From Alphaproteobacteria bacterium (GTDB taxonomy: Bacteria > Pseudomonadota > Alphaproteobacteria > Rhodobacterales > Rhodobacteraceae): a stretch of 64,000 bases of DNA. The stretch is taken from positions 248,001 through 312,000 of the forward strand of contig JAUIFH010000001.1 of NCBI GenBank assembly GCA_030429495.1. Reading direction: 5' to 3'. Position numbers and translations under genes: made by a program. The notes under the pieces are model-generated. The model was not told the origin of the DNA. It searched no databases and worked only from the letters and a program-made list of their open reading frames with translations. Positions 1 through 64,000 of this stretch are shown here, piece by piece. Position 1 is the stretch's first letter. Every line of letters begins with the position of its first letter.

Positions 1-1040
1 CCAAGCTTGGCGCGCATCACGTCCAGCCATGCGCTCTGGTAGTGGCCGGGGAAGGCGTTGATCTCGTTCGTGGCCTGCCGGATCGCATCGTCGGTATCGG
101 CGGGGTTGATGAGTTCCAGAAGCGTTTCGGCGAACCGCGCGAGGTTCCACTGCGCGATCGACGGCTGATTGCCGTAGGCGTAGCGGCCGAGCTGGTCGAT
201 GGAGCTGAAGACCGCTTTCGGATCGTAGCTGTCGATAAAGGCGCAGGGCCCATAGTCGATCGTTTCGCCGGAAATGGTCATGTTGTCGGTGTTCATGACG
301 CCATGAACGAAGCCGACACCCACCCATTTGGCGACAAGCGCGGCCTGCGCATCGCGCACACGGCGCAAGAGTTCGATATAGCGATCATCGCGGTCCGCAA
401 TGTCCGGGTAGTGCCGGGCGATTGCGTAGTCGGCCAGCTGGCGGACCTTGTCGGTCTCTCCGCGCGCCGCGAAGAACTGGAACGTCCCGACCCTGAGATG
501 CGAAGCCGCGACCCGCGCGAGTACCGCGCCGGGCTGATAACCATCGCGCTCGACCGCCTCGCCGGTCGTGACAGCCGCGAGCGCACGTGTGGTCGGAATG
601 CCGAGCGCATACATCGCCTCGCCGATCAGATATTCGCGCAGCACCGGGCCGAGTACCGCCTTGCCGTCGCCGCCGCGCGAAAACGGTGTGCGGCCAGAGC
701 CCTTCAGGTGTATGTCGCGCCGGTGGCCGTTGCGGTCGATCACCTCGCCAATCAGCAGCGCACGCCCGTCGCCAAGTTGCGGCGAGAAGCCGCCGAACTG
801 GTGACCAGCATAGGCCATCGCAAGTGGCGTCGCGCCTTCGGGGCTTTCGGCCCCGGAAAAGATCGCGGCGCCGGCTTCACCCTCCAGCGCATCGGCGTCC
901 AGCCCGAGTTCAACCGCAAGCGGTCGGTTGAGGCGCAGAAGCGTCGGCGCGGGCACCTTCGCGCCCGTCCAAGGCACGTAGAAACCTTCAAGGTCGCGCG
1001 CGTAGGAGTTGTCGAATGCGAAACCTGTGAATGCGTTCAC
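1..1040 (-). CDS. selO: Protein adenylyltransferase SelO (partial, C-terminus beyond the left edge)
   Basis: SelO is a pseudokinase-fold enzyme that transfers AMP from ATP to protein hydroxyl groups and is tied to redox homeostasis. About 346 N-terminal codons are visible. The family signatures are clear: [15 protein letters not shown] near residues 79-93, [16 protein letters not shown] near 112-127 with the nucleotide-binding lysine at 113, and [16 protein letters not shown] near 249-264 with the metal-binding Asn253 and Asp262, which match the numbering of the characterised Pseudomonas protein. The start is GTG at 1040, preceded by AAAAGGAG about seven bases upstream. It lies downstream of the redoxin and msr genes on the same strand, separated by a hairpin at 1154-1178, so it may be read through or have its own promoter. 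Recognition of the family is firm; the protein targets are unknown. Confidence 0.93.
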
Positions 1041-1153
1041 TTGGTGGCTCCTTTTCCGTTTGGCTGTCCGATCGGGTCGCTCATGTTCGTTATCTTTTCG
1101 GCGGCTATCCCGAGGTGCCTGTGCATCTCGCGTCCGCCGCCGCTGGATAGGAA

Positions 1154-1178
1154 GGCCGGTCGACGCCGTCGACCGGCC
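1154..1178 (-). terminator. Strong hairpin after the redoxin gene
   Basis: Read on the minus strand, an 11-base perfect inverted repeat (GGCCGGTCGAC / GTCGACCGGCC) with a 3-base loop lies six bases past the redoxin stop codon and is followed by TTCCT. The stem is strong but the U-run is weak, so it may act as a partial terminator or a 3'-end stabiliser that separates selO from the msr operon. Confidence 0.55.
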
Positions 1179-1183
1179 AAGGG

Positions 1184-1699
1184 TCAGGCCCGCTTCAGGT
1201 CGGCACTCTCGGCCCCCAGTGCGGCGAGGAACCGGGTGGGATCAAGCCGGAAGTCGGCGTAGACCACGTTGCCCTCGGGGTCGATCACGGTGAACCACGG
1301 GGTCCCGCCCGAACGATAGTCCTCCATGAAGGTCGGGTAGCGCTCTCCTTCGGGCGGCAGGTCGTGGCCGAACGGAATCTTCAGGCCGTACTGTTCCTGA
1401 TTGACCCTGAGCTTGTCGAACGTGTTGGTCTCGGCCCCTTCGAACACGGTCTGGATAACGGCGAAGCCGAAGCCCATGTCCTTCAGGTTCCCGTGCAGGT
1501 AGCGCAAGGTTGGGAATCCGCGCGAATGGCAGCCGGGGCACCAGTGCTGGAAGCAGTAGATGATCTTGTAGCCGTCGCCCAGATCGGCCAGCCGCAGCGG
1601 CCGCTCCATCGGATTGCCGTCGGCGTCGATCCAGTCGTTGACGCGAAGTTCCTTGGCCTTGTCGTGCAGCCCTCCGAATTGCATCGTGTTTCCTTTCAT
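1184..1699 (-). CDS. Thioredoxin-fold redoxin with CPGC motif
   Basis: A 171-residue protein of the AhpC/TSA-redoxin type. The WCPGC motif at residues 53-57 gives two redox cysteines in the usual N-terminal position, and the later [13 protein letters not shown] segment carries the cis-proline loop typical of thioredoxin folds. No signal peptide is seen, so it is probably cytoplasmic. The ATG at 1699 overlaps the stop of the preceding FAD-protein gene (ATGA), which suggests translational coupling. A second ATG at 1684, with AAAGGA just before it, could be the true start and would remove five residues. Context with msrB and msrA suggests it reduces a protein or small thiol in oxidant defence; the substrate is not evident. 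Confidence 0.8.
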
Positions 1700-3141
1700 G
1701 CTCGGCCGGTTTGCACCGGGCGCGTTCCTGTCGTGGCGTTGCCCTGTCGTGCCCGCCGCTCAAGCGCGGCCAGGTCGTAAAGCGGGAGGGGTATCACCTC
1801 ATCTCCGATTTCCGTCACGGCGGGCGAGAGGTAGCGAAGCCCTTCCACTTCCGCCTCAAGGCCCGGACCGACGCAAAGCCCGGTCCGGGTGTCGTTCAGT
1901 TTCAGCCAGCCATTTCGCACCAACCCTGATGTCAGCAGGTCGAGGGCAAGCTGGTCACCCGGCCCGGACGTGTTGATCGTCAGGCCCGCCCTCAGTTCCT
2001 GACGGCTCCCGTCCGGGGCCGCGACCCGGATGCGGACATGGCCGGGCGCTTCGGCATAGGCCCAGGTCACATCGCCGCGCACCTCCGTGATCCGGCCGGC
2101 CTCGCGCAGCCGGCGGTAGTTGGCAATGCTGTCATGCGTGCCGCGGCGGAAGCGGCGCTCCAGCCGCGGCAGCACGAGCCTTTGCTCCGTGAGTGATGGC
2201 AAGAGCGCGGCAAGCGGATGTGCATCCACCCAGTCGACATAGCCCGGCCGAAGCTCGGCCATCGTCGCGCCGGCCTTCCGGAACGCGGCGATTTCGGTAT
2301 CCACGGCCGCCAGAAACGTTCCGGCGTCCGGGAAGGGGCCGCGAAGCGCAGGCGTCACCGGCTTGCGTCGCGGGCGGGTCCAGACCAGCGGTTCGGGTTC
2401 TTCACCCCGGCTGATCACCCGAAGCCGGATGTCCTTCTCCTCCAGCACGGACTGGAGAAAGCGCAGGACATCCAGCATCGCGGCATTGCCGCCAAGGCAG
2501 GTCACTTCCTGCCCCGGGCGCAGTACCTCGGCAATCGCATCCTCGTTGCCATAAAGTGTCGTGAACGCCGTCGGTCCCGCATCGGCCCCGTAGCGCTGGG
2601 GCGCGGGACCGCCGGTGGCCACGTCCACCCGGTCCGCTCGGATCACCTCGCCCGAAGAGAGCGTGATCCGAAATCCCTTCCCGTCCCGCGCCAGATTGCT
2701 GGCCAGCCCGGTGCGGAGCGACACCGTCACCCCGCTGTCGTCAAGATCGGCCAGCGCGTTCCGCGCGCGGTCGGCGAGGTAGTCGCCGTAGATCGCGCGG
2801 GGGGCGAAAAGCGCCCCGAAATCTTCGGCCGCGATGTGATCCGCCCCGAAGGCCAGCCAGTCGGGCCGCCGCCCGGCCAGCGCCGCCCGGATCTCGTTCC
2901 AGTTCCGGGCGAGCCAGTCGGTAAACGCCGCGCCGAACACGCCGCTGGGCGAGTTCATCAGGTAGGCGTAGCGCCACGGCCGGTCGGCCGGATGGTCCCG
3001 GTACGCCAGACCCCGCCCGAGCTGGAACACATCCGGGCCGACGATGGTCAGCCGGTCGCCAGACGCGACCGGCGCGGTTTCGGCCAGGAATGCGGCGGTG
3101 GCGCCATCGCCGACGATCAGATGATGGTGGGGCGGTCGCAC
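1696..3141 (-). CDS. FAD/NAD(P)-binding protein (NAD_binding_9 type)
   Basis: A 481-residue cytoplasmic flavoprotein candidate. The N-terminus carries a dinucleotide-binding segment, LIVGDGATAAFLAET, near residues 8-22, which is a GxGxxA/G variant. A second nucleotide-binding segment, VTCLGGNAAMLD, lies near mid-protein. This layout matches the FAD-NAD(P)-binding family that includes HpyO-like and acetyltransferase-associated oxidoreductases. The start is GTG at 3141, four bases after the msrA stop, and its end overlaps the redoxin start. It therefore belongs to the same transcript as msrB and msrA. One reasonable idea is that it supplies electrons to the neighbouring redoxin or methionine sulfoxide reductases, but no catalytic residue assignment supports that. 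Confidence 0.75.
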   Translation of the reverse strand: MRPPHHHLIVGDGATAAFLAETAPVASGDRLTIVGPDVFQLGRGLAYRDHPADRPWRYAYLMNSPSGVFGAAFTDWLARNWNEIRAALAGRRPDWLAFGADHIAAEDFGALFAPRAIYGDYLADRARNALADLDDSGVTVSLRTGLASNLARDGKGFRITLSSGEVIRADRVDVATGGPAPQRYGADAGPTAFTTLYGNEDAIAEVLRPGQEVTCLGGNAAMLDVLRFLQSVLEEKDIRLRVISRGEEPEPLVWTRPRRKPVTPALRGPFPDAGTFLAAVDTEIAAFRKAGATMAELRPGYVDWVDAHPLAALLPSLTEQRLVLPRLERRFRRGTHDSIANYRRLREAGRITEVRGDVTWAYAEAPGHVRIRVAAPDGSRQELRAGLTINTSGPGDQLALDLLTSGLVRNGWLKLNDTRTGLCVGPGLEAEVEGLRYLSPAVTEIGDEVIPLPLYDLAALERRARQGNATTGTRPVQTGRA

Positions 3142-3144
3142 GCG

Positions 3145-3651
3145 TTACTCTGCCGCGTCACGCTTGGGCAGAACCCAGCCCTTGCGCGGGAAGTGGCACG
3201 TGTAGCCGTTGGGGAAACGCTCCAGGTAGTCCTGATGCTCAGGCTCGGCTTCCCAGAAATCGCCGGCTTCCTTCACCTCGGTCACGACCGGACCCGGCCA
3301 GATGCCCGACGCGTTCACATCGGCAATCGTCTCTTCGGCGATGCGCTTCTGCTCGTCGTTCACATAGTAGATGCCCGAGCGGTAGCTGGTGCCGCGGTCG
3401 TTGCCCTGCCGGTTCAGCGTGGTCGGATCGTGGATCTGGAAGAAGAATTCCAGAAGCGCCCGATAGCTGGTCTTCGCGGGATCGAACGTGATTTCTATCC
3501 CTTCCGCATGGGTGCCGTGGTTGCGGTAGGTGGCGAATTTCACGTCGCCGCCGGTATAGCCGACCCGGGTCGATTCGACGCCCGGCAGGCTGCGGATCAG
3601 GTCCTGCATACCCCAGAAGCAGCCGCCGGCCAGAACTGCACGTTCAGTCAT
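3145..3651 (-). CDS. msrA: Peptide-methionine (S)-S-oxide reductase MsrA
   Basis: This enzyme reduces the S epimer of methionine sulfoxide in proteins and free methionine. The 168-residue product has the diagnostic GCFWG motif at residues 10-14 with catalytic Cys11, followed by conserved GYTGG and RNHGTHAEG segments and a C-terminal FPNGYTCHF stretch that holds a further cysteine. The ATG at 3651 lies one base after the msrB stop, so the two are co-transcribed. A longer open frame continues upstream to 3852 but is only the msrB region read in another phase. No signal peptide, so it is cytoplasmic. Family assignment is firm. Confidence 0.96.
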
Positions 3652-3652
3652 G

Positions 3653-4096
3653 TTATTTCTCCTCCACTTGATCGAGGTAATCGCCGTAGCCTTCCTCCGC
3701 CATCTTGCCTTTCGGCACGAAGCGCAGCGAGGCGGAATTGATGCAGTAGCGCAGCCCGCCCATGTCCCACGGACCGTCGTTGAAGACGTGGCCCAGATGG
3801 CTGTCGCCGTGTTTGGAGCGGACTTCGACCCGCACCATGCCGTAAGAGGCATCGTGATGCTCGGTCACGTTCGTCTTGTCTATCGGCTTTGAGAACGCCG
3901 GCCAGCCGCAGCCGGAGTTGAACTTGGCCGAAGAGGCAAAGAGCGGTTCGCCCGAGACGATGTCGACATAGATGCCCGGCTCGAAATGCTTGTCGTATTC
4001 GCCGGTAAAGGCGCGTTCGGTCCCGCTTTGCTGCGTCACGCGGTACTGTTCCGGCGTAAGGCGGGAAACGGCATCGTCTGTTTTTGCGTACTTCAT
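3653..4096 (-). CDS. msrB: Peptide-methionine (R)-S-oxide reductase MsrB
   Basis: This enzyme reduces the R epimer of methionine sulfoxide and complements MsrA. The 147-residue protein contains GCGWPAF at 62-68, the [12 protein letters not shown] block and [13 protein letters not shown] with the catalytic cysteine at 118. The two CxxC pairs of zinc-binding MsrB proteins are absent, so this is a metal-free form. ATG at 4096 with GGGGAGAG upstream. It is the first gene of the msrB-msrA-FAD-redoxin run. The 109-base gap to the upstream LysR gene contains an A/T-rich patch near 4127-4134 that could hold the promoter, but I see no convincing pair of boxes. Confidence 0.96.
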
Positions 4097-4205
4097 GGCT
4101 TCTCTCCCCGGAATTGGCGTTGGCCTATAATTGGGCCTTGCCGGGCGGAAGCGCCAATAGTCTCTGGGAATAGTTTCGATAACCCGCTACGCCGCCTGCC
4201 CCGGG

Positions 4206-5084
4206 TCAGTTACTCCAGTCGAACTTGCGCGCCATCTCGATGATCTGGCGCACCTCTCGCGGGTTCCCGGACCCCGACACCGCGACGAGCGTCACCTCGC
4301 GCGACAGGTCGAGCCCTTTTACCGGCCGGAGCACGATTTCGGGAACGACCCGCGACCGTTCGGGCAGTGAACAGACCCCGATCCCTTGCGCGACCAACTG
4401 CTGGATCCAGTCCTCGCGCTCGGACTGGACGCGCGGGCGCATGACGATGTTGCGATCCATGAAATGCTGGATCAGTTGGGTCCGGAATTCGCAGTGCTGC
4501 CGGTCAAGATAGGGCTGCTCGCCCATCTGCGCCTGCGTGATCTCTTCATTTCCGGCCAGCGGGTGATCCTTGGCCAGCGCCAAAAGCAGCCGTTCTTCAT
4601 AGAGGGGGAGTGCCGTCAGCTTCACATTGGTCCTGGGGCGGGCGGTCAGAATGCACAGGTCGTACTTTCCGGCGAGGACCTCTGCCTCGGTCTCGTCGGG
4701 CAGCATCGGATGGAATTGCAACTCGACCGCCGGAAGCTGGGTCAGGACATGCGACCAGAACGGGGCGAAGGCGCCCGGCGCGATCGTCGAGGCGACGCCG
4801 ACCGACAGTACCCTGCGACGGCCGAGAACTGAATTTTCCGCAAGTTCGTGAATGCCGTCCATCAACAGGGCGACGCGCATGAACTCCATCTGGATGTCCC
4901 GGCCGAGCGCCGTCAGACGCGTGTCCTTGCCGTCGCGGTAGATCAGTGGCCCGCCAAGTTCGTCCTCAAGCCGCTGAACAGATTTCGTCAGGCTGGGTTG
5001 CGAGATGCCGCTGAGTCGGGCCGCGTCGGTGAAGTTGAGAGTCTCGGCGAGATTGAGGAAGTACCTGACCTGACTAAGCTCCAT
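4206..5084 (-). CDS. LysR-family transcriptional regulator
   Basis: A 292-residue LysR-type regulator. Residues 1-60 form the winged helix-turn-helix, with the usual YFLNLAETLNFTDAARL start and SQPSLTKSVQRLEDELG recognition helix region. The remainder is the periplasmic-binding-protein-like effector domain. It lies between the msr operon and the first ABC importer, all on the minus strand, with 88 bases separating it from the permease. The likely target is the importer/catabolic locus to the right or the msr operon to the left. The sequence does not decide which. Confidence 0.9.
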   Translation of the reverse strand: MELSQVRYFLNLAETLNFTDAARLSGISQPSLTKSVQRLEDELGGPLIYRDGKDTRLTALGRDIQMEFMRVALLMDGIHELAENSVLGRRRVLSVGVASTIAPGAFAPFWSHVLTQLPAVELQFHPMLPDETEAEVLAGKYDLCILTARPRTNVKLTALPLYEERLLLALAKDHPLAGNEEITQAQMGEQPYLDRQHCEFRTQLIQHFMDRNIVMRPRVQSEREDWIQQLVAQGIGVCSLPERSRVVPEIVLRPVKGLDLSREVTLVAVSGSGNPREVRQIIEMARKFDWSN

Positions 5085-5172
5085 GATACCCCTTCGATGA
5101 CCTGCCTGCGCCGGATTAGACCCTATTCCAGCGGAAATGTCGCGCCGGAAGTCTGCCTGCCTGCACCTTCGC

Positions 5173-5910
5173 TCATGCCCGCTCGTCCGTCTGCATGCGC
5201 CGTTCCAGCCAGCGAACGCCGGCCGAGACGATCAGGATCAGGACGAGGTATTCCAGCACGAGAACCGTGTAGATTTCGAGCGGCCGGTATTCCGTCACCA
5301 CAAGCTCATTCGCCTTCCGCGTCAGTTCCTGCATTCCGATGACCGAAACCAGCGACGACATCTTCAGCATGTAGACCAACTGGTTGCCGAGCGCGGGCAG
5401 GATGCGGCGGATCGCCTGCGGCAGGATCACGTAGCGCATCGTGTCGGTGTAGTTGAGCGAGACGGAATACGCCGCCTCGTACTGACCCTTCGCGATGGAC
5501 TGGATGCCGGCGCGGAAGATCTCTGCCTCGAACGCGCTGTCGGACAGGGCCAGCGCGATCACGCCCGCCCAGAATACGCTGATGGTGAGGCCGGTGAGCT
5601 GTGGCAAACCGTAATAGACCCAGAGGATCAGGACCAGGATCGGGACGGCGCGGACCAGTTCGACATAGATGCGGCTCGCCGTGCGCATCGCGCGGTTCGA
5701 CGATAGGCCCGGCAATGCGACCAGCAGCCCGACGACGATCGAGATCAGGATTGCCGTCAGGGACAGAAGCACCGTGTATTTCAGCCCGCTGAGAAGGAAA
5801 CTCAGGTTGGTCCAGCCCGCCTTGGTCTGCGGATTGACGACATACCAGCCCCAGTTCGCCGAACAGGCGGAAAGCGTGAAGGCGAGCATGACAAGAAGGA
5901 ACCGGGCCAT
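5173..5910 (-). CDS. Amino-acid-type ABC transporter permease (HisM/GlnP family)
   Basis: A 245-residue inner-membrane permease of the polar amino acid uptake family. After an N-terminal hydrophobic segment it has the typical LLSGLKYTVLLSLTAI start of the transport domain, RAVPILVLILWVYYGLP in the middle, and the EAA loop (YEAAYSVSLNYTDTMRYV, then LPQAIRRILP) that docks the ATPase. The N-terminus is odd: residues 4-16 read as a short hydrophobic run ending in a lipobox-like LSAC, which could be a signal sequence or simply the first helix. ATG at 5910 with AGGAG seven bases upstream. It follows the ATPase gene by nine bases and is co-transcribed with it. Only one permease gene is present, so it may form a homodimer. 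Confidence 0.9.
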   Translation of the reverse strand: MARFLLVMLAFTLSACSANWGWYVVNPQTKAGWTNLSFLLSGLKYTVLLSLTAILISIVVGLLVALPGLSSNRAMRTASRIYVELVRAVPILVLILWVYYGLPQLTGLTISVFWAGVIALALSDSAFEAEIFRAGIQSIAKGQYEAAYSVSLNYTDTMRYVILPQAIRRILPALGNQLVYMLKMSSLVSVIGMQELTRKANELVVTEYRPLEIYTVLVLEYLVLILIVSAGVRWLERRMQTDERA

Positions 5911-5919
5911 CGCGCGCTC

Positions 5920-6672
5920 CTAGTGGTTGAGGATCTTTTGAAGGAAGTCCTTGCAGCGCGCGCTTTTCGGCGCGGTGAAGAACTCCTCGGGCGGCGCGGT
6001 CTCGACGATCTCGCCGTGATCCATGAAGACCATGCGGTCGGCGACCTTGCGGGCGAAGCCCATTTCGTGGGTGACGACGATCATGGTCATGCCGGTGCCG
6101 GCGAGTTCGACCATGACGTCGAGGACCTCGTTGATCATCTCGGGGTCGAGTGCCGATGTCGGTTCGTCGAAAAGCATGATCCTCGGCTCCATGCAGAGCG
6201 AGCGGGCGATGGCCACCCGCTGCTGCTGGCCGCCGGAAAGCTGGCGCGGATACTTGCCGGCCTGTTCCGGGATACGGACCCGCTCAAGGTACTTCATCGC
6301 GATCGCCCTTGCCTGCGCCGGGTCAAGACGGCGCGCCCGGGTCGGACCCAGCATGAGGTTTTCCAGAACCGTCAGATGCGGGAAAAGGTTGAACTGCTGG
6401 AACACCATCCCGACCTGATCACGCACCTTTCTTAGTGCGGCGACGCTTTGGCCGATCTGCACGCCATCGACCGTGATGACTCCGCTCTGGTAGGATTCGA
6501 GCCCGTTGATGCAGCGGATCAGCGTCGACTTGCCGGAGCCTGACGGCCCGCAGACGACGATGCGCTCTCCCGATGCCGCCTTGAAGTCTATGGATTTCAG
6601 GACCTGGAATTCCCCGAAGTATTTCGACACGCTGTCGAAACGAATGATGGCGTCGGGTGCATCGGGTGGCAT
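5920..6672 (-). CDS. Amino-acid-type ABC transporter ATP-binding protein
   Basis: A 250-residue GlnQ/HisP-type ATPase that powers the importer formed with the permease at 5173-5910 and the binding protein at 6783-7559. Walker [10 protein letters not shown] is at 42-50, the signature LSGGQQQR at 145-152, Walker B IMLFDE at 165-170 and the switch histidine at 202. It is transcribed divergently from the binding protein gene. Residues 144-217 differ by only one residue from the corresponding part of the second ATPase at 11180-11926, while the rest is much less alike. That makes it look like a mosaic gene. Confidence 0.93.
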
Positions 6673-6736
6673 TTCATACGCTCCGGCAGGCTTCGCTTCG
6701 GTATTTCTTGCACGGCGGGCGGTTTGACGCCACAGT

Positions 6737-6754
6737 AATATGACTGCACATATT
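6737..6754. promoter_or_regulatory. Inverted repeat in the divergent ABC promoter region
   Basis: AATATG and CATATT form perfect 6-base arms around ACTGCA, between the ATPase start (6672) and the binding-protein start (6783). A TTGACG at 6724-6729 precedes it and could be a -35 box for the rightward gene. The repeat is a reasonable operator for one of the nearby regulators; binding is inferred only. Confidence 0.4.
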
Positions 6755-6782
6755 CCAATGGATCATCTGGGGAGATCTTGAG

Positions 6783-7559
6783 ATGAAATTGCTGAAGGCA
6801 TGTGTCGCCGCGTTGGCTCTGGCGCTGGCGGCACCGGTTGCAGAGGCGCAATCCGCGCTGCAGGACATCCTGAACAACGGCATTCTGAAGGTCGGGACGA
6901 CGGGCGACTGGAATCCGATGACCATGAAGGACCCGGCCACCAACTCGTATACCGGCTACGACATAGATGTGATGACGGCGCTGGCCGCCGATCTTGGGGT
7001 CGAGGTCGAATTCGTTCCGGCCGACTGGAAGACGCTTGTCAGCGGCGTTACCGCCGGCAAGTATCACATGACCGGCTCGGCCTCCATCTCTCCGGCACGG
7101 GCCAAGGCGGCCGGCTATTCGCAAAGCTACTTCTCGCTGGCCACCGTTCCGCTGATCAACAAGGCGGATGCCGAAAAATTCAAGGACTGGGCGGATCTTG
7201 ACGCGCCCGAAGTCGTGGTTGCCGCGACCCTGGGTACGACCCAGGAAAAGCAGGTGAAGGAATTCTTCCCCAACGCGCAGTACAAGATCGTCGAGGCCCC
7301 GGCACGGGACTTCCAGGAGGTTCTGGCAGGCAGGGCACAGGCGCACATCACGTCGAACGTGGAAGCGAACAAGCTGGTGGCGCAGTATCCCGAACTGATG
7401 ATCGTGCCGGTTTCCGCGCCGAGGGCGCGCACTCCGGTCGCGATGCTGCTGCCGCAGGGCGATCAGGTCTGGATCAACTACGTCAACACCTGGATCACGC
7501 TGAAGGAGGAGGCAGGCTTCTTCGACGAACTCGGCACGAAGTGGAACCTCGGCAACTGA
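6783..7559 (+). CDS. Periplasmic substrate-binding protein of ABC importer 1
   Basis: A 258-residue family 3 solute-binding protein. A Sec signal peptide covers residues 1-22 with probable cleavage after AEA. The mature part opens with ILKVGTTGDWNPMTMKD, the usual ligand-pocket strand, and continues with GYDIDVMTALAADLGVEVEFV. This opening is also seen in periplasmic cyclohexadienyl dehydratases (PheC) that share the fold, so an enzymatic role cannot be excluded from sequence. The linked ATPase and permease genes favour transport. ATG at 6783 with GGGGAGAT upstream. A hairpin at 7567-7585 directly follows the stop codon and probably protects the message, as is common for abundant binding proteins. 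Confidence 0.88.
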   Translation: MKLLKACVAALALALAAPVAEAQSALQDILNNGILKVGTTGDWNPMTMKDPATNSYTGYDIDVMTALAADLGVEVEFVPADWKTLVSGVTAGKYHMTGSASISPARAKAAGYSQSYFSLATVPLINKADAEKFKDWADLDAPEVVVAATLGTTQEKQVKEFFPNAQYKIVEAPARDFQEVLAGRAQAHITSNVEANKLVAQYPELMIVPVSAPRARTPVAMLLPQGDQVWINYVNTWITLKEEAGFFDELGTKWNLGN

Positions 7560-7566
7560 TGACGGC

Positions 7567-7585
7567 GGGGCGCTGAAGGCGCCCC
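7567..7585 (+). terminator. Hairpin after binding protein 1
   Basis: GGGGCGC and GCGCCCC pair perfectly around a 5-base loop, starting eight bases after the stop codon. No U-run follows and the next gene begins at 7594, so it more likely stabilises the upstream message or gives partial termination than full termination. Confidence 0.5.
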
Positions 7586-7593
7586 ATCTACCC

Positions 7594-8232
7594 ATGCTCA
7601 CACTTTATGCCCTGCCGGTCAGCCTCTACTCGGCCAAGACGCGGATCGCCCTGCGCCACAAGCGGCTTGCCTGGCGCGAGGAGCTTCCGCCCGGCGGCTA
7701 TGGTGCCGCCGAGTACAAGAGAATCGTTGCTTCGGGAAACCTTCCCGCGTTGGTAGACGATGGGTTCATCATTGCCGATTCCGAAGTGATCGCGGAGTAT
7801 CTGGAGGAGCGGTTTCCCGAGCCTCCGCTATTGCCGGCTGACCCACGCGGCCGCGCGCGGATGCGCGAACGGTCGCGGTTTCACGACACGCGGCTTGAAC
7901 CCGCACTCCGCGTGTTGTTCGGAAATCTTGATCCCGACAGTTGCGACGACGACCTGTACGCACGCCAGTCCCATGCCCTGACCGAGCGTCTCGGGCAGCT
8001 TGCGCGGATTATAGATGCGGCGTCGGACCTGCCATTCGGCCTTGGCGATTGCGGGCTGCCCGTCACCTTCGCATGGATCGACGCGCTGACGCCGCGGCTG
8101 GGACTTGATGTGGCTTGGCCGGAAGAGCTGCGCCGCTATCAAACGAGGACGGCCGCGGCGCCCGCCGTCGCGGAGGAATTCGCGACCTACCTGCCCATCC
8201 TGCATCAGTGGCTCGACGCGAAGGAAGGATAG
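7594..8232 (+). CDS. Glutathione S-transferase family protein
   Basis: A 212-residue GST-fold protein. The N-terminal thioredoxin-like domain begins MLTLYALPVSLYSAKTRIAL, and the glutathione-binding ADSEVIAEYLEERFPEP segment is near residues 60-76. A helical C-terminal domain follows. In catabolic loci such proteins often act as glutathione-dependent isomerases (maleylacetoacetate or maleylpyruvate type) rather than detoxifying transferases. It sits between a binding-protein gene and a creatininase-family gene on one transcript, which favours a pathway role. The start at ATG 7594 is tight against the upstream hairpin, and no strong ribosome-binding site is visible. Confidence 0.82.
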   Translation: MLTLYALPVSLYSAKTRIALRHKRLAWREELPPGGYGAAEYKRIVASGNLPALVDDGFIIADSEVIAEYLEERFPEPPLLPADPRGRARMRERSRFHDTRLEPALRVLFGNLDPDSCDDDLYARQSHALTERLGQLARIIDAASDLPFGLGDCGLPVTFAWIDALTPRLGLDVAWPEELRRYQTRTAAAPAVAEEFATYLPILHQWLDAKEG

Positions 8233-8235
8233 GCC

Positions 8236-9006
8236 ATGCGGCTTGACCTGATGACATGGATGGAGGTCGAGGCGTATGTCGCAGGTGGTGGCGGGATCAT
8301 CCTGCCTGTCGGCTCGACCGAGCAGCACGGGCCGATGGGCCTGATCGGCACCGACGCACTTTGCGCCACGGTCATCGCCGAACGCGCGGCGGACCTGTGT
8401 GACGCCGTCGTTGCGCCGACGCTGGCGCTGACACCTGCCCCGTTCAACATGGGCTTTCCCGGTACGATCTCGATATCCGAGGAGACGTTCGCGGCGCTGG
8501 CGGGCGAGACGATCGACGCCCTGTCCCATCACGGGTTTCGCTGCCTCTACATTCTCAACGCGCATGGCGCCAACCTCTCACCGCTTCGCGCATTGGTTGA
8601 GGCGCGGCCGGGCCTTGCGATCCGGCTGTGCAGCTGGTGGGATTTCGACGCTGTCAACGCGTTGCGGCAGGAATGGTACGGCGACTGGGAAGGGATGCAC
8701 GCGACGCCTTCGGAGATTGCCATCACGCAGGCTGCCTTTCGCCAACCGACCGTTCCGGACGCCGCGCGCACAGCGCCACGCGCCCTGTCGCGCGACTATA
8801 TCCGCGACCATGCCGGTGACCGGCATGGCCCCCCGGACGAGCATCGCCGCGATTTTCCCGATGGGCGCGTCGGATCGCACTCCGCGCTGGCGCGGCCGGA
8901 CCATGGCGAGGCGCTTATCGCCGCAGCCGCCGCCGCAATCGCGCACGACTACATGCTGTTCCACGCGTCAGACGTCAGAGAAGAACCTGAACCATCGCAC
9001 CGCTGA
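8236..9006 (+). CDS. Creatininase-family metal-dependent amidohydrolase
   Basis: A 256-residue protein of the creatininase family, which cleaves cyclic or linear amide C-N bonds with divalent metals. The metal site is recognisable: GSTEQHGPMGLIGTD gives Glu29, His31 and Asp40, and NAHGAN gives His110. A later HATPSE (His155, Glu160) is also typical. The glutamate that follows the conserved histidine in true creatininase is not present, so creatinine itself is an unlikely substrate. ATG at 8236 with AAGGAAGGA upstream, three bases after the GST stop. Its last 32 bases overlap the convergent Rieske ferredoxin gene. With the GST and oxidative genes nearby, a ring-opened amide intermediate is a plausible substrate. 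Confidence 0.88.
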   Translation: MRLDLMTWMEVEAYVAGGGGIILPVGSTEQHGPMGLIGTDALCATVIAERAADLCDAVVAPTLALTPAPFNMGFPGTISISEETFAALAGETIDALSHHGFRCLYILNAHGANLSPLRALVEARPGLAIRLCSWWDFDAVNALRQEWYGDWEGMHATPSEIAITQAAFRQPTVPDAARTAPRALSRDYIRDHAGDRHGPPDEHRRDFPDGRVGSHSALARPDHGEALIAAAAAAIAHDYMLFHASDVREEPEPSHR

Positions 9007-9292
9007 CGCGGGCCTCGATCATGCGCAGTTTCACGCGTGCGGGGGCGGCCAGGGCCTCTCCTGTCCGGGCGTCGAACAGGCCCTGATGCAAAGGGCATTC
9101 GATGTGGCGTCCGTCGAAATACCCGTCGCAGAGATTGGCCGCGCCATGCGTGCAGCGGGCCATCGAAACCGTGATCCCGTCGGCGGTGTCATAGACGGCA
9201 AGCTCGCGCGTGCCGAGCCGGACCGGCGTGACATCGCCGGTTTCAAGCTCCGAAACCGCGATCAGGTCCTGCCAATTCCGCTCACGGCTCAC
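8975..9292 (-). CDS. Rieske-type [2Fe-2S] ferredoxin
   Basis: A 105-residue soluble Rieske protein. Cluster ligands are seen as CTHG (Cys47, His49) and CPLHQG (Cys66, His69), with the short spacing of ferredoxin components of oxygenases. The start is GTG at 9292, overlapping the stop of the desaturase-like gene (GTGA); a longer frame extends upstream but only reads the desaturase gene in another phase. The coupling strongly suggests it is the electron donor of that membrane enzyme. Its reductase is not encoded next to it. Its 3' end overlaps the convergent creatininase gene by 32 bases. Confidence 0.9.
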   Translation of the reverse strand: MSRERNWQDLIAVSELETGDVTPVRLGTRELAVYDTADGITVSMARCTHGAANLCDGYFDGRHIECPLHQGLFDARTGEALAAPARVKLRMIEARVSGAMVQVLL

Positions 9293-10257
9293 TGCGGTGC
9301 TCCTGCGGTCTGGTCCACCCGCGGCGTCCGTCCGGTCAACTGCCGCAGAATGTCGATGTGCGCGCCGAGATATCCGCGCTTTTCCACATGGATGTAGCCG
9401 TCGAGTATCCGGTGCAGTTTCGGCAACGCGTGATATGGCACCGACGACGCGTAGTGGTGTTCGGCGTGGTAGTTCATGTTCCAGCACAGGAAGCGGATCG
9501 GCCACGAGACGAGGTTGGTGCGCGTGTTCTCTTTCATGTCACGGGTCATGGGCCGCCCGACATGCTCGGTCATGCGGATCGCGCGCATCACGGGTTCGCC
9601 CAGAATGACCGGCAGCCACCAGTACCAGACCGGCGCCCACCAGTTGAAGGCGATGCAAGCGACAAGGATGGTGATGTAGCCCAGTGCCATGATCCGCGCT
9701 TCCAGGAATACGGTGCGGTGCTCTTCCTTCGGAATGAAGCGCATCTCGTCCGCGCTCAGGCGGCCGAGGATGTGGCGTCCGAGTTCCGTGAACTTCGTCC
9801 GCCAGTAGGGAATGGACGAGATGTACCAGAGGTACCCACCCAGCGATGACGGCAGCGGGATCATCTCCGGGTCCTCGCCGTGAAGCTGGGTGTAGGTGTG
9901 GTGGTCGCAATGTTCGTAGCGGAAGAACCGGTGCGGCAGCATGATCACGAAGCCGCAGATATTGCCCGCAACGTCGTTGAGCCAGCGCGTGCGGAACACC
10001 GTATAGTGCACGCATTCGTGCTGAAGCGAGAAATGATGGACGAGGACGATGCCGTGCAGGAACATCGCTGGCCAGATCCAGAAAGTTCCCATCGACATCC
10101 AGATCAGCGTGCCCGTTCCGGTAAGGAGGAGCAGCCACAGCGCCAGATGAATGAACGCGGGCCGGTCGGACCGCTGCATCAACGCCTTCAGCTCACTTCG
10201 CGTCAGAACGCCGTCGTTCAGTGCCTGGGTGATGGGGGTGAGTACATTCTGGGTCAT
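9289..10257 (-). CDS. Membrane di-iron oxygenase / fatty-acid-desaturase-like protein
   Basis: A 322-residue integral membrane protein with the three histidine boxes of the desaturase/hydroxylase superfamily: HECVH at 80-84, HCDHH at 116-120 and HAEHH at 264-268. Hydrophobic segments near 37-58, 60-78, 98-110 and 190-222 fit four transmembrane spans. The chosen ATG at 10257 has GGGAGG six bases upstream; a longer frame to 10293 has no such site. It is followed by, and translationally coupled to, a Rieske ferredoxin and preceded by an XRE-cupin regulator. Such pairs can hydroxylate or desaturate small molecules as well as acyl chains. Given the catabolic neighbours, a small substrate is more likely than a membrane lipid, but this is inference. 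Confidence 0.85.
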   Translation of the reverse strand: MTQNVLTPITQALNDGVLTRSELKALMQRSDRPAFIHLALWLLLLTGTGTLIWMSMGTFWIWPAMFLHGIVLVHHFSLQHECVHYTVFRTRWLNDVAGNICGFVIMLPHRFFRYEHCDHHTYTQLHGEDPEMIPLPSSLGGYLWYISSIPYWRTKFTELGRHILGRLSADEMRFIPKEEHRTVFLEARIMALGYITILVACIAFNWWAPVWYWWLPVILGEPVMRAIRMTEHVGRPMTRDMKENTRTNLVSWPIRFLCWNMNYHAEHHYASSVPYHALPKLHRILDGYIHVEKRGYLGAHIDILRQLTGRTPRVDQTAGAPQ

Positions 10258-10319
10258 GGTGCCTCCCGTGCGGATGACCCAATATGCACCCATAAGAAAA
10301 ATTTGTCACCAGAAGAAAA

Positions 10320-10931
10320 TCACGTCGAATCCGAAGCCCTCGGTCTCGCGATCGCGACCATGAACCGGACGACCCGTGTGGAAAGCGCCTGGGGGCCGTG
10401 CGGTGCCTCGGCGTCGAAGGTCACGGAATCGCCGGGCGCCATTTCGAACATGTCGTCGCCGATCCGATAGGACATGGCGCCTTCGATCATGTGTATGAAT
10501 TCGATACCCGGGTGCTGGAACAGCGGTTGACCCGCCGCCGATTCCTCAAGCGTGATGATGTGGCTTTCGAACTCGGTGCTAGCAGTATCGACTTTGCCAA
10601 TCATCTTGTAGTCATGCCCGTAGGTCGTGCCCGAGCGGCGTACACGGATGCCTTCGCCCGCACGCACGAAGGTCACGTCGCGCCGCTCGACCGTGGATGC
10701 GAAGAGGTTGGCGATCGGGATGCCGATCGCGGCGGCGAGCGCGTCGAGCGTTGCAAGCGATGCCGACACCCGGCCGCGCTCGATCTTTGAGATCATCGTG
10801 GTTGATACGCCGGAGCGTTCCGACAAGGCCGCAAGCGTCAGTTCGCGCGCCGCGCGCGCCTGGCGGAGGGCATCGCCGATGGACTGTTCGAGCGGCGTGC
10901 GACGAGGGGAAGTGCGTTCTGGCAGGGTCAT
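10320..10931 (-). CDS. XRE-family regulator with C-terminal cupin domain
   Basis: A 203-residue two-domain regulator. Residues 16-75 form an HTH_3 domain (GDALRQARAARELTLAAL, then SGVSTTMISKIERGRVSASL). Residues 115-195 form a cupin with HPGIEFIHMIEGAM and APGDSVTFDAEAPHGPQ, the usual small-ligand sensor. This family often controls catabolic or osmolyte genes in response to a small molecule. ATG at 10931; a longer TTG-started frame to 10958 is possible. The gene lies 62 bases upstream of the desaturase gene in the same orientation and diverges from the second ABC importer. It is therefore well placed to control both. Confidence 0.9.
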   Translation of the reverse strand: MTLPERTSPRRTPLEQSIGDALRQARAARELTLAALSERSGVSTTMISKIERGRVSASLATLDALAAAIGIPIANLFASTVERRDVTFVRAGEGIRVRRSGTTYGHDYKMIGKVDTASTEFESHIITLEESAAGQPLFQHPGIEFIHMIEGAMSYRIGDDMFEMAPGDSVTFDAEAPHGPQALSTRVVRFMVAIARPRASDST

Positions 10932-11009
10932 TGCGGCAGGATAGTTACAACGCGGCAAACCACAAACCGAATCGCATCGCCGGTTTCCTTGGCACTGGGA
11001 CGCTTCGGG

Positions 11010-11037
11010 TTGCCGCCCGACTCTGCTTGGCTATGAT
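11010..11037 (+). promoter_or_regulatory. Candidate sigma-70-type promoter for ABC importer 2
   Basis: TTGCCG (11010-11015) and TATGAT (11032-11037) are spaced by 16 bases in the 248-base region between the XRE-cupin gene and the second importer. This is the longest non-coding stretch in the window. It would give a leader of about 135 bases containing the GTATATAC site at 11112. Confidence 0.4.
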
Positions 11038-11111
11038 TATGAGCGGACAGGCGCGGGATCGTCGCATTAGGAGGCGTCGAGGCGCATCTGCCCCGCTTCG
11101 GCGGTAAATAA

Positions 11112-11119
11112 GTATATAC
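11112..11119. promoter_or_regulatory. HutC-type operator (GTATATAC) before importer 2
   Basis: The palindrome GTATATAC fits the GTnTAnAC consensus of the HutC subfamily of GntR regulators. It sits 61 bases before the importer-2 ATPase gene. The 12-base context AAGTATATACAT occurs again upstream of the HutC-type regulator gene at 16094, which is the strongest reason to take it as that protein's site. Confidence 0.55.
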
Positions 11120-11179
11120 ATATTCACGACACGCGCTACTATGTGGATTTAACGGGTGTCCATCGGGGAAGCAGGGTCG

Positions 11180-11926
<747 letters not shown>

Positions 11927-11927
11927 G

Positions 11928-12767
11928 TTGAGCGCGACGGCAGAGAATGCAGTCGAAACATCGCCGCGCCGGCGCACCAGCCTGCGCAAGATGATCGGGT
12001 CGCGCCCGGTCTCGGTCGCGATCTACCTTGCCGTGATGTGGGTCATCGTCGCCACTGCGCTGAAGGGCGCCGAGGCGATGGGCTACAACTGGCAATGGTA
12101 CCGAATCCCTCGCTACTTCTACGAAGCAACCGAGGGCGGCATCGTCCTAGGTGAAATTCCGTGGGGCCTCGTCGGGACGCTCGCGCTTTCGGGAACAGCC
12201 TTTCTTCTCGCGGTGGCGATCGGCTTGATTGTCGCGCTCTTGCGCCTGTCGGACCTGATTGTCGGGCGCTGGGTCGCGCGCGGGTTTCTCGAACTCGTCC
12301 GCAATACGCCCCTGCTCGTCCTGCTCTATGTTTTCTACTATGTTTTCGGCCCGATCTTCGGGCTGAACCGCTACACGGCCAGCGTCGGATGCCTTGCCGT
12401 CTTTCACGGCGCACTGATTTCCGAGATCTTCCGTGCAGGCATCAATGCGGTGCCGAGAGGGCAGTGGGAGGCCGCTAACTCAATCGGCATGACCGGCTGG
12501 CAGATCTATCGCTACATCGTGCTGCCGCAGTCGATCCGCTTCATGCTGCCGCCGATGACCGGCGAGGTGGTGAACATGATCAAAAGTTCGGCGATCGTCA
12601 GCGTGATCGCCGTCGCAGAGCTCACCACGGTCGGCCGCAATATTATCTCCGACACGTACATGAGCTTTGAGATCTGGTTCACGATCGCCGCCGTCTACAT
12701 GGTCGTGACACTCATCATATCGACCGGCGCCACCGTCCTGGAAAGACGGTACGCTGTTCGGGACTGA
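11928..12767 (+). CDS. Amino-acid-type ABC transporter permease
   Basis: A 279-residue inner-membrane permease of the polar amino acid family. A basic cytoplasmic N-terminus is followed by a first transmembrane segment near residues 31-47, a periplasmic stretch, then the core domain with FLELVRNTPLLVLLYVFYYV and the EAA loop WEAANSIGMTGWQIYRYIV before LPQSIRFMLPP. The start is probably TTG at 11928, with GGAG seven bases upstream and the ATPase stop only two bases before; a much longer in-frame extension lies inside the ATPase gene and is not real. It pairs with the permease at 13690-14568, which has the same architecture, to give a heterodimeric channel. Confidence 0.87.
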   Translation: MSATAENAVETSPRRRTSLRKMIGSRPVSVAIYLAVMWVIVATALKGAEAMGYNWQWYRIPRYFYEATEGGIVLGEIPWGLVGTLALSGTAFLLAVAIGLIVALLRLSDLIVGRWVARGFLELVRNTPLLVLLYVFYYVFGPIFGLNRYTASVGCLAVFHGALISEIFRAGINAVPRGQWEAANSIGMTGWQIYRYIVLPQSIRFMLPPMTGEVVNMIKSSAIVSVIAVAELTTVGRNIISDTYMSFEIWFTIAAVYMVVTLIISTGATVLERRYAVRD

Positions 12768-12805
12768 TCCCAACCCAATAAGCAACCGCAACAGGGAGTA
12801 ACACA

Positions 12806-13639
12806 ATGAAACTGACAAGACGGATGCTCAATACAGCGCTGGGTGCGGTCGTGGCCGCGGCCCTTGCGTTGCCCGCCGCAGCGCAGGAGGCAGCTCAGGC
12901 GCTGTCGAAGGAAAGCGTGATCGAAACGATCAAGCAGCGTGGCGTGATCAAGATCGGCCTATCGCTGTTCGTGCCGTGGTCGATGCGCGACAAGAACGGC
13001 GAGCTGATCGGCTTCGAACTCGACGTCGGACGGCAGCTGGCCGAGGACATGGGCGTGGATGTCGAATTCGTGCCGACCGCCTGGGACGGCATCATCCCGG
13101 CCCTCGTTTCGGGCAAGTTCGACGTGATCATTTCGGGCATGTCCATCACGGCGGAACGGAACCTGACGGTCAACTTCTCTGACCCCTACGCGTATTCCGG
13201 CCTGACCATCCTTGCCAACAAGGCGATGACCGAAGGCTACACGCTGGACGACTTCAACAAGCCCGAAGTGACCTTCGCCGCCCGGCGCGGCGCAACACCG
13301 GTTGTGGTCATCCAACGGATCTTCCCCGACGCGACGCTTCTTCAGTTCGACGAGGATGGTGCAGCGACGCAGGAGGTTCTGAACGGAAACGCCCATGCGA
13401 CGATGTCCTCCGAACCGACGCCGTCGCGCGAGGCGCGCAAGCACCCCGAAACTCTCAGCGTTCCCTTCGATCAGGTTTGGGATGCACGCGGTGAGGCCTT
13501 CGCCTACCGCAAGGGCGACCCGGACGCGACGAACTTCTTCAACAACTGGATCGGTACGCGCTGGCGGACCGGCTGGCTGAAGGAACGTCACGACTACTGG
13601 TTCAAGGGTAACGAATGGGAACCGATGGTCGAACAGTGA
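12806..13639 (+). CDS. Periplasmic substrate-binding protein of ABC importer 2
   Basis: A 277-residue family 3 solute-binding protein. The signal peptide covers about residues 1-26 and ends ALPAAAQ. The mature protein has VIKIGLSLFVPWSMRDKNGE, GFELDVGRQLAEDMGVDVEF and SGMSITAERNLTVNFSDPY, which are standard for amino-acid binders; the arginine in the TAERN segment usually holds an alpha-carboxylate. That points to a carboxylated, amino-acid-like ligand. ATG at 12806 with AGGGAG upstream. It sits between the two permease genes, and a strong hairpin follows its stop codon. Confidence 0.92.
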   Translation: MKLTRRMLNTALGAVVAAALALPAAAQEAAQALSKESVIETIKQRGVIKIGLSLFVPWSMRDKNGELIGFELDVGRQLAEDMGVDVEFVPTAWDGIIPALVSGKFDVIISGMSITAERNLTVNFSDPYAYSGLTILANKAMTEGYTLDDFNKPEVTFAARRGATPVVVIQRIFPDATLLQFDEDGAATQEVLNGNAHATMSSEPTPSREARKHPETLSVPFDQVWDARGEAFAYRKGDPDATNFFNNWIGTRWRTGWLKERHDYWFKGNEWEPMVEQ

Positions 13640-13647
13640 CCTGAGCG

Positions 13648-13673
13648 GGCGCCCGGCCTTCGTGCCGGGCGCC
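13648..13673 (+). terminator. Hairpin after binding protein 2
   Basis: A perfect 10-base stem (GGCGCCCGGC / GCCGGGCGCC) with a 6-base loop CTTCGT, followed by TTT, begins nine bases after the binding-protein stop. The second permease gene starts at 13690, so this is an intra-operon partial terminator or mRNA stabiliser that would raise binding-protein levels over the permease. Confidence 0.65.
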
Positions 13674-13689
13674 TTTCGCCGGAGGGGTG

Positions 13690-14568
13690 ATGCACAAGAC
13701 GCGGAAAAGATTGCACTGGCTCGATTGGCTGATCCTCGCGGTTCTCGCCGGGTTCGTCTTCGTGATCTGGTATCGCATCTCCGGCACGCTGAACTACAAG
13801 TGGCAGTGGGAGAGAATCCCGAACTACATCCTGCGCTGGGACGAGGAAGACGGCCGCTGGGTCGCGAATCTGCTCTTGCAGGGGCTGATCACCACGATCC
13901 GCATCTCGATCTATGCCAGCATCCTTGCCTTGATCCTCGGCACGATCCTCGGCATCGCGCGCTGCGCCGAGAACCTCGCGATCCGAATGCTGGCGCGGAC
14001 CTACCTGGAGTTTCTGCGGAACATCCCGCCCGTTGTCGTAGTTTTCATCTTCTTCTTCTTCCTGTCCGAACAGTTCATCACCGCGCTGAACATCGAGGGC
14101 TGGGCACGCGGCATCGCCAGGCAGGAAAACAACGGTGTGTGGGAATTCTTCTTCGGCGACATGCGGCTGTTTCCGTCGATGATCTCGGGAACTATCGTTC
14201 TCGCGCTTTTTGAAAGCGCGTTCGTCGGCGAAATCGTCAGGGCCGGCATCCAGTCGATACCGCGCGGCCAGCGCGAGGCGGCGCGGTCCATCGGCATGAC
14301 CTGGCTGGACGAGATGCGGTTCATCATTCTGCCGCAGGCGATGCGCAAGGTGCTTCCGCCGCTGTCGAACCAGTTCATCTCGCTCATCAAGGACAGCTCG
14401 ATCATCTCGCTGATCTCGGTGCAGGAACTGACCTACAAGACTGTGGAACTGGTTGCCTCCACGCGGATGATCTTCGAGGCGTGGCTGACGACAGCGGCCT
14501 TCTACTTCATTCTCTGCTTCGGCCTGTCGCTTCTGTTCAGACGCCTTGAGCGGGAAGGCCGGGCCTGA
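13690..14568 (+). CDS. Amino-acid-type ABC transporter permease 2
   Basis: A 292-residue permease of the polar amino acid family. One transmembrane segment near residues 13-32 is followed by a periplasmic stretch and the core transport domain, with FLRNIPPVVVVFIFFFFL and the EAA loop REAARSIGMTWLDEMRFIIL before PQAMRKVLPPL. ATG at 13690 with GGAGG four bases upstream; an adjacent GTG at 13687 is less likely. It is the second half of the heterodimeric channel of importer 2. Its last 32 bases overlap the convergent MATE gene. Confidence 0.9.
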   Translation: MHKTRKRLHWLDWLILAVLAGFVFVIWYRISGTLNYKWQWERIPNYILRWDEEDGRWVANLLLQGLITTIRISIYASILALILGTILGIARCAENLAIRMLARTYLEFLRNIPPVVVVFIFFFFLSEQFITALNIEGWARGIARQENNGVWEFFFGDMRLFPSMISGTIVLALFESAFVGEIVRAGIQSIPRGQREAARSIGMTWLDEMRFIILPQAMRKVLPPLSNQFISLIKDSSIISLISVQELTYKTVELVASTRMIFEAWLTTAAFYFILCFGLSLLFRRLEREGRA

Positions 14569-15922
14569 ACAGTCCGCCGATCAGACGTCGGGCGGTCCGA
14601 TCGGCAACGAAGATCGACAGGGCGAGGCCGGTCGTCACTGCGGCTGCGATACCAAACCAGACACCCCAGGTGCCAAGGTCGAGAAGCCGCGCGAATATCC
14701 AGCAGAAGAACGCGACGGCGATACCCTGCCGGTAAAGGCCGATCCAGACAGTTGCAATCGGTCTCTTGAGCGCCTGAAGGAAAGAGTTCATGGCGAACAG
14801 GACGATATAGACCGGCAGGATGAACCCGTCGACATGCAGGTAGTCGCCGCCGATCCGGATGACGTCGGGGTCGGAGGTGAAGACGGCTATCAGCGGGCGT
14901 GCGGCGAACCAGAGGAAAACCGATCCGCAGAGCATGATCGCCACGCCCGCCTTGCAGCAGAAGGCGAGCGCCTCGCGCACACGGTCGTGGTTGCCGGCGC
15001 CGAAGTTCTGTGCGGCGATCGGGAGAAGGGCGCCAGTCAGCCCGAAGCCCGGAAGCAGGATCAGCTGCTCGATCCGCAGCCCTATGCCGTAGGCGGCGAG
15101 GGCGGCGGGACCATAACTCTTGAGGTAGTACTGCACCACGAAGCCGGCGATCAGCATGATCATCATCGCGAAGGTCGTCGGAAGTGCCTGCGCCGTGATT
15201 TCGCGATAGGTCGAGAGGTCAGGTCGCCAGAGGGCGGGGCTGTCATGCGCCATCAGTTCAGAACGGAACACCCGCCACAGGATGAACGCCATGACGCCCG
15301 TCTGGCTCACCAGCGTCGACAGGGCGATTCCGTTGAACCCAATGCCGGGGACAAGGCTGGGCACCCCGAAGATGAACAGGGGATTGAGCGCGAGGTTGGC
15401 GAAGAACGCCGCGATCTGGGCGCGCTTCATCGATTGCGTATCGCCAAGTGCGCTGAGGATGCCGTTGGCGCCGAAGGCCAGAAGGAAGGGGGTCGTCGCG
15501 AACAGCATGACATTCATATAGGTCACGGCCGCGTCACGATACGCCCCCGGCTCTGACACAAGCGCCAGCATTGCCGGAGAGCCCTTGATCCCGCTGAGGG
15601 CGAGCAGAACGGCGACGATCGTTCCGAAACCAATTCCCTGGCAGGCAAGCCGCTTCGCGCCGGTGAAATCCTCCGCACCTATCGCGTTTCCGATCAGTGC
15701 GCTCATCGCATTGCCGAGGCCGATGCCGAAGGCGATCAGGATGAAGAACACCTGGAACGTGATGGCGAGGCCCGCCTGGGCATCGGTCGAAAGCAGGCCC
15801 GCGAACCAGACATCGACGACGTTGTAGAGCGTGGTGAAGACCATGCCGATCGCCGCTGGAATTGCGAGCGCACGGAAATGCCCCGGGATCGAACCCTGTC
15901 TGAGACTGCGCAGTCGCGTCAT
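14537..15922 (-). CDS. MATE-family multidrug/metabolite exporter
   Basis: A 461-residue membrane protein of the MATE (multi antimicrobial extrusion) family with about twelve predicted spans in two related halves. Segments such as GMVFTTLYNVVDVWFAGLLS at the first helix and GNAMSALIGNAIGAEDF match the family's conserved N-lobe. MATE proteins use sodium or proton gradients to export cationic or small organic compounds. Its position between the importer operon and the GntR regulator suggests export of the same or a related compound, or of a toxic intermediate. It is transcribed divergently from the GntR gene across a 171-base region. Confidence 0.92.
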   Translation of the reverse strand: MTRLRSLRQGSIPGHFRALAIPAAIGMVFTTLYNVVDVWFAGLLSTDAQAGLAITFQVFFILIAFGIGLGNAMSALIGNAIGAEDFTGAKRLACQGIGFGTIVAVLLALSGIKGSPAMLALVSEPGAYRDAAVTYMNVMLFATTPFLLAFGANGILSALGDTQSMKRAQIAAFFANLALNPLFIFGVPSLVPGIGFNGIALSTLVSQTGVMAFILWRVFRSELMAHDSPALWRPDLSTYREITAQALPTTFAMMIMLIAGFVVQYYLKSYGPAALAAYGIGLRIEQLILLPGFGLTGALLPIAAQNFGAGNHDRVREALAFCCKAGVAIMLCGSVFLWFAARPLIAVFTSDPDVIRIGGDYLHVDGFILPVYIVLFAMNSFLQALKRPIATVWIGLYRQGIAVAFFCWIFARLLDLGTWGVWFGIAAAVTTGLALSIFVADRTARRLIGGLFRPGLPAQGV

Positions 15923-15996
15923 GAACCTGTCTCGATATCAGCTGCCGCTGCGGATGCCCTGGCAACGCCGGCAGACTATACAGGCCCTGCCATTAA

Positions 15997-16004
15997 GTAT
16001 ATAC
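15997..16004. promoter_or_regulatory. HutC-type operator (GTATATAC) before the GntR gene
   Basis: The same GTATATAC palindrome, within the same 12-base AAGTATATACAT, lies 90 bases before the GntR start and 75 bases before the divergent MATE start. It fits the HutC consensus GTnTAnAC and suggests autoregulation together with control of the exporter. Confidence 0.55.
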
Positions 16005-16093
16005 ATTTAAAGGGTAACGGAAGGCCGGCAACCGTGCGTCCCGTATCACGCAACCGCGAGGCTGTCGCCTCGGAATTCGGGTAAGGGCGGAAG

Positions 16094-16810
16094 GTGAGTA
16101 GGAACACGAGTCAACCGCTCTACAAGCACGTCAAGAAGCAGATGCTCGACCGGATTCGGTCGGGCAAGCTCGGCTTTGGCGCGCTCGTGCCGTGCGAGGC
16201 AGATCTGGCCGAAGAATTCGGCTGTGCGCGCCTGACGGTGCATCGTGCGCTGCGTGAACTTGCCGACGAAGGGTTCCTGGAACGCCGTCGCCGCGCAGGA
16301 ACACGTGTCGCCCAACGCGCAAGCCGAGGGTTTCAGCTTTCAGTTTCGCGCGTCGACGAAGAGGTTTTCGCCCGCGGAGAAGTCTATCGCTACGAGCTGA
16401 TCACCCGGGTTGCGGCGACTGCGCCCAATCCGGTCGCGTCTGCCTTCGGCATCGCGCCCGGGGCCGAGATGCTGCATGTCGTCTGCAGGCACTGGTCGAA
16501 TGACCGGGTCTTCCAGACCGAAGACCGCTGGATCAACACCGATGCGATTCCCGCAGCCGCCGATCAGCCGTTTCGCCATGCAGGCCCAAACAGGTGGCTT
16601 CTCGACAATGTCCCATTCTCCGAGGTTCGGCACGAGATCGCGGCGGTCGCGGCGGGGCCCGAAGAGGCGCGGCTTCTCAAGCTGGATGCCGGGCATCCCC
16701 TGCTTCAGATCCGGCGCGAGACGGGGTGGCAGGGTCGTTCAGTCACCGTTGCCGTTCTGAACCATCCCGGCGAACTCTTCACACTCACGTCCCAGCCCCA
16801 GGCGGTGTGA
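16094..16810 (+). CDS. GntR-family regulator, HutC subfamily (UTRA domain)
   Basis: A 238-residue repressor-type protein. Residues 5-75 are the winged helix (PLYKHVKKQMLDRIRSG, then CARLTVHRALRELADEGFLE). Residues 95-235 are the UTRA effector domain, with the common VCRHWSNDRVFQTEDRWI and LLQIRRETGW blocks. This domain architecture defines the HutC subfamily, whose ligands are often histidine-pathway intermediates, sugars or amino-acid derivatives. The start is GTG at 16094. It probably binds the two GTATATAC sites at 11112 and 15997. Its last 26 bases overlap the convergent LysR gene. Confidence 0.92.
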   Translation: MSRNTSQPLYKHVKKQMLDRIRSGKLGFGALVPCEADLAEEFGCARLTVHRALRELADEGFLERRRRAGTRVAQRASRGFQLSVSRVDEEVFARGEVYRYELITRVAATAPNPVASAFGIAPGAEMLHVVCRHWSNDRVFQTEDRWINTDAIPAAADQPFRHAGPNRWLLDNVPFSEVRHEIAAVAAGPEEARLLKLDAGHPLLQIRRETGWQGRSVTVAVLNHPGELFTLTSQPQAV

Positions 16811-17717
16811 ACCGCGGTTGCCGCTGCGCCTCGCGCACCAGCCAGTCGCGGAACAGCCGGATCGGAGCGATGTCGAGCGCGCGCTCAGGGCAGACGAACC
16901 AGTAGGCGAAGTTGGATCGGGCGATCAGCGGCAGCGGCATGACGAGGGTTCCGGCCCTGAGTGCGTCGATCACCAGCGGTTCCCGTCCAAGCGCGACACC
17001 CGCGCCTTGAACGGCGGCCTGAATCGAGAGGTTTGACTGGCCAAACCGCCTGAGCCGTTGCGACGCCGGTAGGGCAATGCCGGTTTGCTCTGCCCAGAAT
17101 TCCCAGGTGGGGGGGCGGCCCCTTTGCGACATGTGCAAGTCGATCAAGCGGGTGTGGTCGGCAAGGTCTTCAGGTCGCCGGATGCCAGTCCCGTCTTTCA
17201 GAAGGGACGGCGCGCAGACCGGGAACACACGCTCCCCCAGCAGTTTCTCGCCATGCATCCGCGCCGGCGCAGTGGCGCCGTAACGGATGAAGACATCGGC
17301 CAGCCCCGCTTCGACCGGGTTCTCGTCGATCCGCGTAGAGATGGATACCGGAATCTCGGGATGGTCGTGATCGAAGTTCAGCAGTCTCGGGAACAGCCAG
17401 TTGACGGCGAAGCCTGGCGGACAGGCGACATTGATCTTCGATACCCGGTGAACCGACGCGCGCATCCCGTCGACAACGTCACCGATCCGGCCAATCCCCT
17501 CCGCCACAGCTTCCGCCAGCCGAAGGCCATCCGGTGTTGCCGCCGATTGCCGCCCGCCGCGGACGACCAGCGTCCGGCCGGTCCAATCCTCCAGCGCGCG
17601 GACATGCTGGCTGACAGCGCTTTGGGTCATGCCCAACTCCTCCGCTGCCCGGCTGAAGCTTTTCAGACGGGTTACGGCTTCCAGCGCGCGCAGGGCGGGG
17701 TAGGGGAGTGTGCGCAT
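16785..17717 (-). CDS. LysR-family regulator, GcvA-like
   Basis: A 310-residue LysR-type regulator of the GcvA group, which is marked by the PYPALRALEAVTRLKSFSRA start and SAVSQHVRALEDWTGRTL helix. The effector domain has the ADVFIRYG and LPLIARSNFAYWFVCPE segments seen in that group. It diverges from the NicX-like and Rieske oxygenase genes and probably controls them. A 15-base palindrome with the T-N11-A form of LysR sites lies just before its start. Confidence 0.92.
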   Translation of the reverse strand: MRTLPYPALRALEAVTRLKSFSRAAEELGMTQSAVSQHVRALEDWTGRTLVVRGGRQSAATPDGLRLAEAVAEGIGRIGDVVDGMRASVHRVSKINVACPPGFAVNWLFPRLLNFDHDHPEIPVSISTRIDENPVEAGLADVFIRYGATAPARMHGEKLLGERVFPVCAPSLLKDGTGIRRPEDLADHTRLIDLHMSQRGRPPTWEFWAEQTGIALPASQRLRRFGQSNLSIQAAVQGAGVALGREPLVIDALRAGTLVMPLPLIARSNFAYWFVCPERALDIAPIRLFRDWLVREAQRQPRFTPPGAGT

Positions 17718-17720
17718 AAA

Positions 17721-17735
17721 ATTAGTAAAACTAAT
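17721..17735. promoter_or_regulatory. LysR-type operator (T-N11-A palindrome)
   Basis: ATTAGTAAAACTAAT has perfect 6-base arms around AAA, and it meets the T-N11-A rule for LysR binding sites. It is three bases upstream of the LysR gene and 36 bases before the divergent NicX-like gene. This is the expected place for autoregulation and control of the neighbour. Confidence 0.65.
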
Positions 17736-17770
17736 CTCTCACATTATGTAAACGAAATTGTCGTAACAGC

Positions 17771-18922
17771 GTGGCGCGCTATTTTGAACCCATCAGCATT
17801 GGCGGGTTCGGTATGTCGGCAGACGGGGCGGCGCTTGGCGCCGCGATGGACAATCTTCTTGGTCATTGTGCCGGGCTCTCAGCCGGATCGCGCCTTGTCG
17901 TGATCAGGGAACGCGCCAGCGAACGGTTCTACGACCCGGCCGTGGCCGAGGCGGTCGCGCGCATGGCTGCCGAACGCGATATTCACACCACGCTCTGCGA
18001 TGTACCCTTCTGCGAAGAGGTGAGCGGGCTTGATGCCGAACTTGCCGATCTGATGGCAGAAGCCGATTGCACGATCTTCTTCGCCCGGCTCGGCGATCAG
18101 GTCAGGTTCCGCGCCCTGCCGAAATCTACCCGCGCGATCGTGAGCTACGCGCTCGACCTCGACATGCTGACTTCCGCTTTCGGAACCGCGCATTTCGCCG
18201 CGTTCGTGAAGCTGAAATACGCGATCGACGCGATGATCGAAACGGCGGGTGAAATCCGTGTGACCTGCCCGCGCGGCACCGATTTCATCGGGCCGGGCGT
18301 GGCGTTGGGCGGTAAGCAGGACGTCTCGATTATCCGGTTCCCGATGTCCGTCTTCGCGCCGGTGCCGGCGGCAGGCTTTGCCGGCCGCGCCGCGCTTGCC
18401 GGCTTTCTCGTCGGGACCGGTTCGCGCTACTACAGCCCGTATGGGCGCGCGCTGCAACGCCGGATCATCGCCCATTTTGCCAGCGGGCGACTGACCGGCT
18501 TCACGGGCGATGCCCACGACGTGCGCGCGGCCGAGGCGCATTACGACGATATATCCGCGCGGTTCGACATTGACCGCAATGCCGTTCATTCCTGGCATGC
18601 CGGCATCCATCCCGGCTGTGCGTTCCGATCCCCCGTCGATGCCGATTTCCTGCGATGGAGCGGCGGTGCGTTCGGAAACCCGCGCCTTCTGCATTTTCAC
18701 ACCTGCGGCGCCTACGCGCCCGGCGAGATCTCGTGGAACATTCTCGACCCGACGGTCCGGATCGATGGCGTCGCGGTCTGGGAAGACGGCCGGCTCCACC
18801 CGGAGCGTGTGCCGGGCGGGGCGCAGATCCTTGCAGACTACCCCTGCGCGGCTGCCGCATTCGCGGAACCGGAAAGCGAAGTCGGGTTCAATACCGACTA
18901 TATTCAACGTATCGATGCCTGA
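17771..18922 (+). CDS. M29 aminopeptidase / NicX-like fold protein
   Basis: A 383-residue protein that I place, with caution, in the clan that holds M29 aminopeptidases and the non-haem iron enzyme 2,5-dihydroxypyridine 5,6-dioxygenase (NicX). Visible hints are the N-terminal domain (CAGLSAGSRLVVIRE), a C-terminal HSWHAGIHPGC cluster and a late LLHFHTCGAYAPGE segment where metal ligands of this clan lie. No other family suggests itself. The start is GTG at 17771, with no good ribosome-binding site; ATG 17813 is an alternative that would lose the first 14 residues. Followed 63 bases later by a Rieske oxygenase, it may cleave the ring that oxygenase hydroxylates. Confidence 0.55.
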   Translation: MARYFEPISIGGFGMSADGAALGAAMDNLLGHCAGLSAGSRLVVIRERASERFYDPAVAEAVARMAAERDIHTTLCDVPFCEEVSGLDAELADLMAEADCTIFFARLGDQVRFRALPKSTRAIVSYALDLDMLTSAFGTAHFAAFVKLKYAIDAMIETAGEIRVTCPRGTDFIGPGVALGGKQDVSIIRFPMSVFAPVPAAGFAGRAALAGFLVGTGSRYYSPYGRALQRRIIAHFASGRLTGFTGDAHDVRAAEAHYDDISARFDIDRNAVHSWHAGIHPGCAFRSPVDADFLRWSGGAFGNPRLLHFHTCGAYAPGEISWNILDPTVRIDGVAVWEDGRLHPERVPGGAQILADYPCAAAAFAEPESEVGFNTDYIQRIDA

Positions 18923-18985
18923 GCGGTATTCGGACAATGCGAGCGTTGCCGCCCCAGGCGACCGGCATCAGGAAAGGACGAAGCG

Positions 18986-20026
18986 ATGTTCTCGGAGGAA
19001 TTCCCACGCAACTGCTGGTATGTGGCGGGCCGGAGCGAGGATTTCGACCGCGCACTGAAGGCGTTGAAACTCTTCGGCGACAAGATCGTTTTCTACCGCA
19101 AGGCGGACGGCACGCCGGTTGCGCTGGAGGATGCCTGTCCGCACCGCAAGCTGCCGTTGTCCAAGGGCACGGTCGAGGGCGACACGGTGGTTTGCGGCTA
19201 TCATGGCCTGACCTTCGACGGCAGCGGGGCCTGCGTCGCGGCCCCCACACAGGAAGGCGCGGTCCCGAAGCGCGCACGGGTCGTCAGCTATCCGGTGATC
19301 GAAAAATACGGCTTCGTCTGGATCTGGCCTGGTGATGCGACCCTCGCCGATGCCGCCAAGCTTATCGACATTCCGAACTTCGACGATCCCACTTGGGGCA
19401 AGACCCGGCGCGGCGCACTCGACATCGCGTGCAACTATCTGTGGATCACCGACAACCTGCTTGATCCCAGCCATGTCGCCTGGGTCCATCTGACCTCTTT
19501 CGCAGGGGGTGGCACCGATAACGTGCCGTTGGAAATTACCGAAGGCGACGACCGTGTCGTCGTCTGGCGCTGGATTCCGGACCGGCCCGCCGCGCCCTAC
19601 TACCAGCAGTTCATTGAATTCGAAGGCAATTGCGACCGCAAGCAGCACTACGAATGCCGCCTGCCGTCGACGGCGATCAACAAGTCGATCTACACGCCCG
19701 CCGGAACAGGCGGCGACGACGACAACCTGCCCGCCGACGCTTTCGTGAACTTCTCCTACAACTTCATGACGCCCGTGGACGAGGATCACACGCTCTACTT
19801 CTGGTTCCAGCACCGCAACGCGCTGGCCGACGACACCGAGGTGTCGGAGCGCATGTTCGCGGGCGCGACCATGGCCTTCAACGAGGACAAGGATGTGCTG
19901 GAAGCCGTCCATGCGGGAATGAAGGCACCGGCGACACCCTACCTAAACCTCGGTCTCGATGCCGGCGCTATGAGATTCCGCAAGCTCGTGAAGACCATGG
20001 TGGACGCTGAGCGCCCGGCTAGCTGA
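18986..20026 (+). CDS. Rieske non-haem iron oxygenase, VanA-like
   Basis: A 346-residue catalytic subunit of a Rieske oxygenase. The N-terminal cluster ligands are in DACPHRKLPL and CGYHGLTF, and the mononuclear iron ligands are in DNLLDPSHVAWVH (the Asp and two His). The size and C-terminal layout resemble vanillate O-demethylase oxygenase and related aromatic O/N-demethylases more than ring dioxygenases. No reductase gene is adjacent, and the small Rieske ferredoxin at 8975 is unlikely to replace one. ATG at 18986 with GGAAAGGACG upstream. Its last eight bases overlap the convergent OmpA-like gene. Substrate unknown. Confidence 0.87.
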   Translation: MFSEEFPRNCWYVAGRSEDFDRALKALKLFGDKIVFYRKADGTPVALEDACPHRKLPLSKGTVEGDTVVCGYHGLTFDGSGACVAAPTQEGAVPKRARVVSYPVIEKYGFVWIWPGDATLADAAKLIDIPNFDDPTWGKTRRGALDIACNYLWITDNLLDPSHVAWVHLTSFAGGGTDNVPLEITEGDDRVVVWRWIPDRPAAPYYQQFIEFEGNCDRKQHYECRLPSTAINKSIYTPAGTGGDDDNLPADAFVNFSYNFMTPVDEDHTLYFWFQHRNALADDTEVSERMFAGATMAFNEDKDVLEAVHAGMKAPATPYLNLGLDAGAMRFRKLVKTMVDAERPAS

Positions 20027-20738
20027 GTGCCTGAAACTCCACCCGCCGGTTCTCCGGCGCGCGCGGATCGTTTTCGTCGGCCAGGAACCTTTCACCAAGC
20101 CCGACTGCTTCGAGCCGGCTGGATGCGATGCCGCAATCGGTGACAAGGTAGCGGCGCACCTCGTCGGCGCGCAGTTGTGACAGCCGTTCATTGTAGGCGT
20201 CGGTTCCGGCTGCGTCCGTATGTCCGACGATGCGGAACAGCGCGATATCGCTGCCACGCATGACCGCGCAGAGCTGTTCCAGAAGTGGCTTCTGATCGTC
20301 GGTCAGCGCCGCGGAGTCAAATCCGAACTTGATGTTCACATTGACCTGAAGCTCAGGCGCGAGCTGGCCGAACACCACCGGCTGAGGTTCGGCGGGATCG
20401 GGGGCGACCGCCGCTTGATCCTGTTCGGGCGCCGCGGGGACGAGCGGCGCGATGCCACCCGAAACGCCGTCATCCCGGCTGCCGGTGATCGCGACCGAGC
20501 CTCCGGTGGTATCGGGCGACGTCAGGCTGGGGCTGTCGGTCGTCACTTCGACATTGTCGACTGTTACCAGCGTCAGCCCGCGTGTCCGGCCCGTGCCGCT
20601 TTCGCGCGCGGCGCGGAACGCATCCCTCTGGTTGAGGAACATCTGCAACAATTCCTCGTCCGAAAGATCCTGCGAGACGGCCGGAGACGAGATCGCGACA
20701 AGGCAGAGAAGGGCAGCGGAAAGCGGAAAACGGAGCAT
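20019..20738 (-). CDS. Exported OmpA-family peptidoglycan-binding protein
   Basis: A 239-residue exported protein. A Sec signal peptide covers residues 1-24 and ends PAVSQ. A low-complexity middle region rich in Thr, Pro and Ala leads to an OmpA/MotB C-terminal domain, with NVNIKFGFDSAAL and VGHTDAAGTDAYNERLSQLRA as its peptidoglycan-binding signatures. ATG 20738 follows GGGTGG. It diverges from the T6SS left arm and could anchor that apparatus or the wall near it, but it could equally be an unrelated envelope protein. Confidence 0.85.
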   Translation of the reverse strand: MLRFPLSAALLCLVAISSPAVSQDLSDEELLQMFLNQRDAFRAARESGTGRTRGLTLVTVDNVEVTTDSPSLTSPDTTGGSVAITGSRDDGVSGGIAPLVPAAPEQDQAAVAPDPAEPQPVVFGQLAPELQVNVNIKFGFDSAALTDDQKPLLEQLCAVMRGSDIALFRIVGHTDAAGTDAYNERLSQLRADEVRRYLVTDCGIASSRLEAVGLGERFLADENDPRAPENRRVEFQALS

Positions 20739-20762
20739 GAAAACCACCCAAAAAATGGGGCA

Positions 20763-20791
20763 TTAAACCGAATGGGAGTTTACGCTATAGT
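20763..20791 (+). promoter_or_regulatory. Candidate promoter for the left T6SS arm
   Basis: TTAAAC (20763-20768) and TATAGT (20786-20791) are spaced by 17 bases in the divergent gap between the OmpA-like and phosphatase genes. The -10 box is close to consensus and the -35 is weak. It would give a leader of about 90 bases before the phosphatase ATG. Confidence 0.4.
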
Positions 20792-20885
20792 AGGCACGTT
20801 TTCAATTCGCCCATTTTTCGGATGCGCCGATGCCATTGCAGTTGAAGCTTCGCGCCGGGCGCGTCGCGCCCCCGTGGTTGCGGCG

Positions 20886-21641
20886 ATGAGAAGCGCGACA
20901 ACCGTTGTCCCCACACCTTCCCCTCGCTTTCCGGTTGCGCGGGGGGCGGGGTTGACGCATCGCGGACGCGTGCGGAACCGCAACGAGGATGCGATCCTGA
21001 CCGATCCGTCCGGACGCCTTTGGGCGGTTGCGGACGGAATGGGCGGCTACGGGCATGGCGACATCGCGTCCGACATCGTGATCGACAGCCTCGAGACGAT
21101 CGCGGACGACGAGGATGCCGGCGCCGCACTGACCGCCCGGCTTACCGATGCGAACCAGATCATTCGGGTTCGCTCCGCCCAGCCCGGGATGGGGCAGATG
21201 GGCGCCACCGTGGTCGCGGCGATCATCGACCGGGCACGGGCGCAAATCGCATGGGCGGGCGACAGCCGCGCCTACCTGCTTCGGTCTGGCGGATTGCGAC
21301 TTGTAACGCACGACCACACCGTCGTTCAGGACATGGTGGATCGCGGCGAACTCAGCCCGGAAGCCGCCGAACGCCACCCGGAATCCCATGTCATCACACG
21401 GGCTGTCGGCGGGGAGGATTCGCTGGCGGTCGAACTGATCACCTTGCCGCTGACCCCGGGCGATCGTCTTCTTTTATGCTCCGACGGGCTTCCGCGTTGC
21501 GTATTCGAACCGGCGATCGCGGGCATTCTCGGTTCGTCGGCGACGCCCGAAATTGCCTGCCGTGACCTTGTTCATGCCGCGCTCGACGCTGGTGCGCCCG
21601 ACAACGTCTCCGTCATCGTCGTCGATATCCGGGAGGCGTGA
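20886..21641 (+). CDS. pppA: T6SS-associated PP2C-family protein phosphatase
   Basis: A 251-residue PP2C (Stp1/PppA) serine/threonine phosphatase. Metal-binding motifs are present in order: RNRNEDA near 30-36, VADGMGG at 48-54, GDSRAYLL, LLCSDGL and a final PDNVSVIVV. In T6SS loci PppA removes the phosphate that the membrane kinase places on the FHA protein and so turns the system down. The matching kinase is at 43411-45507 and the FHA protein at 34636-35952. I chose ATG 20886; longer frames reach upstream but add only non-conserved sequence. It is followed three bases later by the M15 peptidase gene. Confidence 0.9.
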   Translation: MRSATTVVPTPSPRFPVARGAGLTHRGRVRNRNEDAILTDPSGRLWAVADGMGGYGHGDIASDIVIDSLETIADDEDAGAALTARLTDANQIIRVRSAQPGMGQMGATVVAAIIDRARAQIAWAGDSRAYLLRSGGLRLVTHDHTVVQDMVDRGELSPEAAERHPESHVITRAVGGEDSLAVELITLPLTPGDRLLLCSDGLPRCVFEPAIAGILGSSATPEIACRDLVHAALDAGAPDNVSVIVVDIREA

Positions 21642-21644
21642 GGG

Positions 21645-22514
21645 ATGCAGCCCGGCAACCTCGTCGGACCCATCGTCGTGGCAATCGGCGTCATCATCGC
21701 GGCGATCGCCTTCGCCGTGGTTTCGACGCTGCTCGATACCGCTGACGCCGGGGCGGATCTGCGGATGACCCGCCTTGAGAATGCACTGGCCGAGGAGGGG
21801 GCGGAACGCGCCCGGCTTGAAGCGGAAGTGTCGCGCCTTCGCACCGATCTCGCGCGGCTTCGCGAGGATTTGAGTCTGGTCGCGAACCGTGCGCCGGTCG
21901 CCGCGCCGCAGGCGACCCCTTCCGCCGGTTTCGACCTTCCTGATGAGGATTTCGAGAATCCGCCAGAGACAGAGGCGCTGACCGAGGCGATGCTGCTGGC
22001 GAAGACCCGTTTCAACAAGGGCGTCACGCAACCGCGCAACCGGACGATGATGGAGATTCTCGGCCCGCCGCGTGACAACTACTCGACCGACTGTCAGCCG
22101 GTCACCAATCCGCGGCTGAAGGCGCTGATGGAAACGCGGCAAATCGGGCCGATCCGGGTCACGATGCTTCGTCCCGCGCTCGACTCGCTCGAACGGATCA
22201 TGGATCGACTGAAGGAAACCGATCCGGACATTTATGCAAAGGTAGGCACCGCGGGCGCGATCTGTGCAAGGTTCATCCGCGGCTCCACAACGTCGGTGTC
22301 GAACCATTCCTGGGGCACTGCGATCGACCTCAAACTGGAAAACCAACTCGACCCATTTGCCGATGGCGGCACACAGTTCGGCCTTCTGATCCTCGCCGAG
22401 TACTTCAACGACGAGGGCTGGTTCTGGGGGGCGACCTACAACCGCGAGGACTCGATGCATTTCGAGGTCGGGGAAGAAACGCTGCGCGCCTGGGCCGCTG
22501 ACGGAAAGCTCTGA
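21645..22514 (+). CDS. Membrane-anchored M15-family peptidoglycan peptidase
   Basis: A 289-residue protein with one transmembrane helix at residues 9-29, a coiled coil at about 38-80 and a C-terminal VanY/M15-type zinc peptidase domain. Zinc ligands are visible as SNHSWGTAIDL (His221 and Asp228) and SMHFEV (His272). The topology puts the catalytic domain in the periplasm. It is locked between T6SS genes, with a strong GGGAGG before its ATG. A likely job is to open local gaps in peptidoglycan for the T6SS envelope complex, as proposed for TagX in Acinetobacter; a secreted effector role is less likely because of the anchor. Confidence 0.87.
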   Translation: MQPGNLVGPIVVAIGVIIAAIAFAVVSTLLDTADAGADLRMTRLENALAEEGAERARLEAEVSRLRTDLARLREDLSLVANRAPVAAPQATPSAGFDLPDEDFENPPETEALTEAMLLAKTRFNKGVTQPRNRTMMEILGPPRDNYSTDCQPVTNPRLKALMETRQIGPIRVTMLRPALDSLERIMDRLKETDPDIYAKVGTAGAICARFIRGSTTSVSNHSWGTAIDLKLENQLDPFADGGTQFGLLILAEYFNDEGWFWGATYNREDSMHFEVGEETLRAWAADGKL

Positions 22515-22518
22515 TCCG

Positions 22519-25002
22519 ATGGCGGGCGGCAACAGCGATCCGCGCACGGTGCTTCCCGCTCGTGGCGGGTCGGTGCCCGATCCTTACGATCGTGCCGCCG
22601 CGCCGGTACTGGCATGGGCGGACGATCTTGGCACGACCGGCCGGCGCGACCCGCGCGACCTTCTCAACGAGGCGGTGGCGCGGCTCGACGTGTTCAGCGA
22701 CGCGCTGCGCCGGGCGGGCGTGCGGCCGGCGGCAATCCCTCCGGCACGCTACGCTCTGGCCCTGATTCTCGACCAGAAGGCGCGCGCAAACCGGCGGATC
22801 GACATCAAGACATGGTCGGCGGGCGCACATCGGCTTCTCTTCGACGGGCGCGACATTTCCCCAGCGACGATCCGAGAGTTTGTCGCCAAGGCTAGGGCGG
22901 CGGGGCGTGAATTCGACCCGGTGCGTCTGTTTCTTGAACGCTGCATCGAACGGCTTGATGGCGGACGCCGGCGCTTCGACCGTTCCACGGGTTCGAACTG
23001 GACCGGCATTGTCGTCGTTCTCATTGCCGGGTTTTGTCTTGCCGTCCTTGGTTGGGTCGGTTGGGTCGAATGGCGCTTTCACCGTGACTTGTCCCGCGTG
23101 TTCGCGGCGGAAAGCCTCGCGATCGGGCTTGACCGCACGGGCGAGATACCTGACCTGGCCGCCCGGCTGGACCGCCTGAAGGCCGCCGCTGACCAGGTGA
23201 CGGAGCGGGCCGGCACCGCGCCGGTCCGGTTGTTCGCCGCACCCGCCGGGTTCGATGCCGGCCAGCGGGCCGAAGCCGCTTACGCGGATGCGATCCAGCG
23301 CCACCTGCCGCCGCTGATCGCCCGCAGCATCGACAGCGCCATCGCGACAGAGGGCGAGGCCACAGCGCTTTACGACGACCTGCGCGCATGGTCGATCCTG
23401 TCGGACACGACCGGCTGGTCGGCGGCGTATCTGGCCGGCTGGGTATCCGACCGGGCGGGGGCCGGGCTTGGGCTTGACGGGATCGCGGGCCACGCGATCC
23501 GGCTGATGCCGGTATCCGATGCCCTGCCGCAACCCGATGCAGAGTTGATGGCACAGGCCCGTACATTCGCCGCCGAGGCTGAGGAAGCGGACCGCGCCTA
23601 TCTCGAACTCCGCCGGTCAGAAGGGGTCGCCGCAATTGCGGACTGGCAGGCCGACGACGCCGTTGCGGGGCTATCCGACGTGCTCCAACGCCGCTCGGGC
23701 CGACCGATGGAGGAACCGTTGCCGGGGATCTATACGGCCGCCGGCTGGAACTACGCCCGAGATGTCGGGGCCGGAACCGCCGTGCAGGCGGCGCGGGAAG
23801 AAGCCGCCCGCATCTTCACGACGCCGCCGCCACGCCGTAACGATACACCGGATCGTGTGATGGAGCTTCTTCAGCGCGACACTGTTGGCCAATGGCGCGC
23901 CTATCTGGCGGACCTGCGTGTGCGGCCATTCTCCGATCCGGACGCGGCGGTCCGGATATCGGGGCGTCTGGCGCTCGCGTCTTCGCCACTCGAGAACCTT
24001 CTGCGCGCCATTTGGGAAGAGGCCGGCGGGCTTGACCGTCGCCGACCCCATGCGCAGCAGATCGCCATCGCGACGGAATTCGCGCCGATGATCCAGTATG
24101 TCGAACAGGGCCGCATGCGCGAGATTGCGGAGCTGTTCGCGGGCCTCAATGTCGCGCTGGGCGCGATGGACCGCGATGAGGAAACAGGTCTCCAGCGATT
24201 GATGAGCATCCATGACCGCGCGACATCGATCGCGGCGCTCAGGCAGGCGCCGCTTGTCGTGGTCGGTATTGTCGAGGATGTTCTGGCCCAGTCGAGCGCC
24301 GCCCATGCCGACCTATTGACCAACCCGCTGACCCGCGCCTGGCAATCCGAGGTCCTGTCGAACTGCCTGGCCGCGACCGAAGGCCGGTACCCGTTTGCCG
24401 AAGCGACCGCCGACGCCGATGCCGATACGGTGGCGCGCCTGCTTGCGCCGGGCGGGGCGATCGACCGTTATGTTCAGGCGCGCGCGGCCCCTTATCTCGA
24501 CATGACGACCAGCCCGTGGCGCTGGAAGCCCGAGGCGCGCTTCTCCGGCCTGACCCCGGAGAGTGCGGCGTTCTTCCAGCGTGCGCAGGCGATCTCCTCC
24601 GCCTTTTTCGGTTCCGACGGCTCGTTCGGTGCCCGGCTTACACTCTCGGCGCTCGCCGAAAGGGGCAAGGCGTTCATCACCGTTGGCGGCGCGGGCGGTG
24701 CGGTCGAGACCACGGCCGACAGCCTGCAGATCGGATGGCCCGGTCCGGAAGCGGAACGCGGTGTGGAGGTCAGTTTCCAGACCAACGACGGCGCCGCGCG
24801 CATGACCGAACCCGGCCCCTGGGGATTGCTGCGCCTTCTCGGACCGCTGCGCCTGCGCGAACGGGAAGACGGCCGCCGCGTCCTCATCGACCTTCGCTCG
24901 GGCGGCGCGCGCCTGTTTCTGGAAATCGAACTCGATCGTGCCGACAATCCTCTCTCTCGCCGCAGCCTCCTGAACGGTTTTGTCTGCCCGCAGGTTCTTT
25001 AG
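22519..25002 (+). CDS. TssL/TssM-type hybrid lacking the NTPase domain
   Basis: An 827-residue inner-membrane protein that combines two T6SS parts. Residues 1-155 resemble a degenerate DotU/TssL cytoplasmic domain (ARYALALILDQKAR, then a WSAGAHRLLFDG helix). One transmembrane segment at 161-183 follows. The rest matches the periplasmic region and C-terminal domain of IcmF/TssM, ending with GRYPF, WPGP and a final FVCPQ, as in the full TssM at 27919-31458 (GRYPF, WPGP, FRCPQ). The TssM cytoplasmic NTPase with its Walker motifs is missing. It lies four bases after the peptidase gene and 101 bases before vgrG. I infer an accessory or alternative membrane-complex subunit. Confidence 0.8.
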   Translation: MAGGNSDPRTVLPARGGSVPDPYDRAAAPVLAWADDLGTTGRRDPRDLLNEAVARLDVFSDALRRAGVRPAAIPPARYALALILDQKARANRRIDIKTWSAGAHRLLFDGRDISPATIREFVAKARAAGREFDPVRLFLERCIERLDGGRRRFDRSTGSNWTGIVVVLIAGFCLAVLGWVGWVEWRFHRDLSRVFAAESLAIGLDRTGEIPDLAARLDRLKAAADQVTERAGTAPVRLFAAPAGFDAGQRAEAAYADAIQRHLPPLIARSIDSAIATEGEATALYDDLRAWSILSDTTGWSAAYLAGWVSDRAGAGLGLDGIAGHAIRLMPVSDALPQPDAELMAQARTFAAEAEEADRAYLELRRSEGVAAIADWQADDAVAGLSDVLQRRSGRPMEEPLPGIYTAAGWNYARDVGAGTAVQAAREEAARIFTTPPPRRNDTPDRVMELLQRDTVGQWRAYLADLRVRPFSDPDAAVRISGRLALASSPLENLLRAIWEEAGGLDRRRPHAQQIAIATEFAPMIQYVEQGRMREIAELFAGLNVALGAMDRDEETGLQRLMSIHDRATSIAALRQAPLVVVGIVEDVLAQSSAAHADLLTNPLTRAWQSEVLSNCLAATEGRYPFAEATADADADTVARLLAPGGAIDRYVQARAAPYLDMTTSPWRWKPEARFSGLTPESAAFFQRAQAISSAFFGSDGSFGARLTLSALAERGKAFITVGGAGGAVETTADSLQIGWPGPEAERGVEVSFQTNDGAARMTEPGPWGLLRLLGPLRLREREDGRRVLIDLRSGGARLFLEIELDRADNPLSRRSLLNGFVCPQVL

Positions 25003-25103
25003 GGAATTCCCGTCTCGGGATTCCGGCGATTTCGGATATACTGCACGGGTCATTTCTGCGGTCCGCCGCATCGTTATTCTGGTTTTCTCAAAAGGATAGT
25101 GCC

Positions 25104-27407
25104 GTGGCAGAACCCCGCGAGATTTCTGTTTCCGTTCCGGCCTTCGCCGACGAGGTGTTCTTTTCCCGAATGGAGGGTTTTGACGAGATCAGCCGAACTT
25201 TCCGGTTCGATCTGTCCCTCGTCAGCGAAAACCTCGACCTGAAGGCCGGGGATGTGCTTGGAACCGCCGCCACGATTACCGTGACCGGCGATCCCGCGCG
25301 GTTTTTCAACGGGTTCGTGTCCGAGTTCGCGTTGTCGGACATTCGTGACGACCGTGCCCATTACCGGCTTCGGATCGTTCCCTGGCTTTGGTTCCTATCG
25401 CTTAAGACCGACAACCGCATCTTCCAGAACCAGAGCGCGGTCGAGATCGTAGAGGCGGTGTTCGGCGACTATCCCGACGCGGCGTTCGAAAAACGCCTGA
25501 CCGGTTCCTATCCGCCGCGCGACTATTGCGTTCAGTACGGGGAAAGTGACCTCGATTTCATCCAGCGCCTGCTGGAGCACGAGGGAATATTCTATTTCTT
25601 CGAACATGAGGACGGCGCGCACCGGATGATCCTTTCGGACGACAGCACGGCATTGAAACCGGCGCCGGGGGCAGAGACGCTGACCTACGAGTCCGACAGC
25701 CGGATCAGTTTCAAGGATGGCGATTTCATTACCTCGTGGCTGCCGGTCAGCGCGGTCCGGCCGGGCAAGTTTGCCCACACCGACTACGATTTCCTCAAAC
25801 CATCCTCCGACCTCATGGCGAAGGCGTCCGGTCCGATAGGCCACGCGCAGGATGCTTCGGAGAACTACCACTACCCCGGCAACTACATCGACCACGGGCG
25901 CGGCGACGCCCTGTCTGCCTTGCGGCTGGAAGAACTGCAGGCAGAGCAGCGGCGGATCACGGCAACCGCGACGGCCAGGCCGTTGTGGTCGGGCCGCGCC
26001 TTCACGCTGGAGATGTTTCCGCGCGAGGCGGAGAATGACGAGTACTTCGTCCTGCGCGCCGACTATGAGCTTTGGGATGCACAGTACCGATCCGGTCAGG
26101 CACCTGGCGATGTCGGCTATTCAGTTGGCCTGCGTCTGGCGCCGAAATCGGTTGCGTTCCGGCCACCGCGCATTGCACCGAAGCCGGTGATGAAGGGTCC
26201 CCAGACCGCGGTTGTCGTCGGCCCGGCGGGCGAGGAGATCTTTACCGACGACTATGCGCGCGTGAAGGTGCAGTTCCATTGGGACCGCCTCGGCGCCAGG
26301 GACGAGAACACGACCTGTTTCATCCGCGTCAGCCAGACCTGGGCCGGTGCGGGATGGGGGTTCATCCAGATCCCCCGCATCGGGCAGGAGGTGATCGTCG
26401 ATTTCCTCGAAGGCGATCCCGATCAGCCGATCATCACCGGGCGGGTCTACAACGCCGAACAGATGCCACCATACGGGTTGCCGGGCAACGCCACGCAATC
26501 CGGTTGGAAGTCGAACTCCTCTCCCGGCGGGGGGGGCTGGAACGAACTCAGGTTCGAGGACAAGGCAGGATCGGAAGAGGTCTACTTTCAGGCTGAGAAG
26601 GATCACAACGAACTGGTCAAGAACAACGAAGCACGCACCATTGGCAACGACTTCTCCGAGGATGTCGGCCATGACGCGCAGCAATCCGTTGGCAACGACC
26701 GCACCGAAAGCGTCGGTAACGACAAGTCGACGAGCGTGGGAAACAACCGCTCTGTAAGCATCGGCGTTGACGACACAGAAACGGTCGGCTCGAACCGCTC
26801 GCTGACGGTCGGCGCGGACGAGACGATTTCCGTCGGCGGCAACTCGACCGAGACGATCGGCCAGAACCATTCGCAGACTGTCGGAATCAACCAGACGATC
26901 ACCGTGGCCGCTGCCCGGGTCAACACGGTCGGCGCGACGGAGGTTCATTCGGTCGGCCTTACCCAGGCGGTCAATGTAGGTAACGCGCGCAGCGTGACCG
27001 TGGGGGCGGCGCAGTCCCATACCGTGTCTGCCGATGACAGCTGGACCGTCGGCGCCAGTCAGAGCGTGAAGGTCGGCGCGAACCAGAGCTTCGAGGTCGG
27101 AGGCGGCCAGAGCAGCAAGATAGGCAAGGATCAGGCCGACGAGGTCGGCGGAAGCCGTGCGGCCAAGATTGGCAAGGACGAGGCGCTTGAAGTGGCCGCA
27201 AAGATGGCGGTGAAGGTTGGCGCGGGCTACGGGCTCGACGCTGCCGACGAGATCGCGCTGAAGTGTGGATCGGCGGCGATTGTCCTGAAAAAGGACGGCA
27301 CCATCACGATCGAAGGCAAGGACATCACGGTGGAAGGGTCGGGCAAGATCACCATCAAGGCATCGAGCGAGATCAACGCGAAAGGATCGAAGATCAACCT
27401 GAACTGA
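25104..27407 (+). CDS. vgrG: T6SS spike protein VgrG
   Basis: A 767-residue trimeric spike protein (TssI) that tips the Hcp tube. The N-terminal gp27-like region includes the conserved RDYCVQYGESDLDFIQRLLE and EHEGIFYFFEH. The gp5-like OB fold has TDDYARVKVQFHWDR, FIRVSQTWAGAGWG and PRIGQEVIVDFLEGDPDQP. It then runs into a beta-helical needle built from 25 consecutive 8-residue repeats. There is no C-terminal effector extension, so cargo must attach separately. The start is GTG at 25104 with AAAGGA upstream; the open frame extends back to 24516 inside the hybrid gene but is not coding there. It converges on tagF with two bases between the stop codons. Confidence 0.96.
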   Translation: MAEPREISVSVPAFADEVFFSRMEGFDEISRTFRFDLSLVSENLDLKAGDVLGTAATITVTGDPARFFNGFVSEFALSDIRDDRAHYRLRIVPWLWFLSLKTDNRIFQNQSAVEIVEAVFGDYPDAAFEKRLTGSYPPRDYCVQYGESDLDFIQRLLEHEGIFYFFEHEDGAHRMILSDDSTALKPAPGAETLTYESDSRISFKDGDFITSWLPVSAVRPGKFAHTDYDFLKPSSDLMAKASGPIGHAQDASENYHYPGNYIDHGRGDALSALRLEELQAEQRRITATATARPLWSGRAFTLEMFPREAENDEYFVLRADYELWDAQYRSGQAPGDVGYSVGLRLAPKSVAFRPPRIAPKPVMKGPQTAVVVGPAGEEIFTDDYARVKVQFHWDRLGARDENTTCFIRVSQTWAGAGWGFIQIPRIGQEVIVDFLEGDPDQPIITGRVYNAEQMPPYGLPGNATQSGWKSNSSPGGGGWNELRFEDKAGSEEVYFQAEKDHNELVKNNEARTIGNDFSEDVGHDAQQSVGNDRTESVGNDKSTSVGNNRSVSIGVDDTETVGSNRSLTVGADETISVGGNSTETIGQNHSQTVGINQTITVAAARVNTVGATEVHSVGLTQAVNVGNARSVTVGAAQSHTVSADDSWTVGASQSVKVGANQSFEVGGGQSSKIGKDQADEVGGSRAAKIGKDEALEVAAKMAVKVGAGYGLDAADEIALKCGSAAIVLKKDGTITIEGKDITVEGSGKITIKASSEINAKGSKINLN
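26637..27236 (+). repeat. 25 tandem 24-base units encoding the VgrG beta-helix
   Basis: From residue 512 the VgrG sequence can be cut into 25 octads with no gaps, most of the form (T/S/E/K)(V/I)G followed by five polar residues, for example SVGNDRTE, SVGNDKST and TVGSNRSL. The glycine is lost in three units (TVAAARVN, TVSADDSW, EVAAKMAV). This is the gp5-type triple beta-helix pattern, unusually regular and long. Confidence 0.9.
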
Positions 27408-27409
27408 CC

Positions 27410-27919
27410 CTACGGCGGCGGGCCAAGGATACGGTCGAGAATGTCGGTCGGATCGTCGGCCGGGCAGGCTTCTGGCGGTTGTGCGTGTGTCCAGAGAAGC
27501 ATCGGTGCGCACTCCTCTGCATCCCCTTCGGGAACCGGAAGGTCAAGAAGCGCCTCGTGGAATGCCTCCAAGCTCAGGCGGCCGGCCAGTGCCGTTTCAG
27601 CGTGCGACACCGCGCCCCTGCACCAATCGTCCAGCCGGACGGGTTCGGGCAAGGTGTCGGCGATCAGAACGAGGCTAAGTGGGAAGATCCGCCCGGCGCT
27701 GTCAGCGCCCGGCACGGCGACACCGGCAGCGACCCGCCCGCCCGACGCAAGACGGAAGCGCAATCCTCCGCGCGGCCAGCCGCCGCCCATCCTGAGCCGG
27801 GGCGCAAGATGCCGGCTTGTCCATCGGTCCCAATGCCGGCGGAAGGCGTCGGGCAGGCCACGGGTGACGAAATCCCCGGTAAGCGGCAGCTTGCCGAAGA
27901 AACCGGCCTGGCTTGTCAT
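27410..27919 (-). CDS. tagF: T6SS-associated protein TagF (ImpM family)
   Basis: A 169-residue protein of the ImpM/TagF family, recognised by GFFGKLPLTGDFVTRGLP near the N-terminus and the RMGGGWPRGGLRFRLASG and GRIFPLSLV segments. TagF acts as a post-translational brake on T6SS assembly in Pseudomonas. Usually it is about 200 residues or fused to PppA; here it is short and separate. The ATG at 27919 overlaps the tssM stop (TGATG); an ATG at 27937 would add six residues. It is the last gene of the long minus-strand operon. Confidence 0.92.
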   Translation of the reverse strand: MTSQAGFFGKLPLTGDFVTRGLPDAFRRHWDRWTSRHLAPRLRMGGGWPRGGLRFRLASGGRVAAGVAVPGADSAGRIFPLSLVLIADTLPEPVRLDDWCRGAVSHAETALAGRLSLEAFHEALLDLPVPEGDAEECAPMLLWTHAQPPEACPADDPTDILDRILGPPP

Positions 27920-30900
27920 CAGAACCGCTGCGGACATCTGAAGTTCCCAAACATTGTCAGGTCGAACGGGTTTTCGACAGAGTTGGCCCTAAGCTCGAAT
28001 TCCGTCGTGAACCCCGAGCGCGCGAGCGTCAGCCGGAAAAGTTCGGGCAGATCCGTGCGGCGCAGGTTGCCGCCGCGGATCATGCGCAGCCACGCCCAGG
28101 CCCCGGTTTCGGTAGCGATCACCTCGGCCGCGCCGTCCACCGGCGCGAAGGAGAGTGAAATCAGGTTTGTCCCGTCGGGGCCGGGCCACGTCATAGGCAT
28201 CGGACGGGTAGCGGAGTTGAAGTAGACAAGCTGCTGGCCGTCCACGTTCAGTGTCACTCGGCTTGCATTCGCGGACAGGTCCTTGGGTTCCAGCGTGAAG
28301 GCCATGATCGGGCCGGCACCGCCGGGGAAAAGACCGTCGCGGATCGCCCGCGCCTGCTCGAACGGTGTGAGCGTCGCAGCGTCTAGGCCGAAGTCGGCCC
28401 GCCAGCTCCACGGCCGGACCGTCGTGTCGACATAGGGCAGAAGCAGTTCGTTGGTGAAACCGTCGATCAGGCCGCCAGGCCCGAAAAGCCGCTGGAAATC
28501 GGCGACGTTCACGTCGATTGCGCTCGCGGTTTCGAACGGGTAGCGCCCCGCTGTCGCCGAGGTGCAGAACGGAAGCACATCGGCCCGCCAGCGGGCGTTA
28601 AGCTGCGCGATGACCGCCTCACGCGTGACGCCGATCGTGTCCAGTGCGAGGCCAGCGACCCAGTCGTTGACCGGAGATGGCAGGGTTTTGGCAACATTGG
28701 CGACCTGCCCGGTCAGTTCCGGAAGACCGCCACGGGCCAGAAGTGCCGCCTCGGGGTCCGGGCTGGCGGCGACGGTCTGCAATTCGTTGGCAAGCGCACC
28801 AAGGGCGAGCTCTGCTTCTCCGATCAGAGGCGGCACGCCGTCGGTTTCCACAATCGTTGCCTTGAGCGCCGCGAAATGCCCGGCGATCGCCTCACCCGGC
28901 AGCGCCTGCGGTGCGTCGGAGCCGGACTTCCCGACGAGCTTGGCGCCCTTCTTCGCGAGCTTGCCAACCTTTCCAAGCTTTTTTGTCGCCGCGCCGATCA
29001 GACCCTTCGGAACTTCGGTTCCGCCGCTTTCCTCTTCCTCGACGCGGGTCAGGTCGGTTTCCTCCACGACCGAGCGCAGCAGGCGTTTCAGCGTGCTGTC
29101 GGCGCTGGCGAGGTCCTTCAGATTGGCCGTCGCTACCCGCAGGTCGCTGATCGGGGCCAGCCGGACATCGCGCAGGAACCCGTCCCACTGGGCGATGAAA
29201 TCATCGCCGTAGAGTTTGAGTATGTCGGCCTCCAGCGTCGTCACGGAGGCGTCCGAGCTTTCGGCGCAGCCGCCCGCAAAGACCGCGCGGTCAAGCGCCG
29301 CCTGCGCCGCGACTTCTGGGACCAGCGGCAGCACGACATTGTGGAAGCCGGCATAGGTGAACGCGCCCGGAATGCCGACGCGTAGTGTCTTTTCCGAAAG
29401 CCGCGTAAGAACCTGCGTTCCGTTCGGCCCGGTCTTTTCCGCTGGAATCCAGTCCGGCACCGCCACGACGGCCGGGTCCTGCAACAGCGCGCCATAGGCC
29501 CGGACCGAGAGCGGAATCGTGCAGATGCTTCGCAGCGCCGCATTCATCAGCTCCGGGTCGGGTTCGATCTTGTGCTCCTCGGTCGCGATCCGGTCGAGCG
29601 CGGCAAGCTGGTGATCGAGCGCGGCATCGGTTGGGAAGACATCGACCGGGGCCGCCTCGGGCAGGGCCTCTGTCCACCACGCGGCGGCGAAATCGCGGTC
29701 ATAGGGTGCCATGCCGGTCATCATGAAGTAGGTCTTGAGCGCGCCGAGCAGGAATTCGGGGTCGCGGATGTGCCGCCAGATCGTTGCCTCAAGCACCGCG
29801 ACCATTCGGGGTTCGAGGATATTGCGCGAGGTGCGGTCGAAGGCGATGCGGTGGGCCTCCCCGAGTTCCCGTTCCGCCGACGGGCCAAGGATCGTCAGCA
29901 TGGAGGCAGGCGCCGCGGTTCTTGCTGCCGCGACCGCATTGGCCGCGTCGAGCGCAAGGTCAAGGTCAAGCGGGTCGGTCGGCGCCTGCCGCGCCGCGAC
30001 GTTCGCCAGCCGGCCGGACAGGTCGGCGGTCAGCCGTTCCTGATCCGCGATGGCGCCGGAATAGCGCAGGAACGAGAACAGGAAGGCGAGGCCAGCGACC
30101 GTCGTCACCAGCGCCGCCGTCGCGAGGGATCCGCGCCAGATCCATTTCCGCCGTTCCTCCGCCGCGCGGTCGAACAGGCCAAGCCCGGCTTCGGGGAAGA
30201 TCACCTCGGCCAGCAGGTCTCGCAGGAAGTAGGAGCGTGTTTCGCCGTGCGCGCGCCGCTGGGGCGGCTCTGCGGAAAGGCCGAATGCCGCGGACAGGTC
30301 GCCGACAAGCCGGTCGATGGGCGATCCTTCCTGCGTGGCGGAAGTAAAGTAGAACCCGCGCAGCCACGGGCTTTCCTCATACCGGCTTTCGCCGAAGACG
30401 GTCGCGATCAGGCTTTTCAGCGGCCCTTCTGCCTGCGCCATCTGCGCGGGGAAGCGGAAGGTTTCCGCCCGTTTCGCAAGCGCGGCATCCTCGACCAGTC
30501 GCCCGGTCAGCCGCATCTCGGCCGCCGCCATGAGCGCCTTTGCCTCGCGTTCGATCTCGACACCGTCGATGCGTGCGTCCGTGGCCAGTGTCGCACCCCA
30601 GACCTGTTCCCGATCCCGCGTGGACAGGTCGGCGAAGAACGGCTCGAAACCCGGAACGAGGTCAGCTTTGGTGATCATCAGGTAGACCGGAAGATGAAGG
30701 CCGAGCTTCTCGCGCAGTTCCGACAGCCGCCGCCGGATTTCGCGGCCATGCGCCTGCAACTCTTCCGCCGGGCCGAGCAGTTCCCGCATCGAAAGCGCCA
30801 CGATCACGCCGTTCAGCGCGCGCCGCCCGCGATGCTTCCTCAGGAGGTTGAGGAACCCGTCCCACTCGGCGGCATCGACTTCCGGATCGCTTGCCTGCTG

Positions 30901-31458
30901 GATATAGCGGCCGGCCGTGTCGATCAGCACCGCCTCGTCGGTAAAGAACCAGTCGCAGTTGCGGGTGCCGCCGACGCCCTTGATGTCGTCGGAAAGGTCG
31001 ATGGGGAAATGCAGACCGGACTGGCGCAACGCGGTCGTCTTGCCGGTGCCGGGCGGGCCGATCATCAGGTACCACGGCATGTCGCGCAGGAATTTGCGGC
31101 TGCCGAGTTTGGAGCGCTTCATCTCGGCCAGCACCGACTGGAACTTGCCGCTGACCTCGGCGACGTTCGCCTCGCCCGGCTTTGCCGCGGCGACGGGCGC
31201 CGGCCGGGCAAGTTCGGAAACAAACATCTGGTTGCGGCGCGCCGCACGCAGGAGCGCGAGAAGGATCGACAGCAGCCAGAGGATCACGATGACGCCGATC
31301 ACGATCAGCCGAGTCAGTTCCGGGGCAAGCGGCGCGGACTCCCCGACCGAGACAAGTGGCCCGTAAAGCCAGATCAGCGCGCAGAGAAGCGCGATGCCGA
31401 CCATCGTCCAGAACCGCCGGGAGATGAGGAAACCGAATATCGCCTTGAGAATGCGCAT
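27919..31458 (-). CDS. tssM: T6SS membrane complex protein TssM (IcmF)
   Basis: An 1179-residue inner-membrane protein, full length for TssM. Two transmembrane helices near residues 15-35 and 50-72 lead into a cytoplasmic NTPase-like domain with Walker A GPPGTGKT at 134-141 and VLIDTAGRY near 167-175. A third helix near 430-450 precedes the large periplasmic region, which includes the IcmF-related and C-terminal domains that contact TssJ. It ends FRCPQRF. With TssL and TssJ it forms the trans-envelope channel. The gene begins three bases after tssL and overlaps tagF. Confidence 0.96.
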   Translation of the reverse strand: MRILKAIFGFLISRRFWTMVGIALLCALIWLYGPLVSVGESAPLAPELTRLIVIGVIVILWLLSILLALLRAARRNQMFVSELARPAPVAAAKPGEANVAEVSGKFQSVLAEMKRSKLGSRKFLRDMPWYLMIGPPGTGKTTALRQSGLHFPIDLSDDIKGVGGTRNCDWFFTDEAVLIDTAGRYIQQASDPEVDAAEWDGFLNLLRKHRGRRALNGVIVALSMRELLGPAEELQAHGREIRRRLSELREKLGLHLPVYLMITKADLVPGFEPFFADLSTRDREQVWGATLATDARIDGVEIEREAKALMAAAEMRLTGRLVEDAALAKRAETFRFPAQMAQAEGPLKSLIATVFGESRYEESPWLRGFYFTSATQEGSPIDRLVGDLSAAFGLSAEPPQRRAHGETRSYFLRDLLAEVIFPEAGLGLFDRAAEERRKWIWRGSLATAALVTTVAGLAFLFSFLRYSGAIADQERLTADLSGRLANVAARQAPTDPLDLDLALDAANAVAAARTAAPASMLTILGPSAERELGEAHRIAFDRTSRNILEPRMVAVLEATIWRHIRDPEFLLGALKTYFMMTGMAPYDRDFAAAWWTEALPEAAPVDVFPTDAALDHQLAALDRIATEEHKIEPDPELMNAALRSICTIPLSVRAYGALLQDPAVVAVPDWIPAEKTGPNGTQVLTRLSEKTLRVGIPGAFTYAGFHNVVLPLVPEVAAQAALDRAVFAGGCAESSDASVTTLEADILKLYGDDFIAQWDGFLRDVRLAPISDLRVATANLKDLASADSTLKRLLRSVVEETDLTRVEEEESGGTEVPKGLIGAATKKLGKVGKLAKKGAKLVGKSGSDAPQALPGEAIAGHFAALKATIVETDGVPPLIGEAELALGALANELQTVAASPDPEAALLARGGLPELTGQVANVAKTLPSPVNDWVAGLALDTIGVTREAVIAQLNARWRADVLPFCTSATAGRYPFETASAIDVNVADFQRLFGPGGLIDGFTNELLLPYVDTTVRPWSWRADFGLDAATLTPFEQARAIRDGLFPGGAGPIMAFTLEPKDLSANASRVTLNVDGQQLVYFNSATRPMPMTWPGPDGTNLISLSFAPVDGAAEVIATETGAWAWLRMIRGGNLRRTDLPELFRLTLARSGFTTEFELRANSVENPFDLTMFGNFRCPQRF

Positions 31459-31461
31459 TGG

Positions 31462-32835
31462 TCAGAGCCTCTTCTCGATCCGGATTTCCACCCGGCGGTT
31501 CTGTGCGCGCCCGTCGCGTGTGGCGTTGTCGGCCATCGGCTGCGTGTCGGCGCGGCCCTCGGACGCGATGATTTCGGCGGGCACCCCGGCGGCGGCGAGA
31601 TGCCCCGCGATCGTGGAGGCGCGCGCCTCTGACAGCCCCTGGTTCGAGACGAACGGGTTCGAACGCTGTACCGGAACACTGTCGGTATGGCCGATGACGG
31701 TGACGCGTCCGATTATCTCGCTGTTCTCGATGATCACGGCCGCGATGGAGGCGATGAGCGGTCCGTATTCCGGATTGACCTCGGCCTTGGCGGAACGGAA
31801 GACCTCGGGGTTGGTCGCCTGCACCACGAGGATCGCGAGAGACGCGTCCTCACGCCCCTTCAGCGCCGCCAGCCGGTCTGGCGGCGCCTTGGCCGCGAAT
31901 TCAGGCAGAAGTTCAAGAATAACGGGATCGACCGTGATCTCGGGCGGCGGCGGGGCGGTGCTTTCACGCACGGGCCGGAAGATTTCCGCCCGCTCGGACG
32001 GCGGCAGACTCGCCGCGAGGGAATAGAGGCCTTCGGCGCGTGAGGTAAGTTGCAGGCTGAGAGCCATGTAGATAGCGGTGATCGCGGCGGCAGCGGCAAG
32101 CGCCACGGTCCAGAGCGGCACGGTGAAGCGGCGCGGCTCATCCGCCACGGTCACGCCCTGCCAGTGCGGGGAAAGCGCCGCCGCGCGGTCCGGATCATGC
32201 ATCAGCCGCGCGATCTGCGCGCGCAGCGCCAGAAGGGCGGCATCGCCTGATCCCCCCTGCACCCGGTACTTGCCACGAAAGCCGAGGCCGATGCAGTAAT
32301 GCGCAAGCTCCAGCATCTGCGGGTCGCGGTTGGCGTGGCGCATCAGCTCTTCCAGCCGATCGAAGAACCGCGTACCGGCATCGACATCGCCGGAAAGGGA
32401 CGTCACCAGCGGTTGGCGCGGCCAGCCGCTATGCCCGCCCCAAGGCGTGTTCAGTGCGATGTCGTCCAGAAGTGCCGCGACGAACCACGCTGCCTGATCG
32501 GCCCGCGCGAGCGGTACGCCGGACGCCACCGCCGCGTCGCGCGCCTCGATCAGGTTGTCATTCAGACGGACGCGCAGCGTTTCGGCCTCTGCCGGGGGGG
32601 CGGCGCGTTCCAGTTCGGGGGCGAGTTCGAGAAGCGCCGAGAACGCCGGGACCAAAGGGTTCGGGTGGGCGCGGCCGTGGCGGATGCGCGGCCCCGGCGT
32701 GCCGGGTGCGGTCGGTGCGGCGGGACGGTCCAGGCCAGCAGCCGGCGTCGCGGTCGGACGCGCGCCCTTGACCGGACGGATGCGGGTGCGGCCGGCATCG
32801 TCCGAAAGGCCAAAGGGATCGTCCTTGTTTGCCAT
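31462..32835 (-). CDS. tssL: T6SS membrane protein TssL with OmpA-type C-terminus
   Basis: A 457-residue evolved TssL. A proline-rich N-terminus of about 60 residues is followed by the DotU domain (WFVAALLDDIALNTPWGG near 135-152), a transmembrane helix near 240-262 and a periplasmic OmpA/MotB domain with VIGHTDSVPVQRSNPFVSN and GLSEARASTIAGHL, which should bind peptidoglycan. This extension anchors the membrane complex to the wall. It lies four bases after tssK and just before tssM. Confidence 0.96.
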   Translation of the reverse strand: MANKDDPFGLSDDAGRTRIRPVKGARPTATPAAGLDRPAAPTAPGTPGPRIRHGRAHPNPLVPAFSALLELAPELERAAPPAEAETLRVRLNDNLIEARDAAVASGVPLARADQAAWFVAALLDDIALNTPWGGHSGWPRQPLVTSLSGDVDAGTRFFDRLEELMRHANRDPQMLELAHYCIGLGFRGKYRVQGGSGDAALLALRAQIARLMHDPDRAAALSPHWQGVTVADEPRRFTVPLWTVALAAAAAITAIYMALSLQLTSRAEGLYSLAASLPPSERAEIFRPVRESTAPPPPEITVDPVILELLPEFAAKAPPDRLAALKGREDASLAILVVQATNPEVFRSAKAEVNPEYGPLIASIAAVIIENSEIIGRVTVIGHTDSVPVQRSNPFVSNQGLSEARASTIAGHLAAAGVPAEIIASEGRADTQPMADNATRDGRAQNRRVEIRIEKRL

Positions 32836-32839
32836 GGTC

Positions 32840-34171
32840 CTACCTGTTCACCGCGTAGCAGTCGATTTCGGGTTCGCGGTCGAGTTTGCCGGAAACCCCG
32901 ATCACGAAGCCCGGCGCCTCCAGAAGCTGTGTCCAGTGTTCCGACTTCTGGTCGAGTTCGAGGCAAAGCCGGTCGCCGTCATAGGGGATCTCGCGTGGCT
33001 GCGAATGCAGCGGTTTCAGTGTGATCCCCGGCAGCCGCGATTTCCACAGCTTCTCGAATTCGTCGGCGGCGCCGACGGTCGCCTGATCGGCGAAGATGCG
33101 GCGCAGGCTGTCCTCGGACATCTCGGACCCGACGCGCAGCACGATGCGGCTGGTCCTGAGGATGTCGGGATTGTCGATGCGCACCTTCCAGACGTTCTGG
33201 GAATGGCGGGCGACCGGCAGCGCGCGCGATTTCGGCTCCACATGGCGGAGCGACAGCACCATCGAGCGGAGCGTGTCGGCAAGCGCCGCGAAGGCGGATT
33301 GGGGATCGGTGTGGTCGTAGACAGGCAGTTCGCTGAGCCGGCGCGAGGATGAGCCGTAGGTCGCCATACGTCCCGCAAGCCCGGCAAGCTCGCCGAAAAG
33401 CGCGCTCGGATGGGCGATGTTCTGCGCCAGAAGATGCGCGAGCCGGGGCTGCGCGGCATTGGCAAGTTCGAGGATCAGCAGGTTTTCCACCGACCGTCCG
33501 GCGCCGCCGCGCACCAGTCCGCCATGCGCCTCCGCAATACGTTCGAGGCCGGTCACGAGTTCCTGCAGAAGGCCCGCATACCACGGCGCCACGCCGATGG
33601 AGAGCGCCGGTGGCAGGTAGCCGTCGGCCAGCGCGACGGAGCCGTCGGCGCGCAGACCCTCAACCCGGGCTATCGGCAGTGTCGTGTAGCCGGTCGTCTC
33701 CTCCCCCGGTGCGATCAGCCGCGCGGCCAGCCGCGCAACCTCGATTTCCTCCGGCTCCGCTCCGCCGCGAATGGCGTCGCGGGCGGTGATCGTCGTCCCC
33801 CGATAGCGCGCGCCGGACGGGTCGGCATGGGCCGCGTCGATCGTTGCGGTGCCGGATTGTTCCGCCGGGATGGCGAGGGCGACATGCCCGGCACCATCGC
33901 TCTTGACCGAGAAGGCGGGCGGAGCCCCGGTTCCCTTGGGTATCGAAAACGGCGTGCCGTCGGGAAACAGACCCTCGGCCTGCGTGATCGCCACCTGCCC
34001 GGCATCAAGCGCGGCCTTGTCGAGTTCCAGCACCGAGAACCCGAATGCCTGCCACGGCGCGGCCTGAAGCGCGGCCCGCATCAGTGCTTCCGAATAGCGG
34101 TCCTGTTGCTGGAAGTGCTGCGTCCTGAGGAACAGCCCTTCAGACCAGACGACCTTGCTCGTATCCGTCAT
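32840..34171 (-). CDS. tssK: T6SS baseplate protein TssK
   Basis: A 443-residue cytoplasmic protein that links the baseplate (TssFGE) to the membrane complex through TssL and TssM. The N-terminus VVWSEGLFLRTQHFQQQDRY is diagnostic, and LQELVTGLERIAEAHGG and YDHTDPQSAFAAL are typical later blocks. I chose ATG 34171, which has a GGGGACGGGA ribosome-binding site; a 14-codon extension upstream lacks conservation. It follows tssJ by 22 bases. Confidence 0.96.
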   Translation of the reverse strand: MTDTSKVVWSEGLFLRTQHFQQQDRYSEALMRAALQAAPWQAFGFSVLELDKAALDAGQVAITQAEGLFPDGTPFSIPKGTGAPPAFSVKSDGAGHVALAIPAEQSGTATIDAAHADPSGARYRGTTITARDAIRGGAEPEEIEVARLAARLIAPGEETTGYTTLPIARVEGLRADGSVALADGYLPPALSIGVAPWYAGLLQELVTGLERIAEAHGGLVRGGAGRSVENLLILELANAAQPRLAHLLAQNIAHPSALFGELAGLAGRMATYGSSSRRLSELPVYDHTDPQSAFAALADTLRSMVLSLRHVEPKSRALPVARHSQNVWKVRIDNPDILRTSRIVLRVGSEMSEDSLRRIFADQATVGAADEFEKLWKSRLPGITLKPLHSQPREIPYDGDRLCLELDQKSEHWTQLLEAPGFVIGVSGKLDREPEIDCYAVNR

Positions 34172-34193
34172 TCCCGTCCCCTGTTCCCGGCCG

Positions 34194-34643
34194 TCATGCC
34201 GGTCTGAGTGCAATGCCGCCGGCGCCGATCTCCACCGCGAAGGCCGCCTTGGCGGTCGGCGAGACCGGGCTCTTGGCGCGGAACGCCTTGCCGGTCGGGT
34301 CGCGAAGCCCGGCGATCACGCCGATGGCCGTCGTTGCCGGATCAAGCGCGATGGTCTTGGTCACGCCGGCGCCCGGCGTCAGCACCATCTGCTCGGCCTT
34401 GACGAGGTCTCCGCCAAGGGCGCCGGCCGGGTTCTGCAGCGCGAAGAAATCGGCGCTGTCGAAGGCGCCGGTGGCGCGCAATTGTACCACGTGCACGGTC
34501 AGCGGCCTGTCGGCACCGCCTGGCCCCGGATTCATGCCTGACGTCCCGGTCGCCATCAGTGTCACCGATCCCGCCTTCGGTGTGCAGGCCACCATGAGCC
34601 CAAGCGCGGCGGTGCCGAGCAGGAAGTCGCGTCTTTCAATCAT
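34194..34643 (-). CDS. tssJ: T6SS outer-membrane lipoprotein TssJ
   Basis: A 149-residue lipoprotein. The signal peptide ends in the lipobox LMVAC with lipidated Cys20, and the mature part shows the beta-sandwich pattern of TssJ (PLTVHVVQLRATGAFDSADFF). It caps the TssM periplasmic domain at the outer membrane. The signal peptide begins with RRDFLLG, which resembles a twin-arginine motif, so export may use Tat; ordinary Sec export is not ruled out. ATG at 34643 with AGGGAGGA upstream. It overlaps the FHA gene by eight bases. Confidence 0.92.
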   Translation of the reverse strand: MIERRDFLLGTAALGLMVACTPKAGSVTLMATGTSGMNPGPGGADRPLTVHVVQLRATGAFDSADFFALQNPAGALGGDLVKAEQMVLTPGAGVTKTIALDPATTAIGVIAGLRDPTGKAFRAKSPVSPTAKAAFAVEIGAGGIALRPA

Positions 34644-35952
34644 CTCTCGTCCTCCCTTTGCCTTCGTATGCGTCACGGAAATCGGCTCCGACCTCGCCAA
34701 GGAAGCGGTCCTCTGCCGCCTTCGCGATCTCGCGGTAGCGTTCCGCGTAAACCTGCCAGAGCTTCGCATTGCGCCCGCCCGCCAGAAGTGTCTTCACCAG
34801 CCCCTCGCTTTCGATCTCGCTTTCGAACGCGGCAGGGTCAAAACGGTCGATCATCCTTCTCAGCGCGGATTGCAGCCCGACCCATGTCCGCATCTGGTGA
34901 TCCGACAGGTCGCGGAACGCGGCCTCTATCGCCTCGTCGGGCGGCAGGTAGCCGCGCCCGCGCGGGGCGATCAGGGCGGCCAGCGCGTCATCGGTCGTGG
35001 CGAGGAACTTCAGCGGGTTCACGTCGGCATTGCCGATCACGGTTTGCGCCACGCGGACGCTGCCCTTCTCCTTCGCACGGGTGCGCAGCATCGCCACCAG
35101 CCCGTCGACGAGCAGCCGGAAACGATGGCCAAGCGCTTCCATCTCTTCCTCGGTCGCCTGCGTGGGCAGGTTCGACGGGTCAAGGTCAAGGCCGCGGAAG
35201 AAGGCCGCGTGAAGGGCGCTGTCGGTGGCGGGCGCATGGTCCGCCGCCGGTTGCACCTCCTGCCGGGCAGGGGGTGGCTCGGTTCGGCGGACCGGCTGTG
35301 GCGGCGGCGTCGGCTCTGGTCGTGGCTCGGCGGGTGCGCCGAAGAAATCGTCAAACCGCAGATCGTCGGCACCGGCGTCCGGCGCGGTCCGTGCTTCCGC
35401 ACGCTCGGCTGCCGGGACCGGGTCGAGCGTGAAGGGGTCGTCGAAAGAGGGCGGCGCTTCCGGCCGCTTGGCGGTGCCTGCTGCCTTTTCGGGGCGACCG
35501 CGCTCGAACGGTTCGGGCAGGCTATCGGGCCGGGGTGGCGGCGCGGGGGCCGGCGCATCCCTGCGGGCGAAGAAGTCGTCCGCGTCCAGGCCCGTGCCTG
35601 TCGCCGCCGGCTGCGATGGCCGCGTGGCCGCCGGTGCCGTTTCCAGGTCCGCGCGGATCACCACATCGCCAAGCCTGATCCGCATCCCACCTTCCAGCGC
35701 GGCCGAGTTGCCGGCCCCCAGCGGCGTATCGCTGCCGTCGATGAACAGCCCGCCCCGGCTTGCATCGGTCACTTCGTATCGTCCGTCTCGTTCCGAGACG
35801 ATGCAGTGCCGGCGCGACACATACATGTCAGGATCGTCGATCTGCCAGTCGCAATCGGCCCCGCGCCCGATCGACAGGTCGCCACCCGGATGCGCCATCT
35901 CGGGCCGTTTCTGCGGATGGGCGGCATGCTCGATCACGAGGCGAAGGGTCAT
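34636..35952 (-). CDS. tagH: T6SS FHA-domain protein TagH (Fha1-like)
   Basis: A 438-residue scaffold protein. Residues 1-95 hold a forkhead-associated domain with SIGRGADCDWQIDDPDMYVS and SRRHCIV, which binds phosphothreonine. A Pro/Ala/Asp-rich linker spans about 110-235, and a conserved C-terminal domain begins near DSALHAAFFRGLDLD, as in TagH proteins of the Fha1 type. Phosphorylation by the linked kinase and reversal by the PP2C phosphatase is the known switch for T6SS activation. ATG 35952 has GGAAGGAGG upstream and overlaps the tssG stop (ATGA). Confidence 0.94.
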   Translation of the reverse strand: MTLRLVIEHAAHPQKRPEMAHPGGDLSIGRGADCDWQIDDPDMYVSRRHCIVSERDGRYEVTDASRGGLFIDGSDTPLGAGNSAALEGGMRIRLGDVVIRADLETAPAATRPSQPAATGTGLDADDFFARRDAPAPAPPPRPDSLPEPFERGRPEKAAGTAKRPEAPPSFDDPFTLDPVPAAERAEARTAPDAGADDLRFDDFFGAPAEPRPEPTPPPQPVRRTEPPPARQEVQPAADHAPATDSALHAAFFRGLDLDPSNLPTQATEEEMEALGHRFRLLVDGLVAMLRTRAKEKGSVRVAQTVIGNADVNPLKFLATTDDALAALIAPRGRGYLPPDEAIEAAFRDLSDHQMRTWVGLQSALRRMIDRFDPAAFESEIESEGLVKTLLAGGRNAKLWQVYAERYREIAKAAEDRFLGEVGADFRDAYEGKGRTRDD

Positions 35953-36986
35953 GCCGCCTCCTTCCCGCCGGCATCGGCGAAACGGCTGAGCCTCAGGTCG
36001 CGGGCATCGGTTTCGCGCCTTGGCGCGATCCAGGTGGTGCGGCCAAGCTGGCATCGCCCCAGCGTCGGGTCGGGTATCTCCGGCGCAGCCAGGACCAGCC
36101 GCAGGTCGAAATCGATCTCCCGCCCGGCGGCGAAGCGGATCGCCCGGGCGAGCCGCCCCCTCAGCGCGTCGTCGTCGAGAAGCCGCTGGTACTGGCCGAG
36201 CGTGAGGGGGCCGATCAGAAGCTCTGCCCGGCTCTGCCGCTGGAAACTGCGCGCGCCCGCGACCGCGCTTTGCCCAAGCGTGCAATGCGCGTGGCCGATC
36301 CGGGTCTGAAGCCGTCGCGGGATCTCCATCCAGTAGCCCACGAATTCGGAAAGCTGCACCGGCATGTCAAGCAGGTCGCGCAGCAGGGCGGTCAGGCGTT
36401 CGGGGCCATGCACCGCATGTCCGAGTGCCGTCGCATGGCGCAGCTTCAGCGCCGCGTCCGCATCCGACATGGCGGGCAGACCGATTCCGGCCAATGTCGC
36501 CTGAAGCGCCTCGCCGCGACCCCGGCTGCCAAGCTCGGTCTGCACTTCGGGCCGCGCATCGGCCCAGGCCCGCCAGTAGAGCGCCAGCATCCGGTGCTGC
36601 AACATGTTGCAGAAGTCGAGAAAGGTCGTATCGGATGTCGCGCTGTCGCCACCATCGGCAAACCACCGCTCCGACAACCGGGCAAGGACCCAGCGGCTGA
36701 TGTGCAGCGGCAGCGCCCCTTCCGGCCCCAGAAGGCCGAGGACCTCGACATCGACGCGCGCGGGTTGGCCGCCTTTTGCCGGTGTGAAACCGGCGACGTC
36801 CCGCGTTGCCACCGAAAGCCGCACCCTTTGGCCAAGCCGCGCCGGTTCCCGCTCCGGACCGCCGGTGCGGCCGAAGCGCAGGTCGCTGGTTTCGAGCCGC
36901 CGCAGCAGTTCGAAAAAGCCCATGCTTTCCGGTTCGGGCACCGCCCCGGTCAGATCGGGGCGCGGTTGCCCGGCGACATCGGCCAT
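35949..36986 (-). CDS. tssG: T6SS baseplate protein TssG
   Basis: A 345-residue baseplate wedge protein. Recognised by GFFELLRRLETSDLRFGRTG near residues 23-42, FLDFCNMLQHRMLALYWRAW in the middle and LIGPLTLGQYQRLLDDD near the C-terminus. Together with TssF and TssE it builds the wedge around VgrG. Its start overlaps the end of tssF by 37 bases, so the pair is translationally coupled. Confidence 0.96.
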   Translation of the reverse strand: MADVAGQPRPDLTGAVPEPESMGFFELLRRLETSDLRFGRTGGPEREPARLGQRVRLSVATRDVAGFTPAKGGQPARVDVEVLGLLGPEGALPLHISRWVLARLSERWFADGGDSATSDTTFLDFCNMLQHRMLALYWRAWADARPEVQTELGSRGRGEALQATLAGIGLPAMSDADAALKLRHATALGHAVHGPERLTALLRDLLDMPVQLSEFVGYWMEIPRRLQTRIGHAHCTLGQSAVAGARSFQRQSRAELLIGPLTLGQYQRLLDDDALRGRLARAIRFAAGREIDFDLRLVLAAPEIPDPTLGRCQLGRTTWIAPRRETDARDLRLSRFADAGGKEAA

Positions 36987-38824
36987 GTCACCTCCTCTTG
37001 CGATTGCGATAGCCGCGTGCGGGTGCGGACGAAGGAGTTGATGCCCGCATGGCGGGCGAAGAGCTGGTTGAGCAGCGCCGAAAGCAGAAGGGTGCTCGCC
37101 CCCGAAAGCACCGATTCATCGACGTGAAGCGTGATCTCGACTCCCTTGCCGAAACAGACCGGGCCGGGGATGCCGAGCCGTTCGATAACCGTGCGCGAGG
37201 TCACGCGCGTGATCGAACGGGCGTGGCGCGCCATCTCCGGGTCGCCCCGGTCGGCGTAAAGGTCGAGCATGGCGCGCAACGGTTCGCCATCGCGGCTTTC
37301 CTCGGCGAGCGAAAGGTGGTTGAGCGAGAGTTGGCCGATCAGACGCCAGGCAAGATCGTCGAGCTGCGACTCGCCGGCCTTGGCCAGGCGCGGCAGCTTC
37401 GCCATCAACGATCCGCGCGGGCGGCGCATCGCGCCAAGCAGTTCCACCCGGCCGACCGGATCGCCGGTTTCCAGCGTCAGCTTCGGGCTGTCGTCAAGGA
37501 TTGGAAGGTCGCGATTGGTACAGAGCGCGCGGATGTCGAGCCTGCGGACTGGTCGCGTCACCCTTGCGCCGGACTGGCGCGCGACCGAGACGAACAGATC
37601 GTCGCCGGTATAGGACGTGCGCGTCTGGCCGCGCCGGATCTCGTCCTCGCCCGGCCGTCTCGGGCGGCGTTCGGTCGTGTAGACAAGGCCCGAGCCGCGC
37701 ATCTGGTCGGCGGCGTAGAGTTCGTGCAGTGCCGCGTCAGGCCCGTCGCTGTCGGCGTCTTCGACCCGAAGCAGGCGGTAGATCTCGAAATCGCGCGGGC
37801 GCGTCCGGTCGGCATGGACGACATGCGCGGCGGCGCGGCCGTCGATTTCGACAACGTTGCATTCCTTCTCGAAGAGATTGACGAGCGGTGTCGCGAAAAG
37901 CCGGAAGTCGCGGGCGGAGATATCGGCGATCTCCGGACGGGCACGCGCAAGAAGCAGAACGATCTCGAGCTTGTCCGGCCCGCAATCGCGCAAGGTCGGG
38001 TTCAGCTCGTCGAAGCGCAGATAGTGGAAGCGTTCCGGCATCAGGAAGTATTCGCGCATCAGCCGGTAGCCCTCGAACGCGGGCCGGAGCCGGGGCAGGA
38101 GGGCCTCTCCATCCGCGATCCCGACCATCGCGGGGCCGGCTGCTCGGCGGAACCCGGCGCCGGCGCGGGCAGGCCGGGCGAGGACCCCGGCCGGAGCGCC
38201 GAAGGCCGCGTCGAAGATCGCCGCCGCGCGAGCGCTTGTCGCGAAACTCAGGTCGAGCCGGTCGAGGCTCAGGTCCGACAGCGGGTCGGGCCCGGACCGG
38301 GACAGAGTGATTCGCAGCCCGGCCTCGGCGGAGGCACCCTGCGGGATGCCGGCGGCTTTCAGCGCGCCGCGATCCTGAAGATACTCGACCGTGTCGAGTG
38401 TGACCGGCCACAGGGTCACGTCCTGCGCAGTCGTGTAGGTCGCGCGCGTCGCCAGCCCTTCCCGAAAGGCCGAGACCATTCGCGTGCCCCGCACCACGGT
38501 ATGCCCGTCAAGCATCGTCTGGACCTGCGGGCCGGGGTGCAGAACGGCAGTCGACATTGCCGGCGCTGGCCCCACAAGGTCGGGATAGAGCGCATCGAGA
38601 AGATTGCGGACGAAGCGCGTGCTTTCAGCATCGACCTTCAGCCTTGTCCGTGCGGCCAGATAGGCGACGCCTTCCAGAAGCCGTTCGACATAGGGGTCGG
38701 GACATGGCGCCACGTCGATCGAAAGGTTGCGCGCCACTTCGGGATGCAGTGCCGCGAATTCCACGGCCAGTTCGCGGACATGGCCAAGTTCGGCTTCGTA
38801 ATAGGCGAGGAAGTTGCGGTCCAT
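36950..38824 (-). CDS. tssF: T6SS baseplate protein TssF
   Basis: A 624-residue baseplate protein, full length for the family. It begins MDRNFLAYYEAELGHVREL and continues with DPYVERLLEGVAYLAARTRL and RFVRNLLDALYPDL, all highly conserved in TssF. ATG 38824 overlaps the tssE stop; an adjacent GTG at 38827 would add one residue. It forms the TssF2G heterotrimer of each wedge. Confidence 0.96.
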   Translation of the reverse strand: MDRNFLAYYEAELGHVRELAVEFAALHPEVARNLSIDVAPCPDPYVERLLEGVAYLAARTRLKVDAESTRFVRNLLDALYPDLVGPAPAMSTAVLHPGPQVQTMLDGHTVVRGTRMVSAFREGLATRATYTTAQDVTLWPVTLDTVEYLQDRGALKAAGIPQGASAEAGLRITLSRSGPDPLSDLSLDRLDLSFATSARAAAIFDAAFGAPAGVLARPARAGAGFRRAAGPAMVGIADGEALLPRLRPAFEGYRLMREYFLMPERFHYLRFDELNPTLRDCGPDKLEIVLLLARARPEIADISARDFRLFATPLVNLFEKECNVVEIDGRAAAHVVHADRTRPRDFEIYRLLRVEDADSDGPDAALHELYAADQMRGSGLVYTTERRPRRPGEDEIRRGQTRTSYTGDDLFVSVARQSGARVTRPVRRLDIRALCTNRDLPILDDSPKLTLETGDPVGRVELLGAMRRPRGSLMAKLPRLAKAGESQLDDLAWRLIGQLSLNHLSLAEESRDGEPLRAMLDLYADRGDPEMARHARSITRVTSRTVIERLGIPGPVCFGKGVEITLHVDESVLSGASTLLLSALLNQLFARHAGINSFVRTRTRLSQSQEEVTWPMSPGNRAPI

Positions 38825-39540
38825 CACGTCTCCTCGACCGCCGTGACGGCGCTTCCGTTGTCGAGGTCGATCGTCGTCGACAGTTTCAGCCGCTCGGGAA
38901 CCGGCGACATCAGAAGGACCCCCTCGATGTCGATCCTGAGCCCGGTCTTGTCGCCGGTGGCGACCTTCACACGGATCGTGTCGCGCTTCAGCCGCGGTTC
39001 GAAGACCGCGACGACCTCGCGCAATTCGCGGGACAATGCGTCCGGGTCGAAGTCGCGGGCGCGCCGTCCGGAAAACGACGGAACCCCGTAGTTCAGGACG
39101 GAACGCCGGACATGGGGAAAATCGGCCACCAGATCTTCCGGGTCCTCGGTATCGCCGCGCTCGTGGTCGCTGAGCAGAAGCCGGGACTGGAGCCGCTCGA
39201 TGTTGAACAGCGCCTCGATGTCGCGGCGGACCGCTTCACGCAGGACATCTGGCGTCACGACGATGCCGCGTTCCTCAAGGGCGGCGCGGCGTTCGAGTTG
39301 ATGGAGGAATTGATGAACCTCTCTCCGTTCGTCCTGATCGAGCGAGGCCTCCCGCTCAAGGGCGCGCCGCCCGCCGGCGACCAGGCGGGCGACGCGATCC
39401 GCGCCGATTTCCTTTTCCAGTTCGCTGCGCCTGCGGTCGGTTTCGGCCACGAGCCCCGGCAAATCATCCACGAGGCGATCCCAAAGGCTGGGTTGGACCG
39501 CCTCGCGTTTGGACTGTGGGTTGGCAGCTGACTCTGACAC
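38824..39540 (-). CDS. tssE: T6SS baseplate protein TssE with long N-terminal region
   Basis: A 238-residue gp25-like baseplate protein. The gp25 domain occupies about residues 105-225, with RRDIEALFNIERLQSRL and SVLNYGVPSF, the latter holding the usual glycine and aromatic positions. Typical TssE proteins are 130-180 residues; here the first 100 residues form a charged, probably helical, region (RRALEREASLDQDERREVHQ). The start is GTG at 39540. It is 41 bases downstream of hcp. The extension is in frame and uninterrupted, and I have no function for it. Confidence 0.92.
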   Translation of the reverse strand: MSESAANPQSKREAVQPSLWDRLVDDLPGLVAETDRRRSELEKEIGADRVARLVAGGRRALEREASLDQDERREVHQFLHQLERRAALEERGIVVTPDVLREAVRRDIEALFNIERLQSRLLLSDHERGDTEDPEDLVADFPHVRRSVLNYGVPSFSGRRARDFDPDALSRELREVVAVFEPRLKRDTIRVKVATGDKTGLRIDIEGVLLMSPVPERLKLSTTIDLDNGSAVTAVEET

Positions 39541-39581
39541 GCGCGTCCTTCACCGGTTTGGCGTTGAAGCGGATCGCTGCC

Positions 39582-40073
39582 TCAGGCGGCTGCGACAATG
39601 TCGTATTCGATCTCGTGCTCATCACCGGCGGAATGATCGTCGGCCTGTACCGTGTATTTCACGGCGATCTTCTCGCAAGAGAAGCTGACCGATTCATTGA
39701 TCATGTCGTCGGTGTCGGATTCGCCGCTGGCCTGCGACATCGTGTATGAAGAAACGATGCAGTTGGTCAGTGTGACCGTCAGATAGTCGAGATGCGCTTC
39801 GCCTGAATCCTTGCGCGCGCTGAACACGATCTCGGGGAACGATTTGCCCTGCATGCAAGCCAGCGCCAGATAGGGAGACGCGGCGTCATACCACTTCATG
39901 CAGGTGAAATCCGATACGTGCGCCCGCCCGCGGGTGCGGCCGCTGCCGGTCGCGGAAGAACTGGATTGTGCCACTGACCACTGCACGCCGTAGACGTCGA
40001 TTTCGTCCTCGTGCTCGGCGCGCTTTGACTCGCCCTTGATGTCGTCGATCTTCAGATATCCGGTAAATGCCAT
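39582..40073 (-). CDS. hcp: T6SS tube protein Hcp
   Basis: A 163-residue Hcp (TssD) that stacks as hexamers to form the inner tube. The N-terminus AFTGYLKIDDIKGES, then CMQGKSFPEIVF and LDYLTVTLTNCIVSSY, fit the Hcp1 family. ATG 40073 with GGAAAGGAA upstream. The 54-base gap before it, in a run of otherwise near-contiguous genes, may hold a site that raises its expression, but I see no clear motif. Confidence 0.96.
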   Translation of the reverse strand: MAFTGYLKIDDIKGESKRAEHEDEIDVYGVQWSVAQSSSSATGSGRTRGRAHVSDFTCMKWYDAASPYLALACMQGKSFPEIVFSARKDSGEAHLDYLTVTLTNCIVSSYTMSQASGESDTDDMINESVSFSCEKIAVKYTVQADDHSAGDEHEIEYDIVAAA

Positions 40074-40127
40074 CTTCTATTCCTTTCCTGTCGTAAAATC
40101 TGTCGCGCGGATTCGTCAGCGGCCGCG

Positions 40128-41639
40128 CTACGCTCCTTTCACCGAGGGAAGTTCCGAGACCAGCCTGAGGCTCGCGTTGATACCCTCCAGCTGGTAGTGC
40201 GGGCGCAGGTAGAACCGGGCGTTGTAATAGCCGGGCCGGCCCTCGACGCTGTCGACCTGCACCTCGGCCGCCGCCAGCGGACGCTTGGCCTTCTGCTTGT
40301 CATCGGCCATCGCGGTATTGGCGAGGACGTAGCGATTGATCCACTCCGACAACCAAACCTGCATGTCGGAGCGTTCCTTGAACGTCCCGATCTTGTCGCG
40401 CGCGATGGCCTTCAGGTAGTGCGCGAACCGGCTGACCGGGAAGAGGTAGGGCAGGTTGGCGCTCAGCCGTTCGTTCGCCTGCGCGTCGGGATCGACAAGC
40501 CGTCCGGCGCGGGTTTCGTCGTCCTGCAGGCTGTGCGCGCCGATGAAGGCCGCGATGTCGGTGTTCTTGCGGTGCAGGATCGGCATCATGCCAAGCTTCG
40601 CAAGCTCCGCCTCGCGGCGGTCGTCGATCGCGATCTCTGTCGGGCATTTCATTGCGACCGATCCGTCGTCGGTCGGGAAGGAATGCACCGGCAGGTTGAT
40701 GACCGTGCCGCCCGATTCCACGCCCCGGATCTGCGTGCCCCAGCCATAAAGCTTGTGGCTGCGGTTAATGTTCACGCCCATCGCGAAGGCCGCGTTCATC
40801 CAGACGTAGTTCTCGTGATTGCCCTCGATATCCTCCTCGAAGGCGAATCCCTTCACCGGCACGGTGGCTGCGCCGTAGGGCAGGCGCGCCAGAACGCGGG
40901 GCATCGTCAGGCCGATATAGCGGCTGTCCTCGCTTTCCCGGAGGCTCTGCCAACTCGCGTAGTCCGGTGACGACACGATCTGTTGCAGGTCCTGCGGGTT
41001 GGGCAGTTCCTGCCAGCTTTCCATGCGGAACAATTGCGGCGCGGCCGCCGCGATGAAGGGCGCATGCGCCGAGGCGCAGATGCCCGAGAGATTGCGCAGC
41101 AGGCCCACGTCGCGCGGATGGTGCGAGAATTCGTAGGCCCCCACGATCGCGCCGAAGGGCTCGCCGCCGAACATCGAGTATTCCTCGGTGTAGAGTTTCT
41201 TGAAGGCGGGGGACTGGTCCCACATCTGGCCCTCGAAATCCTCAAGCTGGTCGGCAAGCTGATCCTTGGTGATGTTCATCACGCGGATCTTCAGCTTCTG
41301 GTCGGTTTCAGTGTTGTTGACGAGGTAGTGAAGCCCGCGCCACGTCCCTTCGATCTGGCGCACTTCGGGTGCGTGCAGGATCTCGTTCATCTGGGTGGTC
41401 AGAAGGCTGTCGATACCGGCGATGAGCGACTTGATCGACTTCACCGCATTGCCGGAAATCGTCGCCGTTCCGGATTTTTCCTTCGCGGCCAGCGCGAGGT
41501 TCTGGACCAGCTTCTGCAGCTTCGCGCTGTCGTCCTCCTTGACGCGGAAGTCCTTCTCCAGAAGGTCGCTGAATTCCCCTAGGTCGAGAGCCTCGGCCTC
41601 GGCGGCGGCGCCTTCGGCGGCTTTCTTGCTGTCAGCCAT
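40128..41639 (-). CDS. tssC: T6SS contractile sheath large subunit TssC
   Basis: A 503-residue sheath protein (VipB). Diagnostic blocks include VRQIEGTWRGLHYLVNNTE, EYSMFGGEPFGAIVGAYEFS and the C-terminal YNARFYLRPHYQLEGINASL. It pairs with TssB to form the sheath that ClpV disassembles. It begins three bases after the tssB stop. Confidence 0.97.
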   Translation of the reverse strand: MADSKKAAEGAAAEAEALDLGEFSDLLEKDFRVKEDDSAKLQKLVQNLALAAKEKSGTATISGNAVKSIKSLIAGIDSLLTTQMNEILHAPEVRQIEGTWRGLHYLVNNTETDQKLKIRVMNITKDQLADQLEDFEGQMWDQSPAFKKLYTEEYSMFGGEPFGAIVGAYEFSHHPRDVGLLRNLSGICASAHAPFIAAAAPQLFRMESWQELPNPQDLQQIVSSPDYASWQSLRESEDSRYIGLTMPRVLARLPYGAATVPVKGFAFEEDIEGNHENYVWMNAAFAMGVNINRSHKLYGWGTQIRGVESGGTVINLPVHSFPTDDGSVAMKCPTEIAIDDRREAELAKLGMMPILHRKNTDIAAFIGAHSLQDDETRAGRLVDPDAQANERLSANLPYLFPVSRFAHYLKAIARDKIGTFKERSDMQVWLSEWINRYVLANTAMADDKQKAKRPLAAAEVQVDSVEGRPGYYNARFYLRPHYQLEGINASLRLVSELPSVKGA

Positions 41640-41641
41640 GA

Positions 41642-42175
41642 TCAGTCCTCCGCCTTGCCGGATTTCATTGCTTCCTCTGCGACCTGCGCCAGAAGCGGTT
41701 CATTGTTGAGAAGCTGGGCGATGCGCTTTTCGGCGTTCACCTTGCCGTCCATGTAGCCAAGCAGTTCCTCAAGCTGGCGGCGCATCCTGAGAAGCTCGGC
41801 AAGGGCCGGGACTTGTTCCGCGACCTTGTCGGGGGCGAAGTCGCCCATGTTCTTGAAGCTGAGATCGACGAACATTTCCTCGTCCGCCTCGGCGCCCTCG
41901 GCCGCAGGCAGCTTGTTCGGCACGCGGGCCTTCACGCGCGGGCTGAGCGCTTCCATGAATTTCGGGAAGCGCCCGGCATCGACCTCGACGAAGGTCCGGT
42001 CCGATGGCGCCTTCGATGCCTCCTTCGTTTCGGATGCGCCGGCGAGGTCGGCCATCACACCCATCACGAAGGGAAGTTCGATTGTCGTCGGGCTGCCATA
42101 GTGTTCTACGTCATAGGCGATCTGGACCCTTGGGGCGCGGTTGCGCTCGATCACCTTGGCTTTGCTCTCGCTCAT
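41642..42175 (-). CDS. tssB: T6SS contractile sheath small subunit TssB
   Basis: A 177-residue sheath protein (VipA). The N-terminus ERNRAPRVQIAYDVEHYG and ELPFVMGVMADLAG is diagnostic, and the C-terminal helix LLGYMDGKVNAEKRIAQLL matches the family. ATG at 42175. It lies 16 bases after tssA. Confidence 0.97.
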   Translation of the reverse strand: MSESKAKVIERNRAPRVQIAYDVEHYGSPTTIELPFVMGVMADLAGASETKEASKAPSDRTFVEVDAGRFPKFMEALSPRVKARVPNKLPAAEGAEADEEMFVDLSFKNMGDFAPDKVAEQVPALAELLRMRRQLEELLGYMDGKVNAEKRIAQLLNNEPLLAQVAEEAMKSGKAED

Positions 42176-42190
42176 CTGTCCGCTTCTCCC

Positions 42191-43336
42191 TTATTTCGAT
42201 TTATCGTCCGACGCGCCCGCCACGTTGCGGAATTCCTTCATCCCTGAGGGCGCGATTTCTTCCATCAGTTCCAAGAAGTTCATGGGCACCATCTTCCGCA
42301 TCCGCCTGGCCAGATGCGGTATCGGCGAGGACGGCTCGGTCCGTTCATAGAACGCGATGATCTGGTCGAGGCAGCGCTCCACGTCGCGCCGCGAATTGAT
42401 CTGGCCGGGCGTTTCCGCCGCGCTCGCGGCCGGAGCAGCCGGCTTCGGCGCCTCGGGCGCGGCCTTGCTGTCGGATGTGACCTCCGATGTGGTCATCTCG
42501 CTGGCTCCGCTGGTTTCGGTATCGTCGAGTGCCGAGGCGACGGTTGCCGTCGCCCGGTCGAGAAAGGTCGCAAGCGCCCGGAAACCGATGCCGGTCCCGT
42601 TATCGGCGACCCGCGCGTTCAGCGCCGCCTCGAGCGCTTCCAGAGCTGCGCGCGCGCCGGCAAGGTCGGCGGCGAGCGCTGCGATCTCCTCCGGCCGCTC
42701 GGCGGCGGTGGCGCGGCAGGCGGTCAGAACCCGGTTCACCCGCGCTTCGTGCTCTGCCACGAGTGCCGCGCGTTCCTTGTCGCCAAGGCCGGAGGGCGCT
42801 TCCGACAGGACCGTGTTCCGGTTCAGCATCCCGGCGGCGAGGTCGGCGCCGGAGATTGCCCCGATGCCGCGCGGCGCCATCACGGTATTGAACTGAAGGT
42901 CGCCGAGAATTCCGTTGTCGTCATTCTCGATCTGGTAAAGCGCGTTGATCCGACGGGTGGCGGCCTCGCGCGCCGTGCCGCCTTCGCGCAGCGCCGGGTG
43001 CAGGTCGTCCCAGTTGCGCTCGATCGTCTCGGTCAGAAGGGTCAGCCCTGCTGCGAGTCCGGCGAAACCGGCCTCGTTCGCCACGGCGCGCGCGACGATC
43101 ACGAGAAGCCTCAGGTCACGGCCGGAGCCGGCCAGGTCTTCGGCCTCTGCGATAAGGCCGTCCCAATCAAGCGTCACCGCCCCGGTCCCGCCGGACTTCT
43201 TATCTTCCAGTCTGCTGCGGCGCGATGCAGGCTCAAGCAGCCGTTCGATCGCATGAAAACGGGCGTCGTTACGCAACTCCGCCCCGGAGGGGTTCAAACT
43301 GTCCACCGGGGCGAGGAACGCTTCAAGGTCCCTCAT
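42191..43336 (-). CDS. tssA: T6SS cap/assembly protein TssA
   Basis: A 381-residue TssA with the ImpA N-terminal domain (LNPSGAELRNDARFHAIERL near 14-33, then DWDGLIAEAEDLAGSGRDLR). A central helical part and an acidic Ala/Pro linker near 285-310 lead to a short C-terminal domain, so it belongs to the shorter TssA group. TssA primes the tube and sheath and caps the growing end. ATG 43336 with a GGCGGGGG stretch upstream. It is separated from the kinase gene by 74 bases that may hold its own promoter. Confidence 0.92.
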   Translation of the reverse strand: MRDLEAFLAPVDSLNPSGAELRNDARFHAIERLLEPASRRSRLEDKKSGGTGAVTLDWDGLIAEAEDLAGSGRDLRLLVIVARAVANEAGFAGLAAGLTLLTETIERNWDDLHPALREGGTAREAATRRINALYQIENDDNGILGDLQFNTVMAPRGIGAISGADLAAGMLNRNTVLSEAPSGLGDKERAALVAEHEARVNRVLTACRATAAERPEEIAALAADLAGARAALEALEAALNARVADNGTGIGFRALATFLDRATATVASALDDTETSGASEMTTSEVTSDSKAAPEAPKPAAPAASAAETPGQINSRRDVERCLDQIIAFYERTEPSSPIPHLARRMRKMVPMNFLELMEEIAPSGMKEFRNVAGASDDKSK

Positions 43337-43385
43337 ATCCCCCGCCTTTCGAAAGACTTGGAAACAAACTTCGTGCAGTAGTCAG

Positions 43386-43414
43386 ATTTTTTGCGTGTTT
43401 TTACCTTACGTCAA
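43386..43414 (-). promoter_or_regulatory. Candidate promoter for the tssA operon
   Basis: On the minus strand TTGACG (43414-43409) and AAAAAT (43391-43386) are spaced by 17 bases. The -35 box is near consensus and overlaps the kinase stop codon; the -10 is poor. The leader to tssA would be about 45 bases. Confidence 0.3.
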
Positions 43415-45507
43415 GGTCCGGAATCCAATAGTCTCGTGGCGATCGCGACGATGTTGTCGGGGCTGGCCGCCTGAATCTCCGCCAACGCCTCCGCGAAGGA
43501 GGCGACGGACTCATCCGTCGGCCTGCGAAAGTCGAAAAGGCTCGATTTCGACAGGATCGCGACGATCTCGCTTTTGCCGAAATCCGATTCCGAGATGCGC
43601 ATCGCCATCAGACGCGGATCTTCCGCGAATTCCCGGATCGAGTGCAGAATGCGAATTCGGCGCACGCCGTTCTCGACCGTTCCGAGCGCGCCGATCCGCT
43701 GCTCGTCAAAATTGATGTTCGGCAGCAGGTTGAAGACCTTCCCGGTATTGTCCACCAGCACGACCCAAAGCGATCCCTCGCTCACATCGGCGGGAGCGTG
43801 GACCTCGACGATCGGGTTCTGGTTGACGTGATATGCACCCGACAGGTTAGCGGCGCCGGTGTCCCCCTGTCCGAACCAGATGGAAAGTGCGCCCGATGGC
43901 GCCGCAGGAAGGACGTTGCGGACCGCGCAGATTTCGGAATTGAGCGTCACGGTCTCGACGCGCAGGCCACGGTCGCCCACCGCGTCGGTCAACCGGGCAC
44001 GCAGGCTTTCGGCGGTTGTCGCCGCGGCCGTCGCGCCGGAAATAAGGATGGTGTCGCCTAGCGCGTAGGACTCACCTTCCGGCACGCCCTGACTGAGCGG
44101 ACCGCAATCGGCGATCTCTCCGAGAATGGACGCCACCTCTGCCGAGGGAAGAACCCGGGGACCCGCCGCGACATCGACGCGAAGTGCGAATCCGTTTGCC
44201 GTTGCCCAGGATGACAGCCGGCGTTCCAGATCGCGCCGCTCCGTTGTGCTTGCAGCGATGCCCGACACGCCAGCTTCCAGCCCGCTCAAGTCGACCCGCC
44301 ATCCCTCGACACCCGCCATCAGCGACAGCAACCCGACCACCGCGCCCGGCCATTTCTCCGACGGCATCCCGCTGGCAAGGGTCAGGGTGTCGGCGGAGGC
44401 GGCCGTGCCGGAGGTTTCGGCGAACGCGGCAGCCAACGTCTTCGCCGTCGGGGTATCGGGCGCGTTGCCGGACAGGCGGGAAGTGCCATCAAGCGCCACC
44501 CCGGCAGCGAACCGGTAGGGGTTGGCGACCGGCGGAGGTTTCGCGAAATATCGGTCGAGCCCCGCGCCGAAATAAAGACCGGCCGCAAGCAGAACGACCG
44601 CCGGGACTGCCAGCCAGCCGACCTTGCGACGCTTCGGCACCGGGTCGGACGCGCCGCGATTCCCTGTGCGCCCCTTCGGCTTTAATGCGAGATCGAGCCG
44701 GGCGACGATCTCGTCGGCAGAGCCGGGCCGGTCGGCGAGCGCTGGTGCTGCCAGCCACTCGATCAGCGCCCGCAGCGGTTCCGGCACGCCTTCGGTATCA
44801 AGCGGCACCTGCTTGCGCCGCACCATCTCGCCCGGTGTCGCCCCGGCGAAGGGCACCGCACCGCGATAGGCGGCCAGAAGCAATGCGCCGAGCGAATAGA
44901 AATCGGACCGCTTTTCGGCCCGGCCCTCAAGCTGTTCCGGCGCGGCGTATTCATACTTCCCGGCAAAATCGTTGCCGACGATCGTGCGTGCGCCAGCGGC
45001 GGTGTCCTTGGCGATGCCGAAGTCGATGATGACCGCCTCTTCCGGGTTGCCGCCGCGCAGGATCACGTTGTCAGGTGACAGATCGCGATGGACGATCCCC
45101 TGCCGGTGCGCCGCGCCCAGGCCCTGCGCCACGCGGTGTGCGACGATCATAAGCTCGCGCGGTTCGATCCGGCGCGCCGCCATCTCTTCGTTCAGCGACG
45201 GCCCGTCTATATAGTCCATCACAAGGAAGACATGCCCCTGATCCGAGCGCGAACATTCGGTATAGCGCACGACCGTGTCGTCGCGGATGTCGCGCATCTG
45301 CTCTTCGCGGCGCATCAGTTCGACATAGTCATCGTTACCGGAGAACTGCGTCGACAGCGCCTTGATCGCAACAACCCGGCCGGTGACCTGATTGCGGGCG
45401 CGGTAGACCTCGCCGGTGCCGCCGCGTCCAAGAACGCCTTCGATCTCGTAAGTGTTGTTCAGAATCTGGCCCCGGCTGAAAATATCGCCAGGAAGTGCGT
45501 CAATCAT
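43411..45507 (-). CDS. ppkA: T6SS membrane serine/threonine kinase (PpkA-like)
   Basis: A 698-residue transmembrane Hanks-type kinase. The cytoplasmic domain (residues 18-275) shows the glycine loop GRGGTGEV at 27-34, AIK with Lys49, HRDLSPDN at 140-147 and DFG at 162-164, followed by APEQ. One transmembrane helix at about 297-314 leads to a periplasmic region that ends in a DUF4384-like domain. PpkA phosphorylates the FHA protein to trigger T6SS assembly. I chose ATG 45507; longer frames upstream run into the divergent promoter. It is the first gene of the minus arm and diverges from clpV. Confidence 0.92.
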   Translation of the reverse strand: MIDALPGDIFSRGQILNNTYEIEGVLGRGGTGEVYRARNQVTGRVVAIKALSTQFSGNDDYVELMRREEQMRDIRDDTVVRYTECSRSDQGHVFLVMDYIDGPSLNEEMAARRIEPRELMIVAHRVAQGLGAAHRQGIVHRDLSPDNVILRGGNPEEAVIIDFGIAKDTAAGARTIVGNDFAGKYEYAAPEQLEGRAEKRSDFYSLGALLLAAYRGAVPFAGATPGEMVRRKQVPLDTEGVPEPLRALIEWLAAPALADRPGSADEIVARLDLALKPKGRTGNRGASDPVPKRRKVGWLAVPAVVLLAAGLYFGAGLDRYFAKPPPVANPYRFAAGVALDGTSRLSGNAPDTPTAKTLAAAFAETSGTAASADTLTLASGMPSEKWPGAVVGLLSLMAGVEGWRVDLSGLEAGVSGIAASTTERRDLERRLSSWATANGFALRVDVAAGPRVLPSAEVASILGEIADCGPLSQGVPEGESYALGDTILISGATAAATTAESLRARLTDAVGDRGLRVETVTLNSEICAVRNVLPAAPSGALSIWFGQGDTGAANLSGAYHVNQNPIVEVHAPADVSEGSLWVVLVDNTGKVFNLLPNINFDEQRIGALGTVENGVRRIRILHSIREFAEDPRLMAMRISESDFGKSEIVAILSKSSLFDFRRPTDESVASFAEALAEIQAASPDNIVAIATRLLDSGP

Positions 45508-45552
45508 CGTCCATTCCCGCGTGGCCGCCCGGGCGGGGCATGTGCAAAACAG

Positions 45553-45567
45553 TCGCTTAAGAAGCGA
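45553..45567. promoter_or_regulatory. Palindrome in the divergent kinase/clpV control region
   Basis: TCGCTT and AAGCGA form perfect 6-base arms around AAG, midway in the 150-base gap between the kinase and clpV. A looser inverted pair, GTGCAAAA at 45542 and TTTTGCAC at 45608, flanks it. It is a reasonable operator for whatever controls both T6SS arms. No cognate regulator is encoded in the cluster. Confidence 0.45.
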
Positions 45568-45657
45568 TTCCAGCTTAAACTGACCTCGGGTAAACGCACC
45601 CACATTTTTTTGCACGACTGACTGAGTTCATTTCATTGACCAAGGGGGGCAGACCCG

Positions 45658-48408
45658 ATGGCCCAGCGCGGCTCTCCCGAGACGATTAAGCGCAAGGAAC
45701 TTGTAGGCAAACTCAACCCGTTGTGCCTGAAGGCTTTTTCTTCAGCGGCACGAACGGCGAAATCGCGCGGCAATCCCTATGTGGAGCTTGTCCATTTCGT
45801 CGCCGAACTGGCGCACTCGGCGCGGTCGGACTTCGAGATTCTGCTGCAATCGGCGGGCGTCGACGAAGCGCGGCTGGAAGGCGACATCGCGCGCGCGATT
45901 GACGCCTTGCCGCATGGCGCAGGCTCGGTCGAGGAGTTTTCCGACCACATCTTCCGCGCCATCCAGGACGCATGGACGTTCGGGTCGCTGGAATTCGGCG
46001 AAGATACGGTGCGGTCTGCCTATCTGCTGCTTGGTGCCCTGAAGACGCCGGTGCTTGAGGGGCTGCTGTTCAAGATCAGTCTGGAATTCGACAAGATCGA
46101 ACCGGATGCGATGGCCGGGCAGTTGTCGGACCTTCTGGAGGAATCCATCGAGGCAACCGCCGCGCCTGCCAAGGACGACAAGCCCAAGGCGCGGCCGGGC
46201 GGGCAATCGGCGCTGGATCAGTACGCGACAAACCTTACCGAGCGCGCCCGTGCGGGCAAGATCGACCCGGTCGTCGGCCGCGACATGGAAATCCGCCAGA
46301 TAATCGACATCCTGATGCGGCGCCGGCAGAACAACCCGATCCTGACGGGCGAGGCCGGGGTGGGCAAGACGGCGGTGGTCGAGGGCTTCGCGCTGAGGCT
46401 TGCGCGCGGCGACGTGCCGCCGCAGTTGCGCGCGGTCGAACTCCACATGCTCGATGTCGGGCTGATGCAGGCGGGGGCCTCGGTGAAGGGCGAATTCGAG
46501 AAGCGGCTGAAGCAGGTCATCGACGAAGTCCAGTCAGCCGACAAGCCGATCATCCTTTTCATCGACGAGGCACATACCCTGATCGGCGCGGGCGGAGCAG
46601 CCGGCACCGGCGATGCCGCCAATCTGTTGAAACCGGCCCTTGCGCGGGGCGAGCTGCGTACCGTTGCGGCGACCACATGGGCCGAGTACAAGGAACATAT
46701 CGAGAAGGACCCCGCGCTCACCCGCCGCTTCCAGGTGGTGAAGGTCGAGGAGCCGTCGGAAGAAGCCGCGATCCGCATGTGCCGGGGCGTCGCGGCGGTT
46801 CTTGAGAAACACCACAAGGTCGAGATCCTCGACGAGGCGATCGAGGCCGCCGTCACGCTGTCGCACCGCTACATCCCTTCTCGCCAACTGCCCGACAAGG
46901 CGATCAGCCTTCTCGACACGTCCTGCGCCCGCGTGGCCGTGTCGCAGCACGCGACCCCAGCCGAGGTCGAGGACATCGAGCGCCGCCAGCAGGCGCTGGA
47001 GATCGAGGCGGGCATCATAGAGCGCGAGGAAGCCATCGGCATCGACGTGGCCGAGCGTCGCGCCGACGTCGAGGCGATGCTGGAAGTGACCGGAAAGGAA
47101 TTTGCCGCCGCGACCGAAAGATGGGAGGCGGAAAAGGCATTGGTCGAGACGATCCTCGACCTGCGCGCACAACTTCGCCGTTCCGGCGCCGAGGTCGATG
47201 AGACCGGCACCACCGGTGACCTGCCGCCCGAGGAGGAAACGGCAGAGACGCCGGACGCGGAAGGCCCCGCGGAAGACGCTCCGCTCGAAGCGCCGCCCAC
47301 GATGCTCAGCCCGGAAGAGCGCGAAAAGGTGCTGACCGAGCTGCGCGCCAGAATGGCCGAACTGACCGAGGCGCAGGGTGAACGCCCGCTGATCCTTCCC
47401 TCGGTCGATCGCAATGCCGTGGCCTCAGTCGTGCAGGATTGGACCGGCATCCCGATGGGACGGATGCTGGCGAGCCAGACCGAACGTGCGCTGGCGCTTG
47501 CGGGCATCCTGTCGGACCGCGTTGTCGGGCAGGACCACGCCATGGGCATGATCGCGAATCGTATCCAGACCTCTTACGCTGGTCTTGGCGCGCCCGAGAA
47601 ACCCATCGGCGTCTTCATGCTTTGCGGCCCCTCCGGCGTCGGCAAGACCGAGACGGCTTTGGCACTCGCCGAGGCGCTTTATGGCGGCGAACAGAACCTC
47701 ATCTCGATCAACATGAGCGAGTTTCAGGAGGCGCACACCGTCTCGACCCTGAAAGGCGCGCCGCCGGGCTATGTCGGATACGGCAAGGGCGGTATCCTGA
47801 CCGAGGCGGTGCGGCGGCGCCCCTATTCTGTCGTGCTTCTGGACGAGGTCGAGAAGGCGCACCCGGACGTGCACGAGATCTTCTTCCAGGTTTTCGACAA
47901 GGGCATGATGGACGACAGCGAGGGCCGGCGGATCGACTTCAAGAACACGCTGATCCTGCTCACCTCCAATGTGGGGTCGGAAGAAATCATGGCGATGACC
48001 GAGGACGGCAAGAGCAAGGCCGATCTTGACGAACTGAACGCCTCGCTCCGCGCGCCGCTTCTCAAGGTTTTCCCGGCGGCACTGCTCGGCCGGGTCGTGA
48101 CGATCCCGTACTATCCGCTTTCCGACGAGATGATCGAAGCTATCGCCGGCCACAAGCTGCGGGGCATCGCCAAGCGGCTCCTGGCGGGCCACGGCGCGGA
48201 ACTTGTCATCGGCGACGGGCTGATGGACCTCGTCAAGACGCGCTGCACCGAGATCGAAAGCGGTGGCCGGATGATCGACGCGATCCTCACCAACACGCTC
48301 TTGCCGGAACTCAGCCGGCAGGTCCTGAACCGGAAGCTTGAGGGCAGCGACCTGACGCGCGTGACGGTCACCGGCGGGCCGGACGGCTTCGGCTATGCGT
48401 TCGAGTAG
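45658..48408 (+). CDS. clpV: T6SS sheath-recycling ATPase ClpV
   Basis: A 916-residue AAA+ protein (TssH) that pulls apart contracted TssBC sheaths. An N-terminal Clp-N domain (about 1-160) is followed by two ATPase modules with Walker A GEAGVGKT from residue 231 and GPSGVGKT from residue 657. The middle coiled-coil domain has an acidic Glu/Pro/Ala insert near 515-555 that is variable in ClpV. ATG 45658 with AAGGGGGG upstream. It heads the right arm, which goes on to the cargo-adaptor and effector genes. Confidence 0.96.
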   Translation: MAQRGSPETIKRKELVGKLNPLCLKAFSSAARTAKSRGNPYVELVHFVAELAHSARSDFEILLQSAGVDEARLEGDIARAIDALPHGAGSVEEFSDHIFRAIQDAWTFGSLEFGEDTVRSAYLLLGALKTPVLEGLLFKISLEFDKIEPDAMAGQLSDLLEESIEATAAPAKDDKPKARPGGQSALDQYATNLTERARAGKIDPVVGRDMEIRQIIDILMRRRQNNPILTGEAGVGKTAVVEGFALRLARGDVPPQLRAVELHMLDVGLMQAGASVKGEFEKRLKQVIDEVQSADKPIILFIDEAHTLIGAGGAAGTGDAANLLKPALARGELRTVAATTWAEYKEHIEKDPALTRRFQVVKVEEPSEEAAIRMCRGVAAVLEKHHKVEILDEAIEAAVTLSHRYIPSRQLPDKAISLLDTSCARVAVSQHATPAEVEDIERRQQALEIEAGIIEREEAIGIDVAERRADVEAMLEVTGKEFAAATERWEAEKALVETILDLRAQLRRSGAEVDETGTTGDLPPEEETAETPDAEGPAEDAPLEAPPTMLSPEEREKVLTELRARMAELTEAQGERPLILPSVDRNAVASVVQDWTGIPMGRMLASQTERALALAGILSDRVVGQDHAMGMIANRIQTSYAGLGAPEKPIGVFMLCGPSGVGKTETALALAEALYGGEQNLISINMSEFQEAHTVSTLKGAPPGYVGYGKGGILTEAVRRRPYSVVLLDEVEKAHPDVHEIFFQVFDKGMMDDSEGRRIDFKNTLILLTSNVGSEEIMAMTEDGKSKADLDELNASLRAPLLKVFPAALLGRVVTIPYYPLSDEMIEAIAGHKLRGIAKRLLAGHGAELVIGDGLMDLVKTRCTEIESGGRMIDAILTNTLLPELSRQVLNRKLEGSDLTRVTVTGGPDGFGYAFE

Positions 48409-48417
48409 GGCCGTGCG

Positions 48418-49506
48418 ATGCGGGTCCTGAACCGTACACCCTATGCCCACCAGTTCACGATGGGCATGGACAAGAAGGGGCGCGAATATCTTTCCTTCGT
48501 GGTCAAGGGCACCTTCGCCTTCCCAGACCGGCTTTCGGATCCGCCCCAGCCTGCCGACGAACAGCGTCCGTTGGTCATGGCGGACGAATACACCGGCGCG
48601 CCCGGCTTTTCCGCGACGCTTTGGGAAACCGACTTTGCCTTCCGCAAGGCGTGCTGCGACGTGGTGCTTCAGGGTGCCGCACACGCGCCCGGCGGAAAAC
48701 CGGCAGAGCGGGTGCGGGTCGGCGTGAAGGTGGGCGACTGGTCCAAGCAGCTCGATGTCGTCGGCCAGCGCGAATGGCGAACCCTCGGCCCGTCGATCGC
48801 CGCGACGAAACCCTATCCCTTCACCCGCCAGCCATTCTCCTACGACACCGCTTTCGGCGGCCCCGACCGCTCTGACCCCGAAGAAAAGGCGCCGCATGTC
48901 TACCGGGACAACCCGGTCGGCATTGGCTTTGCGACGGTGACGAACCAGTCGAAGCTGACGGGCCAGCCGCTTCCGAATACCGAGGCCGTGGGCGATGAAG
49001 TGACCTCGCCCTACGGAAAGTACCGTCCGATGGCCCTCGGCCCGGTCGGGCGCGGCTGGCCGGACCGCGCGCGCTACGGTGGAACCTATGACGAGCATTG
49101 GGAGAAGAACGTCTTCCCCTTCCTCCCCGCCGATTTCGACGAACGCTATTACCAGATGGCGCCGGAGGATCAGCAGATCGGTTTCCCCGCGACCGGCACG
49201 CCGGTGATCCTCGTGAACCTCACGCCGCGCGGGCGCGAGGAGTTTCGTCTGCCCGAAACGCCGCTTCCGCTCCGCGTGTTCCGTGGCCGCGATGTGTGTT
49301 TCGATGCGGTGCCTCGGCCCGATACGCTGATCTTCGACCCCGAGGCGCGGGTCTTCATGTTGGTCTGGCGCATTTCGGTGCCGATGCGGCGTCACATCAC
49401 CGAATTCACCGAAGCCTGGATCGGACGACCCACGCCCGCGATGGAACGCGCCTTTGAGACCGGCAAGCGCTACGCTCGCACCCTCGCCGACGAGGCGGAG
49501 GCATGA
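48418..49506 (+). CDS. DUF2169 protein, T6SS effector adaptor
   Basis: A 362-residue DUF2169 family protein, recognised by VLNRTPYAHQFTMGMDKKG at the start, SYDTAFGG with flanking residues, NPVGIGF and GPVGRGWPDRARYGGTYDE. Members of this family load PAAR- or DUF4150-type effectors onto VgrG. Here it lies nine bases after clpV, overlaps the next gene by ATGA and stands two genes ahead of a DUF4150 protein, exactly the adaptor-effector arrangement. Cytoplasmic; no signal peptide. Confidence 0.9.
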   Translation: MRVLNRTPYAHQFTMGMDKKGREYLSFVVKGTFAFPDRLSDPPQPADEQRPLVMADEYTGAPGFSATLWETDFAFRKACCDVVLQGAAHAPGGKPAERVRVGVKVGDWSKQLDVVGQREWRTLGPSIAATKPYPFTRQPFSYDTAFGGPDRSDPEEKAPHVYRDNPVGIGFATVTNQSKLTGQPLPNTEAVGDEVTSPYGKYRPMALGPVGRGWPDRARYGGTYDEHWEKNVFPFLPADFDERYYQMAPEDQQIGFPATGTPVILVNLTPRGREEFRLPETPLPLRVFRGRDVCFDAVPRPDTLIFDPEARVFMLVWRISVPMRRHITEFTEAWIGRPTPAMERAFETGKRYARTLADEAEA

Positions 49507-50537
49507 GCGCCCAATCCCACATCAGCGCCGCCGGCATGGTCACGGCCGTCGGGCTCGATTGCGCGTCATCCGCCGCTGCGATGCGAGCGCGGCTCGACGG
49601 GTTCGGCGAAACCCGGTTCCTCGGCCTCGCCGGTGACTGGCTGATCGGCGCGCCGGTCCCGCTGCCGCGCAACTGGATCGGCGCCAAGCGGCTTGCCCAT
49701 CTTGCCGCCGGCGCAATGGTCGACATCTTCCGCAAGGTGCCCGAGGCAGAGGCCGGCTGTGCCCTTGTCCTATGCATTGCTGAGGAGGATCGCCCCGGTC
49801 GGCCGATCCGCGACGCGCGGGACTTCGCGAACAGGCTGATGGCGATTACGGGTCTGCCCGAAGGAACGCCCACGCATATCGTCGCGCATGGCCGCCCGTC
49901 CGGCTTTGTCGCGCTCGAAAGAGCGCGCCGGATGATCGCTGAGGGCAGCGCGGAGCATGTCCTCATCCTCGGCGTCGACAGCTATCTGACCACACTTTCC
50001 ATCGCGCATTACATCGCGGAGCAACGGCTGCTCGCCCCCGGAAACGCCAACGGTTTCATCCCCGGAGAGGCTGCCGCCGCCGTCCTTGTCTCGCGCGGCG
50101 GAGCGCTGCGGCTCACTGGTCTCGGCCTCAGCCGGGAAGAGGCGTTCATCTATAACGGGCTGGACGAGGACGGCCTTGACCGGCCCCTGCGTGGCGATGG
50201 CATGACACAGGCCTATGCGGCGGCGATGGAAGAGGCGAATGTCGATCTCGCGCATGTCGAATACCGCATTTCCGACCTCATCGGGGAACAGTTCTGGTTC
50301 AAGCAGACCACGCTTGCGCATCTCAGGCTGGAACGCGGCCGGAGTGCGTTCCAGGACCTGTGGAGCCCTGGCGAGAATGTCGGCAATGTCGGGGCGGCTG
50401 TCGTTCCACTCATGCTCGGGATGGCCCTGACCGCGGTCGAGAAGGGATACACCCCCGGTAGCCCGGTCCTGATCGAAGCCTCTGCCGACGGTGGCGCCTG
50501 CGGTGCGGCAGTACTGCATGAAGTGAGGGCGGCGTGA
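49503..50537 (+). CDS. T6SS-linked beta-ketoacyl-synthase-like protein
   Basis: A 344-residue thiolase-fold protein related to 3-oxoacyl-ACP synthases. The fold is visible in AAGMVTAVGLDCASSAAAMR near the start, FIPGEAAAAVLVSRGG in the middle and NVGNVGAAVVPLMLG near the end. The nucleophilic cysteine region reads LILGVDSYLTTLS, with no cysteine at the expected turn, so condensing activity is doubtful. Proteins like this recur between DUF2169 and DUF4150 genes in T6SS loci; a structural or chaperone role is possible. Its ends overlap both neighbours. Confidence 0.85.
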   Translation: MSAQSHISAAGMVTAVGLDCASSAAAMRARLDGFGETRFLGLAGDWLIGAPVPLPRNWIGAKRLAHLAAGAMVDIFRKVPEAEAGCALVLCIAEEDRPGRPIRDARDFANRLMAITGLPEGTPTHIVAHGRPSGFVALERARRMIAEGSAEHVLILGVDSYLTTLSIAHYIAEQRLLAPGNANGFIPGEAAAAVLVSRGGALRLTGLGLSREEAFIYNGLDEDGLDRPLRGDGMTQAYAAAMEEANVDLAHVEYRISDLIGEQFWFKQTTLAHLRLERGRSAFQDLWSPGENVGNVGAAVVPLMLGMALTAVEKGYTPGSPVLIEASADGGACGAAVLHEVRAA

Positions 50538-51466
50538 TGGGCGACGTCTTCGCAAACGGGCTGGAGGTTTCGGGCAAGGCCGTGCAGGCCCAGACCATAG
50601 CGGCCTTCCCCGACGTGTGCTTCACCCCGCCCGAGAACCCGGCGACCCCGCCCGGCGTGCCGGTTCCCTATCCCAGCTTCGGCATGGGATCGGATACCGA
50701 GAAGGGCACCGGCACCGTCTTCGTGAAGGGCAAGACCGCCAATATCAAGAACAAGTCCGATGAGAGCCGCACCAGCGGAACCGAGGCCGGCTGCGCCGCC
50801 AAGAAGGGCGTCGTCACCTCGAAGAACATGGGCAAGAAGTACTTCAATTCGTGGTCGAACGACGTGAAGTTCGACGGCGAACCGGTGGTGCGCTTCGGCG
50901 ATCTGGCGACCCATAACCACGCCTCGCCCGGCGGGCAGACGCCGCCCTGGAAGGAGATCGCGAAGCTCGACCTTGGCGACGGCAACTGCGTGGCGATCCT
51001 GCGGAGCATCGGGCTGAACATCCATAAGCACGGCCACAAGAAGAAGGCCTGCAACCCGAACAATATCGACCCGCCGCCGCGGCAGTCCGACCACGCCCTT
51101 CAGAACCGCTGCTTTACCAGTGGCGGCCGCACCGGCTACCTGTCGAACTGGCCGAACTACACGGAGTATTCCGCGCCCTGCGTCTGCCTGAACGACGGCA
51201 CATCGCCGACGACGGAACATGGCCGGAAGTCACAGAAGCAGAAGGCCTATGCCAAACGCTGGCGGCGCGGCGGCAAGACCACAGTGAAGTTCGCAACCGT
51301 GAAGAAGAACAACATGGACGCGATGAAAAGCGCCTGCAAACGACTGAAGAACAACGATGCCGCGCTGAAATGCCTTTCGGAAATCCTCGACATCTACTTC
51401 AAGCACGCCGCCGGCGTGTCCACCAAGGCGGAACTCTACGCGATGGATTGCGCCGTACCGGGATGA
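50537..51466 (+). CDS. DUF4150 (PAAR-like) T6SS effector with candidate nuclease domain
   Basis: A 309-residue two-part protein. Residues 1-145 are a DUF4150 PAAR-like tip domain (CFTPPENPATPPGVPVPYP, then THNHASPGG). Residues 170-309 form a Cys- and Lys-rich domain that is not part of DUF4150. It contains QSDHALQN (Asp185, His186), a CVCL cysteine pair and TTEHGRKSQKQ (His228), a spacing that recalls HNH/endonuclease-VII-type toxins. I could not confirm that family. ATG 50537 overlaps the previous stop. The next gene, six bases on, looks like its immunity protein. Confidence 0.78.
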   Translation: MGDVFANGLEVSGKAVQAQTIAAFPDVCFTPPENPATPPGVPVPYPSFGMGSDTEKGTGTVFVKGKTANIKNKSDESRTSGTEAGCAAKKGVVTSKNMGKKYFNSWSNDVKFDGEPVVRFGDLATHNHASPGGQTPPWKEIAKLDLGDGNCVAILRSIGLNIHKHGHKKKACNPNNIDPPPRQSDHALQNRCFTSGGRTGYLSNWPNYTEYSAPCVCLNDGTSPTTEHGRKSQKQKAYAKRWRRGGKTTVKFATVKKNNMDAMKSACKRLKNNDAALKCLSEILDIYFKHAAGVSTKAELYAMDCAVPG

Positions 51467-51472
51467 CCAACG

Positions 51473-52324
51473 ATGGCCAAGGACGATATCACGACGACCG
51501 TCACCCATGTCCAGATCATGGCGCCCGACCGTCTTCGCGCGCTCTTCACCAGCAACGACATCCGCGACAATTACGCGTCCGAGCTGTGTGACATCGACCT
51601 TGCCAGCCCGGCGACGCGCCAGACCCTGCTTGCCCGGTCGGAATGGCTGACGAGCTTCCATAGCCCGGCGCCGGATACGAGCTACGTTTCGCGCTGGGAC
51701 GACCGCGTCTATAGGATCGAGGGCGCGGAGGCGACCGCGATCGACCGCCCCTGCGAGGCGATCACACGCGTCGCGCCCGGTTCCGGGTCGGACATCCTCT
51801 GCACCTGCTACTGGGGCCTTGTCCAGCTTGAGCGCGGCGGCGCGTGGACTTCGCTCGACATGAAGCGGGAGGTTGATCTGTTCGGTGCGCTGGGCGACCG
51901 GGACGGGGCGTTTTACGTCTGCGGCGCCGAGGGGCTGCTTGCCCGCCACGACGGGTCGGCCTGGCGGGTTTTCGACCTGCCGACCGATGTGGATTTCTTC
52001 GGCCTTGCCTGGCACGAGGACGGCGAACTGGTGATCTGTGGCGACGGTCTGATCCTGAAGGGGCAGGGCGAGGAATGGGCCGCCCTCGACGCGCCTGAGG
52101 TGACCTATCATTTCGCGAAACGGTCGGACGACGGTATCTACCTCGCCGGCGGCGACGATGGCCTGTTCCTGCTCAAGGGCGATGCGGTCGACCTCGTCTC
52201 GGACGAGGTTTTTGCCTATCACTGCGACGCGGTCGGCGGTGCGGTCGCGTGCTGCGGTGCGAACCGGGTGCATGTCTTCCGCGATGGCGGACGCATGGAT
52301 ATCGAGTTCGAGGACCTGCTCTAG
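51473..52324 (+). CDS. Beta-propeller-like protein, probable immunity factor
   Basis: A 283-residue acidic protein with no signal peptide. From about residue 75 it shows at least four blade-like repeats of about 40 residues, each with a (V/A)CG- or AGG-type turn, then a G-L-hydrophobic strand and an aromatic or acidic end (AEGLLARHDGSAWRVFD, GDGLILKGQGEEWAALD, DDGLFLLKGDAVDLVS). It follows the DUF4150 effector gene directly and is the last gene of the arm. This is where T6SS immunity genes lie. Function is inferred from position and acidity. Confidence 0.7.
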   Translation: MAKDDITTTVTHVQIMAPDRLRALFTSNDIRDNYASELCDIDLASPATRQTLLARSEWLTSFHSPAPDTSYVSRWDDRVYRIEGAEATAIDRPCEAITRVAPGSGSDILCTCYWGLVQLERGGAWTSLDMKREVDLFGALGDRDGAFYVCGAEGLLARHDGSAWRVFDLPTDVDFFGLAWHEDGELVICGDGLILKGQGEEWAALDAPEVTYHFAKRSDDGIYLAGGDDGLFLLKGDAVDLVSDEVFAYHCDAVGGAVACCGANRVHVFRDGGRMDIEFEDLL

Positions 52325-52662
52325 ACGCGCAGCGTCTCGTCAAGAAAGGCCCGGACCTTGTCGAGGTCGAGCGTCGCCACCCGCAGCGTCTCCGCCCCTG
52401 GCCGGAGCATCCTGAGAACGAACAGCTCGCCCGGTTCGGGATAGTCCGCATACCGTTCCTCGGCGATCCTCAGCCCCTCCGTGCCCGCGACCCTCAGCCC
52501 GTCGAGATGCGCCTCAAGCCGTTCGACAACCCGCGCGATACGTTCGGCGTCCATCTCTTCGTTCTCTTCAGGATGAAGCAGCGCCCGGTCATAGACTGTC
52601 CACAGGAACGCGGCCTGTTCGGCATGTTGCCGGACAATGTCTTTCAGGACAGGCGCGCCCAT
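52321..52662 (-). CDS. Short TIGR02270-like N-terminal protein (truncated HEAT family)
   Basis: A 113-residue protein whose sequence (LKDIVRQHAEQAAFLWTVYD, then RLEAHLDGLRVAG) matches the start of TIGR02270 family proteins. Those are HEAT-repeat proteins of several hundred residues often found in T6SS loci. Only the first part is present, and the HEAT repeats are missing. It may be a truncated remnant or a reduced stand-alone form. ATG at 52662, one base after the DUF6484 stop; its own stop overlaps the immunity gene by four bases. Confidence 0.7.
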   Translation of the reverse strand: MGAPVLKDIVRQHAEQAAFLWTVYDRALLHPEENEEMDAERIARVVERLEAHLDGLRVAGTEGLRIAEERYADYPEPGELFVLRMLRPGAETLRVATLDLDKVRAFLDETLRV

Positions 52663-52663
52663 G

Positions 52664-53083
52664 TCAGTTGAGGTTGACGGAGCCGCCGCGGATGCGGTTC
52701 GACCCGGAGGCATGGCTGACCAGATGAGTGCCGCGGATCGTGACGTGTCCGTCTTTCTCCATGACGATGGAGGCCTTGCCGACCCTGAGTTCGATCCGTT
52801 CCCGCGCGGTCAGGCGCATATGTTCGCCGTCGCGGACGACAAGCGGATCGTCCCCGCGCACCGGCTCCACGATGCGGCCGATGATCAGCGGCCGGTCGCG
52901 TCGTCCGTCCTCGAACAGCAGCGCCATCTCCGACCCGACATCGGCGTCACGCAGCCGGGTCAGGCTGCGTGCGGGGATTGCATGGTCAGTCTCGTTTCCG
53001 GGGAAGACGACAAGGGGCGCGCCACTCTCGAAGCCGAGCAGAAGCCCGATGACTACGCCGTCGATCTGTTCCTTCACGGTCAT
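52664..53083 (-). CDS. DUF6484 protein, small spike-like T6SS component
   Basis: A 139-residue protein with the DUF6484 pattern: IDGVVIGLLLGFESGAPLVV at the start, an OB-like barrel with DVGSEMALLFEDG, and a C-terminal beta-strand tail ERIELRVGKASIVMEKDGHV followed by GGSVNLN. The layout resembles the gp5 OB fold plus the first turns of a VgrG needle, and the ending echoes the GSKINLN end of VgrG here. It could be a mini-spike or cargo carrier. ATG 53083 (a 12-codon extension to 53119 is unlikely). Confidence 0.82.
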   Translation of the reverse strand: MTVKEQIDGVVIGLLLGFESGAPLVVFPGNETDHAIPARSLTRLRDADVGSEMALLFEDGRRDRPLIIGRIVEPVRGDDPLVVRDGEHMRLTARERIELRVGKASIVMEKDGHVTIRGTHLVSHASGSNRIRGGSVNLN

Positions 53084-53155
53084 GGCGATACCTTCGGAAA
53101 TGCCCGCCCATCCTCTCACGGCGCGGGCCTTCCGGCAACCATGCGGCGCAGTGAT

Positions 53156-55354
53156 CTATTCGAGCGCGGAGAGAAGATTGGCGAAGTCGTCGGTCCAGAT
53201 GCGACCGTTGTCCGGGACAAGCTTCTCCCACCGCGGATCGGCGGCGAGCGTGCCAAGGGCCGCCTCGTTCCGCGCGAGCATCACGACCCGTGACGCCGAG
53301 TCGCCGGGATCTTTGCCCTCGCCACCGGGGTGGTTCTGTATCCGCGCCTCAAGCCCCAGCGCCGCGGCGCTGCGCGCAAGCGGGCGCTCGATCGCGTAGT
53401 AGCGGTTGGAGATGTGGTAGACGAGCACTCCGTCCGGCGACAGCCGGTCGAGGTAGATCTGCATCGCCTCATGCGTGGTCAGGTGTACCGGAACCGAATC
53501 CGATCCGTAGGCGTCGATCACGAGGATGTCGTAGCGCAGCCCTTCCTGCGCCGCGAGCACCATGCGTGCATCACCAAGATGAGTCGGCGCGTCACCCGCG
53601 CAGTTCGACATGAAGGTGAAAAGTGACGGGTCGCGCGCGATCTCGTCCACCATCCGGTCGATCTCGTAGAACTGCCAGTCCTGTCCGGGTTGCCGATAGC
53701 AGGCGAGCGACCCGATGCCGAGACCAACGACGCCCACGCTTTTCGCAGCGCGGCCGATGTCCGAGGTCAGGACCTGCGCCATCGGGCCATTACGGTGATA
53801 GTAGTAGAGCGGGTCGGGCACCGCGGCGCCAAGCTGCGCTATCCGCTGCACACCGTGGATCGTCGTGCCGTTCGCGTAGTGGCGCATGCCGTTCTCCTCG
53901 GTCACACGGTGCGTACCGAAGAAGCTGCGGTCACGGAACAGGTCGCCGTCCGGGATGATGTAGGTCGCGCTGACCGCCACGATCCCTGCGGCGAGCGCGG
54001 CGGCCGGAAGCGTACGGCGAAGCACGATCGCAACCAGTGCGGCCATCGCGAACATGATCGCCTTCAAAGTCGTCCAATCGTCGATGTGGATCACGTAGAC
54101 GGCGATGAGAAGCGGCAGCATCGCGACGATGCCGACGCCGGCCCCCGTCACCATCGCCGACCGCGTCGGTCGCATCCGCGCGCTCAGGATAAGCGTCGTG
54201 GCAAGAAGCGTCGTCAGACCACCCTCGGCGAGGCTGCTGAAGGCGGCTGGTGCGACGATGGAGTTGAACAACCCACCCAGCGCGCCGCCGACGGACATCA
54301 CGACGTAGAACAGCGTCAGATGCGCCCCGGCGGGCCGGCTGTCATAAAGCTTGCGATGCGCGAAAAGTGCGACGACGAAGAAGGCCGCGACCATTCCAAC
54401 GACGCCGTAAAGGTTCGTATGCGCGCCGGTCAGCCCTGTAAAGACTGCGCCAAGCCCGCCGAGCGCGATCAGGTATGCGATTCGCATCGCGCCGTCGCCG
54501 ATCAGCGGGCGCTGGCGGAAGGTCAGTACGAAGCTGAGCAGATAGAGCGAGAGCGGGATCACCCAGACGAGCGGGATCGCGCCGATATCGGTGCTGATCT
54601 TGGTCGTCACGGCAAGCATCATCGACGACGGGATGAAGGCGAGAAGCATCCAGAGCCCGATTTGTCCGGCCCTTACGGGCTGCACTGTCTCGCTGTGGGA
54701 TACCGTCATGGTGCCGCCCGGCCCGCGCGCTGCGCCGATGCCGCTGGCCATAAGCAACGCGCCGAGCACGACGAAGCCCGCCGCCCAGCCCTGTCCGATG
54801 CGGGTTGCGCCGAACAGCGGCTCTGCCACGAGAGGGAAGGCCAGAAGCGCGACGAGTGAGCCGAGATTGCTCGCGCCATAAAGGAAATAGGGGTCATGCG
54901 CCGAGGGACCGTCGCTTTTCGCGTACCACGACTGGATAAGCGGCGCATTCGCGGACAGGACCGCGAAGGGCACGCCGACGCCAAGTCCGAATAGCGTCAG
55001 CGTTTGCCACGCGGTCGAAGACCCCGCGTCATAGATCCAGCCTTCCGGAATGGCGAGCGGCAGGAAGAAAAGTGCCGAGGCCCAGAGCGTCAGGTGCACC
55101 GCGATCTGAAGCCGCGTGTCGAGATAGCGGGTCAGAAGGTGCGCATAGAGGTAGCCACCGATCAGAACGCTTTGGAAGAACAGCATCGCCGTGGTCCAGA
55201 CCGCCGGTGCCCCGCCGATCTGCGGCAGGACGATTTTCGCGAAGAGCGGCTGCACGAAGAACAGCAGCGACGCGGACAGAAAGATCGTGGTCGTGAACAG
55301 GGCTGGAATCATGATCCCGGCGCGTGCCGCCGGCCTGATATCGGTTTGATGCAT
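53156..55354 (-). CDS. Membrane transporter-like / spermidine synthase-like fusion protein
   Basis: A 732-residue membrane protein. Residues 1-500 contain about fourteen hydrophobic spans in an MFS-like arrangement (SLLFFVQPLFAKIVLPQIGG at the start is characteristic of this fusion group). Residues 500-732 resemble the spermidine synthase fold, with GVVGLGIGSLACY as the nucleotide-binding loop and DILVIDAYGSDSVPVHL in the place of the catalytic aspartate. Such fusions are common in bacteria, but their substrate is unknown. It is probably unrelated to the T6SS genes next to it. Confidence 0.82.
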   Translation of the reverse strand: MHQTDIRPAARAGIMIPALFTTTIFLSASLLFFVQPLFAKIVLPQIGGAPAVWTTAMLFFQSVLIGGYLYAHLLTRYLDTRLQIAVHLTLWASALFFLPLAIPEGWIYDAGSSTAWQTLTLFGLGVGVPFAVLSANAPLIQSWYAKSDGPSAHDPYFLYGASNLGSLVALLAFPLVAEPLFGATRIGQGWAAGFVVLGALLMASGIGAARGPGGTMTVSHSETVQPVRAGQIGLWMLLAFIPSSMMLAVTTKISTDIGAIPLVWVIPLSLYLLSFVLTFRQRPLIGDGAMRIAYLIALGGLGAVFTGLTGAHTNLYGVVGMVAAFFVVALFAHRKLYDSRPAGAHLTLFYVVMSVGGALGGLFNSIVAPAAFSSLAEGGLTTLLATTLILSARMRPTRSAMVTGAGVGIVAMLPLLIAVYVIHIDDWTTLKAIMFAMAALVAIVLRRTLPAAALAAGIVAVSATYIIPDGDLFRDRSFFGTHRVTEENGMRHYANGTTIHGVQRIAQLGAAVPDPLYYYHRNGPMAQVLTSDIGRAAKSVGVVGLGIGSLACYRQPGQDWQFYEIDRMVDEIARDPSLFTFMSNCAGDAPTHLGDARMVLAAQEGLRYDILVIDAYGSDSVPVHLTTHEAMQIYLDRLSPDGVLVYHISNRYYAIERPLARSAAALGLEARIQNHPGGEGKDPGDSASRVVMLARNEAALGTLAADPRWEKLVPDNGRIWTDDFANLLSALE

Positions 55355-55367
55355 GTTTCACGCCCCA

Positions 55368-55379
55368 CTGTTGCAACAG
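55368..55379. promoter_or_regulatory. 12-base palindrome before the fusion gene
   Basis: CTGTTGCAACAG is a perfect palindrome 14 bases upstream of the start codon of the fusion gene at 55354, inside the 95-base gap to metF. Its position overlaps the leader or promoter. It could be an operator, but no regulator is nearby. Confidence 0.3.
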
Positions 55380-55449
55380 CGGGTACAAAAGCCGCGAATT
55401 TGGCTGATAATGAGGCGAAATGACGGTGCGTTCGAGAAAACGCCCGCCG

Positions 55450-56451
55450 CTATTCGCGCTCGCCGGACTTTCTTCTGGCCCTGCGCCCGGCCAGCACGCC
55501 GGATTCGAGAATGATTTCGGACACCTGATGTTCGCGCCGGTAGGCCATGACGTGAACGCCGGACACGCCGGCGATCTCGCGGATTTTCTGGATCAGTTCG
55601 ATGCAGATCTTCTTGCCCTCCGCCCCCGGCTTCTCGGCCTTCTCCATCCGCTCGATCAGCGCGTCGGGCACATGGATGCCCGGCACGTTCGACCGCATCC
55701 AGCGTGCCGCCTTGGCCGAGGCCAGCGGCCCGACGCCGGCAAGGATATAGACCTTCTTGTCGAGGCCGAGGTCACGGACGCGGGCCATGAACTTCTCGAA
55801 CAGGGGAATGTCGTAGATGTAGTTGGTCTGGATGAATTCCGCCCCCGCCTCGACCTTCTTGGCCAGCCGGTCGGGGCGCCAGTCATGGGGATGGATGCAG
55901 GGGTTTTCGGCGGCGCCCAGGAACATCTGCGGCGGGCGCGTGATCTTGCGGCCAGACAGGAACATGCCCTGATCGCGCATCGTGCGGATGGTCCGGAGCA
56001 GGGTGAGAGAATCGAAATCGAAGACCGGTTTCGCACCCGGCTGGTCGCCGACGCCGACGCCGTCGCCGGTCAGGCAAAGGACGTTCGTCACCCCCATCGC
56101 CGCCGCGCCCAGCACGTCGCCCTGAATGGCGATGCGGTTCCGGTCACGGCAGGAGATCTGGTAGACTGTCGAGTATCCTGCCCGGGTCAGAAGCGCCGAG
56201 ATCCCGATCGACGACATGTGGCAGTTCGCGCCCGACGCATCGGTCGCGTTGATCGCGTCCGCGACCTCGCCCAAGGGCTGCGCCGCCTCGAACACGTCCG
56301 AGGCATCGGCGCTGTCCGGCGGGTTCAGTTCGGCCGTGACGGCGAAGCGGCCCGCGCGCAACACCCGCTCCAGCCGGGAATGGGAGACGTGACCCTCGGG
56401 CGGTGGCGCGTAGACCGGAACGTCGTCGGAATAGTCGGAGGACGCGCTCAT
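55450..56451 (-). CDS. metF: Methylenetetrahydrofolate reductase family protein
   Basis: A 333-residue TIM-barrel flavoprotein of the MTHFR family, which reduces 5,10-methylene-THF to 5-methyl-THF. FAVTAELNPPDSADASDVF holds the catalytic glutamate region, NVLCLTGDGVGVGDQPGA the flavin and folate loop, and EFIQTNYIYDIPLFEKFM a typical late block. It is coupled by ATGA overlap to the cysteine-rich partner at 56448-57029. This split form is common in alphaproteobacteria that demethylate methylated compounds, where the pair feeds or drains the C1-folate pool. Confidence 0.9.
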   Translation of the reverse strand: MSASSDYSDDVPVYAPPPEGHVSHSRLERVLRAGRFAVTAELNPPDSADASDVFEAAQPLGEVADAINATDASGANCHMSSIGISALLTRAGYSTVYQISCRDRNRIAIQGDVLGAAAMGVTNVLCLTGDGVGVGDQPGAKPVFDFDSLTLLRTIRTMRDQGMFLSGRKITRPPQMFLGAAENPCIHPHDWRPDRLAKKVEAGAEFIQTNYIYDIPLFEKFMARVRDLGLDKKVYILAGVGPLASAKAARWMRSNVPGIHVPDALIERMEKAEKPGAEGKKICIELIQKIREIAGVSGVHVMAYRREHQVSEIILESGVLAGRRARRKSGERE

Positions 56452-57029
56452 TTCTTCAGCACCTCGCGGTTGACGGCGCTCGCCGGCTCATCGGCCAGCG
56501 GTGCGGCGGCGGGCTCGATCGCGCGCGCCTCGGGGAAAGCTTGCGCGACGGCGGTCCGCGACGCCTCGTGCGCCTCGCGCAGTTTCGCCGCCTTCTCGCG
56601 GCTGACGCGCAGCCAGGATGACGATCCCTTCAGGCTCCGGTCGACCGGCGGCAGCACCTCGCGGATCTTGTGGCCGCCCTTCATCCGGGTCGATCCGTCC
56701 CATGCCAGCGACCAGACGCATTTCATCCAGGGCTTCACCTCGCAGTAGCCGCCCGGCCGCACCCCGCCACAGGGGCCGTTGCGCAACTCCTTCGGGCAGT
56801 TCATCGGGCAGGACATGCCGGTGGAGGACAGAACGCACTGGCCACACATCTTGCAGTCGAAGAGGACACCCTTGATCCCGCTTTCAAGAAGCGCGACGGG
56901 CCGCTCCACCCGATTGTAGCCGATCCGGGAGAACACAGGATCAAGCGCGACCATGACGCTTTCAAGCCGCTGGTAGATCCATTCGAAGCTGCCGGCGTGG
57001 CGGATGGCGAAAAGGCGCAGTCGATACAT
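56448..57029 (-). CDS. Cysteine-rich MTHFR C-terminal-domain protein
   Basis: A 193-residue protein with the 'methylene-tetrahydrofolate reductase C-terminal' domain. The cysteine pattern FDCKMCGQCVLSSTG, SCPMNCPKEL and NGPCGG suggests an iron-sulfur cluster or zinc centre. It probably partners MetF, perhaps as an electron-transfer subunit. ATG 57029. It precedes metF on the same message and overlaps it by four bases. Confidence 0.88.
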   Translation of the reverse strand: MYRLRLFAIRHAGSFEWIYQRLESVMVALDPVFSRIGYNRVERPVALLESGIKGVLFDCKMCGQCVLSSTGMSCPMNCPKELRNGPCGGVRPGGYCEVKPWMKCVWSLAWDGSTRMKGGHKIREVLPPVDRSLKGSSSWLRVSREKAAKLREAHEASRTAVAQAFPEARAIEPAAAPLADEPASAVNREVLKK

Positions 57030-57134
57030 TGCAGATGCTCCGCAAAGGGTGCCGTCGGCGGCTGGTGGAGGCCAGCATTGGCCGGGACCCTACGGCAATC
57101 AAGGGTGATTCAGCGAACCATCCGCGACGCGAAT

Positions 57135-59372
57135 TCAGACGAAATCGACGAACTTGCTGAACGGCATCTCGCGCAGGCGTTTGCCGGTCGCCGCGAAGAT
57201 CGCGTTGGCGAGGGCCGGCGCTGCGGGCGGCACCGGCGGCTCACCGATCCCACGAATGCGCGTGCCGTTCGCCAGCCCGCGCACCTCGATCTCGGGGCAC
57301 TGATACAGGCGCATCCCCTCGAACGTGTCGAAATTCACCTGCTCGACCATACCGTCGGCAAATGTCGTCTCTCCGCTCATCGCGTGGCCAAGACCCCAGA
57401 TCACGCCGCCCTTCACGAGGTTGTCGAAGTTGACGGGGTCAAGCACCTTACCCACCTCGGCCGCGACCCAGACCTTTTCGATCCGGATCGCGTCGTCGAT
57501 CAGCGCGACCTCGACCACCTCGGCGCAGGCGGTGCCGAACGACATTGAGAATGCGACACCGCGCCCCCTGTTGGGGCTGGGATCGCCGCCCCATCCCGAC
57601 ATCTCGCCCACGGCTTCCAGAACCTTACGCGACGGTTCGTGCCACGTCAGCCGGATACGCTCCTCCAGCGGATCGGCGCCCGCGGCGTGGATCAGCTCGT
57701 CAAGGAAGCCCTCGTGGAAGAAGGCATTGGTCGAGGCGCCGACCGACCGCCAAGAACTGATGGGGGTGAGCGGCGGCGTGCGGTAGCCGGTGACGCGGTA
57801 GTCGGGGATCGCATAGGGCTGGTCCCATGCCGCAGCGACAATGATCGTGTCCGGCCCGGCGGCGGGCAGCCCCTGCCGCCCAAGCTGCGAGGCGGTGACC
57901 GATGGCATGGCGATGGACAGATCCAGCGCCGCAACCTTTCCGTCGCCTGCCGCCCCCCGCGCCCGCGCCATCGCGATCTGGCGGGGGAAGTCATGCGCCA
58001 TGTCCTGTTCGCGCGAATAGGTCATCTTCACCGGCGTGCCCTTCACGGCGAGCGCCAGTTCCGTGGTGCGCAGCACATACTCGTCCTCCAGCCGGTGTCC
58101 GAAGCTGCCGCCCATCATCTGCACATGGACATGGACATCGTCCGGGTCATGGCCGGTGATCCCGGCCACGTTCCGCTGCAGGAAGCGCGGGATCTGCGTT
58201 CCGGTCCAGATATCGACGCGGTCATCGGTCACGCGGACGATGGCATTCACGGGTTCCAGCGGCGCGTGCGAAAGATAGGGCGCGCGGTACTCGGCCTCGA
58301 TTGCACCAGGGGCAAGCACGGCCTCGACGTCGCCATCGTCGCGATTCAGGCTGTCGCGGTATTCGTCGCTGAAGGACGCGGCGACGGCGGCCCAATGGTC
58401 GTCCATCCCGGCCGGGTAGGGGGCCGGTCCCCAGTCGAGCCGGATCGCGGCGGCAGCCTGAAACGCGCGCCAGGTGTTGTCGGCGATCACGCCCACGCCA
58501 CCGGTGACGGGCACGACCTGCTGGACGCCGCGCATCGCCTCCGCCTCGCTGGCGTCATAGCCAAGCATCTCGCCGCCGAAGCGCGGATTGGTCACGATGG
58601 TCGCATGCACCATGCCCTCGACCGCAAGGTCGATGCCGTAGGTCTGGGTGCCGGTCGATTTCGCCACGATGTCGATGCGGCGCATGTCCTTGCCGAGAAG
58701 CCGCCATTCGCTTTCGGGCTTTAGCGCCACTTCCGAGACCGGCTCGATCCCTGCTGCGGCGGAGGCGAGCGACTCGTATGTCATCCTTGTGCCGTCCGGC
58801 AGTTCGACGGCGCCCCGCTCGGTCTTCAGGTCGGCAACCGGCACCCCGGTGATCCTCGCCGCCGCAAGCTTCAGCGTCTCGCGCGCGACGGCGCCCGCCA
58901 CGCGCAACTTTTCGTAGCCGTCCGGCACGGTTGTGGAGCCGCCGGTTATCTGCACGCCGAGGAATTTCATCGCGGCATCGGCAACCCCCCTGGCGAGCGT
59001 TGCGGTCCGGCCCTGATCGGTCGCCGGGAACGGCACCGCCTCAGCCGCCAGAGCGGTGTTGTAGTAGGCCGCATCCGGCGGGCCGGGATCGACCCGAACC
59101 TGGTCGAGTTCGACGTCCAGCTCCTCGGCGATCAGTGCCGCCTGCATCGAATAGGCGCCCTGCCCCTTGTCCGCGCGGGGTGTGATGAGCGTGATGCCCG
59201 CCTCGGTGATGATCACATAGGGCGTTATCGCTGCTTCGCCTTCGCCGACCCTTTCAAGCAGGGGATTGGCGACGGGGCGGCGATACATGTAGGTGCCGAA
59301 GGCGACCCCGCCCGCTATCGCGGCGGAGCCGATCAGGAAGGTGCGGCGGGCGATCTTGGCTACGCGTCCCAT
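57135..59372 (-). CDS. iorB: Molybdenum hydroxylase large subunit (isoquinoline 1-oxidoreductase beta type)
   Basis: A 745-residue Mo-pterin cytosine dinucleotide enzyme of the xanthine oxidase superfamily. The Tat signal RRTFLIG at residues 9-15 followed by a hydrophobic stretch indicates export to the periplasm or membrane anchoring. QMMGGSFGHRLEDEYV holds the Mo-binding loop and the C-terminal GIGEPPVPPAAPALANAI the conserved glutamate (Gly-Glu-Pro). Relatives oxidise N-heterocycles or aldehydes. ATG 59372 is two bases after the small-subunit stop; the open frame continues to 59927 but overlaps that subunit and is not coding. A cytochrome subunit is not seen. Confidence 0.9.
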   Translation of the reverse strand: MGRVAKIARRTFLIGSAAIAGGVAFGTYMYRRPVANPLLERVGEGEAAITPYVIITEAGITLITPRADKGQGAYSMQAALIAEELDVELDQVRVDPGPPDAAYYNTALAAEAVPFPATDQGRTATLARGVADAAMKFLGVQITGGSTTVPDGYEKLRVAGAVARETLKLAAARITGVPVADLKTERGAVELPDGTRMTYESLASAAAGIEPVSEVALKPESEWRLLGKDMRRIDIVAKSTGTQTYGIDLAVEGMVHATIVTNPRFGGEMLGYDASEAEAMRGVQQVVPVTGGVGVIADNTWRAFQAAAAIRLDWGPAPYPAGMDDHWAAVAASFSDEYRDSLNRDDGDVEAVLAPGAIEAEYRAPYLSHAPLEPVNAIVRVTDDRVDIWTGTQIPRFLQRNVAGITGHDPDDVHVHVQMMGGSFGHRLEDEYVLRTTELALAVKGTPVKMTYSREQDMAHDFPRQIAMARARGAAGDGKVAALDLSIAMPSVTASQLGRQGLPAAGPDTIIVAAAWDQPYAIPDYRVTGYRTPPLTPISSWRSVGASTNAFFHEGFLDELIHAAGADPLEERIRLTWHEPSRKVLEAVGEMSGWGGDPSPNRGRGVAFSMSFGTACAEVVEVALIDDAIRIEKVWVAAEVGKVLDPVNFDNLVKGGVIWGLGHAMSGETTFADGMVEQVNFDTFEGMRLYQCPEIEVRGLANGTRIRGIGEPPVPPAAPALANAIFAATGKRLREMPFSKFVDFV

Positions 59373-59374
59373 GA

Positions 59375-59836
59375 TCAGTTCCCCCGCAATGTCGCCGCTG
59401 CGGTCTTCACGGCCGCCCGGATGCGGGGATAGGTTCCGCACCGGCAAAGGTTGCCGCTCATCGCGTCGTCGATATCGGCGTCCGACGGGTCCGGGTTGGC
59501 GGCGAGCAATGCGGCCGCGCTCATCATCTGGCCCGACTGGCAGTAGCCGCATTGCGCGACCTGGTTCGCGATCCACGCTTCCTGAACCGCGTGCAACGCG
59601 TCCGGCGTGCCGAGGCCCTCGATCGTGACGATTTCCGCCTCGCCGACATCGCCCGCCGCGACCTGGCACGAGCGGACCGCCTCGCCATCCAGATGCACCG
59701 TGCAGGCGCCGCATTGCGCGATGCCGCAGCCGTATTTCGGGCCGGTGATGCCCAGTTCGTCCCGCAGGACCCAGAGCAGAGGCATTTCGTCCTCGACATC
59801 GACCTCGTGGGCCGTTCCGTTGACCGTGATCCGCAT
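59375..59836 (-). CDS. iorA: Molybdenum hydroxylase [2Fe-2S] small subunit
   Basis: A 153-residue iron-sulfur subunit. The plant-type cluster is held by [16 protein letters not shown] (Cys37, Cys42, Cys45) with Cys57. The second cluster is held by QCGYCQSGQ (Cys96, Cys99) and [11 protein letters not shown] (Cys131, Cys133). It passes electrons from the Mo centre to an acceptor. ATG 59836 with GGAGGAACA upstream. It precedes and is coupled to the large subunit. Confidence 0.94.
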
Positions 59837-59889
59837 CCTGTTCCTCCGCCGGGAAAGGGGGGTGCCGGGAGCACGCCCGTCTTGCGGCA

Positions 59890-59917
59890 ATTCTAGGTTG
59901 CAGGGGCTGCGGTGCAA
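59890..59917 (-). promoter_or_regulatory. Candidate promoter for the molybdenum hydroxylase
   Basis: On the minus strand TTGCAC (59917-59912) and TAGAAT (59895-59890) are spaced by 16 bases in the 150-base gap between tRNA-Leu and the small-subunit gene. Both boxes are close to the sigma-70 consensus. The leader would be about 45 bases. Confidence 0.5.
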
Positions 59918-59986
59918 CGGCAAACATCGCATCCGGCAGGAACCGTTCGCGACGTCATCCTGCTTTCGAGGTTTCTCGTCAGCCTG

Positions 59987-60070
59987 TGGTACCCGCGGCC
60001 GGACTTGAACCGGCACGGCCGAAGCCTAGGGATTTTAAGTCCCCTGTGTCTACCATTCCACCACGCGGGC
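59987..60070 (-). tRNA. tRNA-Leu(UAA)
   Basis: Minus-strand class II tRNA with an encoded CCA end. The acceptor stem pairs GCCCGCG with CGCGGGT (one G-U at the tip). The anticodon stem is GGGGA/TCCCT around the loop CTTAAAA, giving anticodon TAA. A variable arm with CTAGG and CTTCGG lies before the T stem GCCGG/CCGGC with loop TTCAAGT. All expected leucine tRNA features are present. Confidence 0.95.
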
Positions 60071-60081
60071 GCGCGGGCCCG

Positions 60082-60109
60082 ACCATAGTCGAACCCACGG
60101 CGGCGGCAA
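60082..60109 (-). promoter_or_regulatory. Candidate promoter for tRNA-Leu
   Basis: On the minus strand TTGCCG (60109-60104) and TATGGT (60087-60082) are spaced by 16 bases, placing the transcription start about five bases before the mature tRNA end. It lies between the Lrp-type gene stop and the tRNA. Confidence 0.5.
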
Positions 60110-60111
60110 GG

Positions 60112-60576
60112 TCAGAGGCCGGTTTCCTTCACCGCCTCCATCGCGACATAGGTCGATGTGGCGGCGACATGGGGCAGGGTGGAAATCCGCTCGCCCAGAA
60201 CCCGCCGGTAGTCGGCGATATCGCCGGTCCGCACCTTCATCAGATAGTCGAAGGAGGCCGCCATCATATGGCATTCCTCGATCTCCGGAACCGCGCGAAC
60301 CGCCTTGTTGAACGCCTGTAGCGCGGCTTCGCGCGTGTCGGAAAGGCGAACCTCGACATAGGCGATATGAGCCAGCCCCATGCGGACAGGATTCAACACC
60401 GCGCGGTAGCCGGCGATCACACCAGTTTCTTCCAGCCGCTTCACACGCGCTTGGGTTGGCGTCTTGGTCAGGCCGATCCGGCGCGAAAGCTCGGTGACCG
60501 ACATGCGGCCGTCCTCGGACAGGGCCCGCAGAATCGCGGCGTCGTAGCGGTCAATATCGGTTGGGCTGTTTGGCAT
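60112..60576 (-). CDS. putR: Lrp/AsnC-family regulator, probable PutR
   Basis: A 154-residue Lrp-type regulator. The N-terminal helix-turn-helix has YDAAILRALSEDGRMSVTEL and SRRIGLTKTPTQARVKRLEE; the C-terminal RAM domain (AYVEVRLSDTREAALQAFNK, then YLMKVRTGDIADYRRVLGE) binds amino acids and forms the octamer. It diverges from putA, the standard arrangement for the proline-responsive activator PutR of alphaproteobacteria. ATG 60576; the frame extends to 60618 but the start with AGAAG upstream is preferred. A perfect inverted repeat sits two bases before its start codon. Confidence 0.9.
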   Translation of the reverse strand: MPNSPTDIDRYDAAILRALSEDGRMSVTELSRRIGLTKTPTQARVKRLEETGVIAGYRAVLNPVRMGLAHIAYVEVRLSDTREAALQAFNKAVRAVPEIEECHMMAASFDYLMKVRTGDIADYRRVLGERISTLPHVAATSTYVAMEAVKETGL

Positions 60577-60577
60577 G

Positions 60578-60615
60578 TTAGAATCTTCTAAATTGGTGAA
60601 TATTCCTACTATACA
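60578..60615. promoter_or_regulatory. putR/putA operator and candidate putA promoter
   Basis: TTAGAA and TTCTAA form perfect arms around TC at 60578-60591. The right arm coincides with a possible -35 (60586-60591) for putA, with TATACA at 60610-60615 after 18 bases. Placement right at the putR start suggests autoregulation and control of putA by the Lrp-type protein. Confidence 0.5.
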
Positions 60616-60678
60616 CAAAACTTCGGTGAAAATGACTATCTATCAAGCGATATCATGGACCATTCGCAGGAGGACCCC

Positions 60679-63600
60679 ATGGACGCGCACTGGCAGGACA
60701 TTGAAAACGGCACCCTTACCCCCGAAGCCCCGCTTCTGGAGAAGCTGATTGCGCAGGCAGCGCTCGACGGCGACGACCGATCGCGCATCGCGGCATCGGG
60801 TGCCTCGCTTGTCCGCCAGATCCGTGCCGATGTGCGCCCCGGCCTGATGGAAGTGTTCCTTGCGGAATACGGTCTCTCGACCGAGGAGGGGATCGCGCTG
60901 ATGTGTCTGGCCGAGGCGCTGTTGCGCGTGCCGGACGCCGATACGATGGACGCGTTGATTGAGGACAAGATCGCGCCGTCCGATTGGGGCAAGCATCTCG
61001 GCCATTCCGCCTCCTCGCTCGTCAACGCGTCGACCTGGGCGCTGATGCTGACGGGCAAGGTGCTTGAGGAGGAGAAGGAACCGGGCATCGTCGGCCACCT
61101 GCGGGGCGCGATGAAGCGCCTCGGCGAACCCGTCATCCGCCGCGCCACCCGGCAGGCGATGAAGGAGATGGGCCGTCAGTTCGTTCTGGGTGAGACGATC
61201 AACGCCGCGATGGAACGCGCGGCAAAGATGGAGGCACAGGGTTACTCCTATTCCTACGACATGCTGGGCGAGGCTGCGAAAACCGCCGAGGATGCCGAAC
61301 GCTACGCGCAGTCCTATTCCAAGGCCATTGCCGCCATCGCCTCCGCCGCGGCAAGCGACGATATCCGTGACAATCCGGGTATCTCGGTGAAGCTTTCGGC
61401 GCTCCACCCCCGCTACGAGGTGGCGCAGGAAGCCCGTGTCATGAAGGAACTGGTGCCCGTCGTCCGCAAGCTGGCGCTGCAGGCGGCGCAGGCCCGCATG
61501 GGCTTCAACATCGACGCCGAGGAAGCCGACCGGCTGACCCTGTCCCTGAAGGTGATCGAGGCGGTGTTGTCGGACGAGGACCTCGCCGGCTGGGACGGTT
61601 TCGGCGTCGTCGTGCAGGCCTATGGCCGCCGCGCGGCCCCGGTGCTCGACTGGCTCTATGCGCTTGCCGGACGGCTCGACCGCAAGATCATGGTGCGCCT
61701 CGTCAAGGGCGCCTACTGGGATGCGGAGATCAAGCGCGCTCAGGTCATGGGGCTTGACGATTTCCCGGTCTTCACCCGCAAGGAAGCGACCGACGTGAGC
61801 TACATCGCGAACGCGAAGAAACTGCTCGGCATGACCGACCGCATCTATCCGCAATTCGCCACGCACAACGCCCATACGGTCGCGGCGATCCTTGACATGC
61901 AAGCCGGCCGCCCGTTCGAGTTCCAGCGCCTCCACGGCATGGGCGAGCGGCTGCACGATATCGTGCTCAAGCGCGAAAAGACCCGCTGCCGCATCTACGC
62001 GCCGGTCGGCGCGCATCGCGACCTTCTGGCCTATCTGGTCCGCCGCCTGCTGGAGAACGGCGCCAACTCCTCCTTCGTCAACCAGATCGTGGATGAGGAC
62101 GTGGCCCCCGAAGAGGTCGCGTCCTGCCCGCTGAACGCGGTCGAGGCGATGCTGCCGGGTCTTACAAATCGCAGCGTCCGCAAAGGGCCGGAGATCTTCG
62201 CGCCGGAGCGGAGAAACTCGGAAGGGTTCGACCTGACCGACGCGCCGACGCTGGCCCGGATCGACGCCGCGCGCGACGAGTTCGCGAAGACGGAGTTCTC
62301 CGCCGCCCCGCTCCTTGCCTGCAAGGTCGAAGGGCTGAAGCCGCGCCGCGTGGTCAACCCGGCCACCGGTCAGCTTGTCGGCCGCGTCACCGATGCCTCG
62401 GCCGCCGACGTGGACTGCGCGCTGGGCGCGGCCAAGCCGTGGAAGGCCGATGCCGCTGAGCGCGCCGCAGCCCTGAACCGCGCCGCCGACCTCTACGAGG
62501 AACATTTCGGCCCGATCTTCGCGCTCCTCGCGCGTGAGGCCGGCAAGACGCTGGCCGATGCCGTGGCTGAACTGCGCGAGGCAGTGGACTTCCTGCGCTA
62601 CTACGCCGCGCGCGGTCAGACGCTGACCCGGCCGGCACTCGGCACGTTCACCTGCATCTCGCCGTGGAACTTCCCGCTCGCGATCTTCACCGGTCAGATC
62701 GCGGCCGCGCTTGCTGCCGGCAACGCGGTTCTGGCGAAGCCCGCCGAACAGACGCCGCTGATCGCCGCCCATGCGGTCGCACTGCTCCACAAGGCCGGCG
62801 TGCCGACCTCCGCGCTGCAGCTCCTGCCGGGCGACGGGGCGACCGTCGGCGCGAAACTCACCTCCGACCCGCGTGTGAACGGTGTCTGCTTCACCGGCTC
62901 GACCGAGACCGCGATGCTGATCCGCAAGGCGATGGCGAAGCACCTCGTCCCCGGCGCGCCGCTGATCGCGGAAACCGGCGGCCTGAACGCGATGATCGTC
63001 GATTCGACCGCTCTGCCGGAACAGGCGGTCCGCGACATCGTCGCCTCTTCCTTCCAGTCGGCGGGTCAGCGCTGCTCCGCGCTCCGCTGCCTCTACGTGC
63101 AGGAGGACATCGCCGCCCATTTCACCGACATGCTGTTCGGCGCGATGGAGGAGCTGTCGGTCGGCGATCCGTGGCACCTCGCGACCGATGTCGGTCCGGT
63201 GATCGACGAAGAGGCCGAAGGTGGCATCCGCGCCCATGTTGAGAAGGCCCGCAAGGAAGGCCGCCTGCTGCGTCAGCTTTCGACCCCGAAAGGCGGGCAT
63301 TTCATCGCGCCCTCGGTGATCCGGGTGAAGGGCATCGCCGACATGAAGCGCGAGATATTCGGGCCTGTCCTGCATGTCGCGACCTTCGATGCCGAGGATC
63401 TGCCGAAGATCATCGACGACATCAACGCGACCGGCTACGGCCTGACCTTCGGCCTCCATACGCGGATCGACAACCGCGTGCAGGAAGTGACCGAGGCGCT
63501 CCATGTCGGCAACATCTACGTCAACCGCAACCAGATCGGTGCGGTCGTCGGGTCGCAGCCCTTCGGCGGCGAGGGGCTGTCGGGCACCGGCCCCAAGGCG

Positions 63601-64000
63601 GGCGGCCCGGAATACCTCGCCCGCTTCACCGCGCCTGAACGGGCCAATGCCACGGGTGCCGCCACGGGCAAGGCCGATCCGGCAAAGGTGCAGGCCGCGC
63701 TCAATGCAGCACCACTGCCCGCGACGCTGACGCGGATCGACCTCCCCGGCCCGACCGGTGAGTCGAACCGCCTCACGCTTCTTGCCCGCGCGCCGTTCCT
63801 CTGCCTTGGCCCCGGACCGGAGGCGACCGAGTCGCAGGCGAAGGCGGTCGAGGCGCTGGGCGGTCAGGCGATCGCCGTCGCCGGAACCCTCGCGCCAGAG
63901 GCGCTGACGGCGCTGACCGGCTTCTCCGGCGTCCTGTTCTGGGGCGCGGAGGCCGAGGCGCGTGCCTATGGCGCCGCGCTGGCCACGCGGAAAGGCCCGA
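60679..64000 (+). CDS. putA: Bifunctional proline dehydrogenase / P5C dehydrogenase PutA (partial at right edge)
   Basis: This trifunctional-type enzyme oxidises proline to glutamate in two steps. About 1107 codons are visible and the C-terminus is beyond the window. The proline dehydrogenase barrel is marked by ISVKLSALHPRYE, RLVKGAYWDAEIKRAQ and FATHNAHTV, and flavin contacts by GERLHDIVLKREK. The aldehyde dehydrogenase half has SPWNFPLAIFTGQIAAALAA, FTGSTETA, ETGGLNAMIVDS with the catalytic Glu, and SAGQRCSALRCLYVQ with the catalytic Cys. ATG 60679 has AGGAGG upstream; an in-frame ATG at 60655 is possible. The short N-terminus makes a DNA-binding ribbon-helix-helix unlikely, which fits control by the divergent Lrp-type regulator. 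Confidence 0.96.
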   Translation, partial: MDAHWQDIENGTLTPEAPLLEKLIAQAALDGDDRSRIAASGASLVRQIRADVRPGLMEVFLAEYGLSTEEGIALMCLAEALLRVPDADTMDALIEDKIAPSDWGKHLGHSASSLVNASTWALMLTGKVLEEEKEPGIVGHLRGAMKRLGEPVIRRATRQAMKEMGRQFVLGETINAAMERAAKMEAQGYSYSYDMLGEAAKTAEDAERYAQSYSKAIAAIASAAASDDIRDNPGISVKLSALHPRYEVAQEARVMKELVPVVRKLALQAAQARMGFNIDAEEADRLTLSLKVIEAVLSDEDLAGWDGFGVVVQAYGRRAAPVLDWLYALAGRLDRKIMVRLVKGAYWDAEIKRAQVMGLDDFPVFTRKEATDVSYIANAKKLLGMTDRIYPQFATHNAHTVAAILDMQAGRPFEFQRLHGMGERLHDIVLKREKTRCRIYAPVGAHRDLLAYLVRRLLENGANSSFVNQIVDEDVAPEEVASCPLNAVEAMLPGLTNRSVRKGPEIFAPERRNSEGFDLTDAPTLARIDAARDEFAKTEFSAAPLLACKVEGLKPRRVVNPATGQLVGRVTDASAADVDCALGAAKPWKADAAERAAALNRAADLYEEHFGPIFALLAREAGKTLADAVAELREAVDFLRYYAARGQTLTRPALGTFTCISPWNFPLAIFTGQIAAALAAGNAVLAKPAEQTPLIAAHAVALLHKAGVPTSALQLLPGDGATVGAKLTSDPRVNGVCFTGSTETAMLIRKAMAKHLVPGAPLIAETGGLNAMIVDSTALPEQAVRDIVASSFQSAGQRCSALRCLYVQEDIAAHFTDMLFGAMEELSVGDPWHLATDVGPVIDEEAEGGIRAHVEKARKEGRLLRQLSTPKGGHFIAPSVIRVKGIADMKREIFGPVLHVATFDAEDLPKIIDDINATGYGLTFGLHTRIDNRVQEVTEALHVGNIYVNRNQIGAVVGSQPFGGEGLSGTGPKAGGPEYLARFTAPERANATGAATGKADPAKVQAALNAAPLPATLTRIDLPGPTGESNRLTLLARAPFLCLGPGPEATESQAKAVEALGGQAIAVAGTLAPEALTALTGFSGVLFWGAEAEARAYGAALATRKGP

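Follow-up and report, generated by a model that had tools for sequence, protein, structure and literature searches.

We propose that a set of 17 genes at positions 5173 to 20026 of the window (the whole 64,000-nucleotide stretch of Rhodobacteraceae DNA analysed here, from contig JAUIFH010000001.1) imports and degrades a small zwitterionic N-methylated N-heterocycle, with pyridinium carboxylates such as homarine as the likeliest candidates, and we put the probability of this reading at about 0.5. It builds on the gene families observed, the neighbourhoods and co-occurrence of the genes, and the NicX fold found in a predicted model. The first-pass annotation had taken part of this region to serve the breakdown of a small nitrogenous compound, which our results support. 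Its suggestion that an N-methylated N-heterocycle is opened was strengthened, because the locus holds a protein with a predicted NicX fold and a Rieske oxygenase, and the genome carries a SoxBDAG operon elsewhere.

The six genes that had been listed between positions 6783 and 10931 (encoding a solute-binding protein, GST, creatininase-family hydrolase, Rieske protein, desaturase-like protein, and XRE-cupin regulator) were all found, each above a Pfam cut-off, confirming that the gene set is real. The set extends beyond those boundaries on both sides, from importer 1, whose first position is 5173, to 20026, and takes in importer 2, a MATE protein, HutC and LysR regulators, a NicX-like protein, and a Rieske oxygenase. 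The Pfam scan covered 15 of the 17 genes, with the importer 1 ATPase and one importer 2 permease outside it, and T6SS-like genes 3' of 20026 were excluded from the locus by reading of translations alone. A promoter and terminator scan yielded 3 and 6 sites, respectively, against 3.1 and 9.6 in shuffled sequences.

The MocD-like membrane di-iron oxygenase of the FA_desaturase family (9289–10293, minus strand; PF00487, 132.7 bits) and the MocE-like Rieske [2Fe-2S] ferredoxin of 105 aa (8975–9292, minus strand; PF00355, 58 bits) are one unit. The GTG start of the ferredoxin gene overlaps the stop of the desaturase gene (GTGA), and the two genes were adjacent in 76 of the 80 related loci kept, in line with the earlier view that the di-iron enzyme has a coupled Rieske donor. 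Homologues place the desaturase start probably near 10257, and the box histidines H92/H96, H128/H131/H132, and H276/H279/H280 were invariant among 28 aligned sequences (that of the window and 27 relatives). The pair resembles rhizopine MocD/MocE and is unlike acyl desaturases. In rhizobia, MocD/MocE(/MocF) likewise consists of an FA_desaturase-family oxygenase with three histidine boxes followed by a small Rieske ferredoxin, and the desaturase of a MocDEF-like operon among the relatives (L152) was 34.3% identical to that of the window. However, the ferredoxin scored 59.6 bits with the MocE-family model TIGR02377, below its cut-off of 136. A reductase gene is present in L152 and inositol genes in L150, whereas neither inositol genes nor a ferredoxin reductase was recognised among the 17 genes of the locus, 15 of which were covered by Pfam. 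According to an excerpt of PMC2593844, MocD converts the methylated rhizopine 3-O-MSI to SI, and a passage of PMC10107442 places mocDEF in rhizopine catabolism. The arginine hydroxylase GntB was rejected as an identity (30.5 bits; cut-off, 380), and a PDB sequence search with the desaturase returned a single match at E 0.62. That the protein is a lipid desaturase amid unrelated neighbours, as the family name FA_desaturase might suggest, is hardly credible, since the DesA and DesB equivalog models gave 28.3 and 34.1 bits against cut-offs of 500, the Rieske partner stays adjacent, and a MocDEF-like operon occurs among the relatives; by the models used, close homologues acting on fatty acyl chains, which would have spoken against a catabolic role, were not indicated. 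The MocDE-type pair shows that genes labelled "fatty acid desaturase" can occur in small-molecule catabolic clusters.

The NicX-like protein (17771–18922, plus strand), a proposed ring-cleavage dioxygenase, had no match in Pfam or NCBIfam. Its predicted model belongs to the NicX/M29 fold, and hhalign of its profile with a seven-member NicX profile gave a probability of 95% and an E value of 1.7e-8 (one pair compared), better than the weak match to a single NicX sequence; a PDB sequence search with the same profile gave zero matches. The protein was 14% identical to NicX, the 2,5-dihydroxypyridine 5,6-dioxygenase (7cn3 and 7cup). H265, H318, and D320 of NicX, which we take to be metal ligands, were invariant across seven NicX relatives; H276 of the NicX-like protein aligned with H265 in two of three alignments, and the H318-x-D320 register had no clear counterpart. 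NicX in L130 adjoins a hydrolase, an Asp/Glu racemase, and an amidohydrolase, none of which was recognised at the window locus. By predicted fold and profile homology, this protein, so far without annotation, is related to an enzyme known to cut the pyridine ring, and we propose a dioxygenase role for it. Since the family is labelled hypothetical protein in all 12 matching plasmid records, a function for it would re-annotate such entries.

The nearest solved chain to the VanA_C-type Rieske oxygenase (18986–20026, plus strand; PF19112, 165.9 bits) was 7qwt (E 6e-45), which carries no functional name, followed by the dicamba O-demethylase DdmC (3gb4, E 5e-42), the hydroxylases SxtDIOX (6wnc, E 7e-24) and SxtT (E 4e-23), and the methylxanthine N-demethylase NdmA (6ick, E 4e-17); no reductase gene adjoins it. 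Its relatives include DdmC and, more remotely, NdmA, but demethylation is only a candidate role because SxtDIOX and SxtT are also close. The protein encoded at 8236–9006 (plus strand; PF02633, 164.5 bits; nearest solved chain, 3no4) is a creatininase-family amidohydrolase and not creatininase itself, as TIGR04448 gave 82.5 bits against an equivalog cut-off of 235. The GST-fold protein (7594–8232, plus strand; PF13417, 62.7 bits) reached no equivalog cut-off, and the isomerase role once assigned to it found no support, the maleylacetoacetate isomerase (zeta GST) model TIGR01262 giving 43.4 bits against a cut-off of 171.

A SoxBDAG partner operon (L145) lies ca. 91 kb from the locus in the same genome. 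It has all four subunit types, as do SoxBDAG sarcosine oxidase and MgdABCD N-methylglutamate dehydrogenase; the alpha subunit scored 1195.9 bits, above its cut-off of 1164, and the beta subunit 479.7 bits, below its cut-off of 529. Its SoxA was 67% identical to the type found at desaturase loci, the next alpha paralogue of the genome being 45% identical, and SoxA was present in 21 of the 80 desaturase loci within the fetched flanks of up to 10 kb. An Amidohydro_2 gene adjoins the partner operon; its counterpart in L057 (83% identity) lies between the NicX-like and Rieske oxygenase genes, and counterparts with 58–62% identity stand beside the oxygenase gene in L106–L109. Paracoccus seriniphilus (L132) has an all-in-one cluster that includes RidA, DoeB-like, GST, Sox, and PurU genes, with no desaturase gene in the stretch covered. 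Thetidibacter halocola (L007) is another cultured relative that carries the cluster.

Importer 1 comprises a permease (5173–5910, minus strand; PF00528, 86 bits), an ATPase (5920–6672, minus strand; from its ORF, translation, and conserved position), and the family 3 solute-binding protein SBP1 (6783–7559, plus strand; above its Pfam cut-off); the permease and ATPase genes are conserved neighbours of the creatininase module. SBP1 was 53% identical to SAR11_1068, solved with an N-methylpiperidinium sulfobetaine (5kkw), a ligand that in our judgement is probably a crystallisation additive; a literature search for SAR11_1068 returned nothing relevant among the matches listed. Importer 2 shows the conserved order ATPase (11156–11926; PF00005, 130 bits), permease (11930–12767; start not fixed, ORF from 11778), SBP2 (12806–13639; PF00497, 117 bits), and second permease (13687–14568; PF00528, 72.8 bits), all on the plus strand. 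The solved chain nearest to SBP2 was 9e2b (E 5.7e-86), tryptophan-bound according to its title. The gene for the MATE efflux protein (14537–15922, minus strand; PF01554, 169 bits) was found near the desaturase gene in 27 of the 80 loci. An XRE-cupin regulator (10320–10958, ATG near 10931, minus strand; PF01381 and PF07883), a HutC-type GntR/UTRA regulator (16094–16810, plus strand; TIGR02018, 259.1 bits, cut-off 220), and a LysR regulator (16785–17717, minus strand; PF03466, 96 bits) are also encoded; the LysR gene adjoins the NicX-like and Rieske oxygenase genes and was a neighbour in 21 of the 80 loci. The HutC gene suggests inducers of the histidine type and was counted against the pyridine reading. 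Leisingera sp. M658 has LLM-monooxygenase, flavin-reductase, hydrolase, and ALDH genes that presumably resemble the trigonelline (tgn) genes; a family scan did not name them as tgn, and we gave them no weight.

From these observations we infer a substrate, activities, a reaction order, and products. The two family 3 ABC importers would take up one substrate or two related ones, and oxygen would be inserted by the Rieske oxygenase, by the membrane di-iron enzyme with its coupled Rieske ferredoxin as donor, or by both. The NicX-fold protein may then open the ring with O2 beside the ring nitrogen, giving an N-formyl or N-acyl amide, which would be cleaved by the creatininase-family hydrolase or, in some genomes, perhaps by a DoeB/AstE-type deacylase. 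As the last step, for which no reductase was identified, the SoxBDAG heterotetramer would N-demethylate an N-methyl amino acid, plausibly N-methylglutamate. Homarine is the leading, though unproven, substrate candidate. An excerpt of PMC12817926 describes it as an osmolyte of phytoplankton that is rapidly consumed by R. pomeroyi (mean lifetime, ≤2 h), and a gene set opening such rings would let homarine-type turnover be read from genomes. More speculatively, and with considerable doubt, the NicX-like family, which has its own invariant histidines and no Pfam or NCBIfam match among the members scanned, may cleave N-methylated pyridine rings in an undescribed oxygenolytic route for marine pyridinium betaines that also employs a Rieske oxygenase, a hydrolase for the amide, and a SoxBDAG of its own, and to which the MocDE-type di-iron oxygenase would add a second, related substrate.

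There is a lesser but real chance that the locus is merely a new member of the homarine operon already published, or a close variant of it. A passage of PMC13390433 states that Mgd, N-methylglutamate dehydrogenase, participates in homarine catabolism, and the reference alongside it is the pathway paper of Ferrer-Gonzalez et al. (2026, Nat Microbiol); as far as that passage goes, the pathway uses an Mgd/Sox-type N-demethylating enzyme, and the genome studied here has the partner-type SoxBDAG, a candidate for such a step. No paper giving the gene content of the operon was among the matches listed. Against identity with that operon, in Ruegeria, the genus of L062 (Ruegeria halocynthiae), neither gene is universal: among 54 genomes, 12 have the desaturase orthologue and 24 the NicX-like gene. 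A non-aromatic substrate, either a quaternary or an N-methyl amino acid (such as proline betaine or hydroxyproline betaine), is unlikely; in that case the Rieske oxygenase and the MocDE-like pair would serve as N-demethylase and hydroxylase, SoxBDAG would take the last methyl group, and the NicX-like protein would be an M29-like hydrolase. An imidazole of the histidine type (for example, methylhistidine or hercynine) is very improbable: the presence in the locus of a second HutC-type regulator scoring above its cut-off, HutC-like genes near 8 of the 80 loci, and the hut operon that Leisingera sp. M658 carries ca. 6 kb away from the core would fit it, but the locus showed no recognisable imidazole enzyme, no HutC-like gene was seen at the other 72 loci, and the predicted NicX-like fold points to a pyridine enzyme.

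The genes could instead belong to two independent systems side by side that handle different compounds, one comprising importer 1, GST, creatininase, NicX-like protein, and Rieske oxygenase and the other the desaturase–Rieske pair, XRE regulator, importer 2, and MATE; we regard this as improbable. The creatininase and GST genes lay near the desaturase gene in just 5 and 3 of the 80 loci, respectively. The expectation that the six genes first named co-occur as one unit was therefore unsupported, holding for the desaturase–Rieske pair and failing for creatininase and GST. In 8 of the 15 creatininase loci found in other genomes of the family (L106–L109, L113, L114, L117, and L119), the NicX-like and Rieske oxygenase genes were present and the desaturase gene was absent, with none found in those genomes at E 1e-60. 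Across 148 family genomes, the creatininase and orthologue-level NicX-like genes occurred in 15 each and together in 11, against 1.5 expected (Fisher p 1.3e-10, uncorrected for kinship). Eight of the 50 well-flanked desaturase loci lacked all six of the NicX-like, oxygenase, SBP1, SBP2, SoxA, and AhpD-like genes, which counts against the main reading. Against such a split, the desaturase gene, present in 6 of the 148 genomes, shared 3 with the NicX-like gene where 0.6 were expected (p 0.014), and the NicX-like gene was near the desaturase gene in 31 of the 50 well-flanked loci, 26 of which also had SBP2.

The first-pass annotation had read the genes at 6783–10931 as one catabolic system; in this genome of 3.83 Mb (26 contigs) all six genes it named were present, each above a Pfam cut-off. 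The window covers G000:C6:248001–312000. That observation and the general idea held, but the unit had been drawn too narrowly, since the set runs from 5173 to 20026. The importer 1 permease and ATPase genes begin the locus at 5173 on the minus strand, divergent from the gene for the importer 1 solute-binding protein (SBP1). Rightward of the named genes up to 20026 lie importer 2, a MATE protein, regulators of the HutC and LysR types, an unannotated NicX-like protein, and a Rieske oxygenase (18986–20026, plus strand). The locus is directly followed by an apparent type VI secretion cluster (20019–42000; translations read by eye) with putative TssM/IcmF-like, VgrG-like, TssK, TssC, and OmpA-like proteins. 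Elsewhere in the window, MsrA (PF01625) and MsrB (by reading of the translation) lie at 3145–4096, their ORF overlap (3653–3852) likely reflecting start-site uncertainty, and tRNA-Leu (taa) at 59987–60070 was the sole tRNA found.

The ferredoxin gene (8975–9292, minus strand) starts with a GTG at 9292 that overlaps the stop codon of the desaturase gene (9289–10293, minus strand) as GTGA, suggesting coupled translation. We retained the best 80 of 164 coding stretches found by a scan for desaturase relatives; by their record titles these were mostly from Rhodobacterales, together with Granulosicoccaceae, Rhizobiaceae, Marinobacter, and others, including many MAGs. The ferredoxin directly followed the desaturase in 76 of these best 80 loci (all except L032, L035, L038, and L039). 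The di-iron box histidines were invariant across 28 aligned desaturase sequences, two of them only ~35% identical, and a relative in Rhizobium bangladeshense (34.3%) lies in a MocDEF-like operon of desaturase, MocE-family ferredoxin, and FAD-oxidoreductase. On these grounds, the pair is MocD/MocE-like in build. However, the window ferredoxin fell under the MocE cut-off (59.6 vs 136 bits), neither a reductase nor a rhizopine gene was recognized near the pair, and we do not claim membership of a rhizopine system. A further pair (~35% to that of the window; L091:7328–11570) is flanked by genes annotated as 5-guanidino-2-oxopentanoate decarboxylase and Xaa-Pro peptidase family, a setting that may hint at guanidino compounds as substrates of this enzyme class.

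Neighborhood counts and co-occurrence divide the locus into two modules that occur together often, not always: a core of importer 1, GST, creatininase family, NicX-like protein (17771–18922, plus strand), oxygenase, and LysR, and a second module of desaturase, ferredoxin, XRE-cupin, importer 2, and MATE. Among 50 of the best 80 desaturase loci with >8 kb on both sides, the importer 2 binding protein (SBP2) was found in 34, NicX-like in 31, AhpD-like and oxygenase in 24 each, MATE in 20, and SoxA and LysR in 17 each, while the counts for XRE, creatininase, and GST were 13, 5, and 3; eight had none of NicX-like, oxygenase, SBP1, SBP2, SoxA, and AhpD-like. DoeB-like and creatininase-family genes never shared a locus among these 50 (10 vs 5 loci), numbers too small to prove mutual replacement. 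Around the creatininase-family gene in 15 other genomes of the same taxonomic family, NicX-like and oxygenase occurred without desaturase in eight loci (L106–L109, L113, L114, L117, and L119), and oxygenase without NicX-like, in the stretch seen, in L120. The other six stretches (L110, L111, L112, L115, L116, and L118) contained neither; three of those genomes (G190, G095, and G136) carry NicX-like on another contig. Among 148 family genomes (own excluded), creatininase and orthologue-level NicX-like were each found in 15 and shared by 11 (1.5 expected; Fisher p 1.3e-10, genomes treated as independent), with three genomes with weak NicX-like matches (G071, G113, and G170; <160 bits) scored negative. 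Desaturase was found in six, three shared with each of the two (0.6 expected; p 0.014, genomes likewise treated as independent). On a Leisingera plasmid (L133:1819–26033), a hut operon and an LLM monooxygenase/flavin reductase/hydrolase/ALDH set lie close to the NicX-like/oxygenase/creatininase core.

As for the substrate, we give homarine, the candidate named by the first-pass annotation, a probability of about one in three. SBP1 (model with mean pLDDT 82.8) shares 53% identity with SAR11_1068, whose solved structure contains an N-methylpiperidinium sulfobetaine; this ligand is probably a crystallization additive, and thus indicates only that such a cyclic zwitterion fits. The closest solved relative of SBP2 is tryptophan-bound according to its title. 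NicX-type cleavage of 5-hydroxylated N-methylpicolinate would yield a product with the five-carbon skeleton of glutamate and an N-formyl-N-methyl group, a product that deformylation and reduction would convert to N-methylglutamate for demethylation by a Sox/Mgd-type enzyme; no reductase for the last step of this route was identified. This proposed end point agrees with the part of Mgd in homarine catabolism described in PMC13390433. R. pomeroyi is a homarine user according to PMC12817926. Against this reading, the HutC of the locus exceeds the HutC cut-off (a second is encoded on contig C22), and its inducer could be of histidine type. The Rieske oxygenase counts both demethylases and the hydroxylases SxtDIOX and SxtT among its relatives. 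Of the 17 locus genes (15 of them Pfam-scanned), none was recognized as encoding a reductase for either Rieske protein, and the specificities proposed for the creatininase-family, GST, and desaturase proteins are predicted from superfamily membership only.

A SoxA-type gene lies near the desaturase in 21 of the best 80 loci (of 164). The own genome encodes four full-length SoxA-type proteins; that at C6:157572–160469 matches the partner type at 67% identity (next best, 45%) and neighbors XRE-cupin and Amidohydro_2 genes. Counterparts of this Amidohydro_2 occur in L057 (83%), flanked by NicX-like on one side and oxygenase on the other, and in L106–L109 (58–62%), where they adjoin the oxygenase. 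Based on the SoxA match and the shared Amidohydro_2, we take this operon, ~91 kb from the window locus, as the putative second half of the pathway; the region (L145:5889–14010; G000:C6, about 153.9–162.0 kb) comprises a MaoC-PTA fusion, XRE-cupin, Amidohydro_2, and SoxGADB. In Paracoccus seriniphilus, one 29 kb stretch holds DoeB-like, RidA, importer 2, AhpD-like, oxygenase, LysR, NicX-like, GST, SoxBDAG, and PurU; no desaturase was found in it. A second NicX-like paralogue of the own genome (35%; L146:9574–10650; G000:C19:69670–70620) neighbors an MttB-family methyltransferase (PF06253), ABC importer genes, and an XRE-cupin regulator 80% identical to that of the Sox locus.
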